From Phytoactinopolyspora limicola (GTDB lineage: Bacteria > Actinomycetota > Actinomycetes > Jiangellales > Jiangellaceae): 64,000 nucleotides of DNA. The notes below the pieces were generated by a model. The model saw only the letters and a program-made list of their open reading frames with translations. It had not been told where the DNA came from and did no database searches. Shown here piece by piece: positions 1 through 64,000 of this stretch. Position 1 is the stretch's first letter. Every line of letters begins with the position of its first letter. The DNA lies in assembly GCF_011320225.1 (NCBI RefSeq), contig NZ_JAAOEN010000002.1, forward strand, positions 434,584 to 498,583. Direction: 5' to 3'. Both the position numbers and the translations under genes were made by a program.

Positions 1-111
1 TTCTCGTCGATCTGTCAGGGTAGCCAAACACGTGCGTCCAGGTCGCCGACTTGTCCGGCCTGACCGGTGGGAAAGATGAGGTGGGGCGGCCGGCCGTAAT
101 GGTGTGTGTTG

Positions 112-1278
112 TCATTCGACCGGCAGGCCCAAGCCGCGGGCGATGAGCAGCCGCTGGACCTCACTGGTGCCTTCCCCGATCTCCAGGATCTTCGCGTCGC
201 GGTAGAACCGGGCGACGGGGTACTCCTCCATGAAGCCGTAGCCGCCGTGCACCTGGGTGGCGATCCGAGTGGAGGTGACGGCGAACTCGGTGGCCTGCAG
301 CTTGGCAACCGACGCCGCCTGTTTCACCGCGGCGGACGCAGCCCCCGCGTCGCGCAGCGATGCCGCCCGATAGGTGAGCAATCGGGCCGACTCCGCCATG
401 ACGTGGAGGTCGGCGATCTGGAACGCCACCCCTTGTTTGCGCCCGATGGGGACGCCGAAGGCTGTGCGTTCGTTGGCGTAGGCCACCGACGCTTCGAGCA
501 TCGCCTGAATACATCCCACGGCGAGCGCGGCGATGGCGATCCGGCCATCGTCGAGAGTGGCGAGGAACTGGGCGAACCCTTTGCCTCTGGCCCCGAGCAG
601 GTGGTCGGCCGGCACCCGGGCACCGGTGAACGTTAGTGGGTGCGTGTCGGAGGCGTGCCATCCGAGCTTGTGATACGCCGGTTCGACGGTGAACCCGGGA
701 GTACCCGCCGGGACGATGATCGCCGAGATCTCGGGTTCACCGGCGTCAGTGGTGCCGGTGCGCGCGGTGATGGTTACACATGAGGTGAGATCGCTGCCGG
801 AGTTGGTGATGAATTGTTTGGCTCCGTCGATGGCCCACTCGTCGCCGTCGAGGACCGCCCGAGTCGACGTGGCGCCGGCGTCGGAGCCGGAGCCGGGTTC
901 AGTGAGACCGAATCCGGCGAGCGCCCGGCCGGCCGTGAGGTCTGGCAGCCAGCGCTGTTTCTGCTCGTCGGTGCCGTAGTTGAGGATCGGGTTGATGCCG
1001 AGCCCGACGGCCGCCTCCAGGGTGATCCCCAGCGACTGGTCGACCCGTCCGATCTCCTCGATGGCGACACAGAGGCTGGTCAGGTCTCCACCCGAGCCCC
1101 CGTACTCCTCGGGCGCGGTTAAGCCGAACAGTCCTAACTCACCCATGGCCCGGACCACGCCGACCGGAAAATGGTGGTCGAGGTCCCACTGCGCTGCGTG
1201 CGGTGCGATCTCCGCCCGGGCGAACTCCCGGACCACTTTGCGGAACGTCTCGTGTTCTGCCGACAGCTCGAATGGCAT
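112..1278 (-). CDS. Acyl-CoA dehydrogenase
   Basis: Flavin-dependent alpha,beta-dehydrogenation of an acyl-CoA in fatty or branched-chain acid breakdown; cytoplasmic. The 388-residue product has the normal family length and order: alpha-helical N-terminal domain, FAD/substrate beta domain (GFGLTEPGSGSDAG and the FITNSG segment), then a C-terminal helical domain with RTAFGVPIG and QVHGGYGFMEEYPVARFYRD. The C-terminal EGTSEVQR motif carries the catalytic Glu in the position used by short- and medium-chain enzymes. Isovaleryl-CoA dehydrogenases use a different Glu, so I do not assign that substrate. The ATG at 1278 is chosen because GAGGTGA lies about 8 nt upstream and homology begins at MPFELSAEHE. 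It is divergent from a MerR gene across a palindromic operator. Confidence 0.93.
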   Translation of the reverse strand: MPFELSAEHETFRKVVREFARAEIAPHAAQWDLDHHFPVGVVRAMGELGLFGLTAPEEYGGSGGDLTSLCVAIEEIGRVDQSLGITLEAAVGLGINPILNYGTDEQKQRWLPDLTAGRALAGFGLTEPGSGSDAGATSTRAVLDGDEWAIDGAKQFITNSGSDLTSCVTITARTGTTDAGEPEISAIIVPAGTPGFTVEPAYHKLGWHASDTHPLTFTGARVPADHLLGARGKGFAQFLATLDDGRIAIAALAVGCIQAMLEASVAYANERTAFGVPIGRKQGVAFQIADLHVMAESARLLTYRAASLRDAGAASAAVKQAASVAKLQATEFAVTSTRIATQVHGGYGFMEEYPVARFYRDAKILEIGEGTSEVQRLLIARGLGLPVE

Positions 1279-1316
1279 GTGTGCGTCACCTCGTCGTGAT
1301 CGCGGACATCGGTTGA

Positions 1317-1336
1317 CGCTTACGTTAACGTAAGCG
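1317..1336. promoter_or_regulatory. Palindromic MerR-type operator
   Basis: A perfect 20-bp palindrome, cgcttacgttaacgtaagcg, lies between the divergent acyl-CoA dehydrogenase and merR genes. Its TTACGTTAACGTAA core resembles what I recall of LiuR-type MerR operators, which control branched-chain acyl-CoA catabolism. It is 39 bp upstream of the dehydrogenase start and 87 bp upstream of merR, well placed for control of both. Confidence 0.7.
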
Positions 1337-1423
1337 ATAGGGCGACGCCAGACCACGAGGCAGCCTGCCGGAGGATGAACGCCGGAATCACCGAAGAGCA
1401 CCATCACCGAAGCGAGAGGAGCG

Positions 1424-1822
1424 ATGACGTTGGGCGCCGCCCGGACCTGGACGATCACCGAACTCGCGAACGAGTTCGGCGTCACGCTCCGCACCATCCG
1501 CTTCTACGAGGAGCAGGACCTCCTCAGCCCGGCTCGGGAGGGCAGCCAGCGTATCTTCGGCGAGGGCGACCGGGTGCGCCTGAAACTCGTCTTACGCGGC
1601 AAGCGCCTCGGGTTCTCCCTGACCGAGATCAAGAAGATCGTCGGCATGTACGACACCGACGTAGGCGAAGCCGGACAGCTCGAATACTTACTTCAGCAGA
1701 TCACCCAACGCCGCGCCGAGCTGGAGTCCAGGTTGCGGGACATCCAAGCGATCCTGACCGAGTTCGACGAGCTGGAGCAGCGCTGCCGGTCCGATCTTCA
1801 TCGGCTGGGCAGCGGGTCGTGA
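1424..1822 (+). CDS. MerR-family regulator, LiuR-like
   Basis: A 132-residue MerR protein. The N-terminal winged helix-turn-helix is clear (WTITELANEFGVTLRTIRFY, then GLLSP-like EEQDLLSP and RIFGEGDRVRL), followed by a long dimerisation coiled coil (about residues 75-120). It has no Cys-rich metal site or large effector domain, which fits the small acyl-CoA-responsive LiuR/SoxR-like group. The GAGAGGA upstream of the ATG is a good ribosome binding site. It is divergent from the acyl-CoA dehydrogenase and probably regulates that gene and itself through the shared palindrome; the effector is inferred to be an acyl-CoA. Confidence 0.88.
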   Translation: MTLGAARTWTITELANEFGVTLRTIRFYEEQDLLSPAREGSQRIFGEGDRVRLKLVLRGKRLGFSLTEIKKIVGMYDTDVGEAGQLEYLLQQITQRRAELESRLRDIQAILTEFDELEQRCRSDLHRLGSGS

Positions 1823-1833
1823 TTGGTAGGCCG

Positions 1834-2991
1834 TCAGGAGACGGCCACCATCACTGCGGCGGCGAGAAGGACCAGACCCACACCAACGACGACGACACCC
1901 AGCCATGTCCGGCCCGAACGCCAACCGTACGCACCGACCTCTGGCTCGGCCGATCGGACATCCTCGTTCGGCACGTGGTTCTCAGCCGGCTGTAGGTGCT
2001 GCGTCGGCGGTAGGTGCTGCGTCGGCGGTAGGTGCTGCGTCGGTGGTAGGGGTGGCGGCGGAACAACAGGACCGGCCGCCACCAGTGTCGGCTCCCCCAC
2101 GGGTGCGTCGACGGACACTTGCGGCTTCTCATCGACGTCGCGCCCGGGTCCGGGCCACGCGATCTGCTCCAGCACCTCGATGCCGCGGCCGTCGTCGTCG
2201 GGAATCTGCGGCGGCTCGACTAGAAGGCCCGTCCGGGCCAGCAAGGCTCGGGCCCGAACGGCGCTTTCCGGCCGGTCCTGAAGGCCGGGCGCGGTTAGCG
2301 ACTGAACTAACTCCCAGAGCTTCGGCGCTACCCCAGCCGGCACCTCCTCCGGCACACCCGAGCCGTCGTGTCGCATCGGTTGGCCGGTCAGCATCTCAGC
2401 CAAGACGACCCCCGCCGCCCACAAGTCGGAGCGCAGGTCGGGGTCTTCGCCGCGCAGCTGTTCGGGCGCGAGATAACCAGGTGTACCGAGCACTGCACTG
2501 GTGCGTGTCATGCGCGGTTCGTTGACCGGAACCGCCACCCCGAAATCGCTGAGCCGCAGGTGGGGCCGGCCGGTGCCGGTAGGCTCCAACAGCAGGTTGG
2601 CCGGCTTGACATCGCGATGGACCAGACCCGCGTGGTGTACTCCTTCCAGCGCGGAGAGCAGCTGATCAAGCAGCACCGCCGCCCATCCGGACGGCAGGGG
2701 ACCGTAGTCGCCGAGCAACGTCGCGACCGATCCCCCGCGCACAAGATCCATAGTGAACAGCACCCGATCGTCTTCGCCGGCCCAGCCATGCGGAGTGACG
2801 CAGTGTTCGTGCGAGATACGAAACGACTGCTCGCGCACAAACCGCACGAGCGACGCCGCGTCGGCTTGCCTCAGCACTTTTGCCGCACGAAAGCATTCGC
2901 TACGCCGGTCCCAGACGATCCACACCGTTCCCATGCCGCCCTGGCCAACGAGTTCGACTAGCTCGTATCGGCCGGCGAACACCTCACCCAT
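1834..2991 (-). CDS. Ser/Thr protein kinase, membrane-anchored
   Basis: Hanks-type kinase of about 385 residues. Visible landmarks are the Gly-rich loop GQGGMG (residues 16-21), ATP-anchoring Lys38 (AAKVL), HRDVKPANLL catalytic loop, DFG, and the LGTPGYLAPEQL activation segment. A Pro-rich linker with three PPTQHL repeats leads to one C-terminal transmembrane segment (WLGVVVVGVGLVLLAAAVMVAV). No PASTA or other external sensor domain follows, so the sensory input is not evident. The ATG at 2991 lies inside the end of the upstream XRE gene (8-bp overlap), so the two are translationally coupled. A secreted VWA protein is divergently encoded. Confidence 0.9.
   Translation of the reverse strand: MGEVFAGRYELVELVGQGGMGTVWIVWDRRSECFRAAKVLRQADAASLVRFVREQSFRISHEHCVTPHGWAGEDDRVLFTMDLVRGGSVATLLGDYGPLPSGWAAVLLDQLLSALEGVHHAGLVHRDVKPANLLLEPTGTGRPHLRLSDFGVAVPVNEPRMTRTSAVLGTPGYLAPEQLRGEDPDLRSDLWAAGVVLAEMLTGQPMRHDGSGVPEEVPAGVAPKLWELVQSLTAPGLQDRPESAVRARALLARTGLLVEPPQIPDDDGRGIEVLEQIAWPGPGRDVDEKPQVSVDAPVGEPTLVAAGPVVPPPPLPPTQHLPPTQHLPPTQHLQPAENHVPNEDVRSAEPEVGAYGWRSGRTWLGVVVVGVGLVLLAAAVMVAVS
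1993..2046. repeat. 18-bp tandem repeat, three copies
   Basis: Three contiguous copies of an 18-bp unit (taggtgctgcgtcggcgg, last copy with one change) inside the kinase gene. On the coding strand they give three PPTQHL repeats in the juxtamembrane linker. Copy number could vary between strains. Confidence 0.85.
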
Positions 2992-3445
2992 GGTCAGCCG
3001 CCTCGCGTAGGAGTCGAGCCAGCGCGGCGTGCGAAGGCTCAACGAGTTCGGCCGACGCACGCAGCCGGGCAGGCGAGCCGGTCGCCAGGAGGGCTTTGCG
3101 GACCTCCTCGGTCACCGCATGTCTGCTGGACTGCTGAGTGAATGCGCCTGATGCGAGCGAGACTGCCCCCAGGCGGGCTTCGAGCTCATCGGGCTCCAGA
3201 GCTAAGTTTGTTTCGGCCAAGTCGAGCAGTGCCGTCAGCCGAGCCACCACAGCCGGGTTACCGATCTTCACCCGCTGCGCGCTGATCAGCTGCGACAGCA
3301 TCGGAGGTGACAGCCCAAGTACTTCGGCGATACGTCTCTGAGTCAGTCCGAGTGAGTTGCGCACGGTCAGCACCAAGTCGCCCAGGGCGGCACCGTAGAG
3401 TTCAGCCTGCTGGCGGCGGTTGCGCTCAATGATCTCCGGTTCCAC
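2984..3445 (-). CDS. XRE-family helix-turn-helix regulator
   Basis: A 153-residue protein with an N-terminal XRE helix-turn-helix (roughly residues 20-60, including SLGLTQRRIAEVLGLSPPMLSQLIS) and a C-terminal helical region rich in Ala and Leu without a recognised effector fold. It is first in a two-gene unit and overlaps the Ser/Thr kinase by 8 bp, so the kinase may modify it or both may act in one signal path (inference). The short intergenic region to the divergent VWA gene holds an inverted repeat that could be its operator. Confidence 0.85.
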   Translation of the reverse strand: MEPEIIERNRRQQAELYGAALGDLVLTVRNSLGLTQRRIAEVLGLSPPMLSQLISAQRVKIGNPAVVARLTALLDLAETNLALEPDELEARLGAVSLASGAFTQQSSRHAVTEEVRKALLATGSPARLRASAELVEPSHAALARLLREAADHG

Positions 3446-3476
3446 AAGAGAAGCATGGCATGAAAAGTTGACGTTC

Positions 3477-3511
3477 GCGATTGCAAATGCTTATGGTGAA
3501 TTCGCAATCGC
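3477..3511. promoter_or_regulatory. Inverted repeat in XRE/VWA divergent promoter
   Basis: GCGATTGC (3477-3484) and GCAATCGC (3504-3511) form a perfect 8-bp inverted repeat with a 19-bp spacer, and both arms are followed by CAAA. It lies in the 84-bp gap between the XRE gene and the VWA gene. Binding by the XRE protein is an inference. Confidence 0.45.
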
Positions 3512-3529
3512 AAACGATCGAAGGTTTGG

Positions 3530-5569
3530 ATGATGGCAAACAACCGCAACCAACTCCTCGGCATGTTGGCCGCAGCCGTCCTTACTGGCACCGCGGCAAT
3601 GCCGTTCCTGGCCCACCCGGCCCACGCCGACCAATCAACCAACCAGGACAACACTGGCCGCCTGCAGCTGGTCATGGACGCTTCCGGCTCTATGGCTGAA
3701 CCCACCGGCGACGACGCGGGCACCACCCGCATCGAGGCCGCCAAGTCGGCCCTCAACACCCTGATCGACGACCTCCCGGACAACGCCCATGTCGGACTGC
3801 GAGTCTTCGGATCAGAAGTCTTCAGCTCCTCCGATCCCGGCGCATGCGAAGACTCGGTGCAAGTCGTCGAGCCCGCCACCGACAACCGCGACAATTTGCG
3901 CGCCGCCGTCGCCGACTACGAGCCCTACGGCGAAACCCCCATCGGATACGCACTCCAGCAGGCCGCCAACGACCTCGGTACCGAGACCCAACGCACCATC
4001 GTGCTCGTCTCCGACGGTGAACCGACGTGCGACCCGGACCCCTGTGAGGTCGCCGCCGATCTCATCAGCCGGGGCTACAACATGCGCATTCACGTCGTCG
4101 GATTCGATCTCGACGAAAACGCGCGGGCAACCATGGAATGCATCGCCGACAACGGCGGCGGGGTGTACTACGACGTCTCCAACGCCGACGAGCTCGCCAA
4201 TGCCCTCACTGAGGTCTCCACTCGCGCCTTCGAACCGTTCGAGTTGAAAGGCGAGCGCATCACCGGCGGCGCCACCATTGCCGAAGCCACCCCCATCGAG
4301 CCGGGCCAGTACATCGACACCTTCGCCAACGACGGACGGTCGTATGCCAACAACATCAAGCCGATCTACTATCGAGTGGATCGCAGCATGGCCGGCTCGA
4401 CATTACACGCCGGGATCACGGCATCACTCACCGACGGGGATGGCCGCCCACAGAGCCGAGTCCGCATACTCACCGAGGATCGCGACATCTGCGGACTGGA
4501 GGCCTTACAGGAATCCTCGGACCACGGGCTACTTGGCATAGGCACCAACTCCACAGCACGCCTCATCCGCAGTGATGATTGTGAGAGCGTGGATTCCCTC
4601 ATCATCGAGGTGGGCCAGGACGGCCTCTTCGGCGGTGCTGGACTGGCCGGCCAGGACTTCGAATTGGTCGTCTATGAAGAACCACCGACCACCAACTCCG
4701 ACGAGCTGCCGGCATCGGAGATCGCTACTTGGCACGACATGAGCGCCGGCGAGCCGCGCGACGACATTGAGCCCGGCAATAGCTTCTCGTCCGCGCCGAT
4801 TGTGGAGCCCGGAACCTACGAAATGTCAATGCTGCCCGGCGAAACCAAGGTCATCGCCGTCGACGCCGATTGGGGACAGCACGTCCAGGCGCTGATGGAG
4901 GTCGGCCCTGACGAAAAAGGCAGCTTCGGCACCGGCAGTTCGGCTCGGTACGACCTTCGGATTTTCGGCCCTTACCGAACCCTTCGGGACCGGAACTCCG
5001 TCACGGAAGGGCTGCCAGACTGGTCCGAGGAGCGCGGTGACATGAGATTCCGCCTAGGGGCGGCTACACCCTCCATCCGGCTACTCAACCGCGAGGCCCT
5101 CTACTGGGACGGTGTTCACGACGCAGTGATCCCGGGTCCCTACTTCATTGCCGTGACCGACAACCAAGACCCGGACGGTGGCAACGACCATCTGGTCGAT
5201 TACACGCTGACCGTCGACGTCATGGGCGAGGCCGGCGCCGGTGCACCCACATACGACGGCGAGGGTGTCGGCGGCCTCCTCGGCTCCGACACAGCCGACG
5301 AACCAGCGACATCGGGCGACACGAATACCGACATCCCCAGCGACGATGACGAGACGGGCACTGACGACGATGCCGAGCAGCCGTCCCCAGGAGAAGATCA
5401 AGTCACGACTACACCGCCCTACCACGACATGACCACCAACACCGCGAGCGAAGCCAACGGCGGCTTGTCCATCTCACCCGGTGCGGTGATCCTCGCGGCC
5501 CTCGGCGGTGGGGCGCTCGTCGGCGGCGGATATATGGTCCGGCAAGCCCTTAAACGCAGCACTGCCTGA
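3530..5569 (+). CDS. Secreted, membrane-anchored VWA-domain protein
   Basis: A 679-residue extracellular protein. It begins with a Sec signal peptide (hydrophobic core LLGMLAAAVLTGTAAMPFLA, Ala-His-Ala cleavage region near residue 34). A von Willebrand A domain follows, with the metal-binding MIDAS start DASGSM near residue 50 and the second-strand motif SDGEPTCDPDPCE. The middle holds beta-rich sequence of no recognised family. An acidic, Asp/Thr-rich linker leads to one C-terminal transmembrane helix (ISPGAVILAALGGGALVGG) and a short basic tail, so it is anchored outside the cell. Two ATGs are adjacent (3530, 3533), after a GAAGG. It is divergent from the XRE-kinase pair. Ligand and role are unknown. 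Confidence 0.85.
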   Translation: MMANNRNQLLGMLAAAVLTGTAAMPFLAHPAHADQSTNQDNTGRLQLVMDASGSMAEPTGDDAGTTRIEAAKSALNTLIDDLPDNAHVGLRVFGSEVFSSSDPGACEDSVQVVEPATDNRDNLRAAVADYEPYGETPIGYALQQAANDLGTETQRTIVLVSDGEPTCDPDPCEVAADLISRGYNMRIHVVGFDLDENARATMECIADNGGGVYYDVSNADELANALTEVSTRAFEPFELKGERITGGATIAEATPIEPGQYIDTFANDGRSYANNIKPIYYRVDRSMAGSTLHAGITASLTDGDGRPQSRVRILTEDRDICGLEALQESSDHGLLGIGTNSTARLIRSDDCESVDSLIIEVGQDGLFGGAGLAGQDFELVVYEEPPTTNSDELPASEIATWHDMSAGEPRDDIEPGNSFSSAPIVEPGTYEMSMLPGETKVIAVDADWGQHVQALMEVGPDEKGSFGTGSSARYDLRIFGPYRTLRDRNSVTEGLPDWSEERGDMRFRLGAATPSIRLLNREALYWDGVHDAVIPGPYFIAVTDNQDPDGGNDHLVDYTLTVDVMGEAGAGAPTYDGEGVGGLLGSDTADEPATSGDTNTDIPSDDDETGTDDDAEQPSPGEDQVTTTPPYHDMTTNTASEANGGLSISPGAVILAALGGGALVGGGYMVRQALKRSTA

Positions 5570-5581
5570 GCCGTTTCCGTA

Positions 5582-5634
5582 ATCATGGGCACGTGACACC
5601 TCGCAGGCTTCTAGAGGGCTCACGTGCCCATGAT
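5582..5634. terminator. Inverted repeat, probable terminator
   Basis: Perfect 15-bp arms (5582-5596 and 5620-5634) separated by 23 nt, just after the VWA stop codon. No U-tract follows, as is common in actinobacteria. The right arm, CACGTGCCCATGAT, resembles the palindromes at 16.8, 51.5 and 61.6 kb. Confidence 0.6.
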
Positions 5635-5746
5635 CGACGTGGCGGCGCCTTCATGAGGAATGTCACGATCAGCCCGCTCATCGGTGAAATCTGGTGGACT
5701 AACCTGTAGCAGCAGGCCACGAGGAGGTCAGCCGAAGGGAGAGGTT

Positions 5747-7528
5747 GTGAAGCGCAGCATCACCAAGGTACTCATCGCCAACCGCGGTGAGATCGCCGTC
5801 CGGGTCGCCCGTGCCTGCCGAGACGCCGGAATCAGCAGCGTCGCTGTGTACGCCGACGGCGACCGCGACGCTCCGCACACCAGGGTTGCGGACGAGGCAT
5901 ACAGCCTCGACGGCGAGACCGGCACCCAAACCTATCTCGACATCCAGAAGCTGTTGGACGTCGCCGCCAGATCCGGTGCGGACGCGGTCCACCCCGGTTA
6001 CGGGTTCCTCGCCGAGAACGCCGGTTTCGCTCAGGCCGTCATCGATGCCGGGCTCACCTGGATCGGTCCCCCACCGGCGGCCATCGAATCACTCGGCGAC
6101 AAGGTGAGCGCCCGGCACATCGCGCAGCGTGCCGGTGCGCCCTTGGTGGCCGGTACCCCCGACCCCGTGGGCGGCGCCGAAGAGGTCGTCACGTTCGCGA
6201 AGGAACACGGCCTCCCCATCGCGATCAAGGCGGCCTTCGGCGGCGGCGGACGTGGGCTGAAGGTAGCCCGCACCCTGGAAGAGATCCCAGAGCTGTACGA
6301 CTCCGCGGTGCGGGAAGCGGTGGCATCGTTCGGCCGCGGTGAGTGTTTCGTCGAGCGATACCTGGACCAGCCACGGCACGTCGAGACCCAATGCCTGGCC
6401 GACCAGCACGGCAACGTCGCGGTGATCTCCACCCGCGACTGCTCGTTGCAGCGCCGGCACCAGAAGCTGGTGGAAGAGGCTCCGGCGCCGTTCCTCTCGG
6501 AGGCCCAGAACACTCAGCTCTATCAAGCGTCCAAGGCCATCTTGCGCGAGGCCGGCTACGTCGGCGCCGGTACCTGCGAGTTCCTGGTGGGCGCCGACGG
6601 CACCATCTCGTTCCTGGAGGTCAACACCAGGCTTCAGGTGGAGCACCCGGTCACCGAAGAGGTCACCGGCATCGACCTGGTGCGGGAGATGTTCCGCATC
6701 GCCGAGGGAGAAGAGCTCGGATACGACGATCCGCCGGTGCGCGGGCATTCCATCGAGTTCCGGATCAACGGCGAGGACCCGGGCCGCAACTTCCTGCCCG
6801 CTCCGGGCCGGGTGACGACCTTCGTGCCACCGTCCGGGCCCGGTGTCCGGGTCGACGCCGGCATCGAACCCGGCAGTGTCATCGGCCAGAACTTCGACTC
6901 CCTGCTGGCCAAGCTGATCGTCACCGGCGCCGACCGTACCCAGGCGATTCAACGGGCTCGCCGGGCGCTTGCGGAGTTCCAGGTCGACGGGCTGGCCACC
7001 GTCGTCCCGTTCCACCGGGCGGTCCTCGACGACGACGCGTTCGCACCGGCCGATCCGCACACGCCGTTCCAGGTACACACCCGGTGGATCGAGACCGAGT
7101 GGAACAACACCCTGCAACCGTATTCGGGCGGCACTGACGCTACCGACGACACCGCGTCCCGGGAACGGATCACCGTGGAGGTCGGCGGTAAACGGCTCGA
7201 GGTGGTGCTTCCGGCCGGTCTTGGTGCCGGTACGGCGGCGTCGGGCCAAACTGCCGCCCGCAAACCGGCACGCCGGCAGTCCGGTGCTGCTGCCACCGCC
7301 ACCAGCAGCAGCGACGCTCTCGTATCGCCTATGCAGGGCACCATCATCAAAGTGGTCGCGGACGAGGGCCAGCAGGTTGCCGAGGGAGACGTCATCGTGG
7401 TCCTCGAGGCGATGAAGATGGAACAGCCGCTCACCGCACACAAGGCCGGCGTGGTCACCGGACTCGACGCCACCATCGGCGCCACCGTCGCCAACGGGTC
7501 GGCCATCTGCACCATCACCTCGGAGTAG
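5747..7528 (+). CDS. accA: Biotin carboxylase/BCCP alpha subunit of acyl-CoA carboxylase
   Basis: ATP-dependent carboxylation of biotin, feeding acetyl- or propionyl-CoA carboxylation with a separate beta subunit that is not in this window. The biotin carboxylase domain (about residues 1-450) shows [17 protein letters not shown], the [15 protein letters not shown]-grasp loop, [11 protein letters not shown] and [15 protein letters not shown] linker rich in Ala, Ser and Thr leads to a C-terminal biotinyl domain with EAMKMEQ, whose Lys carries biotin. At 593 residues it matches the fused actinobacterial AccA subunits. The GTG at 5747 is chosen because GGGAGAGG precedes it and homology starts there. 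Thirty-three bases downstream begins a run of unrelated membrane-protein genes. Confidence 0.95.
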
Positions 7529-7561
7529 AGCTACCAGTCAAGACGGAGGCGATACCCGGCG

Positions 7562-8953
7562 GTGGGCTACGTCACGCAGACGGTGCGGCAGCGGCTGATC
7601 AGGGCCGTCGCTTCCGTCGTGGCTACGTTCGTCGTGGCCAGTGTCGCGGCCGGCGTGATGGGTGGCGTCATTGATGGCGCCGCAGCAGCGCAACCAGCGC
7701 ACACCACCGCCGACACCGGCCCCGGGATCAGCTCGTTGCACAACCGGGTCGATCAGATCGTGCACCACCTCGCCGACGACCCTGTGTATGTGGACCGGGC
7801 TATGGGCAACGGAGATGCCGAGGCCCTCCGGGCAGCCCTGCGGGCCGAGATCGACGCCCTGCCGTATCCGGCGTACGCCGTGCTGGTCCACTACGTTCCG
7901 GGCGACGATCTGCTCCGAGACGGCTCCGGGGGCAGCGCCGATCCGGCGGAGCTTGCCGCCCTCCTGCACCGACGGCTCGGCGAGGACGGCGTATACGTCG
8001 TGGGAATCGAATATGCCGTGAGCGGCATAGCCGCCGGCGTCGACGTCCCCGATCCGGCCCGGTCGTGGCTGGCCATCCATGACGCCGCCCAGGCTGCCGA
8101 GGTCACGTTGAGTCCCGGTGCCCAGGCCGTCGCCCAGCTCCGGCTGACCTCATGGGTAGACGACCTCGTCTCACCCGAGGCCGACGCCGCGGCCGCGGAG
8201 ATCATCGACGAACTGCTGACCCAGCCCGTCATGGTGGTCACCGAGGTCGACTTCCGCTCGTTCTCCGCTCAACGCGAACTCACCACACCTCCGTGGCCCA
8301 CATCCAGCCGCGACGACTCCTACCTCGGCACCGGCTTCATCGTCGCCATCGTCGTCGCCGCGCTGGCCAACGTGGTGCTCGGGCGACGCGCGGCGGGCCG
8401 GGCGATCACCGGCTCGCCCACCGACATCGGCCCAGCACGCGAGCGGCTGGCCACGGCGCTCGCTTCTATCGACGGATGGAAGACCGACGTATCCGGTCCG
8501 GACGGTTCAGCCGTACCGCCGGTGGCATGGAGAGCCGCCGACGCCGCCCGACGGCTGCGGGACAGTACCGACCCGGCCGACATCATGGGTGCGGCAGTGC
8601 TGGCCGAACATGCCGTGTACGCCGCCTCACACACCGATCCGCCGCCCGGCCCACAGCCCTGTTTCCTCCACCCCTTGCACGGACCGCACCGCACCACCGC
8701 CGAGCTACCCGGCCAGCGCCAGCAGGTCCGGGTCCCGGTCTGCCAGCGCTGCGCCGACGACCTCTCGAAGGATCACCAGCCGGATGTGTTCCGGCTACGG
8801 CGCGGCTGGCGGGTCATTCCGTACTACCGCCGGCCCGACGTGTGGGCGGTGTCCGGCTACGGCTCCCTGCGCGCCGACCTCCCTGACCTGGTCTTGGCCG
8901 GCGCCCGCGCGGGAACTCCGCTCCCTGGGAGGTTGGCACATGAGCCCCGATGA
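7562..8953 (+). CDS. Membrane protein of an unrecognised family, paralogue 1
   Basis: A 463-residue protein I cannot assign. It has an N-terminal hydrophobic signal or anchor (VASVVATFVVASVAAGVMGG). An extracytoplasmic domain with DDPVYVD, VLVHYVPGDDLL and GEDGVYVVGIEY follows, then a central transmembrane helix (FIVAIVVAALANVVLG). A cytoplasmic-side region ends in a Cys-containing block, PCFLHPLHGPH, VCQRC, and VSGYGSLRADLPDLVL. The same blocks recur in the genes at 9529 and 12908, and the N-terminal part in the gene at 8940. The alternation of an extracytoplasmic domain, a helix and a Cys-rich tail loosely recalls TPM/YgcG proteins, but this is only an impression. Start is a GTG. The next gene overlaps by 14 bp, so it heads a coupled three-gene run. 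Confidence 0.75.
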   Translation: MGYVTQTVRQRLIRAVASVVATFVVASVAAGVMGGVIDGAAAAQPAHTTADTGPGISSLHNRVDQIVHHLADDPVYVDRAMGNGDAEALRAALRAEIDALPYPAYAVLVHYVPGDDLLRDGSGGSADPAELAALLHRRLGEDGVYVVGIEYAVSGIAAGVDVPDPARSWLAIHDAAQAAEVTLSPGAQAVAQLRLTSWVDDLVSPEADAAAAEIIDELLTQPVMVVTEVDFRSFSAQRELTTPPWPTSSRDDSYLGTGFIVAIVVAALANVVLGRRAAGRAITGSPTDIGPARERLATALASIDGWKTDVSGPDGSAVPPVAWRAADAARRLRDSTDPADIMGAAVLAEHAVYAASHTDPPPGPQPCFLHPLHGPHRTTAELPGQRQQVRVPVCQRCADDLSKDHQPDVFRLRRGWRVIPYYRRPDVWAVSGYGSLRADLPDLVLAGARAGTPLPGRLAHEPR

Positions 8954-9539
8954 GCAGGAGTCGCAGACACCCGGGCAGCGCAGCCACCTCCTCCCCGCCA
9001 TTGCCATCGGGCTCGTGGCGGGCGTGCTCGCTGGTGCCCTCGACTGGAACTCCAGCCGGGAACCCGCGGACGAACGGCCGGATCGCAGCTGGGCCACCCG
9101 GCAGGAACTGGCCGACTACGCCGACCTTCCACCGGCCGACGACCGCATCCTCGAGGCCGCTGCCGCGTTGGAGGAGGCACCGCTGTACGTCGATCCGGCG
9201 CTGTCCCACATGTTGCCGCCCGACGAGCGGGCCGCGGTGATCGAGGCACTCGACGCGGGGCCGCCGATCTACGTCGTCATCGCCCCGTTCATCCGGCAGG
9301 ACGGCATGGGTGGCAACACCGACGCCGCCGTGATCGCACTCTCCGACGAGGTCGGCCGGGACGGACACTACGTCATCATCGATCAGGACCGGCACGCGTC
9401 GTCGGTGGACCGCTACGGTGACGCGCTCACCTGGCTCGGCGCCTCCGTCTACGATGGTCGCTTGTCCAGCGTCATCCCCCGGATGTACCCGCCGGATCGT
9501 CGTACTCAGTGGATCCCCGAGGACAATGATGTCGACTGA
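8940..9539 (+). CDS. Short membrane-anchored paralogue 2
   Basis: A 199-residue product with one N-terminal transmembrane helix (HLLPAIAIGLVAGVLAGAL). It carries only the extracytoplasmic domain of its neighbours: EEAPLYVDPAL, PIYVVIAPF and VGRDGHYVIIDQD. The second helix and the Cys-containing C-terminal block of paralogues 1 and 3 are absent, so it looks like a domain-only family member rather than a broken gene. The ATG at 8940 follows GGGAGG and overlaps the previous gene by 14 bp; the next gene overlaps its end by 11 bp. Function unknown. Confidence 0.75.
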   Translation: MSPDEQESQTPGQRSHLLPAIAIGLVAGVLAGALDWNSSREPADERPDRSWATRQELADYADLPPADDRILEAAAALEEAPLYVDPALSHMLPPDERAAVIEALDAGPPIYVVIAPFIRQDGMGGNTDAAVIALSDEVGRDGHYVIIDQDRHASSVDRYGDALTWLGASVYDGRLSSVIPRMYPPDRRTQWIPEDNDVD

Positions 9540-10641
9540 TCGCGTCGCCTCCATCGCCGACCACCTCGCAGAGTCGCCGGTGTACGTCGAGCCTGGTGCA
9601 CTGCCCGCCGAACATGTTCAGTCGATCACCGAGATGGTCGAGGACTCTCCCGTCCCTATCTACGTGGTGTATCTGCCGCTGCGCTACGACGACGAGTTCA
9701 ACGGCAGCGCCGGGCAGTTGCTCACCCTCGTCCACGACCAGCTCGGTGCCGACGGCGTCTACGTGTCGATCGATTCGCTGGACGTGCTCACTGCCCGCAC
9801 CCACGGCGTATCCAGCCAGTACGACGCGGCGCGGGTCGCGCATCAAGAGGACACGCACGTCGGCAAGATCGAGCGGTTCGTGGAACTGGTCGCCACGGGC
9901 ACCGGCGAGCAGGCCTACCGAGAGTTGCGTGACTCTCGTTCGTCGAGTTCGTCGGAGTCGTTCACCGAGGGTGTCGCGGCGGCGGCCGGCGGTGTCGTGG
10001 TCTTCGCCGTCGTCGGCGCCATTATCTGGGCCTTCGCCTACCGGGCCAAGATCCGGCGGGACAGCCGGCGAGTAGCCCGGGCGTACAGCGTGCCGGCCCA
10101 TGTACTCGACGCGGTTCGTGGTGCCCGCTCGGAGGCCGTCACCGAGCAAGCCCGCAGCACCATCCTGGCCCTCGGAGAGGAGCTGGAGCGTACCGACGTT
10201 CCTCCCGGCGGCAGCGCACTAACCGAGTATCGGGCCGCGTTGGACGCCTACGACGCCGCCGGACGCACCCTGGACCGGCAGCAGAACCTCGCCGACATAG
10301 TCGGCGCGCTGGTACTGGCCGAGACCGGTGAAGCGCACCTGCGGCGCACCGCGGGCCGCGACGCCCTGCGCCGGCGCCCACGGCCCCGGCCGTGTTTCTT
10401 CAATCCGCTCCACGGCGCTGCCCAGCGCGACGTCCGGCTTCCCGGCAGCGCTGCCGGGTCGGTAGGTGCGTGCGGCGTCTGCGCCGAGCAGGTGGACAGC
10501 GACGTACAGCCGGATACGCTCCAGGTCACCGTCGGCGGCCAGGACGTCCCCTACTACGAGTCCGGCCTGGAGCCCTGGGCGTCCACCGGCTACGGCGCAC
10601 TCCGCGCCAACCTCGTCGAACGTGTCCTCACCGGCCAATGA
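9529..10641 (+). CDS. Membrane protein, paralogue 3
   Basis: A 370-residue member of the same family as the two preceding genes. It has AESPVYVEPGAL, PIYVVYLPLRYDDEF and LGADGVYVSIDSLDV in the N-terminal domain, one central transmembrane helix (GVVVFAVVGAIIWAFAY), then a charged helical stretch and the C-terminal PCFFNPLHGAA, CGVCAEQV and STGYGALRANLVERVL. There is no N-terminal signal peptide, unlike paralogue 1, so its N-terminal domain may be on the cytoplasmic side or exported another way. ATGs at 9526 and 9529 are both possible after GAGGA. Function unknown. Confidence 0.75.
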   Translation: MSTDRVASIADHLAESPVYVEPGALPAEHVQSITEMVEDSPVPIYVVYLPLRYDDEFNGSAGQLLTLVHDQLGADGVYVSIDSLDVLTARTHGVSSQYDAARVAHQEDTHVGKIERFVELVATGTGEQAYRELRDSRSSSSSESFTEGVAAAAGGVVVFAVVGAIIWAFAYRAKIRRDSRRVARAYSVPAHVLDAVRGARSEAVTEQARSTILALGEELERTDVPPGGSALTEYRAALDAYDAAGRTLDRQQNLADIVGALVLAETGEAHLRRTAGRDALRRRPRPRPCFFNPLHGAAQRDVRLPGSAAGSVGACGVCAEQVDSDVQPDTLQVTVGGQDVPYYESGLEPWASTGYGALRANLVERVLTGQ

Positions 10642-10689
10642 ACCTCGTGGTGGTGGCCGGTCCAGGTCGCCGGGTCAGCGCGGCTGACG

Positions 10690-11529
10690 TCATCGGCGCC
10701 CGTATCGTTGCTCAAGCCACCTGACGGCGAAGGTGACGATGCCAGCGGCGTCGACAAGAACACTGGGCGCCTGGCCGATCTGGCCCTGGTTTCCCGCTCC
10801 GGTGGCGAGATACTCCTCGACGATGAGCCGAAAGTAGTCGTCCGCTGGCCCCTCGACAACTGGATCGCTGGTGTCGAACTCCTCGACCGTCCGCCAGGTC
10901 ACCCCACCCGCCGGGCTGAGGAGGGGGTATTCGACCCGGACTCGGCGTTTGCCGGGCAGATCGGCGAGATGTTCGGCATGGTGCAGAAGGGTCATCGTGT
11001 CGAGTGGTGCACCCACCATCACCACCTGGCCGCCCGTCTCGACCAGCCGTGCGAACGGTGATCCTTCCCCGTAGCCGAAGTCAAGAGGGTGCGAGGTGAC
11101 GAACTCCTCCGCGCGTGCGCCGAGGGCGGCCACCGATGCACCGGGGTTGCCGCTGCGCCGCACGCCTGGCCGGGTCCCGATGGTCGCGGCGATGATGCCG
11201 TGGCTGCGGGATGGACGGGCGGTCGCCGGGTCGAAGGGCGGCACGTGCGCGCGCAGATGATCCACGACCCGACCGTCGTCATCCCAGATGTCGACCGCAA
11301 GCTCCCAGTCCTGATAGCTCAACAGCGTTCCGTCGGGTCCGATGACGTCGAGGACCGCGTCCACGAGGGTGTCCGGCCCGCCGAGAACCGGTCCGACGCG
11401 GCTGAACGCAGCGTGGATCATCACCGCATCACCGGCGCCCAGGCCGAGGTCGCGGATGTCTTCGGCGAGCCTCGATCGGGTCAGCACAGTGGACTGTGGT
11501 TTCTCGTCCATGGGTTCATTCTGGGCCAT
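10690..11529 (-). CDS. AAC(3)-family N-acetyltransferase
   Basis: A 279-residue member of the aminoglycoside 3-N-acetyltransferase family, acetyl-CoA dependent and cytoplasmic. Recognisable blocks are VMIHAAFSRVGPVLGGPDTL, GPDGTLLSYQDWE, SRSHGIIAATIGTRPG, GNPGASVAALG, FGYGEGSPFARLVETGG and the MTLLHHAEHLADLP segment holding the active-site His. Many chromosomal members of the family act on unknown amines, so aminoglycoside resistance is possible but not shown. The ATG at 11529 is chosen because homology begins just after it; its ribosome binding site is weak and an internal ATG at 11511 is an alternative. It converges on the membrane-protein run. Confidence 0.85.
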   Translation of the reverse strand: MAQNEPMDEKPQSTVLTRSRLAEDIRDLGLGAGDAVMIHAAFSRVGPVLGGPDTLVDAVLDVIGPDGTLLSYQDWELAVDIWDDDGRVVDHLRAHVPPFDPATARPSRSHGIIAATIGTRPGVRRSGNPGASVAALGARAEEFVTSHPLDFGYGEGSPFARLVETGGQVVMVGAPLDTMTLLHHAEHLADLPGKRRVRVEYPLLSPAGGVTWRTVEEFDTSDPVVEGPADDYFRLIVEEYLATGAGNQGQIGQAPSVLVDAAGIVTFAVRWLEQRYGRR

Positions 11530-11650
11530 CGTGGCTTCTTGCTGCGCATACACCGGCGGCTCAATGTGGTGCCGCGGAACATGATGGCCGGTGTCCGACG
11601 TTATGGGCTGACACGTCTCCAATCAGGTACCCGCCATCGAGGAGTGCCCT

Positions 11651-12049
11651 ATGCCGCCCCTGTCCGATCACGCCCGTTCGCTGTTCTCCCGGCCGATACT
11701 CGGCTGGGCCACCGCGATCCGTCCCGACGGCTCACCACACAACTCCGTGGTCTGGCTGGACGTGGAAGACGACGACACCGTGCTGTTCAACACTGCCCTG
11801 GACCGTGCCAAGGAACGTTTCCTGCGGCACAACCCGACGGTGTCGGTGAGCGTCCTGGATCCCGACCACCCCTTCAGCTGGGCCAGCGTCAGCGGCGCGG
11901 CGACGTTTAGCGCCGACGACGGCGCCGAGGTGATCAACCAGCTGGCGCACAAGTACACCGGGCAAGACTTCCGGGACCTGGCCGACGACGAACGACGGGT
12001 TACCGTCCGGATCAAGGTGACACATCTCGTGGAGCAGACCGGCCCTTGA
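11651..12049 (+). CDS. PPOX-class flavin/F420-binding protein
   Basis: A 132-residue pyridoxamine-5'-phosphate-oxidase-like split-barrel protein. Features are the early WATAIRPDGSPHNSVVWLD strand pair, the RAKERFLRHNP cofactor-phosphate segment and the WASVSGAATF strand. Length and the absence of a C-terminal PNP-oxidase extension fit the actinobacterial F420- or FMN-dependent reductase subgroup rather than pyridoxine metabolism. The substrate is unknown. It is transcribed alone, divergently from the AAC(3)-family gene. Confidence 0.8.
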   Translation: MPPLSDHARSLFSRPILGWATAIRPDGSPHNSVVWLDVEDDDTVLFNTALDRAKERFLRHNPTVSVSVLDPDHPFSWASVSGAATFSADDGAEVINQLAHKYTGQDFRDLADDERRVTVRIKVTHLVEQTGP

Positions 12050-12126
12050 GTCCCCTCCCCCCTCACCGGTCCCCCCCTCACCGGTCCCCCCTCACCCGTG
12101 ATCATCGCCCCATTTCTGCCCCCGCT

Positions 12127-12188
12127 CCCGGTGATCGTCGCCGGATTTGGGTCGCCATAGCGACACGATTCTGCCGACGATCACCGGG
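12127..12188. terminator. Inverted repeat downstream of PPOX gene
   Basis: Perfect 14-bp arms, cccggtgatcgtcg (12127-12140) and its complement (12175-12188). They lie in the convergent gap between the PPOX gene and the next minus-strand gene. The flanking 12054-12100 stretch has two tandem copies of a CCTCACCGGTCCCC unit. Probably a bidirectional terminator. Confidence 0.5.
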
Positions 12189-12250
12189 GTGGAGCGACAC
12201 GATCCTGCTGACGATCACGGGGGGCAGGGGGTACGGCGGCCGCCGACGTT

Positions 12251-12580
12251 TCATGCCGCATGCCAGGCGCGGGCGAGCGCGTGCACCGTTCGAGCATCGG
12301 CGACACCGTCAGCCCGCAGGTCACGGCCCCGCTGGAACACGGCCACGGCGCGTGTCGTCGCCGGATTCGGCCGGCCGGTCGCCTGGTCCGGATGCAGGCG
12401 GCCGAGTTCGACGAGGATCCGTTGCAGGGACGCCGGGTCCGCGTCGGGGTTGTGCGCCCACCCGGATAGCCGACTCGACGCGGTCTCAAAGGCGGCGCGC
12501 AATGCGGCGAGGATGCGCGGTAGCCAGGTTGTGGCGCGCTCCCGCTCGGCTGGGACGACCGGTATGGCGTGGGTAACCAT
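12251..12580 (-). CDS. Small peptidoglycan-binding-like protein
   Basis: A 109-residue protein without signal peptide or transmembrane helix. The C-terminal half (LQRILVELG, then ATTRAVAVFQRGRDLRADGV and DARTVHALAR) has the pattern of a peptidoglycan-binding domain 1 helical repeat. The N-terminal half is a helical region rich in Arg and Ala of no known family. The ATG at 12580 is strongly supported by AGGAGGG 5 nt upstream. With no export signal, a wall role is uncertain. It is a single gene. Confidence 0.65.
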   Translation of the reverse strand: MVTHAIPVVPAERERATTWLPRILAALRAAFETASSRLSGWAHNPDADPASLQRILVELGRLHPDQATGRPNPATTRAVAVFQRGRDLRADGVADARTVHALARAWHAA

Positions 12581-12907
12581 GGTGCCCTCCTGTTCAGTGC
12601 GACTGACACCATCCATCGTGCCGGGGCAGACCCGTCAAAACGTCTGGCCGGCGGATGATTCACCAGGTCAGACCCGTCTGGCCGGGGTATGACCCGCAGT
12701 CACGGAGGGTCAACCCGGGGCATGAGCCACCCCTGATGATCAACACCAGGGTCGACCCCGACGCCTAGGCCCGGAACACCGTCACCCGCGCCGAACCCAA
12801 GGCCCGGAACGACGTGCCTGAAGCGGTCAACCGGCGCGATGACACGTGGTGTTCTTCACCCCGGACCGGATGTAGCACGCGATCAGCAAGAAGTGGATGA
12901 TGGAGGT
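12581..12907. other. Intergenic region with degenerate repeats
   Basis: No gene seen. The 12,620-12,700 stretch holds two imperfect copies of an AGACCCGTC...CGTCTGGCCGG element. The last bases provide the GATGGAGGT ribosome binding site of the next gene. Divergent promoters for the genes on either side must lie here, but I could not place them. Confidence 0.4.
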
Positions 12908-14155
12908 ATGTCGAACGCGTGGGACGAAGCCGGGCAAGCACTACGCAACTCACGCCTCTATGTCCATCCCGACGCCGAGGCCGAACTGGCGGCGGCCGAC
13001 ATCCCTTTCACCTCCGGTGACCAGAACGAGGCCCGCTCACATCTCGACGACGCCGCGGTGCCCATCTGGGTTGCCATCCTTCCGGTCGAGGCGAAGGCCG
13101 CCAGCCGCGCTCCGCGCGATATCGCTAATGCTGTCGGGCAGCAAGGTACCTACGTCGTCTTCCTCAGCAACGGGGAGGGTGACGCCGTCTCAACCGCTAT
13201 CAACGGCGTCCGCCAGGTCGCCCACGGCGCGGCCGACTTCGGCACCAACACCCTGGAGTTGATCGAGCACAGCGTCAACCAGATCGAGCGGTTGGCGGAG
13301 AACCAGGCCGGTGCGGGCACCGGAGCCGGGGGCGCCACCACCCGCCCGCGCGGCGGCGGTGGCGGGATGCTGCCGCTGGCCATCCTGGTAGCGGCCGGTG
13401 GTGGAGGTTACCTGCTCTACCGCCGCAATCGGCGCAACCGCGAACGGGTCGAACTCGACCAGGTGCGTAATGCCCTCGACGAAGACATCACCGCCTACGG
13501 CGAGCGCCTGTCCGAACTGGACCTGGACGTGCAGGCAGACTCGGCCGTCCCGATCGAGGCTCGGCAGGAATACGGCCGAGCGCTCGACCTCTACGAGAAC
13601 GCGAAGATGTATGCCGACCGGGCCGAGAAGGCCGAAGATCTCAAGCCGGTCACCAACGCACTCGAGGAGGGCCGCTGGCTGCTCGGCTGCGTCCAAGCCC
13701 GGATGAGCGGCGACTCCCTGCCCGAACGCCGCTCGCCGTGTTTCTTCGACCCCGGTCACGGCCCGTCGGTCGAGGACGTGTCGTGGGCGCCGCCCGGCGG
13801 TGTGCCGCGCCTCGTTCCGGCGTGCGCTGCCGACGCCATGCGGGTTAAACAAGGGCTGGACCCGGACGTCCGCCTCGTCCGCGCCGGCGACGGTGAGCGC
13901 CGCCCGTACTGGGAGGCCGGTCCCGCCTACGGCGGCTGGGCGGCCGGCTACTTCGGCGCGGTCCTGCCGGCCATGATGGTCGGCACCATGCTCGGTTCGG
14001 CGATGGCCGCGCCAATGGCTTACGGAGCTGGTGCCGGTGGTGAGGGTGGCGGCGACTTCGGCGGCGGATTCGACGACGGTGGCGGCGACTTCGGCGGCGG
14101 ATTCGACGGTGGCGGCGGCGACTTCGGCGGCGGATTCGGCGGCTTCGAGTTCTGA
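12908..14155 (+). CDS. Membrane protein with Gly-rich tail, paralogue 4
   Basis: A 415-residue relative of the 7.6-10.6 kb membrane proteins. The N-terminal domain shows SRLYVHPDAEAEL, PIWVAILPVEAKA and VGQQGTYVVFLSN. A Gly/Arg linker precedes a single hydrophobic helix (GMLPLAILVAAGGGGYLLY), then a charged helical region and PCFFDPGHGPS, the counterpart of PCFLHPLHG and PCFFNPLHG. A second hydrophobic stretch (YFGAVLPAMMVGTMLGSAMA) and a tail of repeated GGGDFGGGF units end the protein. Gly-rich tails of this kind occur in TPM/YgcG-type membrane proteins. The ATG at 12908 follows GATGGAGGT. It is separated from its paralogues by three unrelated genes. Function unknown. Confidence 0.75.
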   Translation: MSNAWDEAGQALRNSRLYVHPDAEAELAAADIPFTSGDQNEARSHLDDAAVPIWVAILPVEAKAASRAPRDIANAVGQQGTYVVFLSNGEGDAVSTAINGVRQVAHGAADFGTNTLELIEHSVNQIERLAENQAGAGTGAGGATTRPRGGGGGMLPLAILVAAGGGGYLLYRRNRRNRERVELDQVRNALDEDITAYGERLSELDLDVQADSAVPIEARQEYGRALDLYENAKMYADRAEKAEDLKPVTNALEEGRWLLGCVQARMSGDSLPERRSPCFFDPGHGPSVEDVSWAPPGGVPRLVPACAADAMRVKQGLDPDVRLVRAGDGERRPYWEAGPAYGGWAAGYFGAVLPAMMVGTMLGSAMAAPMAYGAGAGGEGGGDFGGGFDDGGGDFGGGFDGGGGDFGGGFGGFEF

Positions 14156-14187
14156 CCGCCTGTGACGGCGGCAGGTGCGTACGCCGC

Positions 14188-14430
14188 ATGACACCCGAGA
14201 CGGTCTCGGTGCTCGCGGCCCGTCAACAGCCTCCGGACGACGGCGAGTTCACCTGCGACGATGCTGATACCGCGGCGATGGACAGCCAGCTCATCCGGCC
14301 ACTATCACTAGCGGTGTGGGAAGACCGGCTCCTGGTGGCTGACTACGGTTGCCACAGCGTCCTGCAGTTGCCGCTGCCGACCAACAACAGCTCGATCGTT
14401 CCGACAGCCCAAGCGCTGCCCCCGCGATAG
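14188..14430 (+). pseudogene. Possible beta-propeller gene remnant
   Basis: An 80-codon open frame whose middle (RPLSLAVWEDRLLVADYGCHSVLQL) reads like one blade of an NHL-type beta-propeller. Neither the rest of a propeller nor a clear ribosome binding site is present. It fills the 350-bp convergent gap between paralogue 4 and lpdA. It may be a decayed fragment, or chance; I would not treat it as a functional gene. Confidence 0.25.
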
Positions 14431-14506
14431 ACAGCCGACGGAACACTCGTCGTGCCGAACACGGGAGACCGCGTGGGACTGACGCCTACCGCTACCAGCG
14501 CGCTGC

Positions 14507-15883
14507 TCAGCCGCGGTGCCGCAGCCGGCGAGCAGCCTCGGCCACCGAGCCGGACAGCGACGGGTACACCGTGAACGCGCGGGCCAGCTGGTCGACGGTC
14601 AAGGACGCCTCGACCGCCAGCGAGATCGGGTAGATCAGCTCACTCGCCCGCGGCGCGACCACGACTCCGCCGACGACGATCCCGGTGCCCGGCCGGCAGA
14701 AGAGCTTCACGAAGCCGTCCTTGATGCCCTGCATCTTCGCCCGCGCGTTGGTGGCCAGTGGGAGCTTCACCGCCCGCGCGTCGATCTCGCCCGAGTCGAC
14801 GGCAGCCTGACTCCAGCCCACCGTGGCGATCTCCGGCGCGGTGAAGACGTTGGCGGCGACGGTCTTGAGGTCCAGCGGACGGACCGCGTCGCCCAGGGCG
14901 TGCCACATCGCGGTGCGGCCCTGCATAGCCGCCACCGAGGCGAGCATCAGCACTCCGGTGCAATCTCCCGCGGCGTAGACACCGCGTCCGGAGGTCCGCG
15001 ACACCTTGTCGACCGTGATGAAACCTTGTTCGTCGACCGCTACCCCGCACTCGGCCAGGCCGAGACTCTCGGTGTTGGGCACCGAGCCGACCGCCATCAG
15101 GCAATGTGTGCCTTCGACGGTGCGTCCGTCGGAGAGCGTCACCACCACACCGTCACCCACCCGTTTCACCGATGCTGCCCTCGACCGCGACAACACGGTG
15201 AGCCCGCGGCGGGCGAAAACGTCCTCCAGCACCAATGCGGCGTCGGCGTCTTCGCCGGGTAGCACTCGGTCGCGAGACGATACGAGTACGACGTCGGAAC
15301 CCAACGCGTTGTAGCCGCTGGCGAACTCCGCGCCGGTCACCCCGGAGCCCACGACGATGAGCCGCTCCGGCAACTCCTGGAGGTCGTACACCTGCTCCCA
15401 GGTGAGGATCCGTTCACCGTCGGGCTCTGCGTCGCGCAGTACACGTGGGCGGGCCCCCGTGGCCACCAACGCGACGTCGGCGACGAGTTCGTCGGTGCCG
15501 CCGTCGTTGAGGTCGACCAGGACGCGATCACCGGGAGCGAGCCGTCCAGTTCCGCGGACGATCCGCACACCTGCGCGCTCCACCGTGGCGGTGGTGTCGG
15601 CGGACTGGGCCGCGGCGAGCCGTTGCACCCGGGCATTAACTCTGGCCAGGTCCACCCGCACCGCGTCGTCGCCGAGCACCACGCCCAGCTCGGAGGACTC
15701 CGCGGCGTCGGTGGCGACCTCGGCGGTGGCGATCAGCGTCTTGCTTGGCACGCAGTCGGTGAGCACGGTGGAGCCGCCGACGCCGTCGCGGTCGACGAGT
15801 GTCACCTCCGCGCCGAGTTGAGCGGCCACCAGCGCCGCTTCGTATCCGCCAGGACCGCCACCGAGGATCGCCACACGTGTCAC
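14507..15883 (-). CDS. lpdA: NAD(P)H-quinone/lipoamide-like flavoprotein (LpdA)
   Basis: A 458-residue two-dinucleotide-binding flavoprotein of the pyridine nucleotide-disulphide oxidoreductase family. It has the FAD motif VAILGGGPGGYEAA at the start, a second Rossmann motif VVGSGVTGAEFASGYNALG, the GVYAAGDCTG FAD site and the C-terminal dimerisation domain. The usual CxxxxC redox pair is reduced to one Cys (GGSTVLTDCVPSKT), as in mycobacterial LpdA, which acts as a quinone reductase rather than a true lipoamide dehydrogenase. The GTG at 15883 is used because the Rossmann strand starts directly there; longer in-frame starts have no homology. It is divergent from the purine nucleoside phosphorylase gene. 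Confidence 0.9.
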   Translation of the reverse strand: MTRVAILGGGPGGYEAALVAAQLGAEVTLVDRDGVGGSTVLTDCVPSKTLIATAEVATDAAESSELGVVLGDDAVRVDLARVNARVQRLAAAQSADTTATVERAGVRIVRGTGRLAPGDRVLVDLNDGGTDELVADVALVATGARPRVLRDAEPDGERILTWEQVYDLQELPERLIVVGSGVTGAEFASGYNALGSDVVLVSSRDRVLPGEDADAALVLEDVFARRGLTVLSRSRAASVKRVGDGVVVTLSDGRTVEGTHCLMAVGSVPNTESLGLAECGVAVDEQGFITVDKVSRTSGRGVYAAGDCTGVLMLASVAAMQGRTAMWHALGDAVRPLDLKTVAANVFTAPEIATVGWSQAAVDSGEIDARAVKLPLATNARAKMQGIKDGFVKLFCRPGTGIVVGGVVVAPRASELIYPISLAVEASLTVDQLARAFTVYPSLSGSVAEAARRLRHRG

Positions 15884-15983
15884 CCCGCCATTCTGGCGCA
15901 CGGTCGTGCATCTGGCCCGTTCGGGCGGGGTCGTCGGTGGTGCCAGCGGGCAAACCGCGCCGCGGGACGGTAGCGTCTGCCGC

Positions 15984-16811
15984 GTGTCCGAGAACATTTC
16001 CGCCCATGACCTCGCTCGCTCCGCGGCCAGCCAGCTGGCCGAGCTGACCGGTGTACCGTCGCACGACGTTGCCTTGGTGCTCGGTTCCGGCTGGGGAGGC
16101 GCCGCCGAACTGATCGGCGAGACCGTGGCCGAGATCCCGGCCGCCGACATCAGCGGGTTCACCACCTCCGCCGTGGCCGGACACGCCGGCACCATCCGGT
16201 CGATCCGGGTCGCCTCGGCCGCTGGCGAGCCCACCCGGCATGCGCTGGTCTTAGGGGCCCGCACCCATCTCTACGAGGGGCACGGGGTGCGGGCCGTCGT
16301 GCACGGCGTCCGCACAGCGGCAGCGGCCGGCGCGCGCACCCTCGTGCTCACCAACGGCTGCGGCGGCCTGAACCCGGAGTGGGCACCTGGCACTCCAGTG
16401 TTGATCAACGACCACATCAACCTCACGGCCACGTCGCCGCTGGAAGGCGCCACGTTCGTGGACCTGACCGACCTGTATGCGACCCGGCTGCGGGCGCTGG
16501 CCCGCGAGGTCGATCCGTCGCTCGCCGAAGGTGTCTACGTACAGTTCCGGGGCCCGCACTACGAGACCCCGGCCGAGATCCAGTTCGCCCGGCGTATCGG
16601 TGGCGACCTCGTGGGTATGTCCACGGCGCTCGAGGCGATCGCGGCCAGGGAGGCGGGTATGGAGGTGCTTGGTATCTCGCTGATCACCAACCTGGCCGCG
16701 GGGATCAGTCCGGCGCCGCTCAGTCACGCGGAGGTCCTGGAGACCGGGCAGGCCGCGGCGCCGCGGATCAGCGCACTTCTCGCGGACATCGTCGCCCGCC
16801 TCACCCCATGA
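15984..16811 (+). CDS. Purine nucleoside phosphorylase
   Basis: Phosphorolysis of purine (deoxy)nucleosides to base and (deoxy)ribose 1-phosphate, for purine salvage. The 275-residue product has the trimeric-type motifs: VLGSGWGG at the start, RTHLYEGHG, LTNGCGGLN, RGPHYETPAEI and GMSTALEAIAAREAGMEVLG, plus SLITNLAAG. It starts at a GTG; longer upstream frames run through the divergent promoter. Downstream, the phosphohexomutase and DeoC could process the pentose 1-phosphate and its 5-phosphate, so the three genes look like a deoxynucleoside catabolic group. Its stop codon lies inside the left arm of a long hairpin. Confidence 0.93.
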   Translation: MSENISAHDLARSAASQLAELTGVPSHDVALVLGSGWGGAAELIGETVAEIPAADISGFTTSAVAGHAGTIRSIRVASAAGEPTRHALVLGARTHLYEGHGVRAVVHGVRTAAAAGARTLVLTNGCGGLNPEWAPGTPVLINDHINLTATSPLEGATFVDLTDLYATRLRALAREVDPSLAEGVYVQFRGPHYETPAEIQFARRIGGDLVGMSTALEAIAAREAGMEVLGISLITNLAAGISPAPLSHAEVLETGQAAAPRISALLADIVARLTP

Positions 16812-16862
16812 TCATGAACACTTGTCCGGGTCCTAGCACGGACAAGTGTTCATGATCATGGG
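16805..16862. terminator. Long perfect inverted repeat (23-bp arms)
   Basis: Arms at 16805-16827 and 16840-16862 match perfectly around a 12-nt loop. The left arm contains the stop codon of the phosphorylase gene, and the right arm ends 11 bp before the next start codon. The arm begins CCCATGATCATGAACACTTG, almost the same as the palindrome at 61.6 kb. Probably a terminator or attenuator between two same-strand genes. Confidence 0.65.
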
Positions 16863-16873
16863 ACGATGAGCTG

Positions 16874-18583
16874 ATGGGCGAAGTTCTCTACGAGGCTCAC
16901 ACCTGGCTGGCCGACGATCCCGATCCGGCCACGCGTGCGGAGTTGCGTGCCATCATCGAACGCGCCGAAGACGGCGACAGCGCCGCCTTGGCGGACCTCG
17001 GTGACCGGTTCGCCGGCTTCCTGACCTTCGGTACCGCCGGCCTACGCGGCCGCCTTGGGGCCGGGCCGAACCGGATGAACCGCTCGGTTGTGCTGCGGGC
17101 CGCCGCCGGGCTGGCCCACTACCTCGTCGGGATGCGCGAACCGGTCCGGCCGGACCGGCACCGGGTGGTCATCGGATACGACGCCCGGCACGGCTCCCGG
17201 ACGTTCGCAGTGGACAGCGCCGCCGTGTTCACCGCTGCCGGGATCGACACACTCGTCCTCCCGCGCGAGCTGCCCACGCCGGTGTTGGCATTCGCGGTGC
17301 GCTATCTCGACGCCGATGCCGGGGTGATGGTGACCGCCAGCCACAACCCGCCACACGACAACGGCTACAAGGTCTACCTCGGCGGGCCCGACGCCGGCTC
17401 CCAAATCGTCGCCCCGGTCGACGCCGAGATCGCGTCGTACATCAAGGATGTACATTTCACCGCGCACATTCCCCGGGCGGCCAGCGGCTGGACCGAGGTC
17501 GGCGACCACGTCGTCGAGGCCTATCTCGACGCGGCGGCCGCCATGGCCAGCTCACCAGCCCCCGGCACCAGTGGACGCGACCTCCGCATCGTGCTGACGT
17601 CCCTGCACGGCGTCGGCGGCGCCACTGCGGTCGAGGCGCTACGCCGCGCGGGGTTCCACGACGTCCACCCGGTCGCCGAGCAGGCCGAGCCTGATCCAGA
17701 TTTCCCCACCGTGGAGTTCCCCAACCCGGAGGAGCCCGGCGCCATCGATCTAGCGTTGGCGCTCGCCAGCCGGCTCGACGCCGACCTCGTGGTGGCGAAC
17801 GACCCCGACGCCGACCGGCTGGCCGTCGCCCTTCCCGGCCCGGCTTCGTCCGGAGCGGGCTCGTGGCAGATGCTGCACGGCGACGACGTCGGCACGTTGC
17901 TTGGGCTACACCTGGCGCGCCGGGGCGGACGTGAGCTGACAGCCTCCGGCGGGGTATTCGTCAACACCATCGTGTCGTCGCGGCTACTCGGCCGGGTCGC
18001 CACGGCGCACGGGATAGCCCACGCCGAAACACTCACCGGCTTCAAATGGATCTCCCGCGTGCCAGGCCTCGTCTACGGGTATGAGGAAGCCCTCGGCTAC
18101 TGCGTCGACCCGGCAGCCGTTCGAGACAAGGACGGTATCTCGGCCGCGGTGCTCCTGGCCGAAATGGCAGCTGAAACGAAGTCCGCGGGCCACACGTTGT
18201 GGGACGTCCTGGACGACCTCGCCCGCGCCCACGGCGTCCACGCCACCGACCAGCTATCGATCCGGGTGGATGACCTCAAACTGATCACCGACACGATGCG
18301 CAGGCTGCGGAGGAACCCGCCGGCGGTGCTCGGCGGATCGGCGGTATCCACCGTGGACGATCTCCGAGACGGACTGGCCGGCCTGCCACCCACCGACGGA
18401 CTCCGTTACCTCACCAGCGACGGCGCCCGGCTCATCGTGCGGCCGAGCGGCACCGAACCGAAACTCAAGTGCTACCTCGAGGTCGTCGTCGACGTGGCCG
18501 ATGACATCGACGCCGCCCGAGTTGTTGCCGCCGAACAGCTGGCCGCGCTGCGCACCGACCTGGCCAGGTTGCTCCAGCTGTAA
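16874..18583 (+). CDS. Phosphohexomutase/phosphopentomutase-like (alpha-D-PHM family)
   Basis: A 569-residue alpha-D-phosphohexomutase, annotated in relatives as phospho-sugar mutase or phosphomannomutase. Visible are FGTAGLRG near residue 50, the phosphoserine loop TASHNPPHDNGYKVY, the metal-binding DPDADR loop, the sugar-binding GYEEALG and the phosphate-binding RPSGTEPKLK. The long form with an extended N terminus resembles bacterial PgcA/ManB-like and eukaryotic PGM2 enzymes, some of which act on pentose 1-phosphates. Its place between the phosphorylase and DeoC suggests it makes (deoxy)ribose 5-phosphate (inference). Confidence 0.9.
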   Translation: MGEVLYEAHTWLADDPDPATRAELRAIIERAEDGDSAALADLGDRFAGFLTFGTAGLRGRLGAGPNRMNRSVVLRAAAGLAHYLVGMREPVRPDRHRVVIGYDARHGSRTFAVDSAAVFTAAGIDTLVLPRELPTPVLAFAVRYLDADAGVMVTASHNPPHDNGYKVYLGGPDAGSQIVAPVDAEIASYIKDVHFTAHIPRAASGWTEVGDHVVEAYLDAAAAMASSPAPGTSGRDLRIVLTSLHGVGGATAVEALRRAGFHDVHPVAEQAEPDPDFPTVEFPNPEEPGAIDLALALASRLDADLVVANDPDADRLAVALPGPASSGAGSWQMLHGDDVGTLLGLHLARRGGRELTASGGVFVNTIVSSRLLGRVATAHGIAHAETLTGFKWISRVPGLVYGYEEALGYCVDPAAVRDKDGISAAVLLAEMAAETKSAGHTLWDVLDDLARAHGVHATDQLSIRVDDLKLITDTMRRLRRNPPAVLGGSAVSTVDDLRDGLAGLPPTDGLRYLTSDGARLIVRPSGTEPKLKCYLEVVVDVADDIDAARVVAAEQLAALRTDLARLLQL

Positions 18584-18620
18584 CCGGCTCCGCCGATCGG
18601 TCGCACCCACCCGATGCGCC

Positions 18621-18757
18621 ACAAGGAGGCTTACTGCCACCGGGCGTCGGCCACAAGGAGGCTTGTTGTCGCCCAGACAACAACAAGGAGGCTTACTGCA
18701 CACCGGCGTCCACCACAAGGAGGCTTACTGCACTCCGGCGTCCACCACAAGGAGGCT
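18621..18757. repeat. Five tandem copies of a ~32-bp repeat with SD core
   Basis: ACAAGGAGGCT occurs at 18621, 18653, 18683, 18715 and 18747, at 30-32 bp intervals. Most copies extend to CACAAGGAGGCTTACTGC and are separated by CACCGGCGTC-like sequence. Each contains AAGGAGG, a perfect anti-16S complement, but no start codon is suitably placed after it. It lies in the 259-bp gap between the mutase and deoC. Confidence 0.85.
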
Positions 18758-18842
18758 GACGGCGGCCACGGCGGCATGAGGCATCGACGTGTGCAGTCCC
18801 ACCTGGGGCAGCGAGACCGGTCAGGCCCGTAGACTCGACACC

Positions 18843-19793
18843 GTGACTGTGCTCGATCCAGCGCACGTAGCCGACGTGACCTCGTCCGAAGCATCCTTGC
18901 GCCGCTTCCTGTACGGGCTTCCCGGCGTTGATCAGGTGGGCGCCGAGGCCCGGGCCGCTACTCTGGCCACGCGGTCTATCAAAACCACCGCCAAGCAGTA
19001 CGCGATCGACCTCGCCATCTCCATGATCGACCTGACCACACTCGAGGGACAGGACACCCCCGGTAAGGTCCGGGCGCTGTGCGCCAAGGCGCAACGCCCC
19101 GACCCGTCCGATCCAACCGTGCCCCCGGTGGCCGCGGTATGTGTCTATCCCGATCTCGCCGCCGTTACCCGCGATGCGCTCGGCGACAGCGGCGTCAAGG
19201 TGGCTAGCGTCGCAACAGGTTTCCCGGCGGGGCGCACCAGTCTCGAGGTTAAGCTGGCCGACACTCGAGCTGCCGTGGCCGCCGGCGCGGACGAAGTCGA
19301 TATGGTCATCGACCGCGGCGCCTTCCTCGCCGGCCGATACGGCCAGGTGTCCGACGAGATCACCGCCGTCAAGGAAGCCTGCGGCGAGGCCCACCTCAAA
19401 GTGATCCTCGAAACCGGCGAGCTGGCCACTTATGACAACGTCCGGCGGGCATCGTGGCTAGCCATGCTCGCCGGCGCCGACTTCATCAAGACGAGCACCG
19501 GTAAGGTCGCCCCGGCCGCGACCCTCCCGGTCACGCTCGTCATGCTCGAGGCGGTCCGCGACTTCCGCGAGGCCATCGGGCGTCAGGTCGGCGTCAAACC
19601 GGCCGGTGGCATCCGCACCAGCAAGGACGCCATCCGTTATCTGGTGCTGGTCAACGAGACGGCCGGCGAAGACTGGCTGTCGCCGGACTGGTTCCGGCTC
19701 GGGGCGTCCAGTCTGCTCAACGACCTACTCATGCAGCGGCAGAAGATGACCACTGGTCGTTACGCCGGGCCGGACTACTTCACCCTCGACTAA
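18843..19793 (+). CDS. deoC: Deoxyribose-phosphate aldolase
   Basis: Cleaves 2-deoxyribose 5-phosphate to glyceraldehyde 3-phosphate and acetaldehyde. The 316-residue TIM barrel has the Schiff-base Lys in DFIKTSTGK, the assisting Lys in GVKPAGGIR, and the AVCVYP and EVDMVIDRG strands. The GTG at 18843 is used, since upstream sequence is non-coding repeat. In streptomycetes, as I recall, deoC is followed by two aldehyde dehydrogenase genes that could handle the acetaldehyde. Here that pair is found about 29 kb away at 49.1 kb, beyond the biosynthetic cluster. Confidence 0.94.
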   Translation: MTVLDPAHVADVTSSEASLRRFLYGLPGVDQVGAEARAATLATRSIKTTAKQYAIDLAISMIDLTTLEGQDTPGKVRALCAKAQRPDPSDPTVPPVAAVCVYPDLAAVTRDALGDSGVKVASVATGFPAGRTSLEVKLADTRAAVAAGADEVDMVIDRGAFLAGRYGQVSDEITAVKEACGEAHLKVILETGELATYDNVRRASWLAMLAGADFIKTSTGKVAPAATLPVTLVMLEAVRDFREAIGRQVGVKPAGGIRTSKDAIRYLVLVNETAGEDWLSPDWFRLGASSLLNDLLMQRQKMTTGRYAGPDYFTLD

Positions 19794-20129
19794 GCCTGTT
19801 GCGCAGCTCGCCTTGAAGCCTGCGGCGGTGCCAGGTGACCATTCCCAGCCGATCAACGACACGCCTGTGGCGATGGCGGTCACCGCGGGGATCGGATATC
19901 GCATCCGCGATTGGGGAGCGTCAACCGTGAGTTCGACGATCTCGGTCCATGGCACCGCCCCGGGGCCCGCAGCGCTCCCGGACGCGTCGTCAGGGCCGGA
20001 CTCACCATCAGGGAACTGGCCAGCACAGCGCACCGTCGCCGCGGTCATCACCAGATGACGAGATCCCGGGTCACCGAAGGTCAGCTGCCCGTCCTCAACC
20101 GCTGCGAATGCAACTCGGCGTGCGGTCAT
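19725..20129 (-). CDS. Hypothetical protein, probably altered at its 3' end
   Basis: A 134-codon frame I do not recognise. The first 110 residues look protein-like (MTARRVAFAAVEDGQLTFG, PWTEIVELTVDAP, YPIPAVTAIATGVSLIGWEW), and GGGCAGGA precedes the ATG. The last 20 or so residues run antisense into the end of deoC and have odd composition, as if the natural 3' end were lost. It sits between deoC and the cluster, so it may mark the left boundary of the insertion. It could also be non-coding. Confidence 0.4.
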   Translation of the reverse strand: MTARRVAFAAVEDGQLTFGDPGSRHLVMTAATVRCAGQFPDGESGPDDASGSAAGPGAVPWTEIVELTVDAPQSRMRYPIPAVTAIATGVSLIGWEWSPGTAAGFKASCATGLVEGEVVRPGVTTSGHLLPLHE

Positions 20130-20212
20130 TCCTGCCCTTTCTCACCGCGTAGGCTCCCAGTGGGGTCATAACCTACACTCTGGCTGGGATTGACCGGGAC
20201 ATGCAGATGCTC

Positions 20213-20869
20213 TCAGCGGATACCACCCAGACGCTGCTCGGTCCGCACTGCACCAAGGACCTGCACGGTAGGCAGGACAGACGCGCACCGGCGGACTGCG
20301 TAGGTGAGCGCCATTCGATGATCTTCAAGGCTGAAGTCGGCAACTGCATCGGCGACGAGGAACGGCTCTACGTCGTGACTGAAGGCGTCGCACGCCGTAA
20401 GCATGCACCCGACGTGGGCATAGACACCACAGATCAGCAGCTGGTCCCGTCCGAGCTTCCGCATCGTCTCCAGCAGGCCGGTCCGGTGGAACGCGCTATA
20501 CCGCCACTTCGTGATCACGACGTCATCGGACTCCGGGGCGAGCTCGCCGATGATCTCATTGTGCTCAGGTTCGGCCGTCATGCCCGGCCCCCAGAAGTCG
20601 CAGAGCAGGCCACGTTGGGCCGGCGACATTCCGCCGGGCTGTGCCGTGTAAGCCACAGGGACATCGGAGGAGCGCGCCGCCGATATGAGCAGACCTATAT
20701 TGCCAACGAGCTCTCTATAAGGCGACTTCCTCGGGCGGAAGAAGTTCAGGAAGTAGCGCTGCATGTCGTGGACAAGCAGCAATGCCCGCGAAGTGTCGGG
20801 CCACCATGGCACCTGGTTCGCCGGAAGGTCGGCGGGCATCGGGTAAGGCCCGATCGTCGGAATCGGCAT
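20213..20869 (-). CDS. Isochorismatase-family enzyme, PhzD-like
   Basis: Predicted to hydrolyse the vinyl ether of 2-amino-2-desoxyisochorismate (ADIC) to trans-2,3-dihydro-3-hydroxyanthranilate and pyruvate. The 218-residue product keeps the PhzD/EntB layout: PYPMP at the N terminus, LLLVHDMQRYFLNFF with the catalytic Asp, DDVVITKWRYSAF with the catalytic Lys, and LLICGVYAHVGCMLTACDAF. The Gly in CGVYAHVG replaces the nucleophilic Cys of amidase relatives, as in true isochorismatases. There is no C-terminal aryl carrier domain. The ATG at 20869 has GGAAGG upstream. Last gene of a six-gene operon; its ADIC supplier is the PhzE-like gene at 33.4 kb. Confidence 0.9.
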   Translation of the reverse strand: MPIPTIGPYPMPADLPANQVPWWPDTSRALLLVHDMQRYFLNFFRPRKSPYRELVGNIGLLISAARSSDVPVAYTAQPGGMSPAQRGLLCDFWGPGMTAEPEHNEIIGELAPESDDVVITKWRYSAFHRTGLLETMRKLGRDQLLICGVYAHVGCMLTACDAFSHDVEPFLVADAVADFSLEDHRMALTYAVRRCASVLPTVQVLGAVRTEQRLGGIR

Positions 20870-20892
20870 CACAAAACACCTTCCGAATAGGG

Positions 20893-21663
20893 TCAGAGTG
20901 AAGCTCCACCGTCCACGCACAGTTCCTGCATGGTGATGTGTCTCGCCCGGTCGGAGGCGAGGAAGGCCACAGCATCGGCCACATCGAAAGGAGACGCTAG
21001 CTTCCCCAGCGGAATCCCGGCGCGGTACGCCTCGGAGTCACCAGCGATGACGGATTCCGCTCCGTTCCCAGACGTCCACAAGGATCGTTGCATGGGCGTG
21101 TCGGTTGACCCCGGCGCCACGATGTTGCACCGGATACCATGCGGCGCCAGCTCTAGCCCTAAGCACCGGGTGAACATGGTGCTAGCCGCCTTCGATGCTG
21201 CGTATGCGGCCATGCCTGTCCGCGGCACGTGGGAGGCATTAGAACTCACCGTGATGATCGATCCCGACCGGCGGGGGAGCATGGCTCGGGCGACCGCGCG
21301 GGAGAAGTTGAACACTCCGGTGGCGTTGACGCTGAACACGTACGCCCAATCTTCGTCCGTCAGCTCTGTCGCCGGTGCCGTCCGCAGTACCCCGGCGACG
21401 TTCACCAGGATGTCCACGGCGCCCAGGTCGCGCTCGACCCGTTTAACCACGAGGTCCACCTGTGCGGGGTCGCGGACGTCGGCCACATAAGGGAGTGCTT
21501 CCGGCTCGATGCCTCTCACGACATCGTTCAGGCGATCACCGTCAACATCCACCGCGGCGATCCGCCCGCCACTACGTCCGAGGGTCCGCGCCACGGCGGC
21601 TCCGATCCCCTGGGCGGTTCCAGTGACCACAACAACGCGGCCCTCGATTCCCAGCTGATCCAT
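20893..21663 (-). CDS. SDR dehydrogenase, DhbA/EntA-like
   Basis: Predicted to oxidise 2,3-dihydro-3-hydroxyanthranilate to 3-hydroxyanthranilate with NAD+, by analogy to DhbA/EntA, which aromatise the corresponding dihydrodiol. The 256-residue SDR has the cofactor motif TGTAQGIGAAVA, Asp in AAVDVDGD for NAD preference, NVAGVLRT, catalytic Ser in ITVSSNASH and YAASK. The FNFSRAVARAM and CNIVAPGSTDTPMQ segments resemble the EntA group. The ATG at 21663 has GAGGAGG upstream. It lies 13 bp after the ligase gene and 23 bp before the PhzD-like gene. Confidence 0.87.
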   Translation of the reverse strand: MDQLGIEGRVVVVTGTAQGIGAAVARTLGRSGGRIAAVDVDGDRLNDVVRGIEPEALPYVADVRDPAQVDLVVKRVERDLGAVDILVNVAGVLRTAPATELTDEDWAYVFSVNATGVFNFSRAVARAMLPRRSGSIITVSSNASHVPRTGMAAYAASKAASTMFTRCLGLELAPHGIRCNIVAPGSTDTPMQRSLWTSGNGAESVIAGDSEAYRAGIPLGKLASPFDVADAVAFLASDRARHITMQELCVDGGASL

Positions 21664-21676
21664 GATTGCCTCCTCG

Positions 21677-22966
21677 TCAGTGATAGAGCAGCGCCTTGTC
21701 CCATTCCTCGTCGGCGCCGAACAGGCTGCGTGGCTTGACGACGTCATGGACCGCGGTGAGCGTCGCACGCGGCACCAGGGACCCCGCAGGCAACGCAGTG
21801 ACCTCGCAGTACACGCCGTACGCCTCGTGGATCGCCGATGTCAGCGCATTGCGTGCCTCGTCATGGCGCCCGCACGGGACCTCGATCTGCACGCGTAGAA
21901 CGTCAGGAGACGTCTTCGCCCTCCAGAACATGACCTCAAGATCGGCAGGGAGCCCGAACACCAACTCCTCCAGCCGGTACTGGGTAATCCGCGCTCCCTG
22001 GACGGGGTAGCCGAACGCGGCGCGTCCAAACACCCGGATCCTCGGGAGACCCCAGCCGCAGTCGCACGGGGCATAGGAGACCTCGACGTCGTCCTCCAGG
22101 TTGTAGCGCAGCAGCGGCATCGCCTCCCGGTACAGCGGGGTGACGACGAGCTGGCCGCGGCCCTCCGGCATGATCTCTGCACTGGCTGGATCGCGCACCT
22201 CGAAGATCGCGCGGTCGGCCCAGAGGTGCAGATGGCCCTGGTCGCACTCGCCGGCGAGGCTGCCGGTCTCGGTGGAGCCGTACTCTTCGACGACGGGGAC
22301 TCCCCAGATCTCCTCGATCCGTCTACGCCGGGGCAAGCTCAGCGGCTCACCTCCGACGAACAAAGCACGCAGGGCCGGGAACTCCCGGTATCCGGCCTCC
22401 CTGGCCGCAGCCGCCCATAGCAGTGTTTCGGTCGGCATCGACCAGGTCAGCGTCACTCCCAGATCATGCAGGACCCGAACCACCCTCGAATACGGCATCG
22501 CCAGCGACCGGTTATCACCCGGAACCACCGCCGCACCCTGCAATCGGGCGGCGGCCTGTGCCAGATGCCCGGTGATCATGAGAGCGTACGGCGTGCGCAC
22601 CAGGAAGGTGTCGTCGGGCGTGATCGGGATCCGTTTGCGGGCGTAGCGTTCGGCAAGGTCGGTCCAGTCGGCCTCGGTGTAGAAAGACGGCGTAGGTTGC
22701 CCAGCCGTCCCGCTCGACTCGTGGTAAGTGGCGACCCGGTCCATTCCGCAGGCGAGCATGCCGAACGGATAGCTGTCGCGCAGATCACGTTTGGTGGTAC
22801 ACGCAAGCGCGTTGAGGTCAGCACGCGTCCGCCCGACCGTAGGGATTCGGTCGGCGTAAAACGGCGAAGCAGCCGCGCGTTCAAGGACATGTGACAACCG
22901 CTCGTCCTGGAGCGCAGCGAGCTCAACGTACCCCTTCCAGTCACCGATCTGCGGCAGGTCAGTCAT
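21677..22966 (-). CDS. PaaK-type aryl-acid adenylating ligase
   Basis: A 429-residue member of the adenylate-forming superfamily, closest to phenylacetate-CoA ligases. Core motifs are the P-loop-like YHESSGTAGQPTPSFYT, FVGGEPLSLPRRR, EEYGSTETGSLAGECDQG and the LLRYNLEDDVE hinge region. Length and motif order match PaaK rather than NRPS adenylation domains, and no carrier protein is in the cluster. Predicted to activate an aminohydroxybenzoate as adenylate or CoA thioester so a second aminophenol can be acylated. The ATG at 22966 follows GGAGGTG and overlaps the amidohydrolase stop by 8 bp, so the two are coupled. Confidence 0.87.
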   Translation of the reverse strand: MTDLPQIGDWKGYVELAALQDERLSHVLERAAASPFYADRIPTVGRTRADLNALACTTKRDLRDSYPFGMLACGMDRVATYHESSGTAGQPTPSFYTEADWTDLAERYARKRIPITPDDTFLVRTPYALMITGHLAQAAARLQGAAVVPGDNRSLAMPYSRVVRVLHDLGVTLTWSMPTETLLWAAAAREAGYREFPALRALFVGGEPLSLPRRRRIEEIWGVPVVEEYGSTETGSLAGECDQGHLHLWADRAIFEVRDPASAEIMPEGRGQLVVTPLYREAMPLLRYNLEDDVEVSYAPCDCGWGLPRIRVFGRAAFGYPVQGARITQYRLEELVFGLPADLEVMFWRAKTSPDVLRVQIEVPCGRHDEARNALTSAIHEAYGVYCEVTALPAGSLVPRATLTAVHDVVKPRSLFGADEEWDKALLYH

Positions 22967-23714
22967 CGGTAACACCTCCGATGGAGAGCAGTGGGGCACC
23001 GTTGGTCCACGAGATCAGGCGCCATTGCTCTAGGCTGATATCGAGTGCGCGGTACTTGGCGAGTTCGACACCGGGGTCCTGTCCCGGGTACTCGGTCCCG
23101 AAGAGCAAGCGTTCGGCGCCAAGACGCTCCAGCGCAACGCGGACGACAGCCAGGTAACAGCCCGACGTCTCGGCGAAGACATTTCCGAGATCGGCGACGT
23201 CCTTGATCGCACCAAAGTCGATGCCGATGAAGCCGCAGTGCCCCAGCACGAACCGCACGGCAGGGAACTTCGACGCCAGGAAGGCCAGGTCACGCGAACC
23301 GCAGCCCGCACGGCCGAGGCTGACGATGTAGACCGCGTGCCCCACCGACTCGGCAACCTCGACGAGGGCGATCGTGCGTTCATCAGTGAGCGGAACACCG
23401 TGTACAGCCGGTGAGATCTCGACGCCGCAGAAGTCCGGCCCCCACGCGTGGTACTCGGACGGATCGCGGTGCGGGTTTGCAAAATACCGCGGCAGCAGGC
23501 GTCCGCCGGAGGCCGTGCAGGTGGCGAGCACCGCCTCGTTGTCAGCGTCGGATTCGATGTGACCGCCCCAGATGATCTGATCGGACAGGCGATACGGATC
23601 GATCACTCCTCCGGCGCTGACCACCGCCCGATCGATGCCGTGATAATCCATAGCGGCAAGCAGCCCGTCCATACCTCCGGGGTGCAGCCGTGCATGAAAG
23701 TCGAGGACCGGCAT
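22959..23714 (-). CDS. Amidohydrolase-superfamily protein, possible benzoxazole cyclase
   Basis: A 251-residue amidohydrolase-2-type TIM barrel. Amidohydrolases of this kind close the oxazole ring in benzoxazole pathways such as nataxazole and, as I recall, closoxazole. The first metal motif is DFHARLHP, so the second His of a DxHxH is Arg here, with a His two residues on. FVLGHCGFIG keeps the barrel His, and the final motif is FGTEYPGQDP, with Glu where Asp is usual. Metal binding may therefore be altered. The ATG at 23714 follows AGGTGA; a GTG at 23723 overlapping the aldolase stop is the alternative. It sits between the aldolase and the ligase in one operon. Confidence 0.8.
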   Translation of the reverse strand: MPVLDFHARLHPGGMDGLLAAMDYHGIDRAVVSAGGVIDPYRLSDQIIWGGHIESDADNEAVLATCTASGGRLLPRYFANPHRDPSEYHAWGPDFCGVEISPAVHGVPLTDERTIALVEVAESVGHAVYIVSLGRAGCGSRDLAFLASKFPAVRFVLGHCGFIGIDFGAIKDVADLGNVFAETSGCYLAVVRVALERLGAERLLFGTEYPGQDPGVELAKYRALDISLEQWRLISWTNGAPLLSIGGVTDD

Positions 23715-23719
23715 CGCGC

Positions 23720-24538
23720 TCACCTGGTACCGTTCTCGAACCCGGCCGCGTTCACGAACCGCACCTCATCAGCATGGACCCGCTGGGCGATCCGTCTCGC
23801 CATCAACCCCGGACTCGGCGCCTGAAAGACGTTACGGCCCATCGCTAGGCCCGCAGTTCCCGCCTGTAACGTCTCATCCACATAGTCCAGGATCGCGTCG
23901 GCATCGGCCTGTCGCGGGCCGCCTGCGACAACCACCGGTATGGGAACGGCGTCGACAATATCGCGCATGACATCCGGCGATCCTGCGTAGACGGTCTTAA
24001 CGATGTCCGCGCCAAGGTCCGCAGCAACCGTCGCAGCGTGAGCGATCAGATCCGGATTCCGCGGATTCTCGATCTTCGGCCCTCGGGGATACACCATCGC
24101 GAGCAGCGGGACGTTCCACCGATCACAGGCCCCGGCGACAGTCCCCACGTCGGCGATCTGTCGCGCCTCGTCCATGGACCCGATGTTGAGGTGCACGCTC
24201 ACCGCGTCGGCGCCCATGCGCAGCGCCTCCTCCACGCTGGCGACGAGGCGTTTGGCGTCCGGATCCGGGGCACACGCTGTGCTGGCGCTCAGGTGCATGA
24301 TGAACGACGTTTCGGCGAAATGGGCATCGTTCACTTGTCGGGCACTGCCCTTGTGGAGAACAACCGCGTCAACGCCGTTGCCGGCGAGCCGACCCACAAG
24401 ATCATCGAGGCTGCAGCCGCCAGTGATCGGACCATCGGTGATCGAGTGGTCTAGTGGCACGATGAAGATCCTGCCGCTAACCCGATGGAATAGCCGTCGC
24501 GTCCGGACCCCCTTGGCGAACGTAAGGTTGGCGACCAT
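23720..24538 (-). CDS. DhnA-type class I aldolase (ADH synthase/GriI-like)
   Basis: A 272-residue TIM-barrel aldolase of the group containing archaeal 2-amino-3,7-dideoxy-heptulosonate synthase and GriI. GriI condenses aspartate 4-semialdehyde with dihydroxyacetone phosphate to the C7 precursor of 3-amino-4-hydroxybenzoate. Visible features are FIVPLDHSITDGP with the active-site Asp, VVLHKGSAR, PLLAMVYPRGPKIENP with the proton-donating Tyr, the Schiff-base Lys in GADIVKTVY, and the phosphate-binding AGGPRQ and AMGRNVFQ. The ATG at 24538 has GAGAGGA upstream. The aspartate kinase lies immediately upstream in the operon and the partner DHQ synthase II at 41.1 kb. Confidence 0.9.
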   Translation of the reverse strand: MVANLTFAKGVRTRRLFHRVSGRIFIVPLDHSITDGPITGGCSLDDLVGRLAGNGVDAVVLHKGSARQVNDAHFAETSFIMHLSASTACAPDPDAKRLVASVEEALRMGADAVSVHLNIGSMDEARQIADVGTVAGACDRWNVPLLAMVYPRGPKIENPRNPDLIAHAATVAADLGADIVKTVYAGSPDVMRDIVDAVPIPVVVAGGPRQADADAILDYVDETLQAGTAGLAMGRNVFQAPSPGLMARRIAQRVHADEVRFVNAAGFENGTR

Positions 24539-24596
24539 TGAACATTCCTCTCTTGTTCGGCTGGCCTGCGGTGACACTGACCAGTGAGCGGACCGG

Positions 24597-25871
24597 TCAG
24601 ACCGGCAGACTCGACGGTTGCCCGGTCCCGACCTCAGTGAGTTCGAACTCCCGGTGCAACGCCTCCACGGCGTCGACCACGCGGTCGCCAGGCACCGTGA
24701 CCGACAGCCGCGATTGTGATGTCGAGGTCCGGCCCACCGAAATACCCTTCGCCGCCAGCACGGAGATCAGTCGTGACATGTGTCCTGGCCGGGTGAGCAA
24801 GCCAACGCCGATCAGCGACACCTTGGCCATGTCCCCCTGGATCGTGACGCTCAGTTCGGGCGCTCCGTCCGACATAGCTCGGGCGAAGCTCTCGGCGTGC
24901 TCCCGGCTCGTGGTGAAGCCGAGACGGGGCTCCCCGGCGCATCCGGTCGAGCAATGGGTTACCTGATCGACTGGGATCGACCGTTGCGCAAGGACTGTGA
25001 GTACCTTCTCCGTCGGATCCTTACGGTCCTTGCCGGGCCGTACAACAACACCCGCGACGTCGGTCTCATGGGTGACCGCCATGACAGTGGTGTCCGTCTC
25101 CATCATGATGCTCTCTTCCTCCCCGACATCAGTGATCACTGTTCCGAGCTCTTGTGCCCGCGAGCTCCCCAGATGGATCTCCACACCTCGCAGAGCAGCA
25201 AGTTCGGCGGCTCGGGTGTGCAGAACCTTGGCGCCAGCAAAGGCCATTTCGGCCATAAGCGCCGTGTCCACGACCGGCAGCACACCGGCCGCGCGCACCA
25301 ACCGCGGGTCGGCCGTGCAGACACCACCGACATCCGTAAAGATGGCGCAATGGCGCGCGCGTAATGCCGCGGCGAGAGCCACCGCCGTCGTGTCGGAACC
25401 GCCACGGCCGAGCGTGACGACGTCGCCCTCATCGTTGATCCCCTGGAATCCGGCGACGACCACGACCTCGCCGGCGTCCAGATGCCGGTAGATACGGCCG
25501 GTGTCAATCCCGGTAATCGTCCCGGCTCCTTGACGACCGGCGACGGTGATCCCGCACTGGCCTCCAGTGAGAGAGACGGACGGGACACCGAGCCGGCCCA
25601 GCGCAAGAGCCATCTGGGCGGCAGCAGCGGTCTCGCCCGTCGCCATCAGCTGGTCCGCCTCGCGCCGGGCGCGGACTGTCGCGACCCCCGCCCCACAAAT
25701 CTCCTCGGCCAGCCGGATCAGCTGGTCGGTCGCGTCACCTCTCGCCGACACAACGACAGCCATACGCTTTCCCGAATGGTGGCTGCGGGCGACGCATTCG
25801 GCCGCCTGGAGCACCTGGTCGAGCGTCAGAAGTGAACTTCCGCCGTACTTCTGAACCAGAACGTCACCCAT
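24597..25871 (-). CDS. Aspartate kinase
   Basis: Phosphorylates aspartate, the first step towards aspartate semialdehyde. The 424-residue protein has the kinase domain start VQKYGGSSLLT, the GRGGSDTTAVALA substrate loop and FTDVGGVCTADPR, then two C-terminal ACT domains (about residues 260-410) including GDMAKVSLIGVGL. Normal length; no aspartate semialdehyde dehydrogenase accompanies it, so a housekeeping copy must supply that step. A dedicated kinase at the head of the operon with the GriI-like aldolase argues for boosted precursor supply, possibly with altered lysine/threonine feedback. The ATG at 25871 is preferred over an upstream TTG; AGGAGG lies 12 nt before it. Confidence 0.92.
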   Translation of the reverse strand: MGDVLVQKYGGSSLLTLDQVLQAAECVARSHHSGKRMAVVVSARGDATDQLIRLAEEICGAGVATVRARREADQLMATGETAAAAQMALALGRLGVPSVSLTGGQCGITVAGRQGAGTITGIDTGRIYRHLDAGEVVVVAGFQGINDEGDVVTLGRGGSDTTAVALAAALRARHCAIFTDVGGVCTADPRLVRAAGVLPVVDTALMAEMAFAGAKVLHTRAAELAALRGVEIHLGSSRAQELGTVITDVGEEESIMMETDTTVMAVTHETDVAGVVVRPGKDRKDPTEKVLTVLAQRSIPVDQVTHCSTGCAGEPRLGFTTSREHAESFARAMSDGAPELSVTIQGDMAKVSLIGVGLLTRPGHMSRLISVLAAKGISVGRTSTSQSRLSVTVPGDRVVDAVEALHREFELTEVGTGQPSSLPV

Positions 25872-25937
25872 TCTCCGCGATTTCCTCCTGCCCAACTGAT
25901 GTTTTGCTCAAGCCTCCGATTCGACGATGTGTGGATA

Positions 25938-25985
25938 CATCACCGATTCACGGGATATGCCGCGGAATCCCGTGAACGGGTGATG
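25938..25985. promoter_or_regulatory. Double operator in aspartate kinase/pssA divergent promoter
   Basis: Two 20-bp elements face each other: CATCACCGATTCACGGGATA (25938-25957) and, on the other strand, CATCACCCGTTCACGGGATT (25966-25985). They differ at three positions. Their inner parts form a perfect 10-bp inverted repeat (25947-25956 and 25967-25976). Both resemble the single palindromes at 29.95 and 32.0 kb. They lie 67-114 bp upstream of the aspartate kinase start and 61-108 bp upstream of pssA. Confidence 0.65.
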
Positions 25986-26045
25986 CCTCCAATGACGCGC
26001 GAGATGGATGCTGCTGGCGAACGCGTGACGCTTAAGGAGGTTGTC

Positions 26046-26903
26046 GTGTTCAAACAACGAAGGGCCGAGAATGTCGCTTCCGGGGCCTGGACGCGACGGC
26101 TCCGCGACGGCGGCAAGAAGGCGGTGCAGCAACCGGTGTTTCGACCACGCAGTGCCGCTGCGCCGGAGGCAGTTCCAAGACCGCTCGGCCCGTATGCCCC
26201 GCCCGGAAGGCTATCGCTACTTCCAGGTGATCCGACACCGCGGCGACGGCTGAGTTTTCTCGCCGTCAACGCTTGCACAGTCTCCAGTCTGCTGATGGGA
26301 GGGGCGGCGATCCTGCTGGTCACCCGAGGCGAACCGCACTGGTCGGCGGTGTTCCTCCTCGCCTGCATCGTCATGGATGGACTCGACGGCGGGCTCGCCC
26401 GCCGCTTCGGCGTCACTAGCCCGTTCGGTGCTCAAATGGACTCGCTCGCCGATCTGTGCGCCTTCGGGGTGGCAACTCCACTACTCGCCTACTACTGGCT
26501 GGAGACGACCACCCCCACGGTCGCGGTCGCCCTGATGTCCGCCTTGCTGGCAGCGTGCGCGATGGTCCGCCTCGCCCGGTTCAACGCCATGCCCAAGAAC
26601 GGTCGCTACTTCAGCGGTCTCCCGGCGGCAATGCCGACGGGAATCGTCGCCGGAGGCATCCTCCTGGACCTCCGCCCAGGCGTTCCCTACATCGTCTTCG
26701 CCGTCATGCTGTCAATCCTGATGGTCACGACCCTGCCATACGCTAAGTTCGGCCGGCTGACCGCACTGCCGTGGTGGGTCTGGCCCGCAGGTGTGGCCGT
26801 CGCATTCATCAACCCGGCCACGGCATTCGGTCTCGCTATCGCAGGCTACCTGCTCTCCGGGCCCGCCCTGTGGCTCAGGTTGAGGGACGAGGGCACACCG
26901 TGA
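26046..26903 (+). CDS. pssA: CDP-alcohol phosphatidyltransferase, PssA-like
   Basis: Integral membrane enzyme predicted to join CDP-diacylglycerol and serine to phosphatidylserine. The exact CDP-alcohol phosphotransferase signature DGx2ARx8Gx3Dx3D is present, beginning DGGLAR and ending DSLAD. About six hydrophobic segments follow the family pattern, and the MVRLARFN and FSGLPAAMPTG segments are typical of PssA. The roughly 60-residue basic, Arg/Pro-rich N-terminal extension is unusual. The GTG at 26046 is chosen for the AAGGAGG 6 nt upstream. It is first in a rightward operon; its stop overlaps the monooxygenase start (GTGA). With Psd at 32.8 kb it could make phosphatidylethanolamine inside this cluster. 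Confidence 0.9.
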   Translation: MFKQRRAENVASGAWTRRLRDGGKKAVQQPVFRPRSAAAPEAVPRPLGPYAPPGRLSLLPGDPTPRRRLSFLAVNACTVSSLLMGGAAILLVTRGEPHWSAVFLLACIVMDGLDGGLARRFGVTSPFGAQMDSLADLCAFGVATPLLAYYWLETTTPTVAVALMSALLAACAMVRLARFNAMPKNGRYFSGLPAAMPTGIVAGGILLDLRPGVPYIVFAVMLSILMVTTLPYAKFGRLTALPWWVWPAGVAVAFINPATAFGLAIAGYLLSGPALWLRLRDEGTP

Positions 26904-28396
26904 CGCACGTACATGTGGCGATCATCGGTGCGGGATTCTCCGGCCTGTGCATGGCGATCCGGCTCCGTGATCACGGCATGGAGGACTTCATCGTCCTCGA
27001 ACGCGCCGGAGACATCGGCGGCGCATGGCATGACAACACCTACCCCGGTTGCGCCTGTGACGTCCCATCAGCACTCTATTCCTTCTCCTTCGCCCCCAGG
27101 CCACACTGGACCAGCACGTTCCCGACCCAACGCGAGGTCGCGGACTACCTGCACCGTTGCGCCGACACCTACGGGGTCCGGCCCCACCTGCGGCTCCGTC
27201 ATGAGGTGCTCTTCGCGAAGTGGCGGGAGGAAGAGGCCTATTGGGAGATCACGACAGCACGTGAAACCTACACGGCGAACGTTCTCATCGCGGCAACGGG
27301 ACCACTCAGCGAGCCGGCTTCCCCTTCCATCCCGGGCCTCGAACGGTTCGCCGGGGACGTCTTCCACTCAGCCGCCTGGGATCACACGCTCAACCTCGCC
27401 GACCGCCGGGTGGCGGTCATCGGCACCGGCGCCTCCGCCACCCAGTTCATTCCCGAGATCCAGCCAATCGTCAGCCGGCTATACGTGTTTCAGCGCACCC
27501 CGCCTTGGGTGATGCCACGGCTTGACCGGCGTAGGGCCGACTGGGAACGCCGACTTTACCGCCGCTTTCCCGTGCTACAACGCGTGGTCCGCACCACCAT
27601 CTTCTGGGCGCGCGAGTCGCTGGTCGCCGGCCTCACGGTCAATCGGCGGCTCCTCAAACCAGCAGAGTGGCTCGCCCGTCTCCACCTGCACAGCCAGGTC
27701 CGTGACCCGGGCCTGCGGGCTGCCCTGACTCCCGACTACACGATCGGATGTAAACGGCTCATCCTCTCCAACCGCTATCTCCCAGCGATCACCCAGGCCA
27801 ACACCGAGCTGGTCACCGACGCGATCTGGGCGGTGACCCCGGACGGAATCGTCACCGAAGACGGTGCTCACCGCCTCATCAACGTCATTATTCACGCTAC
27901 CGGCTTCGAGGCGGCCCACATGCCGATCGCGCACCGCCTGCACGGACGCACGAGTAGCCTTGCTGAACGATGGAATGGCAGCGCCGAGGCCTACCTTGGC
28001 ACGGCCGTCGCTGGGTTTCCCAACCTCTTCCTGCTCCTAGGCCCGAACACCGTCTCCGGCCAGAACTCCTCGTTGCTCACGATGGAAGCTCAGGTTAACT
28101 ACGTAGTCGACGCGCTCAGGTTCATGAGCCGATTCCGGGTGGCAACGCTGGATGTGCGCCGCGACACGCAGTCTTCATTCGTCGCCGATGTTCAGGCGCG
28201 CATGAAAGGTACGGTTTGGCTCTCGGGCTGTCACAGCTGGTACCTCGACGAACGGGGTCGTAACACTACTCTCTGGCCGGGATTAACCGGGACATTCCGG
28301 CGGCGGGTACGGCGCTTCGACCCCGGCGACTATCTGCTGCGCCTCGCCCCGCACGACGCCGACGGTGCAGACTTAACCGGCAAGGACTTGATATGA
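26900..28396 (+). CDS. Baeyer-Villiger-type flavin monooxygenase
   Basis: A 498-residue NADPH- and FAD-dependent class B monooxygenase. The N-terminal Rossmann motif is IIGAGFSGLCMAIRL, followed by NTYPGCACDVPSALYSFSF, the Baeyer-Villiger fingerprint FAGDVFHSAAWD, and the second Rossmann motif VIGTGASATQFIPEI. YLGTAVAGFPNLFLLLGPN near the C terminus is also typical. Oxygen insertion into a ketone, or hydroxylation of an N or S atom, is possible; the substrate is not evident. The GTG at 26900 overlaps the pssA stop, so translation is coupled. The longer upstream frame lies within pssA and is not used. Confidence 0.9.
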   Translation: MTHVHVAIIGAGFSGLCMAIRLRDHGMEDFIVLERAGDIGGAWHDNTYPGCACDVPSALYSFSFAPRPHWTSTFPTQREVADYLHRCADTYGVRPHLRLRHEVLFAKWREEEAYWEITTARETYTANVLIAATGPLSEPASPSIPGLERFAGDVFHSAAWDHTLNLADRRVAVIGTGASATQFIPEIQPIVSRLYVFQRTPPWVMPRLDRRRADWERRLYRRFPVLQRVVRTTIFWARESLVAGLTVNRRLLKPAEWLARLHLHSQVRDPGLRAALTPDYTIGCKRLILSNRYLPAITQANTELVTDAIWAVTPDGIVTEDGAHRLINVIIHATGFEAAHMPIAHRLHGRTSSLAERWNGSAEAYLGTAVAGFPNLFLLLGPNTVSGQNSSLLTMEAQVNYVVDALRFMSRFRVATLDVRRDTQSSFVADVQARMKGTVWLSGCHSWYLDERGRNTTLWPGLTGTFRRRVRRFDPGDYLLRLAPHDADGADLTGKDLI

Positions 28397-28409
28397 GCCA
28401 GGAGGATCC

Positions 28410-28787
28410 ATGGCAACGGTGAGCGTGCGCTACATCGTCGACAACGTCGACGCCGCGGTCAACTTCTACACCGGGCACCTCGGTTTCACCACCGTATTCC
28501 GGCCCGGCAAAGGGTTCGCTATCATCGCCCGCGACCAACTGCGGATGCTGCTCAGCGCCCCACACGGCGCAGGCGGAGCGGCCCAGTCGATGCCGGACGG
28601 GCGCAAGCCCAAACCCGGCGGATGGAACCGCATCCAGATCGAGGTCGACGACCTCGACGCGTTCGTCGCGGCGCTCCGGGAGGCGGGGACGAGCTTCCGC
28701 AACGACATCGTGGACGGGCGCGGTGGCCGGCAGATTCTCCTCGAGGACCCGTCCGGAAACCCGATCGAGCTGTTCGAGCCGAAGTAA
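28410..28787 (+). CDS. VOC/glyoxalase-fold protein
   Basis: A 125-residue vicinal-oxygen-chelate protein with two beta-alpha-beta-beta-beta modules: VRYIVDNVDAAVNFYTGHLGF, then IQIEVDDLDAFVAALREAG ending in ILLEDPSGNPIELFEPK. The terminal Glu of ELFEP is a usual metal ligand. Members include dioxygenases, isomerases and drug-binding resistance proteins, so it could be a tailoring enzyme or bind the product for self-protection. The ATG is 13 bp after the monooxygenase stop with AGGAGG before it, so it belongs to that operon. Confidence 0.87.
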   Translation: MATVSVRYIVDNVDAAVNFYTGHLGFTTVFRPGKGFAIIARDQLRMLLSAPHGAGGAAQSMPDGRKPKPGGWNRIQIEVDDLDAFVAALREAGTSFRNDIVDGRGGRQILLEDPSGNPIELFEPK

Positions 28788-28903
28788 AAGAACTCCCGTA
28801 CGGCTGCGTGCCGCAGCTGCCTACCGACCGCGCTCGGAGATCTTCTCCTGGTTCGATCGCGAACACCCGGGCTTCCGGTTCTCACCCACTTCTCGATCAC
28901 GGC

Positions 28904-29917
28904 CTAGGACTGGGCCACGATCAGCGCCGTCGGCCAAGGCGCAAGCTCCACGATTTCGGTCTCGGTCAACCCGCCGGCCCGGAGCACACCGACCATCTCG
29001 GCCTCGGTGCGTTCCTTACCGCCATGTTGCATGAGCATGATGATGTCGAGGAGCTTGCCCAGGTGCGGCTCGTCGCCGGGCGGGATCAACGTGTCGATCA
29101 CGATAACCTTCGCACCTGGAGCCATTGCCTCGCGGACATTCGCGAGGATGGTGGCGGCATCGTCATCGTCCCAGTCGTGCAAGATCCACGAGAGCACATA
29201 GACATCTCCATTTTCCGGTATCCGTTCGAAGAAGTCGCCGCCCTCTGCTCTCGCCCGCCCGGCAACCCCGGTCTTGTCGAGGGTGGTGGGCACATCGGAA
29301 ACCACCTCTGGCCGGTCGAAGACGACAGCGGTCATCTCCGGGTAGCGCTGGAGAATAGCGGCAGCCAGGTGGCCGTGTCCCCCGCCGACATCAACGAGGA
29401 TCCTCCGGTCCGAGAAGTCGTACGCGCTAGCCACGGCGGCATGAGTCTGTCGGGCGACATCACCCATCGCCGCGTGAAAGAGCGAGGCCCGGCCAGGATT
29501 GGCGGCGAGGTAGGACCACCAGTCGGTGCCGTATGCTCGCTCGAATGAGGGCAAGCCGGTGCGAATGCTATGTTCTAGCCCGGCGAGCGCTTCGTGAGTT
29601 TCCCGGGCACCGGCGAGCCGTGCAACGTTGCGCAACGACTCCGGGACGTCGGCCCGTAGAGTCATGGCGAGCGGTGTGAGCCCGAACGTCGCCGGCGCGA
29701 TCTCCGTGAACACCCCCACGGCCGCGAGCCCGCGCAGGACGCGGTGCAGCGCGACCGGATCTGTCCCCGTCCGTTCAGAGAGCACCGAGACTGGCTTTGG
29801 GCCGTCGGCGAGCAAATCTGCGACTCCCAGATCGGCGGCGGTAGCCAGCTGCTGACTCAGAAAGGCTCCGTAAATCAGCCTCATCATTTCGGTCGGCGCG
29901 TGCTCACGATCACTCAT
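28904..29917 (-). CDS. SAM-dependent O-methyltransferase
   Basis: A class I methyltransferase of the plant-like, dimeric O-methyltransferase family (337 residues from this start). The N-terminal winged-helix dimerisation domain (IYGAFLSQQLATAADLGVADLL, RTGTDPVALHRVLRGLA) is followed by the SAM motif LVDVGGGHGHLAAAIL and the catalytic-base region WILHDWDDDDAATIL. It probably methylates a phenolic hydroxyl or carboxylate of the aromatic product. The ATG at 29917 is preferred for family length; an ATG at 29941 is in frame and abuts a long palindrome. It is divergent from the phosphoesterase gene. Confidence 0.88.
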   Translation of the reverse strand: MSDREHAPTEMMRLIYGAFLSQQLATAADLGVADLLADGPKPVSVLSERTGTDPVALHRVLRGLAAVGVFTEIAPATFGLTPLAMTLRADVPESLRNVARLAGARETHEALAGLEHSIRTGLPSFERAYGTDWWSYLAANPGRASLFHAAMGDVARQTHAAVASAYDFSDRRILVDVGGGHGHLAAAILQRYPEMTAVVFDRPEVVSDVPTTLDKTGVAGRARAEGGDFFERIPENGDVYVLSWILHDWDDDDAATILANVREAMAPGAKVIVIDTLIPPGDEPHLGKLLDIIMLMQHGGKERTEAEMVGVLRAGGLTETEIVELAPWPTALIVAQS

Positions 29918-29941
29918 CCTCAGGATTGTCGCGGTGCCCAT

Positions 29942-29981
29942 CCCGGCAGGGCATCACGTGTTCACGTGATGCCCTGCCGGG
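29942..29981. promoter_or_regulatory. Perfect palindrome in methyltransferase/phosphoesterase promoter
   Basis: Arms of 19 bp (29942-29960 and 29963-29981) flank a 2-nt centre, between divergently transcribed genes, so it is more likely an operator than a terminator. The core CATCACGTGTTCACGTGATG matches the palindrome at 32.0 kb at 17 of 20 positions and resembles the pair at 25.9 kb. It lies 55 bp upstream of the phosphoesterase start. Confidence 0.65.
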
Positions 29982-30035
29982 CAGTAGGGCAGCACACTGC
30001 CGTCAGAGGAGCCTTGGACTCTGGAGGCAGTCAGC

Positions 30036-31310
30036 ATGTTAGGCCCTGTGGCATTCTTCAGCATCATCGTCGTGCTATCGGCCGCGCTGCACTACTACCT
30101 GTGGGCGCGGCTGATCCGTGACACCACGGCCCCCGGACGGTGGCGTCGTGTGGGCACGATTGCCATCGCCGGACTCGGCATCTTCGCCACCGTGACATTC
30201 ATGATCACCCGCACCGTCGCCGTTGATGCCTGGTGGCTGGCGTGGCCCGGGTACACGTGGATCGGCCTGCTTTTCTACCTGCTGATCGTCCTGCTCATCC
30301 TTGAAGTTCCCCGGATGATCCTCGCGTTCCGGTGGCGCAGCCGTAACAGAAAGCGCAGCCGTCCATCGGCATCACTGACCACCAAGGAGAACACGCTGGT
30401 TACCGCGGACGGCCAGGAGGATGCCGACGCCGAGACGCCAGCCGGAGAGTCCGCAAGTTCCGGTCCAGCGTCATTGCTCGACCGGCGGGTCTTTATCGCC
30501 CGCGCGTTCGCGGCGACGGCGGGTATCACCGCCGCTTGCACGGTCGGGTACGGCATGTATACGGCCTTTAGTGATCTGCGAACCGTCCGGGCGACGGTAC
30601 CGCTGCGCGGGCTGCATTCCAGCGCCTCTGGGTTCCGGATCGCTCTCGTCAGCGACACCCATTTCGGCCCGCTTATCCATGAAGAGATGGCAGCGCGGGT
30701 GGTGCGGCACGTCAACCGGCAGCAGGTCGACATGGTAGCGATCGTCGGGGACCTCGTCGATGGCACCATCGACGCGGTCGGCCATAAGATCGACGGACTA
30801 CGGCACCTGAAGTCGCGTCTCGGCACCTACTTCGTGACCGGTAACCACGAGTACTCCTCCGGCGCGGACTCGTGGTTAGAGAGAGTGCGAGAGCTCGGCA
30901 TGACACCACTTCTCAACGACCGGGTGGAGATACCCAGCGGGCGTGCGGCGTTCAATCTGGCCGGCGTCAACGACATCGCCGCTCCCATGTACGACGCGTC
31001 CGGCCCTGATTACGACCAGGCGCTATCCGACCGCGATCCGGCACATCCGGTCGTGCTTCTCGCACATCAGCCGGTACAGGTCTTCGACGCCATCGAACAC
31101 GGCGTCGACTTGCAGCTGTCCGGGCATACACATGGCGGCCAAACAGTGCCTTTCGACCGGATCACTGGACTGCAGCAGCCAGTTGTCTCAGGGCTCGCCT
31201 CGATGAGCGGCACATCCATCTTCGTTACCCGCGGGGCAGGGTTCTTTGGACCACCGGTCCGCGTCGGAGTTCCCCCGGAAATCGCAATCATCGAGTTGCA
31301 AGCCCGCTAG
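30036..31310 (+). CDS. Membrane-bound metallophosphoesterase, YkuE/YaeI-like
   Basis: A 424-residue calcineurin-type phosphoesterase. Four or so transmembrane helices fill the first 110 residues, a charged linker and a further hydrophobic segment (FAATAGITAACTVGYGMY) follow, then the catalytic domain. Metal-binding motifs are complete: VSDTHFG, VGDLVDG, TGNHEYSS, LLAHQP and SGHTHGGQ. YkuE- and YaeI-type enzymes act on lipid-linked or extracellular phosphodiesters, so a phospholipid substrate would fit the neighbouring lipid genes (inference). The ATG at 30036 has a GGAGG upstream. It is transcribed alone, between two divergent methyltransferase genes. Confidence 0.87.
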   Translation: MLGPVAFFSIIVVLSAALHYYLWARLIRDTTAPGRWRRVGTIAIAGLGIFATVTFMITRTVAVDAWWLAWPGYTWIGLLFYLLIVLLILEVPRMILAFRWRSRNRKRSRPSASLTTKENTLVTADGQEDADAETPAGESASSGPASLLDRRVFIARAFAATAGITAACTVGYGMYTAFSDLRTVRATVPLRGLHSSASGFRIALVSDTHFGPLIHEEMAARVVRHVNRQQVDMVAIVGDLVDGTIDAVGHKIDGLRHLKSRLGTYFVTGNHEYSSGADSWLERVRELGMTPLLNDRVEIPSGRAAFNLAGVNDIAAPMYDASGPDYDQALSDRDPAHPVVLLAHQPVQVFDAIEHGVDLQLSGHTHGGQTVPFDRITGLQQPVVSGLASMSGTSIFVTRGAGFFGPPVRVGVPPEIAIIELQAR

Positions 31311-31346
31311 TGTGTCGCACGGGACACTAGTCGCAGGCCACCTGAT

Positions 31347-31934
31347 CTATCTTCGAACCCATCGAGCCGTATAGGCGAAGGCCGGAGGCAGGTTCGCCCA
31401 CACGGTCCGGCCGACGATCACCTCCCCAAAGCTCTCCTCCAGTAGCGCGCGGAATCGCCGGGCGGGCGGAGCCCAGGCCGCGTGAAGGTATGCGAACGTC
31501 ACGAATGTCCCCTCGGCCGTCAGGCTGTCGCAGATGCTACCGAGGATCTCCAGCTGGGTCTGCCTCGGATATGCGGCCCAAGGCAGACCACTCACAATCA
31601 CATCGGCCGCCGCCAGCCCACGGGCGGCCAGCAGGTTGGGTGTTTCCTCGGCGCGGTCGACAGCAACATCAACGTCGGGGAACCGGTCGTGCAACAACGC
31701 GGCGAACCGTTCGTTGACCTCCACAGCTATGTGGTGGCCGCGACCACCAAGCTGTCGCTGGATCTCGGTGGTGAACGCTCCCGTGCCCGGACCGAGCTCA
31801 ACGACGACCGGGGCATTGTGTTCCGCAATAGAACGAGCCATCGGCCGGGCCATGCGCGCCGAACTTGGAGCGACCGCTCCGGTACGGCGCGGATTCCTGA
31901 AAAATTCGGAGATAAAGAGGCCGGTTTCTCTCAT
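31347..31934 (-). CDS. PmtA-like phospholipid N-methyltransferase
   Basis: A 195-residue class I methyltransferase close in layout to rhizobial-type phospholipid N-methyltransferases. It begins LFISEFFRNPRRTGAVAPSS, the amphipathic membrane-association segment of that family. Next come the SAM-binding VVELGPGTGAFTTEI, then VSGLPWAAYP and the C-terminal VWANLPPAFAY. Such enzymes methylate phosphatidylethanolamine towards phosphatidylcholine; the related rRNA dimethylases lack this N terminus. With pssA and psd in the same cluster it would complete a phosphatidylethanolamine-methylation route. The ATG at 31934 has GGGAGAGA upstream. Divergent from the gene at 32.0 kb. Confidence 0.83.
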   Translation of the reverse strand: MRETGLFISEFFRNPRRTGAVAPSSARMARPMARSIAEHNAPVVVELGPGTGAFTTEIQRQLGGRGHHIAVEVNERFAALLHDRFPDVDVAVDRAEETPNLLAARGLAAADVIVSGLPWAAYPRQTQLEILGSICDSLTAEGTFVTFAYLHAAWAPPARRFRALLEESFGEVIVGRTVWANLPPAFAYTARWVRR

Positions 31935-31995
31935 CAGATCTCTCCCGGAGTAATGACTTTGACTTTGTTGTCAGGATGGCGGCCACGCTCACGCC

Positions 31996-32021
31996 ACACA
32001 TCGCGTATTCACGCGATGTGT
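31996..32021. promoter_or_regulatory. Palindrome in PmtA-like/DUF6081 divergent promoter
   Basis: Perfect 11-bp arms (31996-32006 and 32011-32021) with a 4-nt centre. The core CATCGCGTATTCACGCGATG matches the 29.95-kb palindrome at 17 of 20 positions. It is 22 bp upstream of the rightward start codon and 62 bp upstream of the leftward one. Confidence 0.65.
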
Positions 32022-32042
32022 GCTTGCACCGGGCACCAGAGA

Positions 32043-32786
32043 ATGACGGCAATGAAAGAACGCGCCTACGACAGTTTCTTGGAGCGGTCCACTCAATTGG
32101 ACCCCTCCCGCTGGGAGATCGTCCGCATGCGGGACCAGAACGGCACGGTCCACGAGTACCGGGACCGCAACGCCCGGGTTCGTGCCGGTGACGGTCGACT
32201 GAACATCTCGGTGCTGCCGTTCACCCGTTTCCACGACACGGATCCGATGGGCAACAACGCCAAGCTGCTCTGCTTGTCCACCGAGCACTTCAAAGCGCCA
32301 CCCGGCCTCGAGCTCATCTTCGAGGTGGACATGGCGGTCACGACCAACGGTCAGGTTCCCTTCGATCTACTCGACGCCTTCGGTACGGCCAATCTGGTGG
32401 ACTTCGCCACCGGCACGGTCATCAATATGGCCGCCACCAACGACACTGTGTACGCCGTGCATGAGCGGCTCGCTGTGCCCAGGGGCACCGGCGAGAATCA
32501 GTTCACCCACCGAATCGTCCTGGACGTCGCTACCAGGCCGGGGCAACAGCATCGCTACTCCCTGGCATACCGGTCCGACACGGGCGGTTTTACCTGGTTC
32601 GTCGATGGCGAGCCGCACTACTGGGCCGTCGCGCCGGCCCGCCCCACTGGCTTCCAGGTGGGGATGGGTCTCTTCTCCGCCCGCAGCCTGACCCAGTTCA
32701 GCCGGGCCGAACGCGAGCACGGCCAAGGCGCGGCGGGGCAGTGGGGACCTTGGCGGATCAGTCTGCGGGAGTTGTCCTATGGGTGA
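32043..32786 (+). CDS. DUF6081-like beta-rich protein, function unknown
   Basis: A 247-residue soluble protein without signal peptide. It is rich in beta-strands, with FLERSTQLDPSRWEIVRMRD, LNISVLPFTRFHDTDPMGNN, LELIFEVDMAVTTNG, FVDGEPHYWAVAP and GFQVGMGLFSA segments. The pattern, with WFVDG near the end, recalls concanavalin-like sandwiches such as LamG or GH16 domains; from memory it matches a family called DUF6081 in actinobacteria. No catalytic residues can be assigned. It overlaps psd by 8 bp and begins the rightward operon that leads to the ADIC synthase. An ATG at 32052 is an alternative start. Confidence 0.75.
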   Translation: MTAMKERAYDSFLERSTQLDPSRWEIVRMRDQNGTVHEYRDRNARVRAGDGRLNISVLPFTRFHDTDPMGNNAKLLCLSTEHFKAPPGLELIFEVDMAVTTNGQVPFDLLDAFGTANLVDFATGTVINMAATNDTVYAVHERLAVPRGTGENQFTHRIVLDVATRPGQQHRYSLAYRSDTGGFTWFVDGEPHYWAVAPARPTGFQVGMGLFSARSLTQFSRAEREHGQGAAGQWGPWRISLRELSYG

Positions 32787-33441
32787 GGTACGGCTGGCGC
32801 GTGGCACATCACGATGGCTGGCCCCGATGGTCTCGGCCGCCGCTGTCACGATCGGGGTAGCAACGGCGCGCCGGTCGTGGCCATGGACTGCCGCAGCCAC
32901 CTCCATGACCGCGCTGTCGGGGTTGATGCTGTGGTTCTTCCGCGACCCCGATCGCACGCCCGGGGCGGGCTCCATACTTTCCCCCGCCGACGGCGTCGTC
33001 CAAGCGATCGAGCCGTGGCCAGACGGGCGCACCCGAGTATCGATCTTCATGAGCCCGTTTGACGTGCATGTCAACCGGGCTCCCGCTGACGGCGTGATCA
33101 CCTCGGTGCAGCATGTGTCCGGTGGATACCTGCCCGCATTCGAGAAAGATAGCGACCGGAACGAACGCGTAATCTGGCGTTTGGACACCAAGCACGGTGA
33201 TATCGAGTTGGTACAGATCGCCGGTGCTGTGGCGCGGCGGATTGTTCCTTACGTGCCCGAGGGCACACGGGTCGGCCGGGGCGAACGCATCGGGCTGATC
33301 CGGCTCGGTTCCCGAGTCGATGTATATCTACCGGAGAACATGATCCCCGCGGTACGCCTGCGGGAGCGGACTCGCGCCGGGCAGACCGCCCTAAATCACG
33401 AGGACACGCGATGCGCGGATTCGGGTAACGCGCCATCGTGA
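32779..33441 (+). CDS. psd: Phosphatidylserine decarboxylase proenzyme
   Basis: Pyruvoyl-dependent decarboxylation of phosphatidylserine to phosphatidylethanolamine. The 220-residue product is the short, archaeal/actinobacterial type. It has N-terminal hydrophobic segments, then FFRDPDR, SPADGVV, SIFMSPFDVHVNR and the self-cleavage site in RLGSRVDVYLP. Cleavage at Gly-Ser there would leave a C-terminal alpha chain with the pyruvoyl group. The chain runs about 25 residues past VYLPE, slightly long. It overlaps the upstream gene by 8 bp and precedes the PhzE-like gene by 4 bp, so lipid and aromatic genes share an operon. Confidence 0.92.
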   Translation: MGEVRLARGTSRWLAPMVSAAAVTIGVATARRSWPWTAAATSMTALSGLMLWFFRDPDRTPGAGSILSPADGVVQAIEPWPDGRTRVSIFMSPFDVHVNRAPADGVITSVQHVSGGYLPAFEKDSDRNERVIWRLDTKHGDIELVQIAGAVARRIVPYVPEGTRVGRGERIGLIRLGSRVDVYLPENMIPAVRLRERTRAGQTALNHEDTRCADSGNAPS

Positions 33442-33445
33442 ACGC

Positions 33446-35350
33446 ATGAAAAGCTGGCCGGACGAAATTCTGGAGAGAATCCTCGGCGGGAATCCGCCGC
33501 CATTCGCTCTGGTATACCGCCCGGATTCCCCGCTGGGTTCCGCGGCGCTGGAGGTGTTCTCCGGCGATGCGATCCGGGTGAGCCGCCTCGCGGACCTACC
33601 TCTCGGCGGCGCCCAGGGGCCGCGTCTACTGGCGCTGATTCCATACCGCCAGATCACCGAACGCGGGTACGCCTGTCTCGACGATGGCGAACCGATCCGT
33701 GGAATCGTCATACGCGAACACCACAACGCCCCAGCCGAGGCGATTCTGCGGCACATTCCCGAGACTCCGATACACCTCCACTCGGACGGCTTCGACGTCA
33801 GCGACGAGGCCTACGCGCAAATCGTACGGGAGGTCGTCAAGGACGATATCGGCAATGGCGAAGGGTCGAACTTCGTCCTCCGCCGCACCTTCACGGCCAA
33901 CGTCCCCGCCGACGCCGCGGCGACAGCACTCACCGTCTTCCGACGTCTGATGCTCAGCGAAAGCGGCACCTACTGGACGTTCGTCGTGCACACCGGCGAC
34001 AGGACCTTCGTCGGCGCCACCCCCGAGCGGCACGTGACGCTGACGGGCGGCACCGCAGTAATGAATCCGATCAGCGGAACACTGCGGCATGGGACCGAAG
34101 GCCCGGGCCTGCAGGACCTGCTCAGTTTCCTGGCCGACCGCAAGGAAACCGACGAGCTTGACATGGTCGTGGATGAGGAACTCAAGATGATGTCGCGGAT
34201 CTGCGACGCGGCGCCTTCAGTTACTGGTCCGGCTCTGAAAGAGATGGCACGGCTCACCCACACGGAGTACATCATTCAGGGGTGCAGTGCCCTTGACGCG
34301 CGGGAGATCCTCCGCGAGACCATGTTCGCCCCCACGGTCACCGGAAGCCCTCTGGAAAACGCCTGTCGCGTGATCGCGCGCAGGGAACCATCCGGGCGTG
34401 GTTACTACAGTGGCGCGGTCGCACTGATCGGGCGGGATGCCGCAGGACGGCACACGCTGGACTCTTCCATCCTCATCAGGACCGCCGATATCGACGACAC
34501 CGGTCGGCTGCGCATCGGCATTGGCTCCACGCTGGTGCGCCTCTCGGATCCGGCGTCGGAGATCGCGGAGACCCACGCGAAGGCTGCCGGTCTTCTCTCC
34601 GCGCTGACCTCGCCGGCTCCACAGACGGATGAACCTGTACGGCGGCGTGGGCTCGCGCACAGTCCGCAGATCCGAGCGGCGCTCGCCGGGCGCAACACCA
34701 CTCTCAGCGACTTCTGGCTGAACCCGGCGAACGTATGTGACCGCCGCCCGCTGAAACAACGACGCATCCTCATCCTCGACGCCCAGGACGCCTTCACCGC
34801 GATGCTCGCCCAGGTCTTAAGGGCGCAAGGTCCCGAGGTCGCTGTCCACCCCTGCACCCGGCCCGGCCGTCTCAGCGGCTGGGACGTGGTCGTCGGCGGC
34901 CCTGGCCCAGGAGACCCTCGTGACTCATCCGATCCGCGTGTCCGGGCCCTCCGGGACACGATCACCTATCTACTCGACGCCGGCCGACCGTTACTGGCGG
35001 TTTGCCTGTCCCACCAGATCCTCGCCTCATTGCTCGGCCTGGACATCGTCCGCAGGGAGATCCCGAACCAGGGTCTTCAGATGGAGATCGACCTGTTCGG
35101 GCGGTCCGAGTACGCCGGCTTCTACAACACTTTCGCGGCGCGCTGCGACCACGACACCATCGACGCGCGCTCGGGCGAAGCCATCTATGTCAGCCGCGAC
35201 AAGGAGAGCGGCGACGTCCACGCGATGCGCGGTCCCGGATTCGCTTCGGCGCAGTTCCATCCGGAATCTGTGCTCACCCGCAACGGCCCCGCCATCCTCA
35301 GCGACCTCATCGTCTCTCTGCTCAACCCCACCATCCGAGGAGGATCATGA
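33446..35350 (+). CDS. PhzE-like 2-amino-2-desoxyisochorismate synthase
   Basis: Converts chorismate and glutamine to ADIC. The 634-residue protein fuses a chorismate-binding synthase domain (about residues 1-400, with GATPERHVTLTGG, MNPISGTLRHG, KETDELDMVVDEELKMM and GRGYYSGAVALIG) to a glutamine amidotransferase domain (about residues 430-625). The latter has VGGPGPGDPRD, the nucleophile in LAVCLSHQ and QFHPES. Fusion order and the DELDMVVDEELKMM block match PhzE rather than TrpE. It feeds the PhzD-like and DhbA-like enzymes encoded on the other strand at 20-21.7 kb. It follows psd by 4 bp. Confidence 0.93.
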   Translation: MKSWPDEILERILGGNPPPFALVYRPDSPLGSAALEVFSGDAIRVSRLADLPLGGAQGPRLLALIPYRQITERGYACLDDGEPIRGIVIREHHNAPAEAILRHIPETPIHLHSDGFDVSDEAYAQIVREVVKDDIGNGEGSNFVLRRTFTANVPADAAATALTVFRRLMLSESGTYWTFVVHTGDRTFVGATPERHVTLTGGTAVMNPISGTLRHGTEGPGLQDLLSFLADRKETDELDMVVDEELKMMSRICDAAPSVTGPALKEMARLTHTEYIIQGCSALDAREILRETMFAPTVTGSPLENACRVIARREPSGRGYYSGAVALIGRDAAGRHTLDSSILIRTADIDDTGRLRIGIGSTLVRLSDPASEIAETHAKAAGLLSALTSPAPQTDEPVRRRGLAHSPQIRAALAGRNTTLSDFWLNPANVCDRRPLKQRRILILDAQDAFTAMLAQVLRAQGPEVAVHPCTRPGRLSGWDVVVGGPGPGDPRDSSDPRVRALRDTITYLLDAGRPLLAVCLSHQILASLLGLDIVRREIPNQGLQMEIDLFGRSEYAGFYNTFAARCDHDTIDARSGEAIYVSRDKESGDVHAMRGPGFASAQFHPESVLTRNGPAILSDLIVSLLNPTIRGGS

Positions 35351-35688
35351 CCACTCCAGTGGGCCCTCAGAAGACGAGGACGACGACCTATCTCACGATT
35401 CAGAGCAGCGACGCCTTTATCCAGCTGCGCCGGCGAGCTAGACGCCTCATCGCCGCGCTGTTCACGGTCTTCGTCGGCTGGTTCCTCGCCACGATATTGC
35501 TCGCGGGCTGGGCTCCGGACCTGTTCGCTCTTGAGGTGGCGGGCAACGTCAACGTCGGACTCCTATTCGTCGTCGGCCAGATCCTCTCGACGCTCCTGAT
35601 CACCGCGTTCTACCTGCGGTACGCCCGCCGCTGGCTTGACCCCCTCGCCGAACGAGTCCGCGACGAGTTCGAAAGGAGCAACCGATGA
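35347..35688 (+). CDS. DUF485 membrane protein, symporter partner
   Basis: A 113-residue DUF485/YjcH-like protein with two transmembrane helices (LIAALFTVFVGWFLATILLA and VGLLFVVGQILSTLLITAFY) and charged ends. It is encoded directly before an ActP-like symporter, as in acetate permease loci. The ATG at 35347 follows AGGAGG and overlaps the upstream stop by 4 bp. The downstream gene overlaps it by ATGA. Confidence 0.88.
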   Translation: MTTPVGPQKTRTTTYLTIQSSDAFIQLRRRARRLIAALFTVFVGWFLATILLAGWAPDLFALEVAGNVNVGLLFVVGQILSTLLITAFYLRYARRWLDPLAERVRDEFERSNR

Positions 35689-37238
35689 GTGCCGGGGTAC
35701 TTTCCATGATCTTCCTTGCGATCATTCTAGTCTTCGTCGCGCGGATCGGCCGCGGGAAGAACACCCCGTCCGACTACTACGTCGCCAATCGGGCGTTCAC
35801 CGGCCCGCAGAACGGACTCGCGCTCTTCGGCACGTATCTGTTGATGACGTCGTTTCTCGCGCTCAGCGGTGACGTCGCGCTCAATGGATACGACGCGGTC
35901 CTCTTCGGCGTCAGCTTCATTATCGCCTGGCTCGTGGCGCTGGTGCTCATTGCCGAACCGCTGCGCAATACGGGACGATTCACCTTGGGCGACGCTCTTA
36001 GTATCCGAATGCAAGAACGGCCCGTCCGCATGGCCGCGGCGACGGTCACGCTGATCGTCTTCTTTCTCTACATGACGATCCAGCTCACCGGTGCCGCCGC
36101 GATCGTGACACTGCTGCTGGGAGTTGCCTCGCCGCTCGCGGAGGCGATGGTCATCCTCCTCATCGGCACCGCCACCACAGTGATCGTGTTCTATGGCGGG
36201 ATGCGCGGCACCACCTGGACGCAGATACTCAAGGCGGGACTGCTGTTCGTCGGTGTCGTCGCACTCGGCGGGGCGCTGCTGCTGCACTATCGCTTCGACA
36301 TCTCTACGCTTCTTGGTGACGCAGCGAGCGGCGCCGGGTCGCAGAGCGCGGCGCTGCTCACCCCCGGCGGGAAGTTCGGCGCGGACACCACGGACAAGCT
36401 TCAGTTCGTCTCCCAGATGCTCACCGTGATCCTCGGGCACGCCGCCCTGCCATACCTTTTCATCCGATTCCTCACGACGCCCTCGGCACGCGAAACCCGC
36501 CGGTCGGTCTCGTGGGCAATCTGGCTGATAGTGCCGTTCTACGTGCTCGTCATGCTGATCGGCTTCGGTGCCGCTGCGCTCGTCGGCGCAGAGACAATCC
36601 AGTCCTCTCCTGGCGGGCGCCTTTCCGCCGCACCGCTGCTCGCCGAGGAGCTCGGCGGCGTGGCCTTGCTCGCTTTCATCGCCTCCGTCGTCTTCATCAC
36701 GATCATCGCGGTGACCGCAGGCCTCGCGATCTCCGCCGCGGCCACGTTCACTCACGACATCTACCGCAACATCGCTCGGCACACTCCCTCGGAGGGCCAG
36801 GAGGTCCACACGGCCCGCATCACAGTCGTGGTTCTCTGCGTCCTCATGACCGTCGTCGGACTGCTGCTGATGCGGCAGAACCTGCATTTCATGCTCGCGC
36901 TCAACGTGACGCTCGTCGCGTCCTCGATCCTGCCGACTATGGTCTACTCCTGGTTCTGGCGCCGCTTCAACACCTCCGGGGTGCTGTGGACCATGTACGG
37001 CGGCCTCATCACCACGGTAGTGCTGGTCGCGTTCTCGCCGGCAGTCTCCGGTGCTCCGCAGTCCATGCTTCCCGACGTCGACTTCGCGATCTTCCCGTGG
37101 TCGTACGTAGGCCTCGTGTCGATCCCGCTCGGCTTCCTCTACGGCTGGCTCGGCTCCAAGCTCAGCCGGGAGCGCGACGACGCCGCCTACGCCGAGATGG
37201 AGATCCGCTCCCTATCCGGCGCCGGAGCTGACAAATGA
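35685..37238 (+). CDS. Sodium/solute symporter, ActP-like
   Basis: A 517-residue member of the solute:sodium symporter family with about 13 transmembrane segments. The early segment RGKNTPSDYYVANRAFTGPQ is the family signature region after TM1, and TAGLAISAAATFTHDIYRN matches the conserved TM8-9 stretch. Together with DUF485 it resembles acetate/propionate permeases. Inside a biosynthetic operon it may take up a carboxylate precursor or move an aromatic acid; which is not evident. ATGA overlaps join it to both neighbours. Confidence 0.9.
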   Translation: MSAGVLSMIFLAIILVFVARIGRGKNTPSDYYVANRAFTGPQNGLALFGTYLLMTSFLALSGDVALNGYDAVLFGVSFIIAWLVALVLIAEPLRNTGRFTLGDALSIRMQERPVRMAAATVTLIVFFLYMTIQLTGAAAIVTLLLGVASPLAEAMVILLIGTATTVIVFYGGMRGTTWTQILKAGLLFVGVVALGGALLLHYRFDISTLLGDAASGAGSQSAALLTPGGKFGADTTDKLQFVSQMLTVILGHAALPYLFIRFLTTPSARETRRSVSWAIWLIVPFYVLVMLIGFGAAALVGAETIQSSPGGRLSAAPLLAEELGGVALLAFIASVVFITIIAVTAGLAISAAATFTHDIYRNIARHTPSEGQEVHTARITVVVLCVLMTVVGLLLMRQNLHFMLALNVTLVASSILPTMVYSWFWRRFNTSGVLWTMYGGLITTVVLVAFSPAVSGAPQSMLPDVDFAIFPWSYVGLVSIPLGFLYGWLGSKLSRERDDAAYAEMEIRSLSGAGADK

Positions 37239-38830
37239 CACCGGTCACGGTCGTCGGCGCGGGCCCTGTGGGCATGGTGACGGCGCTCGAGCTCGCCCAC
37301 CACGGCGTACCGAGCGTCCTCGTCGAGCAGAGCCTAACAACCACTTCCCAACCGAAACTGGATGTCATCAACACCCGCAGCATGGAGCTGTTCGACCGCC
37401 TTGGCCTCGCCAGCGATGTCCGCGCCGCCGGGGTGGCGCCGGAGCACGCCTTCGACGTGATCTGGTCGACCGGTCTCGACGGAGAGGTGATCACGACGTG
37501 GGACCTACCATCGGTCAACGACGTATGGGACCGGATCCGCGACCGCAACGACGGTACGCAGCCAGCACAGCCGTGGCAGCGGATGTCGCAGACCGTGCTG
37601 GAACCGATACTGCGGACCCACTGCGAGGAAAGCGAGCTCATCGATCTGCGATGCGGAAAACGCATCGTCGGACTCGAACAAGACGACGACGGCGTCACGA
37701 CATATGTCGCAGACGTAGCGTCGGGAGATCTCGCAGCCGTGCGATCCGGTTTCGTCGTCGGGTGCGACGGCCCGGCGAGCACGATCCGGGACATGCTCGG
37801 CATCGCCGTGCGGCCAGTGACCGACGTGCCGGATCTGCCTGGCCTCTACCAAGTCCACCTGCGTAGCCATGACCTGGCTACCCTGCACCGACACGGTCGA
37901 TTCTGGCACTACTTCGCCTTCCGATACGTGATCCTCGCGCAGGACGAAGTTGAGACATGGACCGTGCACGCACATGCCGAGCACCCGGACGACTTCACGG
38001 TGCCACCCGAGGATCCTGCAGGCTTGGTGCGCTCGCTCCTCGGTCTCGACCTCGATATCGACGAGGTGCTGGTTACTTCTCGCTGGCGCCCCCGGTTCGT
38101 CATTGCCGACTCGTACCGAAAGGACCGGGTGTTCCTCGCAGGTGACGCCGCGCATCAAATGTTTCCCACCGGCGGCTACGGAATGAATACCGGCGTCGCC
38201 GATGCGGTCGACATCGGCTGGAAGCTCTCCGCCGTCATCCGCAGCTGGGGTGGCCCCAAGCTGCTAGACAGCTACGAGACTGAACGGCGGCCGGTCGCCC
38301 TGAACAACATCCACATGTCGCGGCGGCACATCGGAGTGCACGTCACCGCGGGCCGCATGTTAAAGAGGGGCCGCCCCCTCGCGGAGATCGCCGAATATCT
38401 CCAGGCTGAACGTGGGGAGAATGAATACAGCGGAGTCGAGCTCGGCGACCGGTACAACGGATCTCCAGTCGTCTGCGACGAACCGCTCCCGAGCCCGGCG
38501 TGGGACCCGTGGCAGTACATACCTACCACCACGCCGGGCAGTCGGCCGCCCAGTGTGTTGACTGCCGAGGGACATTCGCTCTTCGAGCAACTCGGCTCCG
38601 GGTTCACCCTGGTCGACTTCGCCGGGGACGGGCGGGCGGAACCCTTGCTCGCGGCCGCGCAGCTACACGAAGTAACCATCAGGCACGTGGTAATCCACGA
38701 CGATCACGCACGGCGCTTGTGGGAACGCGACCTCGTTCTCATTAGGCCAGACCAGCGTGTCGCATGGCGGAGCAACACCGAATTCAACGCATGGAATGTC
38801 ATGCGTGTAGTCACCGGAAATCAGTCATGA
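37235..38830 (+). CDS. Class A FAD-dependent aromatic hydroxylase
   Basis: A 531-residue flavoprotein monooxygenase of the phenol hydroxylase/MhpA/PheA type. It has the Rossmann GxGxxG VVGAGPVGMVTALELA, the DG-type VVGCDGPASTIRDMLGI, the GD motif VFLAGDAAHQMFPTGGYGMN and GIGWKLSA-like DIGWKLSAVI. A C-terminal thioredoxin-like domain begins near residue 430. It probably ortho-hydroxylates an aromatic acid or the coupled product. It starts within the symporter stop (ATGA) and ends 12 bp before the DoxX-like gene. Confidence 0.9.
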   Translation: MTPVTVVGAGPVGMVTALELAHHGVPSVLVEQSLTTTSQPKLDVINTRSMELFDRLGLASDVRAAGVAPEHAFDVIWSTGLDGEVITTWDLPSVNDVWDRIRDRNDGTQPAQPWQRMSQTVLEPILRTHCEESELIDLRCGKRIVGLEQDDDGVTTYVADVASGDLAAVRSGFVVGCDGPASTIRDMLGIAVRPVTDVPDLPGLYQVHLRSHDLATLHRHGRFWHYFAFRYVILAQDEVETWTVHAHAEHPDDFTVPPEDPAGLVRSLLGLDLDIDEVLVTSRWRPRFVIADSYRKDRVFLAGDAAHQMFPTGGYGMNTGVADAVDIGWKLSAVIRSWGGPKLLDSYETERRPVALNNIHMSRRHIGVHVTAGRMLKRGRPLAEIAEYLQAERGENEYSGVELGDRYNGSPVVCDEPLPSPAWDPWQYIPTTTPGSRPPSVLTAEGHSLFEQLGSGFTLVDFAGDGRAEPLLAAAQLHEVTIRHVVIHDDHARRLWERDLVLIRPDQRVAWRSNTEFNAWNVMRVVTGNQS

Positions 38831-38842
38831 GAGGTCGGAAAC

Positions 38843-39241
38843 ATGATCGAGGACACGACAATCCACACAAGAATCTCCGAAACCGCGCGGAAGCGAAACC
38901 GAAATCTGTGGATCATTCAAGGAATCACCGCCGGCTCTTTCTTCATCGCCGGACTAAGCAAGCTAATCTTTCACGTGGAAATCTTTGACCAAATCGGCTG
39001 GGGCTCATGGTTTCAGTATTTCACCGGTGTCGTCCAAATAGTCGGAGCGGTGGCTCTCGTCATACCTAGGCTCTCCGGCCTCGCCGGTCTCGCCTTCGTC
39101 GGTTTAGCGCTATGCGCCCTCGGTTTCCACGGGCCCGTGCTTGATATCACCCCAATTCCTATCATGCTCCTCGGCGTCATGGCCGGGATAATTGCCTGGG
39201 GGCGCCGTGACACCCTGTCTCGCCTGTTCGGCCGATCGTGA
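38843..39241 (+). CDS. DoxX-like small membrane protein
   Basis: A 132-residue protein with four hydrophobic helices in the DoxX/DoxD-like pattern (GITAGSFFIAGLSKLIF, FTGVVQIVGAVALVI, LAFVGLALCALGF, IPIMLLGVMAGIIAWG). Such proteins are found with quinone or thiosulphate redox systems and in biosynthetic clusters; the role here is unknown. It lies between an aromatic hydroxylase and an SDR gene in one operon. Confidence 0.8.
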   Translation: MIEDTTIHTRISETARKRNRNLWIIQGITAGSFFIAGLSKLIFHVEIFDQIGWGSWFQYFTGVVQIVGAVALVIPRLSGLAGLAFVGLALCALGFHGPVLDITPIPIMLLGVMAGIIAWGRRDTLSRLFGRS

Positions 39242-39253
39242 GGAGGGAAGAAT

Positions 39254-39946
39254 ATGCCGACCACGGTTGTCATCGGCGGAACATCCGGGCTCGGCCTTGG
39301 CGTCGCAGAGCACCTTGCCGCGCAGGACCACGACGTCGTACTCACCGGACGCGACCCAAGCCGCGCTAAGACGGCTGCCGAGCAGATCGGCGGCCGGGCA
39401 CACGGGCTCGCCGTAGATCTCACCCGGCCTGCCGAGATCGGCGAGCACCTCCTCGGCATCGAGCGAGTCGATCATCTCGTCCTAGCCGCCATCGAACGCG
39501 ACGCGAACACAGTCCAGTCCTATGACGTCGCCAAAGCTACGAGGCTGGTCACGCTGAAGCTCGTCGGCTATATCGAGGTCGTGCACACCCTGACGCCGTG
39601 GATGGCCGACGACGCCTCGATCGTGATCATCGGCGGGCTCGCAATGGCCCGGCCTTATCCCGGATCCACCACCGTCTCCACCATCAACGGCGGCGTAAGC
39701 GCCATGGTCCGCACACTCGCCGTAGAGCTCGCCCCGCGGCGCGTCAACGCCATCCACCCCGCGATGGTCAGGGACAGTCCGTACTGGGCGAACAAGCCGG
39801 AGATCCTCGAACGCTCCCGATCCCGAACCCCGACCGGCAGGCTCGCGACCACCCACGACGTCGTGGACGCCATCGTCTTCCTCCTGCGAAATCCTGCGGT
39901 GAATGGCGTCAACCTGGAGGTCGACGGAGGCACGATGCTTGTGTGA
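39254..39946 (+). CDS. SDR-fold protein lacking catalytic residues
   Basis: A 230-residue short-chain dehydrogenase. The cofactor-binding start is intact (VVIGGTSGLGLGVAEHL), and the C-terminal NGVNLEVDGG is typical. The usual catalytic Ser falls in SIVIIGG. YxxxK is replaced: the aligned segment is TVSTINGGVSAM, with Val and Asn (or Ser) where Tyr and Lys are expected. It may bind NAD(P) without classical dehydrogenase chemistry, act as a dehydratase or isomerase, or be structural. The ATG follows GAGGGAAG. Last gene of the rightward operon; a hairpin follows 16 bp later. Confidence 0.83.
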   Translation: MPTTVVIGGTSGLGLGVAEHLAAQDHDVVLTGRDPSRAKTAAEQIGGRAHGLAVDLTRPAEIGEHLLGIERVDHLVLAAIERDANTVQSYDVAKATRLVTLKLVGYIEVVHTLTPWMADDASIVIIGGLAMARPYPGSTTVSTINGGVSAMVRTLAVELAPRRVNAIHPAMVRDSPYWANKPEILERSRSRTPTGRLATTHDVVDAIVFLLRNPAVNGVNLEVDGGTMLV

Positions 39947-39962
39947 CAGGCGCACCCTTGGT

Positions 39963-40004
39963 CGTTCATGGCTCTTCGGCATCGTGGCCGAAGAGCCATG
40001 AACG
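39963..40004. terminator. Bidirectional hairpin terminator
   Basis: Perfect 18-bp arms (39963-39980 and 39987-40004) with a 6-nt loop, between convergent genes. It includes the stop codon and last dozen codons of the minus-strand monooxygenase. Confidence 0.7.
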
Positions 40005-41108
40005 GTTGCGCAGATTGTGCGCCTCGTCCACGGCCGCGTCCCGCTTGCGCTGCCCGTCACCGTCGTAAAGGTGAAGAGTACGCGCGTTCTCCCGGGACGC
40101 CTGGTGAACTCGTTCCGTCCGAATTTGCCGCCGGCTCTCGTACCGGCGCAGCGCCTCGGTGACCCCGGCCTCTGTGCTTTCGCCCGGGCCATCCCGCCGC
40201 AGGCACGCGGCGAGCGCACACGCATCCTCGATTGCCATATTGGCACCCTGACCGAGGAACGGCAGCATCGGATGAGCAGCGTCACCGGCGAGTGTTAGCC
40301 GCCCGCTCCCCCACCGGGTCATGGTGTCCCGGTCGTGCAGGGACCACCTTGTCACCTGCATGGATGCGTCGAGAATCCGGGTCAGGTCCTCGTCCCAACC
40401 AGAGTAGGCGGCCATCAGCTCCTCCCTAGTTGCCGGGGTGGTCCACCACTCTGCGTGCGCAGTCTCAGCCGGCGCCGTCGCAACGATGTTGAAAGACGAA
40501 CCGCCGGACACGGGGTAGCAAACGCAGTGCCGACCGGGCCCGGGCCAGATCGCCACCTTGGGTTCCCGGCGAAGCCAGGGGGCGGCTGCCGAAGGCACCA
40601 GTGCACGGTAGACGGTCTGCCCGGAGAATCGAGGCCGGTCCGAGGTCAGCGTCGCCCGTACGACAGAGTGAACACCGTCCGCGCCAACGACGATTCCGTC
40701 ACCCACCTCCCGCTGGGTGACGGAATCGATTCGGCACCCGAACCGTACGTACGGCGCCGCGAGCTGGAGCAGGCCCTCATAGAGATCAACCCGGTGCATC
40801 GTGTAGTAGGGCGCACCGTACAGTTTCTCGCACGCATCACCGAGCGCGGTACGGCCCAGAACACGGCCGTCATCCCAGCGGCGCAGTTCGATCGCCTCCG
40901 GCCGAACGGCAGTGGCCCGCAGATACTGTTCAAGACCGAGACGGTGCAGTAGCCGCGCCGCGTTGGGAGATATCTGGAGACCAGCACCTACCGCCCGAGG
41001 CCGCTCCACCTGCTCGAAGACCGTGCAGCGCATTCCCGCGCGGTCCAGCGCCGCGGCCACGGTGAGGCCAGCGATGCCGCCACCGACGACCGTGATGTCG
41101 AGGGTCAC
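39966..41108 (-). CDS. Salicylate hydroxylase-like FAD monooxygenase
   Basis: A 380-residue class A flavin monooxygenase. Motifs are ITVVGGGIAGLTVAAALDRAG, GAGLQISPNAARLLHRLGL, VGADGVHSVVR and LTLAGDAAHPMLPFLGQGAN. Relatives include salicylate, 3-hydroxybenzoate and 4-aminobenzoate-type hydroxylases, which may decarboxylate as they hydroxylate. It overlaps the DHQ synthase II gene by 4 bp (ATGA type), so it probably acts on the 3-amino-4-hydroxybenzoate made by that enzyme (inference). Its last codons form the arm of a terminator hairpin. Confidence 0.88.
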   Translation of the reverse strand: MTLDITVVGGGIAGLTVAAALDRAGMRCTVFEQVERPRAVGAGLQISPNAARLLHRLGLEQYLRATAVRPEAIELRRWDDGRVLGRTALGDACEKLYGAPYYTMHRVDLYEGLLQLAAPYVRFGCRIDSVTQREVGDGIVVGADGVHSVVRATLTSDRPRFSGQTVYRALVPSAAAPWLRREPKVAIWPGPGRHCVCYPVSGGSSFNIVATAPAETAHAEWWTTPATREELMAAYSGWDEDLTRILDASMQVTRWSLHDRDTMTRWGSGRLTLAGDAAHPMLPFLGQGANMAIEDACALAACLRRDGPGESTEAGVTEALRRYESRRQIRTERVHQASRENARTLHLYDGDGQRKRDAAVDEAHNLRNRSWLFGHDAEEP

Positions 41109-42202
41109 TTCTCGAGGCAGAATTCGTCGACCGCGTAGCCGACGTGCCGTGCCGCACTCGACAAGTACCCGAGGACCCGGTCACCCGGCTTGAACTCGGT
41201 CGAGTTGAGCACAACACCGCCGGGCCCGAGGACGCGTACATGCCAGTCGTGCTGGATAATCAGGTTGACTTTCTGTCCGTCCGGCCCTTCGGCATCGATG
41301 CTCAGCAGCGGCCGCGACTCGATCTTGACTCGACCCACGACGATGGGCCGGGTCCGCCCTGAGGAGTCAACGGCGAGGACCTTGCCGCCGGACCGCAGCT
41401 CGCTGAGGTACCCGGTTCGTTCGGCACCGACCAGCGTGTACGAATGCAGCGCACCGGCGTTGACTCGGAACGGTCGGGTGGGCATGTAAGGCAGCGGATG
41501 AGTCTCGCTCGAGCACAAAATCATACCCTGCGAATACGAACCGACGAGGATACCTTCGTCCTCCCGGAAATGAAGACAGCTATCCACACAGACCCGGTCG
41601 CCCATCCCAACGTCAGTGATGCTGACGACAGTCAGCTCGGTCAGGGCGATGTCCCGCGAATCAGGCTTCGCCGCGGCGTTTAGCTTCGCGCTCTCCCCCA
41701 CCGCCTGAGGGGCCAACAGCACGCCGTCGGATCCGTGTTCAAGAACATCGAAAACGATCTCCGCCTCGGCCACGTCCCGAACCACCGTGATCAGGCTTCC
41801 TTCAGCCTTGTCCGCCGCGGCGAGGATGATCTCGAGCGGGATCTTGGTGGGATCGCGGAACTCCAGCACACACCATGGGTCAGATCTAGCCACCTCGCAG
41901 GCGAGGTTCAGGCTCGGCGAATCGTTGACCTCGACGCGACGGCCGAAGTCCACCTGGGGGTGCTCCGCGGCGAGCTCGGCCGGGTCACGGTCGGCATCCA
42001 CGATCACGATGTCGACACCGTCAAACGAATCCGGCACCGGCCGCGACTCGAGAAGGAGGACCCTGCTCACCGACGCCGGCAGGTCCCGCAGATCCACCGG
42101 GTCGTCCGAGACGAGCGCATCGACGTGCAAGTGCACGGCCTCCTCGACGATCGCGTTCATCTCCGTACCGGAACCGCGGATGTCGATCCAGCAGAGTTTC
42201 AT
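41105..42202 (-). CDS. 3-Dehydroquinate synthase II-like (GriH/AroB' family)
   Basis: A 365-residue member of the archaeal-type 3-dehydroquinate synthase family. GriH of the grixazone pathway belongs here and converts the GriI product to 3-amino-4-hydroxybenzoate. Family blocks seen: MKLCWIDIR start, SDGVLLAPQ, ALTELTVVSITDVGMGDRVC, ILVGSYSQGMILCSSETHPL, PFRVNAGALHSYTLV and YLSELRSGGKVLAVD. It works with the DhnA-type aldolase at 23.7 kb. Actinobacteria make shikimate by the classical AroB, so this copy is pathway-specific. It begins inside the end of the LuxR gene (4-bp overlap), so regulator, synthase and monooxygenase are co-transcribed. Confidence 0.92.
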   Translation of the reverse strand: MKLCWIDIRGSGTEMNAIVEEAVHLHVDALVSDDPVDLRDLPASVSRVLLLESRPVPDSFDGVDIVIVDADRDPAELAAEHPQVDFGRRVEVNDSPSLNLACEVARSDPWCVLEFRDPTKIPLEIILAAADKAEGSLITVVRDVAEAEIVFDVLEHGSDGVLLAPQAVGESAKLNAAAKPDSRDIALTELTVVSITDVGMGDRVCVDSCLHFREDEGILVGSYSQGMILCSSETHPLPYMPTRPFRVNAGALHSYTLVGAERTGYLSELRSGGKVLAVDSSGRTRPIVVGRVKIESRPLLSIDAEGPDGQKVNLIIQHDWHVRVLGPGGVVLNSTEFKPGDRVLGYLSSAARHVGYAVDEFCLEK

Positions 42203-42735
42203 GCCAAGCGCCTTTCTGTGAACTTCCGGGCCAATTCCGTGCGGCTATTGATCCCGAGCTTTGTGAAAACGTGACGCAGATGACTATCGACCGTATGGGA
42301 CGACAGGAACAGCTTCTCTGCTACTTGACGGTTGGTCAGCCCTTCGGCCACGAGAACCGCCACTGGCCACTCGGCCTCGGTCAAGCCGTCCCAGCCTTCC
42401 GCGGCCGCGCCCGCGCTCATTCCCGGCGGCACGTCCCCGCCCATTAGCTCGGCATTCCGTATCGCCGTCGCTGGGATTTCCGGAGACTCTCGGTTCGCCA
42501 TTCGATCCGCGACAGAGGCCCCATCGGACCAACTCTCATTGAGTCCGACCACGAGAACCGCGACCCCTCGGTGCTCGAGGACCTCCCGAAGTTGAAGAAG
42601 GAAGATTTTATCCGCCTCGATCAGAGCAACCTCACCTGTGGAGTTCAACAGCTTTCCCTGCTGCTCGCGGCTCACCTCATTTCCTACGAAGGCCACCGCT
42701 TGGAGTTCATCAAAGTCTAAGCGCTCACGTTTCAT
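42199..42735 (-). CDS. LuxR-type regulator, first gene of synthase operon
   Basis: A 178-residue protein with a C-terminal LuxR/GerE helix-turn-helix (LTEAEWPVAVLVAEGLTNRQ, then VAEKLFLSSHTVDSHLRHVF). The N-terminal 110 residues lack a receiver Asp pocket or autoinducer domain that I can recognise. The ATG at 42735 has AGGGGAAG upstream; a longer frame runs to 42825 without support. Being first in the DHQ synthase II operon it is probably a pathway-specific activator that reinforces its own operon. Confidence 0.85.
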   Translation of the reverse strand: MKRERLDFDELQAVAFVGNEVSREQQGKLLNSTGEVALIEADKIFLLQLREVLEHRGVAVLVVGLNESWSDGASVADRMANRESPEIPATAIRNAELMGGDVPPGMSAGAAAEGWDGLTEAEWPVAVLVAEGLTNRQVAEKLFLSSHTVDSHLRHVFTKLGINSRTELARKFTERRLA

Positions 42736-43062
42736 GCGCTTCCCCTTTTGACCGTTGCCGACTTCCATCACCGATGATGGACATCTAGACAATTCGAGTC
42801 TCCAGTAGCTCGCCAACCTCGACAACCGGTCATTTCATGCCATGACCAACGGCTGGACGGTTCATGAAGAGAGCTGTACGCCCGCACCTTCCTGCCACCC
42901 CAGGCCATCGACGGACGACTCGCACACCTTCAGCGATCAGCACCCGGTTTCCGCAACCTCACCAATCGACATCACCCGATCACCACTTGAGACCGGCGGA
43001 TTCAGACCCCAACTACACCCTCATCTTGAAGACCCCCTATAGCCGTCTTCAGAAACAACCGA
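42736..43062. other. Intergenic region upstream of LuxR gene
   Basis: No gene seen. It separates two minus-strand regulator genes and must hold the promoter for the 42.7-39.97 kb operon. A short CCATCACCGATGATGG element near 42765-42780 is the only palindromic feature noted; it is only partly like the cluster operator. Confidence 0.4.
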
Positions 43063-44064
43063 CTAATCTAGGTCGTCAGCGTCGAGCCAGCCTCTCGCAA
43101 CGGCACGCGCTCCCGCCTGAAAGCGACTGCCGGCGTCGAGGCCGGCGAGTAACTCGGAAGCGGCTCTCCGGGATGTCCGCACCGAGACCCCCAGGCGCCG
43201 CGCTACGGCCTCGTCCGTCAACCCCTGCGCGAGCAATTTGATCACTTCACGCTGCTGCACGCTCAGCCCCTCTTCGCAAGGGCGTCGGGGAGCTCCCAGC
43301 GGTCGGGCACTCTTCCAAACAGAACTGAACAGCGCTACGAGCGCACGGAGGATTCCCTTGCTCGATATGAACATCGCTGTGGCTTCGCCGCCCTCCGGAT
43401 CCGCAGGAATCAACGCCCGGTCGCGATCCACTATTAGCATTCGCAACGGCAAAGAGGGCGCGGTGCGCACCTCACTCCCGAGTTCATTCAGCCACCGCAC
43501 GTATTCAAGCGTGGCCTGATCATTGCATGCACTGTCGAGATAGATCGTTCGGAGACGAACTCCACGGCCAATCGCATCGGCGCCAAGCTCTCTTCCTGCC
43601 CTAAGGCTCGCAACAGACTGCGCACCGCCCGACATCAACGAACTCGACTCCCACTCACACTCTGATGCCAGAAGTTTCACCCTATCCCGGACGGCGTCAT
43701 TACCCTGGACGTATTCGATATCGGTATCACGGCCGTCCGTGCACAAATCTGCGTGCTCGGCCAGGAGGGTCGCGATCGCGGCCTTGCACTCATTGAGCTG
43801 CTCGTGACGGCTAGCGATCTCGGCCTCTTGCCGTGCGAGCAGAGACCGAAGACCGGCCTCGGGAGGCACCGGCCGGAACGTGGCGGGATCAAACACGGAC
43901 GGGCGGAGCAGGGAGAGTCGGGCCAGCTCATCCATAGCCGCGCGGACTCGGGAGACATCCAGGTGGAGCTGACCTGCCAGGTCGTGAATTCCCACGTCTG
44001 ACAACTGCAACATCGCAAGATAGACGCTCTCCGATTCCCTACTGAGTCCTAGCGATTCAAACAT
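43063..44064 (-). CDS. TrmB-like/LuxR hybrid regulator
   Basis: A 333-residue regulator. The N terminus (LGLSRESESVYLAMLQLSDV, then GQLHLDVSRVRAAMDELARL) is a TrmB-like winged helix, with a coiled region near residues 80-110. The middle (about 110-250) resembles the phospholipase-D-like ligand domain of TrmB proteins, and the C terminus is a LuxR helix-turn-helix (SVQQREVIKLLAQGLTDEAV, ARRLGVSVRTSRRAASELL). Two DNA-binding domains flank one sensor domain. It is a plausible binder of the repeated cluster palindromes. Transcribed alone. Confidence 0.83.
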   Translation of the reverse strand: MFESLGLSRESESVYLAMLQLSDVGIHDLAGQLHLDVSRVRAAMDELARLSLLRPSVFDPATFRPVPPEAGLRSLLARQEAEIASRHEQLNECKAAIATLLAEHADLCTDGRDTDIEYVQGNDAVRDRVKLLASECEWESSSLMSGGAQSVASLRAGRELGADAIGRGVRLRTIYLDSACNDQATLEYVRWLNELGSEVRTAPSLPLRMLIVDRDRALIPADPEGGEATAMFISSKGILRALVALFSSVWKSARPLGAPRRPCEEGLSVQQREVIKLLAQGLTDEAVARRLGVSVRTSRRAASELLAGLDAGSRFQAGARAVARGWLDADDLD

Positions 44065-44876
44065 GCTGCCCCCATAACAATGCCACTTAGCTAAGCTGAT
44101 CTTTGATTTGACGTGCCGATCCGGGTGATTGGCAAGTGAACGGGAATATTCTTGTTCGTGGCGGACAGAGATGCGCCACCTGCTCGCGTGCCGCGCTCTC
44201 GGGCTGAATCAGCCATCGACACGGGCAACTGGGGCCCTGAGCCGCGGCAGCAACTGTGCAAGTGCCTGGACGCCGGCTTGCTGATCGCTGGCCACTACTT
44301 CCATCCCAACTTGCACGGGCGCACACGCCGAGCTCCAGCACTCCTGACCTGCTCCGCCTACGGGTGCCACACAGCCAAGAGCTCCCCGCAGAGCAGCCGC
44401 GCGGGCTTGACGCTGGTCACGGCCTGCTTTCATGTTCCCTCCTTGACTATGGGATAGTGGGCCGTCGAACTACTCCATGCAAAAGGCAATTTGCGTCGCA
44501 AATACCCACAGCGCCCACCGCGGGATAAATTGTCCCGGCTGGACACTCATAACTCCCACATCGTTAGCTCACATGAATTCAAGTATCCAGATAGTGAAAT
44601 CGCGGACTCGTGCACATTCACCGCTATACCTCATTCCATGACTCTCGAAGTGATCAATCGACGCCACCGAGTCATCTCAACAAGATCATTCTGGGGCGCA
44701 GGGCTCAAATGGTCAAGGTGAGCGCAACTATCTGATCTCACCGATCTTGACGGGACTGGCAGCGATTCCGGCCTATGGAGCATCTGGACCACGAACCGGT
44801 TTCTTGAGTGCATCGAGCATGGTGCGATAGGTGATTTCCTGAGTTCCTTGTACCAGAAGTTAATCTTGTGGCGGCA
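44065..44876. other. 812-bp region without a convincing gene
   Basis: Small open frames occur on both strands but none has a supported start and recognisable sequence. From about 44.46 kb the base composition is visibly more AT-rich than the surroundings. A 15-bp palindrome, ATTTGCGTCGCAAAT, lies at 44489-44503. It could hold decayed sequence or a small RNA; I see no direct evidence for either. Confidence 0.45.
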
Positions 44877-46148
44877 TCATTTGCCCTTAGCCTGGCTTGT
44901 ACGGTCGACATCATCCGAGTCCGCGGCGACCGCCATCTCGTCCGCTTTGGAAGCGGCCGTGCGCAGCCGAACAACTAAGAGAGCCAGCACACCGAGCGCC
45001 GTAAGCACAGCTAGAGATGTAGCACCAGCCTGGAGGCCGGAGACACCGCCCGCGGCCCACGTCCACGAGGTGGCTGCGGCCGCCGGGCCGATGGCGAAGC
45101 CGGCAGTACGGAACAGCGCCGCCACACCTCCGGCGGTAGCCATCATGTTCCCCGGCACAGCCGCCATCACCGCCGCCTGCAGGGGTCCGCTGAACAGCCC
45201 TTGTCCGACGCCCAGAATGAACAGCCGCCAGGCAATGTCGGCCAGGCTCGCGCCCGGACCCACGGGTGGAATGAGCAGCACCATCCCGCCGACGCTCACC
45301 AGCGCCCCGATCAAGGCGAGCCGCGAAGCGCCGAATCGGTCCGCGAGCCAGCCGGCGATCGGGGAAACCAACGCCGTTCCCGCTGGGAGGGTGAGGATGA
45401 CAGTACCCGAGACGTGGGCCGAGACGCCTAGTACCTCGTCGAGGTAGTACGGCATGAGGAAGAATGGCATGCCGACGCCGGTAACCACCAGCATCAGCGC
45501 CAGCAGCGGTCCGCCGACTGCTGGACGCCGAACCAGCGCCACAACGGGCCGCATGTTGAACATGGACAGGTTCGGCGATAGGAGCCGTCCTCCGCCCCCT
45601 GGCAGCGCCCGAAGACCCAGCGCCAGTGTGATCAATGCGATCGGAACGTTGACCAGAAAGATCGAGCGCCAGCCAAAGGTCTCCACCATGAGCCCGCCTA
45701 CCCCGGGCCCGGCGACCATACTGAGCGGGATCAGACTCGTGACAATCCCCATCGCCCGTCCTCGGTGCTCCGGTAGAGTGACATCCGCGACGACCCGGTA
45801 GGCCATACCGTTGAGCACCGCTCCGGCAACACCCTGAAGGACGCGACCAACCATCAGCATCGCCAGGGTCGGGGAGGCCGCGATGAGTGCGCTGGTTGCC
45901 CCAAAGGCGGCGACGGCGACCAGAAACGCGGGTTTTGTGCCGGATCGGTCAGTCCAGCGCCCGGCCGGGATACTGAGCAGCGCCACCGGAATCAAGTAGG
46001 AGAGAACCACCCATTGTGTCCCTGACGGTGCGGCGCCGAGGTCCTCCCCTATGGCGGGCAGAGCGAGCGCGACGATCGACATGTCCAGCGCCATGAGCAC
46101 TATGGCGAAGGCCAGCGCGACGATGGCAGCCCAGTTCGTCTGCTTCAT
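44877..46148 (-). CDS. MFS drug exporter (DHA-type)
   Basis: A 423-residue major facilitator with 12 transmembrane segments. It has the TM1 motif ALDMSIVALALPAIGEDLGA typical of EmrB/QacA-related exporters, the loop motif GRWTDRSGTKPAFL, and the TM5 antiporter motif GPGVGGLMVETFGWRSIFLV. Proton-coupled export of the cluster product is the likely role (inference). A short palindrome lies in its promoter. The large LAL regulator ends 78 bp upstream, so the two might share a transcript. Confidence 0.9.
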   Translation of the reverse strand: MKQTNWAAIVALAFAIVLMALDMSIVALALPAIGEDLGAAPSGTQWVVLSYLIPVALLSIPAGRWTDRSGTKPAFLVAVAAFGATSALIAASPTLAMLMVGRVLQGVAGAVLNGMAYRVVADVTLPEHRGRAMGIVTSLIPLSMVAGPGVGGLMVETFGWRSIFLVNVPIALITLALGLRALPGGGGRLLSPNLSMFNMRPVVALVRRPAVGGPLLALMLVVTGVGMPFFLMPYYLDEVLGVSAHVSGTVILTLPAGTALVSPIAGWLADRFGASRLALIGALVSVGGMVLLIPPVGPGASLADIAWRLFILGVGQGLFSGPLQAAVMAAVPGNMMATAGGVAALFRTAGFAIGPAAAATSWTWAAGGVSGLQAGATSLAVLTALGVLALLVVRLRTAASKADEMAVAADSDDVDRTSQAKGK

Positions 46149-46182
46149 GGCGCCAGGATCGAGCTAAGACATCGGCTTGTGC

Positions 46183-46200
46183 ATTGGGATGGATCCCAAT
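46183..46200. promoter_or_regulatory. Palindrome in MFS promoter
   Basis: ATTGGGATGGATCCCAAT has perfect 8-bp arms with a 2-bp centre, 35-52 bp upstream of the exporter start codon. No TetR or MarR gene adjoins it; the binding protein is unknown. Confidence 0.5.
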
Positions 46201-46226
46201 ATTCGCGGCACCCTCAGACGTACGAC

Positions 46227-48884
46227 CTAAGCCAGGCCATGACGCCGAGCGATCGCCGCAGCCTCCGTGCGAGATCCCGCCCCAAGCTTGGCTTTGATGC
46301 TAGAGACATGGACGCTCGCTGTCTTGGCGGTGATGAACAGCTCCGCAGCGATCCGCCGGTTATCGAAACCCTCGACCACGAGACGCAACACGTCCATCTC
46401 CCGGGGAGTCAACCCGAAGGCGCCACCAGACCGCGTGTCTGGCTTACCGAGGGAAGCGCCGGTGCGCCGGGCCAGGCCGGCGATCTGGCCGAGCAGAGGT
46501 TCGGCGCGCAGATCCGAGGCGAGTTCGAAGGCACGCACCCAACGAGCGATGCTCGTGGCCCGATCTGAGGTGACCAGCGCATGGGCGGCTCTCGTCAACG
46601 CCACGGCCGTACGGTAGGGGTTCCCGGCGGTCTCCCACGCCGACGCCGCGTCGTCCCACCTGGCCGAACCGGTCACCGCATCGAAGTGGACCGCGTGAGC
46701 CCGCTGGATCGGGCCGGTGACGCCGAGGTCCGCACGTACGTCTCGCAGTGACTCACCCGCGCCGGCTTCGGCGGCCGCGACGAGCAGCGGCCACGCGAAG
46801 CGGGATGCCTGCCGCAGATCGTGCTCCATCACAGCGTCGTTGGCGATCGATCGCGCATCGTCGTGCCGTCCCTGGGCGAGCGCGAGCTCGATCTCCAGCA
46901 CGATCAGCGGCAGGAGTTCGTGCGGGTCCGAAGCGAGCGGCCGGTTCTCCTCGATCACCATGGCAGGCAGGAGGGTGTCGCCACGGGCCAGGGCGATGAA
47001 GGCGCGATGGCGGAGCAGGTGGGCACGGAGCGCCGGCGTCGGCGCAAGCTCGAGGCCACGCTCAATTGCTTCGAGTGCCTCATCCCAGTGCCCCCAAACC
47101 GCCAGCGCCTCCACGAGATCGATGCAGTGAACGGCACCAGAGGTACGCGCGAGCCCGGTTTCCTCGGCGGCGGCAATGCCTTTGCGTGCTGCGGCAATCG
47201 CGCCTTCGTGTTCGCCGAACGCCTCCAGCAGATGCGACTCGTAGTGGATCGCCCGCATCAAGGCACCTTGGTGCCCGCCTGCGCGTGCGATCTTCTGGGC
47301 TTCCCACAACCGGGGGAAACCGCCGGTGAGATCCCCCGCTCGGATCTTCAAGGTCGACAAACAGATCATCGCAATCGCCAGGCTCGCGTCGTCGCCGGCC
47401 ACCTGGGCTGCCTCCATGGCGCTTTCGGCGACCGCCTCGGCCTCTTCTGCGCCGAAACCCTCCATGAGCCGGGAGGCCAGTCCCGCCAGAGCGGGAGCCT
47501 TCTGCCCCTCCGGTGCCAGCCGTACAGCCTCGCGCAGATCGTCGATGTCTCCGCTGCGGCCGAGGTGGCGGCGCATTCGAGCGCGCAGCTGCAGGATTCG
47601 TGCGGAACGTTCGTGGATAAGAAGCTCGGTCGCAAGACGTTCGCCGCGTTCGTGCTCCCCGGCAAGGTTGGCGACCTCAACGGCGAGTTCACGGGTCTTC
47701 CCACGGCCAGGGCCTTCCAGCGCGAGCACTCGCTCCAGCAGATCCAGCTGTTCGGTATACGCGAGGCTCGCGCCAGCCTCGAATGCCGCACGCCGGAAGT
47801 CCTCCAGCGCCCGGGCCGGCTCGCCCGCCCGGTCCCAATGATGGGCCCGCTCCGCGGGCGGCCCTTCGATCGTTTCAGCGTAGCGCCGGTGTAGCGCGGC
47901 TCGCTCCCCAGGGAGCAGGCTCCGGTAGACAGACTCGCGGATCAGTTCGTGGCGGAAGCAATACGTATCGCCGTCGACGATGAGCAGACCCGCGTCAAGC
48001 GCGGGACGGATCGAGGCTTCGTCAATCATCCAGAACGGTACAGCGCTCATCGCAACGCTCAACTCACGCACCGCTCGCCGTGTCCGTTCAGGCAGCCCGC
48101 CGACACGCGCTACAAAGAGGTCCCCGACCCGCTCCGGGTCGCCCGCGTGCAGCGCCTCGACGAACAGCGGGTTCCCCTCGCTGCGCCGACAGATCTCGCG
48201 CACCAATTCCGCAGAGGGCTCGGCGCCGACCAGCCCTCGCAACTGGGCCGTCACCTCGCGGCGGGACAGCCGCGGAAGCACCATACGTGTGGCCACACGG
48301 GCCAGCTCGGCTAACCGGCCCCGCCGCTCATGATCCAGGTCCTCCAACCGGTAGGTCACGACGGTGATCACTCCACCGACGGATCGCTGGTTGCATATCA
48401 GGAAGTTCAGCAGGTCAAGCGTCGATCGGTCCGCCCAGTGCACATCTTCGATGATCAGAGCCACCGGGTGATCCAGCACCTCCAGGAGAGCGAGGATTCG
48501 CTCGAACAGCCGAGCCCGGTCGAGGTCACGATCGATGGTGCTGCGGGTGGGACCGAGATCCGGCACCAGCCACGCCAGATCACTCGCGCCGGGCAGAAGA
48601 CCGTACAGCCCCTCCGAACCCAGCTCCCGGACGAGGGCGCGTAGTGCCGCGGTGAACGGGGCGAACGGCAGTCCTGCCGTTCCTAGCTCGACACAGCCAC
48701 CGGAAAGGACCCGAAGCTCATCCCCAACCCGGCCGAGCCATTCTGCGATCAGCCGGGATTTGCCGATGCCGCCCTCGCCACCTATTAACACGGCCTCCGC
48801 CGCACGGCCGTCCCGGGCCTTTTCGAAGAGCTCCATCAAGCAGGACAACTCGGTGTCACGCCCGACGAACCCTGCATTGGTCAC
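46227..48884 (-). CDS. LAL-type LuxR regulator with AAA ATPase domain
   Basis: An 885-residue large ATP-binding LuxR regulator. The N-terminal AAA/NACHT-like ATPase has the Walker A GGEGGIGKSR near residue 35 and a Walker B VALIIEDVHWAD. A long tetratricopeptide-like helical region fills residues 330-800. The C-terminal LuxR helix-turn-helix is LTPREMDVLRLVVEGFDNRR followed by IAAELFITAKTASVHVSSIK. Full family length. LAL proteins are common pathway-specific activators in actinobacterial clusters. It is the last cluster-side gene before the aldehyde dehydrogenases. Confidence 0.9.
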   Translation of the reverse strand: MTNAGFVGRDTELSCLMELFEKARDGRAAEAVLIGGEGGIGKSRLIAEWLGRVGDELRVLSGGCVELGTAGLPFAPFTAALRALVRELGSEGLYGLLPGASDLAWLVPDLGPTRSTIDRDLDRARLFERILALLEVLDHPVALIIEDVHWADRSTLDLLNFLICNQRSVGGVITVVTYRLEDLDHERRGRLAELARVATRMVLPRLSRREVTAQLRGLVGAEPSAELVREICRRSEGNPLFVEALHAGDPERVGDLFVARVGGLPERTRRAVRELSVAMSAVPFWMIDEASIRPALDAGLLIVDGDTYCFRHELIRESVYRSLLPGERAALHRRYAETIEGPPAERAHHWDRAGEPARALEDFRRAAFEAGASLAYTEQLDLLERVLALEGPGRGKTRELAVEVANLAGEHERGERLATELLIHERSARILQLRARMRRHLGRSGDIDDLREAVRLAPEGQKAPALAGLASRLMEGFGAEEAEAVAESAMEAAQVAGDDASLAIAMICLSTLKIRAGDLTGGFPRLWEAQKIARAGGHQGALMRAIHYESHLLEAFGEHEGAIAAARKGIAAAEETGLARTSGAVHCIDLVEALAVWGHWDEALEAIERGLELAPTPALRAHLLRHRAFIALARGDTLLPAMVIEENRPLASDPHELLPLIVLEIELALAQGRHDDARSIANDAVMEHDLRQASRFAWPLLVAAAEAGAGESLRDVRADLGVTGPIQRAHAVHFDAVTGSARWDDAASAWETAGNPYRTAVALTRAAHALVTSDRATSIARWVRAFELASDLRAEPLLGQIAGLARRTGASLGKPDTRSGGAFGLTPREMDVLRLVVEGFDNRRIAAELFITAKTASVHVSSIKAKLGAGSRTEAAAIARRHGLA

Positions 48885-49092
48885 AGCACTATCATGGCAA
48901 CTTCATCCAACCCGTCCACATCGCCACGTGTAATGTTCATGCACGCTACCTCGGCACAAGTGCCAGCACTGGAGCTCGCAGTGGAGTTTGCTACAGAGCC
49001 TCGGTGTGCCGGCCGGGAGTGAGCCGGCTCGATGGCGGGAGACATTCGACAGGCTTCGATGGCTCATCGGCGCGACGGTAACCTGGGGTGTT

Positions 49093-50553
49093 ATGGCCAA
49101 GTTCGAGTACGCACCGGCACCGGAGTCCCGTGCCATCGTCGACATCAAGAGCTCGTACGGGCTGTTCATCGACGGCGAGTTCGCTGATCCGGCCGGTGGC
49201 GGAGCGTTCAAGTCGGTGAATCCAGCCACCGAAGAGGTCCTCGCCGACATCGCCGAGGCTGCTGAAGCCGACGTGGACCGTGCCGTCGCCGCTGCTCGGA
49301 AGGCCTACACACAAACCTGGTCGCGCCTGTCCGGCCGAGACCGCGGCAAGTACCTGTTCCGCATCGCGCGGCTGGTCCAGGAACGTTCTCGAGAACTCGC
49401 CGTGCTCGAGTCCATCGACAACGGCAAGCCGATCCGCGAGTCCCGCGACGTCGACATCCCACTCGTCGCGGCACATTTCTTCTACTACGCCGGCTGGGCG
49501 GACAAACTCGAATACGCCGGGCTTTCGGGTGCCTCGTCCGGGTCTCCGCGGCCCTTCGGGGTGGCCGCCCAGGTGATCCCGTGGAACTTCCCGCTGTTGA
49601 TGCTCGCCTGGAAGATCGCACCGGCGCTGGCCACTGGCAACACCGTGGTGCTCAAACCCGCCGAGACCACTTCGTTGACCGCGCTGCTGTTCGCGGAGAT
49701 CTGCCAGCAGGCCGAGCTGCCCCCCGGCGTCGTGAACATCATCACCGGTGCCGGCGAGACCGGGCGCTTGTTGGTGGAGCACCCGGACGTGGACAAAGTA
49801 GCCTTCACCGGCTCCACCGAGGTAGGCAAGGCGATCGCTCGCAGTGTCGCCGGAACCACGAAGAAGGCCACGCTGGAGCTGGGCGGCAAGGCTGCCAACA
49901 TCATCTTCGATGACGCCCCCGTCGACCAAGCCATCGAGGGCATCGTCAACGGCATCTTCTTCAACCAGGGGCACGTGTGTTGCGCGGGCTCTCGCCTGCT
50001 GGTGCAGGAGTCCGTGTACGACGACGTGTTGACCAGCCTCAAACGGAGGCTGGGAACACTACGGGTGGGCGACCCGCTGGACAAGAACACCGACGTCGGA
50101 GCGATCAACTCCGCTGAGCAACTGGCCCGGATCCGCGAGTTGTCCGACGTCGGCGAGGCCGAGGGCGCCGAGCGGTGGTCATCGCCGTGTGACCTCCCAG
50201 ACCGTGGTTTCTGGTTTGCGCCCACCGTCTTTACGAGCGTGACCCAGGCGCACCGGATCGCCAGGGAGGAGATCTTCGGCCCGGTGCTGTCCGTACTGAC
50301 CTTCCGCACGCCGGCTGAGGCGGTGGAGAAGGCGAACAACACCCCGTATGGGCTGTCCGCCGGGGTGTGGACCGACAAAGGCTCCCGAATCCTGTGGATG
50401 TCGCAGCAGCTTCGGGCCGGGGTGGTGTGGGCCAACACCTTCAACCGGTTCGACCCCACGTCACCGTTCGGTGGCTACAAGGAGTCCGGATACGGCCGCG
50501 AGGGTGGACGGCATGGGCTGGCGGCGTACCTGCGGACGGAGGACCCGGCGTGA
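49093..50553 (+). CDS. Aldehyde dehydrogenase
   Basis: NAD(P)-dependent oxidation of an aldehyde to the acid. The 486-residue protein has the normal length and motifs: PWNFPLLMLAWKIAPALATG, FTGSTEVGKAI, catalytic Glu in LELGGKAA, nucleophile Cys in GHVCCAGSR and EEIFGPVLSV. In streptomycete genomes a gene like this follows deoC, where it could oxidise the acetaldehyde released from deoxyribose phosphate. Here it is 29 kb from deoC. The ATG at 49093 is where homology begins, although no strong ribosome binding site is evident. Confidence 0.92.
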   Translation: MAKFEYAPAPESRAIVDIKSSYGLFIDGEFADPAGGGAFKSVNPATEEVLADIAEAAEADVDRAVAAARKAYTQTWSRLSGRDRGKYLFRIARLVQERSRELAVLESIDNGKPIRESRDVDIPLVAAHFFYYAGWADKLEYAGLSGASSGSPRPFGVAAQVIPWNFPLLMLAWKIAPALATGNTVVLKPAETTSLTALLFAEICQQAELPPGVVNIITGAGETGRLLVEHPDVDKVAFTGSTEVGKAIARSVAGTTKKATLELGGKAANIIFDDAPVDQAIEGIVNGIFFNQGHVCCAGSRLLVQESVYDDVLTSLKRRLGTLRVGDPLDKNTDVGAINSAEQLARIRELSDVGEAEGAERWSSPCDLPDRGFWFAPTVFTSVTQAHRIAREEIFGPVLSVLTFRTPAEAVEKANNTPYGLSAGVWTDKGSRILWMSQQLRAGVVWANTFNRFDPTSPFGGYKESGYGREGGRHGLAAYLRTEDPA

Positions 50554-50602
50554 ACACCTCGGATACCGGTCGAGCGACGAGCATGAAGTTGAGTGTGACG
50601 AC

Positions 50603-51475
50603 ATGACCGAACGGCTGGCCGTGAAGAAAACATACAAGTTGTACATCGGCGGCAAGTTCCCCCGCTCGGAGTCGGGCCGCTCCTATCCCGTCGCCGACGC
50701 CCAAGGCGAGTTTCTGGCCAATGCGGCGTGGGCTTCGCGCAAGGACGCTCGAGACGCGGTGGCGGCGGCCCGCAAGGCATTTCCGGGCTGGTCCGGCGCC
50801 ACGGCATACAACCGCGGGCAGGTGCTCTACCGGGTGGCCGAGGTGATGGAGGGCCGACGCGCGCAGTTCGTCGACGAGGTCGCCGCTGGTGAGGGTCTGA
50901 GTCGCAGCAAGGCCGAGCGCGCGGTCGACGAGTCGATCGACCGTTGGGTGTGGTACGCGGGATGGTCGGACAAGATCGCCCAGGTGGTGGGTTCGAGTAA
51001 CCCGGTGGCGGGGCCGTACTTCGACTTCTCGGTGCCCGAACCGACCGGGGTGGTGGCTGTGTTAGCCCCGCAGAGCTCGTCGTTGCTGGGGCTGGTCTCG
51101 GTGGTGGCGCCGGTACTCGTCGGCGGAAATACGGCCGTGGTGACGTCCTCATATGAACGGCCGCTGCCGGCCATCACGCTCAGTGAGGTACTCGCCACCT
51201 CTGACGTCCCGGGCGGCGTCGTCAATATCCTCACTGGACGGGTGGGCGATACCGCGCCGTCGCTGGCTGCACACATGGATGTCAATGCCATCGATCTTGC
51301 CGGTGCCGCCCACGATCACGGGAATGCGACACAACTGGAGCTCGCTGCCGCCGAGAACCTCAAACGGGTGATCCGTGCCCCGGAGGCCGAGCCGGACTGG
51401 GCCGCACAACCCGGCTTGAACCGGATCACGTCCTTCTTGGAAACGAAGACGGTCTGGCACCCGGTCGGCACCTGA
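50603..51475 (+). CDS. Aldehyde dehydrogenase-like protein lacking the catalytic domain
   Basis: A 290-residue protein corresponding only to the N-terminal NAD-binding part of an aldehyde dehydrogenase. YKLYIGGKFPRSESGR starts it, and PEPTGVVAVLAPQSSSLLGL takes the place of the usual PWNFP segment. The equivalent of the catalytic Glu is in QLELAAAENLKR without the LELGGK motif, and the Cys domain is missing. It ends cleanly with TKTVWHPVG, as its partners in other actinobacteria seem to, so it is probably a conserved accessory subunit rather than a new truncation. The ATG at 50603 is 49 bp after the full-length enzyme. Confidence 0.8.
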   Translation: MTERLAVKKTYKLYIGGKFPRSESGRSYPVADAQGEFLANAAWASRKDARDAVAAARKAFPGWSGATAYNRGQVLYRVAEVMEGRRAQFVDEVAAGEGLSRSKAERAVDESIDRWVWYAGWSDKIAQVVGSSNPVAGPYFDFSVPEPTGVVAVLAPQSSSLLGLVSVVAPVLVGGNTAVVTSSYERPLPAITLSEVLATSDVPGGVVNILTGRVGDTAPSLAAHMDVNAIDLAGAAHDHGNATQLELAAAENLKRVIRAPEAEPDWAAQPGLNRITSFLETKTVWHPVGT

Positions 51476-51490
51476 CCCTCCCACGTCCCC

Positions 51491-51560
51491 CAAGTCCCCG
51501 TGATCATTGGCTTTTGACTACCGGATTCGGTAGTCAAAAGCCAATGATCACGGGGACTTG
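51491..51560. terminator. Long perfect inverted repeat (33-bp arms)
   Basis: Arms at 51491-51523 and 51528-51560 match perfectly around a 4-nt loop, between convergent genes. The arm begins CAAGTCCCCGTGATCATT, sharing the CCCC(A/G)TGATCAT module with other palindromes here. The right arm holds the stop codon of the minus-strand membrane protein. Confidence 0.7.
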
Positions 51561-52825
51561 GTTTCGAGGTCCACGGTGGGCAGGTGCACTCCGTAGGGCG
51601 CGTCGAGCGACGGTTCGGTGCAGGCGTCGTCTACGTCGCCGTCCAGATAGACATCGCCGTCATAGCCATGCTCGTCGTCTCGCATGGACGACAACCGCGG
51701 GTAAACGTTGCTACCCCACGGGTCGGCCACTGAGAAGCTCTCACCCCACGGCGCGTCGACGCAGTTCGGCGCCGGCAGCACCAGCGGTGTTCCATCCTGG
51801 TTGTACAGGCGTACCCCGATGAGCAGTTCACCATCGGGGCCGTAGGGGAAGATGTTGGACACGTTCTCCCCGTCGGCCAGCCACTGCTCGCCGTACGTGT
51901 CGCCGATGTAGTCGCCCTGCGGCTGATACTCGTCCGCGTAGTATTCGTCGTGGTCAGGCCACGTATCGGCGTAGAACACCTGGCCGGCGCTACTGACCAT
52001 CGACGACGCAACCGCTACCCCCGCCACCAGGGCCGCGGCGTTGACACCCACCATCGCTGTCCGCCAGTCCCCAGCAAGCCTGCCGTCCACCGCGCGCAGT
52101 CCGAGCCACACCGACGCAACCGCCGCGGCGAAGAACACGGCCAGGCCAAGGCCGGCTGAGCTGACGTAGCCCACGGCCAATCCCACTATCGCGGCCCGGA
52201 CCAGCCACCACGCTGGCCGCAGCGAACGTGTATACCCCAGGGCCGGTTCACCCCACGGTTGTCGCCGCAGCCACCGGTCCGCCTTCAGCACGTATGCCGC
52301 ACCCGGGATGCTGTGCAGTTCGGCACTGCGGTCGTCAGCTCGGGTCGCCAACGCCAGGATGCAGGCCACGGCGGTCACGGAGGCGACGAGCGAGGCCGCC
52401 AGCCATGCCATGGCCTCGGGACCGACGAACAAGACACCGGCGACGCCGATGCCGGCGCAGGCGAGGGCCGCTCCCGCCATTACCGCGGCCAGAAACCGCA
52501 CCGCCCGGCGAAAGACGCCGACTCGGGTGCTGGGTGGTCGCGCGCGGAGCCCGGCCGCGGCCCGCAGATCCGCCGCGTACTGGGCCGGTGACCCCAAGCG
52601 GGCGATCAGGATCGCACCGGACAGGCCCTCACCTAACTCGGCCGCCACGGCGTCGAGGTGCTCACGCACGTCGGACAGGATGTCCGCCTGCTCGTCGGCG
52701 TCGAGATCCGCGGTCGCGTCCCGGATCTCACCGAGGTACCAGACCACGGCGGGGTGAGTGTCGCGACGTTCCGTGTTGTCCCGCACCACGCCTTCAGGGT
52801 CAACGTTCTCGTGTTCGGCGTTCAC
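51548..52825 (-). CDS. HAAS-domain multipass membrane protein
   Basis: A 425-residue protein. The first 100 residues (VWYLGEIRDATADLDADEQA, REHLDAVAAELG, RLGSPAQYAADLRAAAG) form the HAAS/DUF1700 helical domain that usually accompanies PadR regulators. About six transmembrane segments follow, then a C-terminal 130-residue, Asp- and Tyr-rich extracytoplasmic domain with no recognised family. The GTG at 52825 is 4 bp after the padR stop, with AAAGG upstream. By analogy with known PadR-HAAS pairs it is probably the target of that regulator. Its last codons lie in a long hairpin. Confidence 0.8.
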   Translation of the reverse strand: MNAEHENVDPEGVVRDNTERRDTHPAVVWYLGEIRDATADLDADEQADILSDVREHLDAVAAELGEGLSGAILIARLGSPAQYAADLRAAAGLRARPPSTRVGVFRRAVRFLAAVMAGAALACAGIGVAGVLFVGPEAMAWLAASLVASVTAVACILALATRADDRSAELHSIPGAAYVLKADRWLRRQPWGEPALGYTRSLRPAWWLVRAAIVGLAVGYVSSAGLGLAVFFAAAVASVWLGLRAVDGRLAGDWRTAMVGVNAAALVAGVAVASSMVSSAGQVFYADTWPDHDEYYADEYQPQGDYIGDTYGEQWLADGENVSNIFPYGPDGELLIGVRLYNQDGTPLVLPAPNCVDAPWGESFSVADPWGSNVYPRLSSMRDDEHGYDGDVYLDGDVDDACTEPSLDAPYGVHLPTVDLETKSP

Positions 52826-52829
52826 GCCT

Positions 52830-53171
52830 TTACCTTTCAGATGTACGTCCGGTGGTCTCACCCAGCAGCCCATCGACGGTGCCAACGAACTCCTGCCAGG
52901 TCTTGCCGGATCGGGCCAGCTGGTCGTGGCCGGCTCCGTTCAGGCTGTAGTACTTGCGGTGCGGTCCTTCCAGCGACGGGACCATGTAGGTGGTCAACGC
53001 CCCCGATTGGTACAGCCGGCGCAGGGTTCCGTAGACCGAAGCGTCTCCGACCTCGTCGAGCCCGGCGGCCCGTAGCCGGCGCACGACGTCGTATCCGTAT
53101 CCGTCCGACTCACGGAGCACGGCTAACACGGCGAGGTCGAGTGCTCCTTTGAGGAGCTGACTGGTGTCCAT
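52830..53171 (-). CDS. PadR-family regulator
   Basis: A 113-residue PadR protein with the winged helix-turn-helix LKGALDLAVLAVLRESDGYGYDVVRRL, GDASVYGTLRRLYQSGAL and a C-terminal dimerisation helix (LNGAGHDQLARSGKTWQEFV). The ATG at 53171 has GGGAAGGTG upstream; a GTG two codons earlier is possible. It is co-transcribed with the HAAS membrane protein and probably represses both, perhaps through an ACAGTACTGT element at 53214-53223. Confidence 0.88.
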   Translation of the reverse strand: MDTSQLLKGALDLAVLAVLRESDGYGYDVVRRLRAAGLDEVGDASVYGTLRRLYQSGALTTYMVPSLEGPHRKYYSLNGAGHDQLARSGKTWQEFVGTVDGLLGETTGRTSER

Positions 53172-53554
53172 GGTCACCTTCCCATCACCGGCCGATCCAG
53201 TATTACGTTAAACACAGTACTGTCTATGACACAGATCCACCACGACCCCGAGGGTCGACACGCCGAGCCGGCACGATCGGCACAGCATCGGCGCCATAGC
53301 GCCACGGCATCCGGCCCCACTGCCTCCAGGTACTCGTGCCGGGTCGCTCCGGCACCATCCGCCCCAGCCGTCCAGTAACATCGGCGTCACTCAGAGCTTC
53401 CGCCAATAGCTCGGTGGAGCTGAGCCAGTGGAGGAGCGAGCATGGCAAGGCGGAGGAGGAGGTCGATGCGGCGCCACCGATCGACGACGACAACGAAGCC
53501 AGGCGACGCTCGTCCGCTGGCTCAGCCCGCCAGCATCTATTGGCGGACGCTCTT
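53172..53554. promoter_or_regulatory. Divergent regulatory region, padR/response regulator
   Basis: No gene seen in these 383 bp. The 10-bp palindrome ACAGTACTGT at 53214-53223, about 45 bp upstream of padR, is a candidate PadR operator. The frame of the response regulator continues upstream of 53555 without homology, so that part is taken as leader. Confidence 0.45.
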
Positions 53555-54295
53555 ATGCGAGTTCTAGTGGTCGAAGACGACGACAGCTTTGCCGACGCGC
53601 TCGGCACAGCCCTACGCCGGCATGGCCACGACGTACTGCGCGCCTCCTCCGGTGCCCAAGCCATCGAGGCTCCCCCGGCCGACCTCGTCCTCCTCGACCT
53701 CGGCCTACCCGACATCGACGGCATCGAAGTGCTGCGCCGGATCCGCGCCCGCAGCGAGGTCGGCGTCATCGCCATCACCGCCCGTGGCGAAGAGTCACAA
53801 CGAGTGCTCGGGCTGCGCAACGGCGCCGACGACTACCTGGTCAAGCCGTTTGGTATGGCGGAGCTGTCCGCCCGGATGGACGCCGTACTCCGCCGGTCCC
53901 GCCGCTCCAGTCCACCACCGGGGCAACGGCTGCGCATCGGTCTGGTAGAGGTTGACCTCGCCGAACGGGCCGTCTTCTCCGACGCCGGCCCGGTCGCGCT
54001 GACCCGCAAGGAGTTCGACCTGCTGGCAGCCCTGATCCGCGCCGGCGGTGCGGTGCTCAGCCGCGACCACATCCTGGCGGAGGTGTGGCAGACCACCTGG
54101 CGTGGCGTCGCCCGGAGCCTGGAGGTCCACGTCGCCAGCCTCCGTTCCAAACTCGGCGTACCGGGCCTGATCCAGACGGTACGCGGCGTCGGTTACCGGC
54201 TGGCGATCCCGGCCCGGCCGACCGACCCTCCCATCGACGACACCGTCGTCACCATCACCGCCGCTCCTGAAGCGGACGGTCCGGGCCCCCGCTGA
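53555..54295 (+). CDS. OmpR-family response regulator
   Basis: A 246-residue two-component regulator. The receiver domain begins MRVLVVEDDDSFADALG with the acidic pocket, the phosphoacceptor Asp in LVLLDLGLPDIDG, Thr in AITARGEE and Lys in DDYLVKPFG. The C-terminal winged helix includes ALTRKEFDLLAALIRAGGAV and TVRGVGYRL. The ATG at 53555 starts directly at the first receiver strand. It lies 10 bp upstream of its kinase gene and beside the TRAP transporter genes, which it probably controls. Confidence 0.93.
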   Translation: MRVLVVEDDDSFADALGTALRRHGHDVLRASSGAQAIEAPPADLVLLDLGLPDIDGIEVLRRIRARSEVGVIAITARGEESQRVLGLRNGADDYLVKPFGMAELSARMDAVLRRSRRSSPPPGQRLRIGLVEVDLAERAVFSDAGPVALTRKEFDLLAALIRAGGAVLSRDHILAEVWQTTWRGVARSLEVHVASLRSKLGVPGLIQTVRGVGYRLAIPARPTDPPIDDTVVTITAAPEADGPGPR

Positions 54296-54305
54296 CGAGG
54301 CCCAC

Positions 54306-55895
54306 GTGCGCCGCCGGTTGCTCACCGCGTACCTGCTGATGCTCTTCGCCGTGCTGGTGGCAGTGGCAGTGCCGTATGCCACCTCCACCGCGACCCGCGA
54401 TACCCAGGCCGTCTTCATCGACCAACTCAACGACACCGCTCGGTTCGCCTCGCTGGCCGAGCCGGCGCTGCGTTCCGGCGAAACCGTCATGCTCGAGGCC
54501 GAACTGATCCGCTACGACGAGCTCTACGGCGTCGGTGCGGCCGTGCTCGACATGAACCGGGAGCTGATCGCCGCCTCCCGGACCGGGCTACAGCTGGACG
54601 ACAACACGATCCACGCTCAGATCGACGCCGGCCTGTCCGGCGAGCGCTCCGGCATCGACCAGGTGGTCTGGCCATGGGACCACGAGCCGCTGGCGTTGGT
54701 CGAACCGGTGGGCCGCGGCGGCGAGGTCATCGGAGTGGCGGTGACCGTCGCCGAAACCGGCCAGCTGCGCACGCAGATCCTTCGACAATGGAGCCTGCTC
54801 GCCGCCATCGCCGCGGTAGCGATGGCATTATTCACGCTGGCCGCGGTCGCATTGGCCCGGTGGACACTCCGGCCGGTCCAGGATCTGGACGCGGTTGCCC
54901 ACGACATCAGCGCCGGATCGTTCGACGCTCGAGTGCCGGAGGACGAAGGGCCGGTGGAACTACGCCGGCTGGCGGCGTCGTTCAACACCATGGCCGACAC
55001 GGTCACCGGCGCACTCACCCGGCAGAAAGCGTTCGTCTCACACGCCAGCCATCAGATGCGCACCCCGCTCGGTGCCCTCCGGCTGCGCCTGGAGAACCTG
55101 GCCGAGCACGTCCGTCCCCAAGGCGAGCGGGAACACCAGTTGACCGTCGCGGAGACCTCACGCCTCGCCGGGATCCTCACCGGCCTGCTGGCGTTGGCGA
55201 GGGCGGAAGGAAGTGAGCTGGATCTCGTCGAGGTCGACCTCGACGAGGTGGTCGAGGGCCGGCTCTTGGCCTGGGAATCGGTCGCCGCCGCCCAGGGGGC
55301 ACAACTGCGTCACCTCGGGGGCATCCAGCAGCCCGTCCTCGCGGTGCCGGAAGCACTCGAGCAGGCCATGGACGCGCTCATCGACAATGCGTTGAAGTTC
55401 GGCTCCGCCGGCGGCGTCGTCACCCTCCGCACTGGGCTCTGCCCTGTCGTCTCAACCCCACCGACCGACAGAACAACAGCCATCCCGGCTGGAGCGGTGG
55501 TCGATACGACGGATACCCCGGTGAGCCCAACCCCGACGGTGCCCATGGCCGAGATCCACGTCGTCGACGACGGCCCCGGGCTCAGCGCCGACGAGCGCGG
55601 ACACGCACGTGAACGCTTCTGGCGTGCCCCCGCCCACCAGAACATCCCCGGGTCCGGGCTGGGCCTAGCCATCGTCGACGAGTTGATCACCGCATGTGGT
55701 GGGGAGTTCACCCTGCTCGACGCCGAGCCGCATGGGCTCGACGCCCGGATCCGGCTGCGGATCAGCGCGAGCGCTCCTCCCGGTAGTACCGAGCCGCCCC
55801 ATCGTGGAGGTCGAGCGGGTAGGTCGAGAACGCCGCCCGAAGGTTCAGCCGACGCGCCTCAGGATGTGCCCGGGCCAACTCGTCGCGGGCGGTGA
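54306..55895 (+). CDS. Sensor histidine kinase
   Basis: A 529-residue membrane kinase. TM1 is at the N terminus (LLTAYLLMLFAVLVAVAVPY), an extracytoplasmic sensor of about 130 residues follows, then TM2 (LLAAIAAVAMALFTLAAVAL) and HAMP. The HisKA motif is FVSHASHQMRTPLG, and the ATPase domain has DNALKFGSAG, VVDDGPGL and GSGLGLAIVDEL. An insert rich in Thr and Pro splits the ATPase domain near residue 385. The Pro/Arg-rich last 40 residues are antisense to the end of the neighbouring TAXI gene and look like read-through of a lost stop. Starts at GTG. Confidence 0.9.
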   Translation: MRRRLLTAYLLMLFAVLVAVAVPYATSTATRDTQAVFIDQLNDTARFASLAEPALRSGETVMLEAELIRYDELYGVGAAVLDMNRELIAASRTGLQLDDNTIHAQIDAGLSGERSGIDQVVWPWDHEPLALVEPVGRGGEVIGVAVTVAETGQLRTQILRQWSLLAAIAAVAMALFTLAAVALARWTLRPVQDLDAVAHDISAGSFDARVPEDEGPVELRRLAASFNTMADTVTGALTRQKAFVSHASHQMRTPLGALRLRLENLAEHVRPQGEREHQLTVAETSRLAGILTGLLALARAEGSELDLVEVDLDEVVEGRLLAWESVAAAQGAQLRHLGGIQQPVLAVPEALEQAMDALIDNALKFGSAGGVVTLRTGLCPVVSTPPTDRTTAIPAGAVVDTTDTPVSPTPTVPMAEIHVVDDGPGLSADERGHARERFWRAPAHQNIPGSGLGLAIVDELITACGGEFTLLDAEPHGLDARIRLRISASAPPGSTEPPHRGGRAGRSRTPPEGSADAPQDVPGPTRRGR

Positions 55896-56715
55896 ACAGT
55901 AGCTCCGTCAGTTGGAAAGCCAGAGATTCGTCCATGTCCTCGTGGACGACGAGGTAGTTGGGAACACCGATGGTGGCCGTCGTCGCCGGCATGCCGTACA
56001 TCGATCGCGGGATGCTGCGCTCGGTGTACAGCTCGCCGAACCGTTCCCGCATCAGTGGAACCTGGTCGCCGAGGTCGACCAGCCGGATCCGGCCGGCCTC
56101 GGCCAGCTCTTTGATCGCCGCCGTCGGCAGCCCGGCGGAGAAGAAGAACGCCGAGATCTCCCCTTCCGCGATGGCCACCGCCGACTCGTCGATGTTCAGC
56201 CGGTGCCGGTGGATATCGGCTTCGGCGTCCATCTGGGCCACCTCCAAGAGTCGGTCGACGATCACCTCGGTGCCGGATCCGGCCGCTCCCGTGGACACTT
56301 CATGCCCACGCAGGTCATCGAGTGTGCGGATGTCGGATTCGATCGCCACGGCCAGGTGAACGTAGTTGTCGTAGAGCCTGGCCAGCGCCCGGATCGGCTG
56401 TTGCTCGTCGAACGGGTCAGCCCCTTCGGCGGCCAGCTGCACGGAGTCGGCCAGGCTGAACGCGACCTCGGCGTCACCCGCGACCACCATCCGGATGTTG
56501 TCCAACGATGCCGCGGTCTCCAGCACCCGCGGACGTAACCCCGGCAACTGGGTGCCAACCGCGTCGGCCAGGCCGTGCCCGTAGTCGAAATACACGCCGC
56601 CCGCACCACCGGTAGCGATGCGCAGATCTCCGGTAGGGCCGTCCTCGGAGCAGGCAGTGGCCGAGCCGGCCAGTATGGCCAGCCCCAGACCCACGGCGGT
56701 GAGCAGCCGTCTCAT
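55762..56715 (-). CDS. TAXI-family TRAP binding protein, divergent copy
   Basis: A 317-residue periplasmic-type substrate-binding lipoprotein. The signal peptide ends in a lipobox-like LAGSATACS. The TAXI start is LRIATGGAGGVYFDYGHGLA, followed by DNIRMVVAGDAEVAFSLAD, STGAAGSGTEVIVDRLLE and NYLVVHEDMDE. It differs considerably from the two tandem TAXI genes next door, so it probably binds another ligand or senses for the kinase. Its end overlaps the kinase gene antisense by 134 bp. It is divergent from the second TAXI gene across 173 bp. Confidence 0.87.
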   Translation of the reverse strand: MRRLLTAVGLGLAILAGSATACSEDGPTGDLRIATGGAGGVYFDYGHGLADAVGTQLPGLRPRVLETAASLDNIRMVVAGDAEVAFSLADSVQLAAEGADPFDEQQPIRALARLYDNYVHLAVAIESDIRTLDDLRGHEVSTGAAGSGTEVIVDRLLEVAQMDAEADIHRHRLNIDESAVAIAEGEISAFFFSAGLPTAAIKELAEAGRIRLVDLGDQVPLMRERFGELYTERSIPRSMYGMPATTATIGVPNYLVVHEDMDESLAFQLTELLFTARDELARAHPEARRLNLRAAFSTYPLDLHDGAARYYREERSR

Positions 56716-56888
56716 GGCACCCGACCATAGTGACCGCGCTGAGCACACCGCCAGCCGAGGGAAGCTCAGAGCTTGCTCAACTCCCGGGGTCGAACTGGCT
56801 ACAAATGCCCGTACCCATCGATACCGTCCGTGGCGTCCCGTGATCCGGGTCACCGTGCCATCCACTCGACGACGAGAAGGAGCCTTTC

Positions 56889-57905
56889 ATGCACCGCCGG
56901 ACCCGCACCACCGCGTTGACCGCTGTGACCTGCGCCGCCATGGCTGCCGCCGCCGGCTGTTCACAGCCGGCGGACCGGGGTGGTGACGACGAACCGAGCA
57001 GCCTGTCCATCGCCACGGGCACCACGTCCGGCATCTACTACCCGGTGGGTGGCGCGATGGCGGAGATCATCGACCGCAACGCCGACGGGTTGAGCGCCAG
57101 CGCCGAGGCGACGGGGGCATCGGTCGAAAACCTGCGGCTGCTCGGCAGCGGCGAAAGCGACCTGGCGATCTCCCAGGGGGACGTGGTCTACCAGGCGTTC
57201 CACGGCGAGGGCGAGTTCGAGGACGAGTCCATCGAGACTCAGACGCTGATGGTGCTCTATCCGAACGTCTACCACGCGGTGTCGCTCGCCTCCATCCACG
57301 ACCGGCTTGACTTGGCATGCTTCAGCGACGTCGCCGGGCATCGCTTCTCGGTGGGTGCGCCGGGTAGCGGCAACGAACTGGCCACGAACCTCGTGTTCGA
57401 CGCCCTCGGCATGTCACCGGACTCGGATATCTCGCGGCAACGGTACGCGTACGCGGAGACCGCGCGGGCCCTGCGGGAGGGCCAGGTCGACGCGGGCTCA
57501 TGGGTCGTCGGTGAAGGCCACGGCTCCCTCGGTGAGCTGGAGGCCACCGACCCGATCCACCTGATCCCGATCTGCGACGACGAACTGAGCCAGGTCACCG
57601 ACCGGCACCCGTTCTACACACCGCACACGATCGCCGGCGGCACCTATGCGACCGTCGACGACGACGTATCGACCATCGCACTCTGGAACGTCGTCGCCGT
57701 CCCGCCGGACATGTCCGAAGAACGTGGCTACGAACTCGCGACGGTCCTGTACGACAACGTCGAGTCCATCAACCAGGTGTACGCCGGCGGCGCCGACTAT
57801 CTCGTGCTCGAGACGCTGGAGCACAGCCCGGTACCTCTGCACCCCGGGGTCATCCGCTACGCCGAGGAGCAGGGCGTCGAGATCCCCGACGAGCTGCGTC
57901 CGTAA
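56889..57905 (+). CDS. TAXI-family TRAP binding lipoprotein, tandem copy A
   Basis: A 338-residue substrate-binding lipoprotein of a TRAP transporter. The lipobox is AAAAGCS near residue 23. The binding domain starts LSIATGTTSGIYYPVGGAMA and includes ATGASVENLRLL, LMVLYPNVYHAVSLAS, FSVGAPGSGNELATN and ALREGQVDAGSWVVGEG. The ATG follows AGAAGGAG. It lies 12 bp before a close copy. TAXI proteins commonly capture dicarboxylates or amino acids such as glutamate; the ligand here is unknown. Confidence 0.92.
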   Translation: MHRRTRTTALTAVTCAAMAAAAGCSQPADRGGDDEPSSLSIATGTTSGIYYPVGGAMAEIIDRNADGLSASAEATGASVENLRLLGSGESDLAISQGDVVYQAFHGEGEFEDESIETQTLMVLYPNVYHAVSLASIHDRLDLACFSDVAGHRFSVGAPGSGNELATNLVFDALGMSPDSDISRQRYAYAETARALREGQVDAGSWVVGEGHGSLGELEATDPIHLIPICDDELSQVTDRHPFYTPHTIAGGTYATVDDDVSTIALWNVVAVPPDMSEERGYELATVLYDNVESINQVYAGGADYLVLETLEHSPVPLHPGVIRYAEEQGVEIPDELRP

Positions 57906-57917
57906 GCGGGATCGAGC

Positions 57918-58994
57918 ATGCGCTCCAGGCGGCGACCACGACGTCGCCGAACCCGCACCGCCGTTCTCTCCACCGCCACCTGCACCGCGCTGGCCGCCAC
58001 CGCATGCGCCGCATCGGGGTCGGCTGGTGCGGGCGCCGGAGATGCGGCCAGCGACGCCTCCGCGTCGCGGCTGTCCGTCGCCACCGGGACCACGTCGGGC
58101 ATCTACTACCCCGTCGGCGGGGTGATGTCGGAGATCATCAACCGTGAGATCGCCGACACCAGCGCCAGCGTTGAGGCGACCGGCGCGTCGGTAGAGAACC
58201 TGCGGCTGCTCGACAGCGGCGACGCCGACCTCGCCATCGCCCAGGGCGACGTCGTCTACCAGGCCGTCCACGGAGAGGGCGAGTTCGCCGGCGAACCGAT
58301 CGAGGCACAGACCCTGATGGTGCTGTACCCGAACGTGTACCACGCGGTGTCGCTGGCCTCCGTCCACAACCGGCTCGGCCTGGACTGCTTCAGCGACATC
58401 GCCGGGCGCCGGTTCTCCGTCGGCGCTCCCGGCAGCGGCAACGAACTGGCGACCAACCTCGTCTTCGACGCCCTGGACCTAGCGCCGGACTCGGACATCT
58501 CCCGGCAACACCTCGCCTATGCCGACACCGCACGGGCGCTGTCCGACGGCGAGTTGGACGCTGGGTCGTGGGTGGTCGGCGAGGGCCATGGCTCACTACG
58601 TGAGCTGGAGGCCTCCGACCCGATCCACCTGATACCACTCTGCGACGACGAACGCGACCAGATCACCAGGCGATACCCGTTCTACCGCACCCACACGATC
58701 CTGGCCGACACCTACACGACCGTGGACCACAACGTCTTGACGATCGCACTGTGGAACGTGGTCGCGGTGAACCCGAGTATGTCCGAGGAACGCGGCTACG
58801 AGCTGGCCCGGGCGTTCTACGAGAACACCGACGCGATCGGCCAGGTCTACGACGGCGGCGCCCGGTACTTGACGCTGGGCTCCTTGCAGAACAGTCCGGT
58901 CCCCCTGCACCCCGGGCTCACCCGGTACGCCGAGGAGCAAGGTTTCACCGTCCCGGACGAACTCCGAGACCCCGGTCCGGCAGCGGACGGATGA
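57918..58994 (+). CDS. TAXI-family TRAP binding lipoprotein, tandem copy B
   Basis: A 358-residue paralogue of the preceding gene, with most positions of the binding domain identical (SVATGTTSGIYYPVGG, ATGASVENLRLLDSGDADLA, LMVLYPNVYHAVSLAS). The Arg-rich leader and a Gly/Ala/Ser linker after the lipobox-like TACA are different. Clear tandem duplication. Its stop overlaps the start of the DUF1850 gene (ATGA). Confidence 0.92.
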   Translation: MRSRRRPRRRRTRTAVLSTATCTALAATACAASGSAGAGAGDAASDASASRLSVATGTTSGIYYPVGGVMSEIINREIADTSASVEATGASVENLRLLDSGDADLAIAQGDVVYQAVHGEGEFAGEPIEAQTLMVLYPNVYHAVSLASVHNRLGLDCFSDIAGRRFSVGAPGSGNELATNLVFDALDLAPDSDISRQHLAYADTARALSDGELDAGSWVVGEGHGSLRELEASDPIHLIPLCDDERDQITRRYPFYRTHTILADTYTTVDHNVLTIALWNVVAVNPSMSEERGYELARAFYENTDAIGQVYDGGARYLTLGSLQNSPVPLHPGLTRYAEEQGFTVPDELRDPGPAADG

Positions 58995-59530
58995 TCGCGA
59001 GATGGCGAGCGGCTCGCCGGCGGCCACGGGCGGCGGCGGTGGTCACCATGATCACCGCCGGCGCTCTGGTCGCTGCCATGTTCGTGCCGGTGTGGCCCGC
59101 GCTGTCGATCCACCCCGACGGTGCCTCAGCCGGCCACGAACGGATCACCGCCGGGGAGCAGTTCGGGCTCAGCTTCGTCCACTCCGTCGACCACCTGCCC
59201 GTCGAGGACTGGTACCGCGTCGACGGCGCCGACATCGTGCAGGAGTCCACTCGGCTCCGGCAGTTCGGCGCCGGCATGGGCCACATCGCCGGGGTGGGCC
59301 GCGGCCATGATGCGGGCGACTGGTGGGAGATCACCGGAATGGAGCGGCACATCGGCGAACTCGTCGTCCGAGTTGGTAGCGCGGGTGTCGACCACCAGCT
59401 GCATCTCGGTGATCGGCGCATCCCGCTGACCCGTTGCTGGGCCGGGCAGCGGGTCACGGTCAGCGCCACCCGCATCTCCACGCTGCGCGTCCTGACCAGC
59501 CATCTCCAGCCGTCCGCCTGCGAGCCGTAG
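58991..59530 (+). CDS. DUF1850 protein, TRAP transporter accessory
   Basis: A 179-residue protein with an N-terminal transmembrane helix (VVTMITAGALVAAMFVPVW) and an extracytoplasmic domain with FGLSFVHSVDHLPVEDWYRV, the DUF1850 core. DUF1850 genes regularly lie between TAXI binding proteins and fused permeases. The role is not established; assembly or ligand handover is possible. It overlaps the second TAXI gene by 4 bp. Confidence 0.85.
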   Translation: MIARWRAARRRPRAAAVVTMITAGALVAAMFVPVWPALSIHPDGASAGHERITAGEQFGLSFVHSVDHLPVEDWYRVDGADIVQESTRLRQFGAGMGHIAGVGRGHDAGDWWEITGMERHIGELVVRVGSAGVDHQLHLGDRRIPLTRCWAGQRVTVSATRISTLRVLTSHLQPSACEP

Positions 59531-59553
59531 CCGGCTGGCGACCACACCCGCAC

Positions 59554-59607
59554 CCGCTACGTCACGGCCTCGTCCCACACCCGCTACGTCATGGCCTCGT
59601 CCCACAC
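59554..59607. repeat. 27-bp tandem duplication
   Basis: Two adjacent 27-bp copies (59554-59580 and 59581-59607) with one difference, immediately upstream of the permease start. It may alter the spacing between the two coupled genes. Confidence 0.8.
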
Positions 59608-59623
59608 CCGCCCGGAGACCACG

Positions 59624-61588
59624 ATGACCGCACCACCGATCACCACCGACCACGAACCCGACCTGTCCGGGGAGGTCAAAGGGGCCCCGCTGTGGCGTCA
59701 ACTCGCCACCGCCCGCTGGGGCGACGGCCGGGCCGGCGCCATCGTCGGCTACGTGGTGCTGCTGTTGGCGCTCGGGTTGGGCGGCTTCCAGATCTACACG
59801 GCGCTCAGCCTCCAGCTCGACGCGTTCCTGCAACGCGTTCTGCACTTGATGTTCGTCCTGGTGCTGGTGTTCGTGCTGCGCCCGGCCGGCAAAGGTGCCT
59901 GGGCTCGGCGCACCCCCATGGCCGTGGTGGATCTCTGTCTGGTGGCAGCCGCCATCGCCGTCAGCCTGTATCCCGCCCTACTCTTCGATGAGATCGTCGG
60001 CCGCCAGGGTGCCCCCATCACCACCGACCTCATCATGGGTACGGTGGCGATCATCTTGCTCCTCGAGGCGTGCCGGCGGGTGATCGGCATGTTCATGGCC
60101 GTCCTCGTGGCGTGTTTCCTGTTCTACGCGTGGATCGGTCCGTTCCTGCCCGGTCTGCTGTCGCACCGGGGGTACACCTTCCAGCGGATCGTCTCCCACA
60201 CTTACCTCTTCCAGGAGGGCATCTACGGTCTTGCCCTCGGCGTCGCGGCCACGTTCGTCTTCATGTTCATCTTCTTCGGCGCCATGCTTCAGAAGACCGG
60301 TGGTGGTGCGTTCTTCATCGACGTCGCCTACGCGTTGACCGGCCGCTACCGGGGTGGCCCGGCCAAGGGTGCGGTGGTGGGCAGCGCCATGATGGGGTCG
60401 GTGTCCGGCAGTGCTATCGCCAACACCGTCACCACCGGCGCGTTCACCATTCCCATGATGAAGAAGGTGGGCTACCGGCCACATGAAGCTGGTGGCGTGG
60501 AAGCGGCGGCGTCCACCGGCGGTCAGCTGCTGCCACCGATCATGGGCGCGGGTGCGTTCGTGATGGCGGAACTGCTGGGTATCCCGTACACCGAGGTGGT
60601 CAAGGTGGCCATCATCCCGGCGCTTATGTACTTCGCGGTGATCTTCCTGTTCGTGGACATTCTCGCCCGCCGGCACGGCATCGAGGGCCTCCCCAAGGAG
60701 AGCCTGCCCCGGATGCGTGCCGTGTTAACCGGCGGTTTTCACTTCCTCGTGCCGTTCGTGCTGCTCGTCTACCTGCTGACGCAATACGTGACACCGTTGC
60801 TGGCCGGGCTCTACGCGACCGCCGTGCTGTTCCTCGTCGCCATGCTCCGGGCCAGCAGCCGGTTGAGCGTGAAAGACCTCGCCGAGGTGTTCATGCTGGC
60901 CGCACGGAACACCATGGGGGTCACCGTCGCTACGGCGGCGGCCGGGATCGTCGTCGGTGTCGTGGGGCTGACCGGGCTCGGACTGAAGTTCTCCAGCATG
61001 GTGGTCAGCGTCGGCGGCGGGCACCTGTTCCCCACCCTCATCATGGTGGCCCTGGCCTCCCTGATTCTCGGCATGGGCCTACCGGTGACCGCGTCGTACA
61101 TCGTCGTGGCCGTACTGGCGGTGCCCGCACTCGACGACCTCGGGCTGCCGCTGCTCGTCGCGCACATGATCGTCTACTGGTACAGCCAGGACTCCAACGT
61201 GACACCGCCCATCGCACTGGCCGGATTCGCCGCCTCCGGCGTGGCCGGCTCCAGCCCGATGCGCACCGGGGTCGCGGCGTGGAAGTTCGCCAAGGGGCTG
61301 TACCTGATCCCCCTCCTGATGGCCTACTCACCGCTGCTGCTGAACGGCACCGTGCCGGAGGTGGTGGTGGCGGTGCTGAGCGGGCTGGTCGGACTCTTGA
61401 CGTTCGCCGTGGCCATCGAAGGGTATTGGCTGCAGAAGACGCTGCTCCTGGAGCGGCTGGCCGCGGCCGGCGCGACCGCGCTGCTGCTGGTGCCGACCGC
61501 CATCACCGACGTCGCAGGTGCGGTCCTGGCCGCCGCCATGATCGTCTCGCAGGTCCGCCGGCACCGCCACGCTCACACGTCCCCATGA
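59624..61588 (+). CDS. TRAP transporter fused permease (4TM + 12TM)
   Basis: A 654-residue TRAP permease in which the small DctQ-like and large DctM-like parts are fused, as is usual for TAXI systems. There are about 16 or more hydrophobic segments. Landmarks in the large domain are GGAFFIDVAYALTGRYRGGP, GSAMMGSVSGSAIANTVTTG, EAAASTGGQLLPPIMGAGAF and LGMGLPVTASYIVVAVLAVP. Transport is driven by an ion gradient. ATG 59624 follows GGAGA; an in-frame ATG at 59591 lies in the duplicated leader. The stop codon lies in a 70-bp palindrome. Confidence 0.93.
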   Translation: MTAPPITTDHEPDLSGEVKGAPLWRQLATARWGDGRAGAIVGYVVLLLALGLGGFQIYTALSLQLDAFLQRVLHLMFVLVLVFVLRPAGKGAWARRTPMAVVDLCLVAAAIAVSLYPALLFDEIVGRQGAPITTDLIMGTVAIILLLEACRRVIGMFMAVLVACFLFYAWIGPFLPGLLSHRGYTFQRIVSHTYLFQEGIYGLALGVAATFVFMFIFFGAMLQKTGGGAFFIDVAYALTGRYRGGPAKGAVVGSAMMGSVSGSAIANTVTTGAFTIPMMKKVGYRPHEAGGVEAAASTGGQLLPPIMGAGAFVMAELLGIPYTEVVKVAIIPALMYFAVIFLFVDILARRHGIEGLPKESLPRMRAVLTGGFHFLVPFVLLVYLLTQYVTPLLAGLYATAVLFLVAMLRASSRLSVKDLAEVFMLAARNTMGVTVATAAAGIVVGVVGLTGLGLKFSSMVVSVGGGHLFPTLIMVALASLILGMGLPVTASYIVVAVLAVPALDDLGLPLLVAHMIVYWYSQDSNVTPPIALAGFAASGVAGSSPMRTGVAAWKFAKGLYLIPLLMAYSPLLLNGTVPEVVVAVLSGLVGLLTFAVAIEGYWLQKTLLLERLAAAGATALLLVPTAITDVAGAVLAAAMIVSQVRRHRHAHTSP

Positions 61589-61645
61589 TCATGAACACTT
61601 TGCCGGGCTATAGCCCGGCAAAGTGTTCATGATCATGGGGACGTG
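61576..61645. terminator. Perfect 70-bp palindrome
   Basis: Two 35-bp arms meet with no loop base (61576-61610 and 61611-61645). The left arm spans the permease stop codon. It has the same CCCATGATCATGAACACTT core as the 16.8-kb repeat. It would form a very stable hairpin in RNA, or a cruciform in DNA. Confidence 0.75.
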
Positions 61646-61673
61646 GCTCGGCCGGCGAGCGTAGCGTGGAACC

Positions 61674-61880
61674 ATGAGCAGCTACTACTCACCCAGGCGA
61701 GGCGGGCTGAGCCGGCCTCGCGAGGGCCGCATGATCGGCGGTGTCTGCGCGGGTCTGGCCCGGCGCTTCGGCATCAGCGCCACCGCGATGCGCATCATCG
61801 CCGTACTCTCCTGCCTACTGCCTGGCCCCAGCGTCGTGATCTATCTCGTCCTCTGGGTGGTTATACCCAGCGAGACCTGA
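61674..61880 (+). CDS. PspC-domain small membrane protein
   Basis: A 68-residue PspC protein: LSRPREGRMIGGVCAGLARRFGI, then a hydrophobic helix (MRIIAVLSCLLPGPSVVIYLVLWVVIP). It is little more than the PspC domain itself, the usual size in actinobacteria. Membrane-stress related in better-known systems; no psp partners are adjacent. It stands alone between the TRAP operon and add. Confidence 0.88.
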   Translation: MSSYYSPRRGGLSRPREGRMIGGVCAGLARRFGISATAMRIIAVLSCLLPGPSVVIYLVLWVVIPSET

Positions 61881-61926
61881 CCGCTTGCCCCGCGCCCGCG
61901 CCCACGTCCGCGGGCGCGAACAAGAA

Positions 61927-63039
61927 TCACGCCGGTGGCCGGAGGTCAGCCAGGGTGCGCTGCGCCACCAGCGCCGCGTATCCGGGTTTGACGACGTCGT
62001 TGATCAACGCGAGCCGCTCGTCGAACGGGATGAACGCACTCTTCAAGGCATTGACCGTGAACCACCGGAAATCGTCCAGGTCGTAGCCGAACGCTTCGGA
62101 CAGCACCGCGAACTCGTGAGACATCGACGTCCCGCTCATCAGCCGGTTGTCGGTGTTCACCGTGACCCGGAAGCGAAGCCGGGTGAGCAGGCCGAACGGA
62201 TGCTCGGCAATCGACGCCGCCGCACCCGTCTGCACGTTCGACGACGGACACAACTCCAGCGGTATCCGCTTGTCGCGGACGTAGGCAGCCAGCCGCCCCA
62301 GCCGCGGCCGGGTGTCCGCACTCGTCTCGATATCGTCCACGATCCGCACCCCGTGCCCCAACCGGTCGGCACCACACCATTGCAGGGCTTCCCAGATCGA
62401 CGGCAGTCCGAACGCCTCACCCGCGTGAATCGTGAAGTGTGCGTTCTCACGGCGCAAATACTCGAACGCGTCCAAGTGGCGGGTGGGCGGGAAACCGGCC
62501 TCGGCGCCGGCGATGTCGAACCCGACCACACCGGCCTCGCGGTACCTGACCACCAGCTCCGCGATCTCCCGCGACCGCGCCGCATGCCGCATCGCGGTCA
62601 ACAAGGTGGCCACCCGGATCGGCCGTCCGGAGGCGGCCGATCGTTGCTCACCCAATCGGAAACCGTCTTCGACCGCCTGAACAACCTCGTCCAGCGTGAG
62701 GTCACCGTCCAGGTGCTGTTCAGGGGCGTAACGCACCTCGGCGTACACGACGCCATCGGCGGCCAGATCCTCGGCGCATTCGGCCGCCACCCGGACCAGC
62801 GCCTCACGTGTCTGCATCACGGCCACCGTGTGCTGGAACGTCTCCAGGTAGCGCTCCAGCGACCCCGAATCCGCCGCCGCCACGAACCATTCGCGCAACT
62901 CGTCCGGTCCGCTCGCCGGAAGCTCGTGACCGATCTCCGCGGCCAGTTCTACGACCGTCGCCGGCCGCAGGCCGCCGTCCAGGTGGTCATGGAGCACCAC
63001 CTTGGGCGCGGCCAGGATCTCCTCCGGCGTAGGTGTCAT
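61927..63039 (-). CDS. add: Adenosine deaminase
   Basis: Deaminates (deoxy)adenosine to (deoxy)inosine, which the purine nucleoside phosphorylase in this window can then cleave. The 370-residue TIM barrel has the metal motif [10 protein letters not shown], the IHAGEAFG catalytic Glu segment, HGVRIVDD, and [16 protein letters not shown]. The usual HTH...HLDG beginning is HDHLDGG here, keeping the two His ligands. The ATG at 63039 is where homology begins. It is divergent from pta across 75 bp. Confidence 0.93.
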
Positions 63040-63114
63040 GTGTGCGACCGTACACCCCGCACCCGGTGACCAACGGCCCGTGTTGGTCTCAGGTCTGCCC
63101 GATAACCTCGTGGT

Positions 63115-64000
63115 GTGGCGCAAAATGTTTACATCGCCTCGGTCACCGGCGAGACCGGCAAGTCGACCGTCGCACTCGGGGTGCTGACCAGCCTGTCCAG
63201 ACGGATCGGCCGCGTCGGCGTCTTCCGGCCGATCGTGCGCACCGACCGTCGAGCACTCACCAGTGATCTCCCCGGCGGCGGTCACAACCAGGCCGACGAC
63301 CACAACACGTCCGCGGCCCCCACCGCCCCCCGTCGTCGCGACCACGTTCTGGAGCTGCTCCTGGAGCACGCCGGCGTCGACCTACCGTACGAGGTCTGTG
63401 CCGGAGTCACCTACGACGATGTTCACGCCGACCGCGACGCCGCCTTGGAAACCATCCTGCGGCGTTATCACCACATGGCCGAGCGCTGCGCGGCCGTGGT
63501 GATCGTCGGCAGCGACTACACCGACGTCGACAACCCCACCGAGTTCTCGTTCAACGCTCGGATCGCCGCCAACCTCGGCGCCCCCGTGCTTCTGGTCCTC
63601 AACGGCCGCGACCGCCGCCCCGACGAGCTGCGGGCCGTCGCCGACGCCGCCGTCACCGAGCTCAAGGCCAACTCCGGCCATCTCCTGGGCATGGTGGTCA
63701 ACCGGGTGGCTCCGCCGCTGCTGGACGAGGTGCGCACGGCACTCGACTCACCGTCGCCGGTGTACGCGCTGCCCGAGGAACCACTGCTATCCGCGCCCAC
63801 TCTCACCGATCTGCTTGGTCTGGGTGGGCAGCTCTACCGGGGTGACCCGGAGCGGCTCGGCCGGGAGATCCATGGATTCGTCGTGGCCGGCATGACCCTG
63901 CCCAACGTCCTCGACCGGTTGGTAGACGACGCGGTAGCCATCGCCCCGTCGGACCGATCCGACGTGCTGCTCGGCCTGCTCATGGCCCATGCCTCGACGA
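63115..64000 (+). CDS. pta: Phosphate acetyltransferase, 5' part only
   Basis: Interconverts acetyl-CoA and acetyl phosphate. Only about 295 residues lie in the window; the catalytic C-terminal domain would follow beyond it. What is seen is the N-terminal P-loop domain typical of long Pta proteins: [28 protein letters not shown], then the [21 protein letters not shown] stretch of the DRTGG domain. An inserted segment with [18 protein letters not shown] is unusual. The GTG at 63115 starts at the first strand. Probably followed by an acetate kinase gene outside the window. Confidence 0.9.

Follow-up and report, generated by a model that had tools for sequence, protein, structure and literature searches.

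The question raised by this locus of Phytoactinopolyspora limicola is why a biosynthetic gene cluster for aromatic compounds should carry genes for two successive steps of phosphatidylethanolamine (PE) synthesis, pssA and psd. The window is a stretch of 64,000 nucleotides. The original prediction had placed both genes inside the cluster and psd within the phzE operon, and coordinates, gene overlaps and spacing all agree with this placement. Specifically, pssA is the first gene of pssA-FMO-glyoxalase and is joined to the flavin monooxygenase (FMO) gene by a GTGA overlap, whereas the first 8 nt of psd are shared with the DUF6081 gene and the end of psd lies 4 bp ahead of the phzE-like gene, in the operon DUF6081-psd-phzE-DUF485-SSF-FAD hydroxylase (Table 1). 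The four lipid-type genes of the cluster do not form one operon: pssA and psd lie 5.9 kb apart in separate operons, and the methyltransferase is encoded on the opposite strand.

Table 1. Features of the island and its flanks, with positions in the window; paired values are bit scores and model cut-offs.
Feature	Position	Strand	Profile, structure or other basis
deoC, left flank	18789-19793		
Island with whole cluster, 29 kb (bounds approximate)	19800-48985	.	between deoC and aldehyde dehydrogenase gene
Isochorismatase/PhzD-like	20213-20920	-	PF00857
DhbA-type dehydrogenase	20893-21666	-	TIGR04316, 346 (cut-off 300)
PaaK-like ligase, NatL2/AjiA1 type	21677-22966	-	PDB 6wuq (AjiA1) 545 bits; 6siw 541 bits
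Short amidohydrolase	22959-23723	-	PF04909
BagB/FevI-like aldolase	23720-24541	-	NF041223, 375 (cut-off 500); NF005556, 314 (cut-off 241)
Aspartokinase	24597-25871	-	TIGR00657, above cut-off
pssA, CDP-diacylglycerol-serine O-phosphatidyltransferase	25986-26903	+	PF01066, TIGR00473, full CDP-AP motif
Baeyer-Villiger-type FMO	26900-28396	+	relatives: phenylacetone/steroid monooxygenases
Glyoxalase-fold protein	28410-28787	+	PF00903
O-methyltransferase	28904-29917	-	PF00891, 2e-48
Membrane metallophosphoesterase, 4 hydrophobic segments	30036-31310	+	PF00149, 4e-15
Class I SAM methyltransferase, distantly OlsG/PmtA-like	31347-31934	-	NF041658, NF045881
DUF6081 protein	32052-32786	+	PF19559, 1.5e-42, 146 bits (gathering score 25.9)
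psd, phosphatidylserine decarboxylase, GSR self-cleavage site	32779-33441	+	PF02666, NF003683
PhzE-like chorismate-utilising amidotransferase	33446-35350	+	PF00425 + PF00117
DUF485, sodium/solute symporter (SSF), FAD aromatic hydroxylase; overlapping genes 3' of phzE	35347-38830	+	
3-Hydroxybenzoate-6-monooxygenase-like protein	39966-41108	-	
BagC/FevH-like 3,4-AHBA synthase	41105-42202	-	NF002625, 544 (cut-off 375); BagC/FevH model, 519 (cut-off 750); PF01959
Aldehyde dehydrogenase gene, right flank	48988-50553		Pfam

The cluster is of the aminohydroxybenzoate type and combines the routes to 3,4-AHBA and 3-hydroxyanthranilate (3-HAA). All three enzyme types required for the latter are present, and the PhzE-like, PhzD-like and DhbA-type enzymes together are the predicted 3-HAA route. 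The 3,4-AHBA pair, an ADH-synthase-type aldolase and a DHQS-II-type AHBA synthase, is present with models above cut-off, and the aldolase and aspartokinase are the predicted precursor supply for this branch. The short amidohydrolase was rejected as a NatAM homologue, as it could not be aligned to a relative of NatAM that has a 730-bit match to 6sj0. The cluster also contains an MFS gene.

Both PE enzymes appear intact. PssA, for which an alternative start is possible upstream at 25899, matched PF01066 in the profile search (E=3e-16), its top NCBIfam model was TIGR00473 pssA (98.5 bits, slightly under the cut-off of 107), and its closest solved structures were those of PSS (7pow/7b1k). All family-invariant residues are kept, including the complete CDP-alcohol phosphatidyltransferase signature DG(x)2AR(x)8G(x)3D(x)3D (DGGLARRFGVTSPFGAQMDSLAD). 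PSD scored above threshold against both PF02666 (1.2e-42, 146 bits vs 22) and NF003683 (264.3 bits, cut-off 244), likewise keeps the family-invariant residues, and carries FFRDP, DVHVNR and the G-S site at which self-cleavage generates the pyruvoyl group (GSR 177-179, invariant in 11 aligned PSDs); by these features, it should decarboxylate phosphatidylserine to PE. Thus, of the earlier proposal that the locus makes PE and its methylated forms, the PE part is supported, in that intact PssA and PSD should together make PE, whereas PC formation by the methyltransferase is no more than a possibility.

The methylated forms had depended on a PmtA-like N-methyltransferase, a resemblance that proved weak: the protein scored far under cut-off against both OlsG (NF041658, 91/350 bits) and PmtA (NF045881, 61/250) and matched PDB 9ko3 weakly. 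The membrane phosphoesterase has four hydrophobic segments and every calcineurin-type motif, but its proposed membership of a lipid-acting family was not supported, the nearest curated families, YaeI (92/188 bits) and LpxG (73/350), being far under their cut-offs. The labels "N-methyltransferase" and "lipid phosphoesterase" are therefore suggested only weakly by sequence.

Comparison with related loci set the lipid genes apart. Seven related clusters, all from Streptomycetaceae and read for about 20 kb on each side, are without pssA and psd; they also lack the FMO, O-methyltransferase, phosphoesterase and class I methyltransferase genes. In the one sister-cluster host checked for a PE gene pair, Streptacidiphilus sp. 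4-A2, psd and a pssA-like gene lie 3.1 Mb from its cluster. No sister cluster with pssA or psd was found in 395 genomes of the class, 396 Streptomycetaceae or plasmids, nor in 35 genomes of family f18, where the search had no positive control and shows little; the cluster described here is the single example known with both genes. Conversely, among GTDB genomes, the 80 nearest psd loci have no diagnostic cluster genes in their surroundings; these loci share the PSD family and two-step PE route (60-69% identity) and represent actinobacterial housekeeping psd-pssA loci. There, pssA, where detected, immediately adjoins psd, and aromatic-cluster genes are absent from the surroundings; here, the two are split over separate operons of the cluster, and PssA belongs to a different lineage. 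No precedent for psd or pss within natural-product clusters was found in the openly available literature, which takes in few subscription journals.

Among described systems, the benzoxazole clusters of the nataxazole/A33853/microechmycin type (NatL2/BomJ ligase, NatAM/BomN amidohydrolase, 3-HAA genes) share the NatL2-type ligase and 3-HAA set with the island, which adds the 3,4-AHBA genes and has neither a NatAM-type amidohydrolase nor a recognised PKS gene; the parts of the benzoxazole accounts consulted make no mention of pssA or psd (PMC9864271, PMC7204872). The closoxazole clusters (clx, pfx) likewise have a two-enzyme 3,4-AHBA supply, an AMP ligase and an amidohydrolase unlike NatAM (PMC12118335), but, unlike the island, have two ligases and no described 3-HAA or lipid genes. 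The bagremycin and ferroverdin clusters (bag, fev) provide the nearest named models for the aldolase (BagB/FevI), AHBA synthase (BagC/FevH) and ligase (BagE/FevW), all under cut-off (375/500, 519/750 and 569/800, respectively); the chorismate branch and lipid genes of the island are additional to bag/fev.

Several explanations of the lipid genes were weighed against this background. That pssA and psd are ordinary housekeeping genes located here by chance would fit the copy count: further copies had been expected elsewhere, but the genome has a single psd and exactly one PssA-type CDP-alcohol transferase, both in the cluster. Its other CDP-alcohol transferases comprise one nearest pgsA (just under its cut-off), one inositol-type protein, and ClsA and PI-phosphate synthase, both above their own cut-offs; these model scores rule out a hidden second pssA among them. 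The original prediction had equated sole copies with housekeeping genes, and here only the first half stood: psd is missing from all 21 further genomes of the family (Jiangellaceae; six genera), none of which has a homologue of the cluster PssA, and the 29-kb insertion that holds both genes is absent from 4/4 congeners, so that a housekeeping origin is hardly credible. All four congeners have deoC directly next to the aldehyde dehydrogenase gene, forming an empty site, and third-position GC is 0.77 in the island versus 0.82 in its flanks. On this gene order, the whole segment is an insertion, horizontally acquired, and because its flanking genes adjoin in every congener, pssA and psd arrived on it. 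Acquisition as a block, together with the single known instance, would also suit hitchhiking, in which the two genes came by chance with cluster-adjacent DNA and take no part in the pathway. We nevertheless consider hitchhiking decidedly improbable. The nearest relatives of PssA and PSD are from different lineages, which suggests recruitment to the cluster instead, and both genes are still intact, lie in two operons overlapping or 4 bp from cluster genes, and are separated from one another, unlike the adjacent pair of housekeeping loci.

Two further readings assign the lipid a function in the pathway. PE could be a product-specific substrate, with an activated aminohydroxybenzoate (or a dimer) joined to its amine, the phosphoesterase freeing an aryl-ethanolamide or its phosphate, and the PmtA-like enzyme methylating the lipid or the product. 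N-acylethanolamines, made from N-acyl-PE, provide a model for such chemistry. The phosphoesterase and methyltransferase genes lie in the same block and are in none of the sister clusters, the phosphoesterase has no homologue in the four congeners at E<=1e-15, and the ligase type forms aryl esters and shunt amides. However, the NatL2 type is known for joining two aryl acids, neither a second ligase nor an N-acyltransferase acting on PE was identified, and the phosphoesterase matches lipid-acting families only at the low scores given above, which leaves this route rather unlikely. Alternatively, PE, perhaps together with methylated PE, might serve to remodel the membrane, shielding the producer from the compound that its cluster makes, whether or not the host lacks PE. 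The MFS gene and symporter placed alongside, and the distant likeness of the methyltransferase to OlsG/PmtA, are consistent with this, but the sister clusters manage without extra lipid genes and a membrane action of the product is a supposition; self-protection of this kind thus seems improbable.

The explanation that we favour, and regard as evenly balanced between right and wrong, is that pssA and psd form a portable PE module that came together with the aromatic pathway into a host lacking PE. PssA would convert CDP-diacylglycerol and serine to phosphatidylserine, which PSD would convert to PE, with psd translationally coupled to the DUF6081 gene and immediately preceding phzE, the committed gene of the pathway. 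The aromatic core, found also in Streptomycetaceae, would have moved into a lineage without psd and presumably without PE, and would have recruited a pssA and a psd of its own to meet the pathway's need for PE; as the Streptomycetaceae sister clusters have neither gene, the cluster here would provide its recipient lineage with a lipid not otherwise made there. The congeners presumably lack PE, judging from the absence of psd and from Jiangella gansuensis, a single species in a related genus, whose lipids consist of PIM, PI and DPG and do not include PE (PMC5292007). Synthesis of PE, its timing with cluster activity and its function are inferred: as part of the membrane, it might surround or protect the pathway's membrane proteins and product, or it might act as an amine or ethanolamine acceptor of the activated aryl acid. 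Tentatively, and doubtful rather than probable in this stricter form, PE or derived ethanolamine would be an obligatory substrate or cofactor lipid, the module, a complete PE pathway assembled independently on a mobile island, enabling a pathway that came from PE-making actinomycetes to operate in a lineage that lacks PE, with aryl-PE or an aryl-ethanolamide as possible products.

Membrane lipid composition is usually viewed as a fixed host trait, and genomic islands as carriers of precursor, tailoring, transport and resistance genes; with this island, the enzymes that define a major phospholipid appear to have entered a lineage from which that phospholipid is absent. If true, a natural-product pathway would be tied to one particular lipid of its host. 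This dependence would bear on heterologous expression in PE-making as against PE-lacking hosts, and congeners with and without the genes would form a natural system for testing PE function. Additionally, the core joining the 3-HAA and 3,4-AHBA routes may specify an undescribed product class, since a literature search for this combination found only the closoxazole paper. Two other components are shared with sister clusters: the glyoxalase-fold gene is common to two sister clusters, and the DUF6081 gene also occurs in two. DUF6081 is the family of NcnN/ActVA-3, proposed cofactor-independent oxidases, and the best match of NcnN was named DUF6081 (PMC10697411).

The 6.59-Mb genome (99.45% complete) contains a single psd, encoding phosphatidylserine decarboxylase (PSD), and five CDP-alcohol transferases, of which only the phosphatidylserine synthase PssA is encoded, like PSD, in the aromatic cluster. 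A hidden second PssA was ruled out, since the best models of the other four are all non-PssA: PgsA (104 bits, slightly below the cut-off of 109), ClsA and PI-phosphate synthase (both exceeding cut-off), and one inositol-type protein. The copy count thus contradicts the original prediction of housekeeping copies elsewhere, which had also held that sole copies would be housekeeping genes located here by chance. They are indeed the sole copies, but that conclusion would be wrong: psd is absent from all 21 other genomes of the family (six genera), none has a homolog of the island PssA at E ≤ 1e-10, and both genes lie in an insertion. Specifically, deoC and an aldehyde dehydrogenase gene, which flank the segment, adjoin each other in all four congeners, and the intervening 29 kb is therefore an island; its GC3 is 0.77 versus 0.82 in the flanks, and the values for pssA (0.76) and psd (0.74) are in line with that of the island. 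The order is represented by this family alone in the genome collection used. For Jiangella gansuensis, the literature describes PIM, PI, and DPG as phospholipids but no phosphatidylethanolamine (PE) (PMC5292007), and PE is presumably absent from the congeners.

Features of the island and of one locus elsewhere in the genome
Feature	Position	Strand	Content or remark
Island	about 19800-48985
Aromatic cluster	20.2-48.9 kb
Left part		-	isochorismatase/PhzD-like; DhbA-type dehydrogenase; PaaK-like ligase; short PF04909 amidohydrolase; BagB/FevI-like aldolase; aspartokinase
Short amidohydrolase	22959-23723	-
Middle part			pssA; Baeyer-Villiger-type monooxygenase (FMO); glyoxalase-fold protein; O-methyltransferase (OMT, -); membrane metallophosphoesterase; OlsG/PmtA-like methyltransferase (-); DUF6081; psd; PhzE-like gene
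pssA	25986-26903	+
Metallophosphoesterase	30036-31310
psd	32779-33441	+
Right part			DUF485; sodium/solute symporter (SSF); FAD hydroxylase; DoxX; SDR; 3-hydroxybenzoate-6-monooxygenase-like; BagC/FevH-like 3,4-AHBA synthase; regulators; MFS transporter
CDP-alcohol transferase elsewhere	L006, 1315-2130		unassigned; archaetidylinositol-type, far below cut-offs; then a cytidylyltransferase-like ORF

The pssA and FMO genes overlap (GTGA), DUF6081 overlaps psd by 8 nt, psd lies 4 bp from the PhzE-like gene, as first noted, and overlaps continue through phzE, DUF485, SSF, and FAD hydroxylase; psd is therefore embedded within a closely packed run of cluster genes. Seven loci in Streptomycetaceae have all or much of the core, with a ligase mostly 56–67% and an AHBA synthase 61–64% identical to those of the island, and there is also a more divergent eighth; DUF6081, SDR, symporter, and glyoxalase genes are also common to two of the seven. 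Within about 20 kb of each of the seven, even a threshold as loose as E ≤ 0.01 gave no homolog of pssA, psd, the phosphoesterase, the PmtA-like protein, FMO, or OMT. In G518, one of these hosts, the genes for aspartokinase and PhzE adjoin each other in divergent orientation exactly at the place of the island’s 26–33 kb block. In Streptacidiphilus sp. 4-A2 (G456), the one sister host with a confirmed host psd, this gene is found with a pssA-like gene at 8.57 Mb, far from the aromatic cluster at 5.42 Mb; thus, at least one host that has its own psd carries the aromatic core with no lipid genes in the cluster.

Among about 85,000 species genomes, the closest PSDs were from Streptosporangiaceae (up to 69%) and Streptomyces, and in a tree the island PSD grouped with this clade rather than with outgroup PSDs; diagnostic aromatic-cluster genes occurred around none of the 80 closest psd loci. 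In these housekeeping loci PssA, wherever detected, is directly downstream of psd, whereas the island carries pssA and psd in two separate operons. The island PssA shares about 30% identity with the PssA proteins encoded at those loci but 46–47% with that of another family (G111, G203), whose PSDs match the island PSD at only 37–40%. That the two enzymes have different nearest lineages, and that their genes occupy separate operons, favors recruitment of both steps over hitchhiking by a single housekeeping pair; a donor not yet sampled may already have had this combination. The most economical reading of the sequences is a portable PE module, known from this single instance: an aromatic pathway with relatives in Streptomycetaceae would have entered a lineage lacking psd and brought along PE synthesis genes of its own, closely packed with the committed genes of the pathway. 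PE could serve as membrane lipid, protection, or amine/ethanolamine acceptor. N-acylethanolamine is released from N-acyl-PE, and this analogy, with the co-occurring phosphoesterase (also absent from the congeners), keeps alive the idea of PE as a substrate.

PSD scored 264 bits against a curated cut-off of 244 and retains both the GSR site of self-cleavage and the residues invariant in its family. In PssA the CDP-alcohol phosphatidyltransferase motif is complete. The highest-scoring model for this protein is pssA, at 98.5 bits slightly short of the 107-bit cut-off, and the solved structures closest to it are the PS synthases 7pow/7b1k. Two further assignments are weak: the phosphoesterase, proposed to be of a lipid-acting type, has every superfamily motif but resembles YaeI and LpxG only distantly, and a methyltransferase gene is present but its product, proposed as a PmtA-like N-methyltransferase, is only distantly related to OlsG and PmtA. 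Residues 149–170 of the phosphoesterase (DRRVFI, then a hydrophobic segment directly ahead of the catalytic domain) resemble a Tat signal, and the domain may face outward.

The aldolase, AHBA synthase, and aspartokinase indicate 3-amino-4-hydroxybenzoate (3,4-AHBA) supply, and the PhzE-, PhzD-, and DhbA-like enzymes (the last exceeding the TIGR04316 cut-off in profile search) presumably point to 3-hydroxyanthranilate (3-HAA). The ligase matches the AjiA1 and nataxazole ligase structures at 540–545 bits; the NatL2 product is an aryl ester, closed by NatAM to benzoxazole (PMC7204872). Comparison with one NatAM relative revealed no NatAM-type similarity in the island amidohydrolase. Closoxazole clusters share with the island both 3,4-AHBA use and an amidohydrolase unlike NatAM (only 18% similar to it in the closoxazole clusters; PMC12118335), and together these features make a benzoxazole or aryl ester/amide the likely predicted product. 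The short amidohydrolase starts with DFHARL in place of the usual DxHxH metal motif; this is shared by every core cluster and may reflect an altered active site. NcnN, an ActVA-3 homolog required in naphthocyclinone dimerization, has a best match named DUF6081 (PMC10697411), the family of the island protein, for which an oxidation step is plausible.

The sister family (L130 and L131 in G340; L153–L164 in G445, G675, G518, G716, G749, and G456) carries 3-HAA and 3,4-AHBA genes, a NatL2-type ligase, and the short PF04909 amidohydrolase; two of these clusters have ORFs resembling, by eye, a vanadium-type haloperoxidase and an RND/MmpL-type transporter. A nataxazole/AJI9561-like cluster from another actinobacterial family (G154, L132 and L133) combines an iterative PKS, a NatL2-type ligase, and 3-HAA genes with a NatAM-type amidohydrolase (730 bits to 6sj0).
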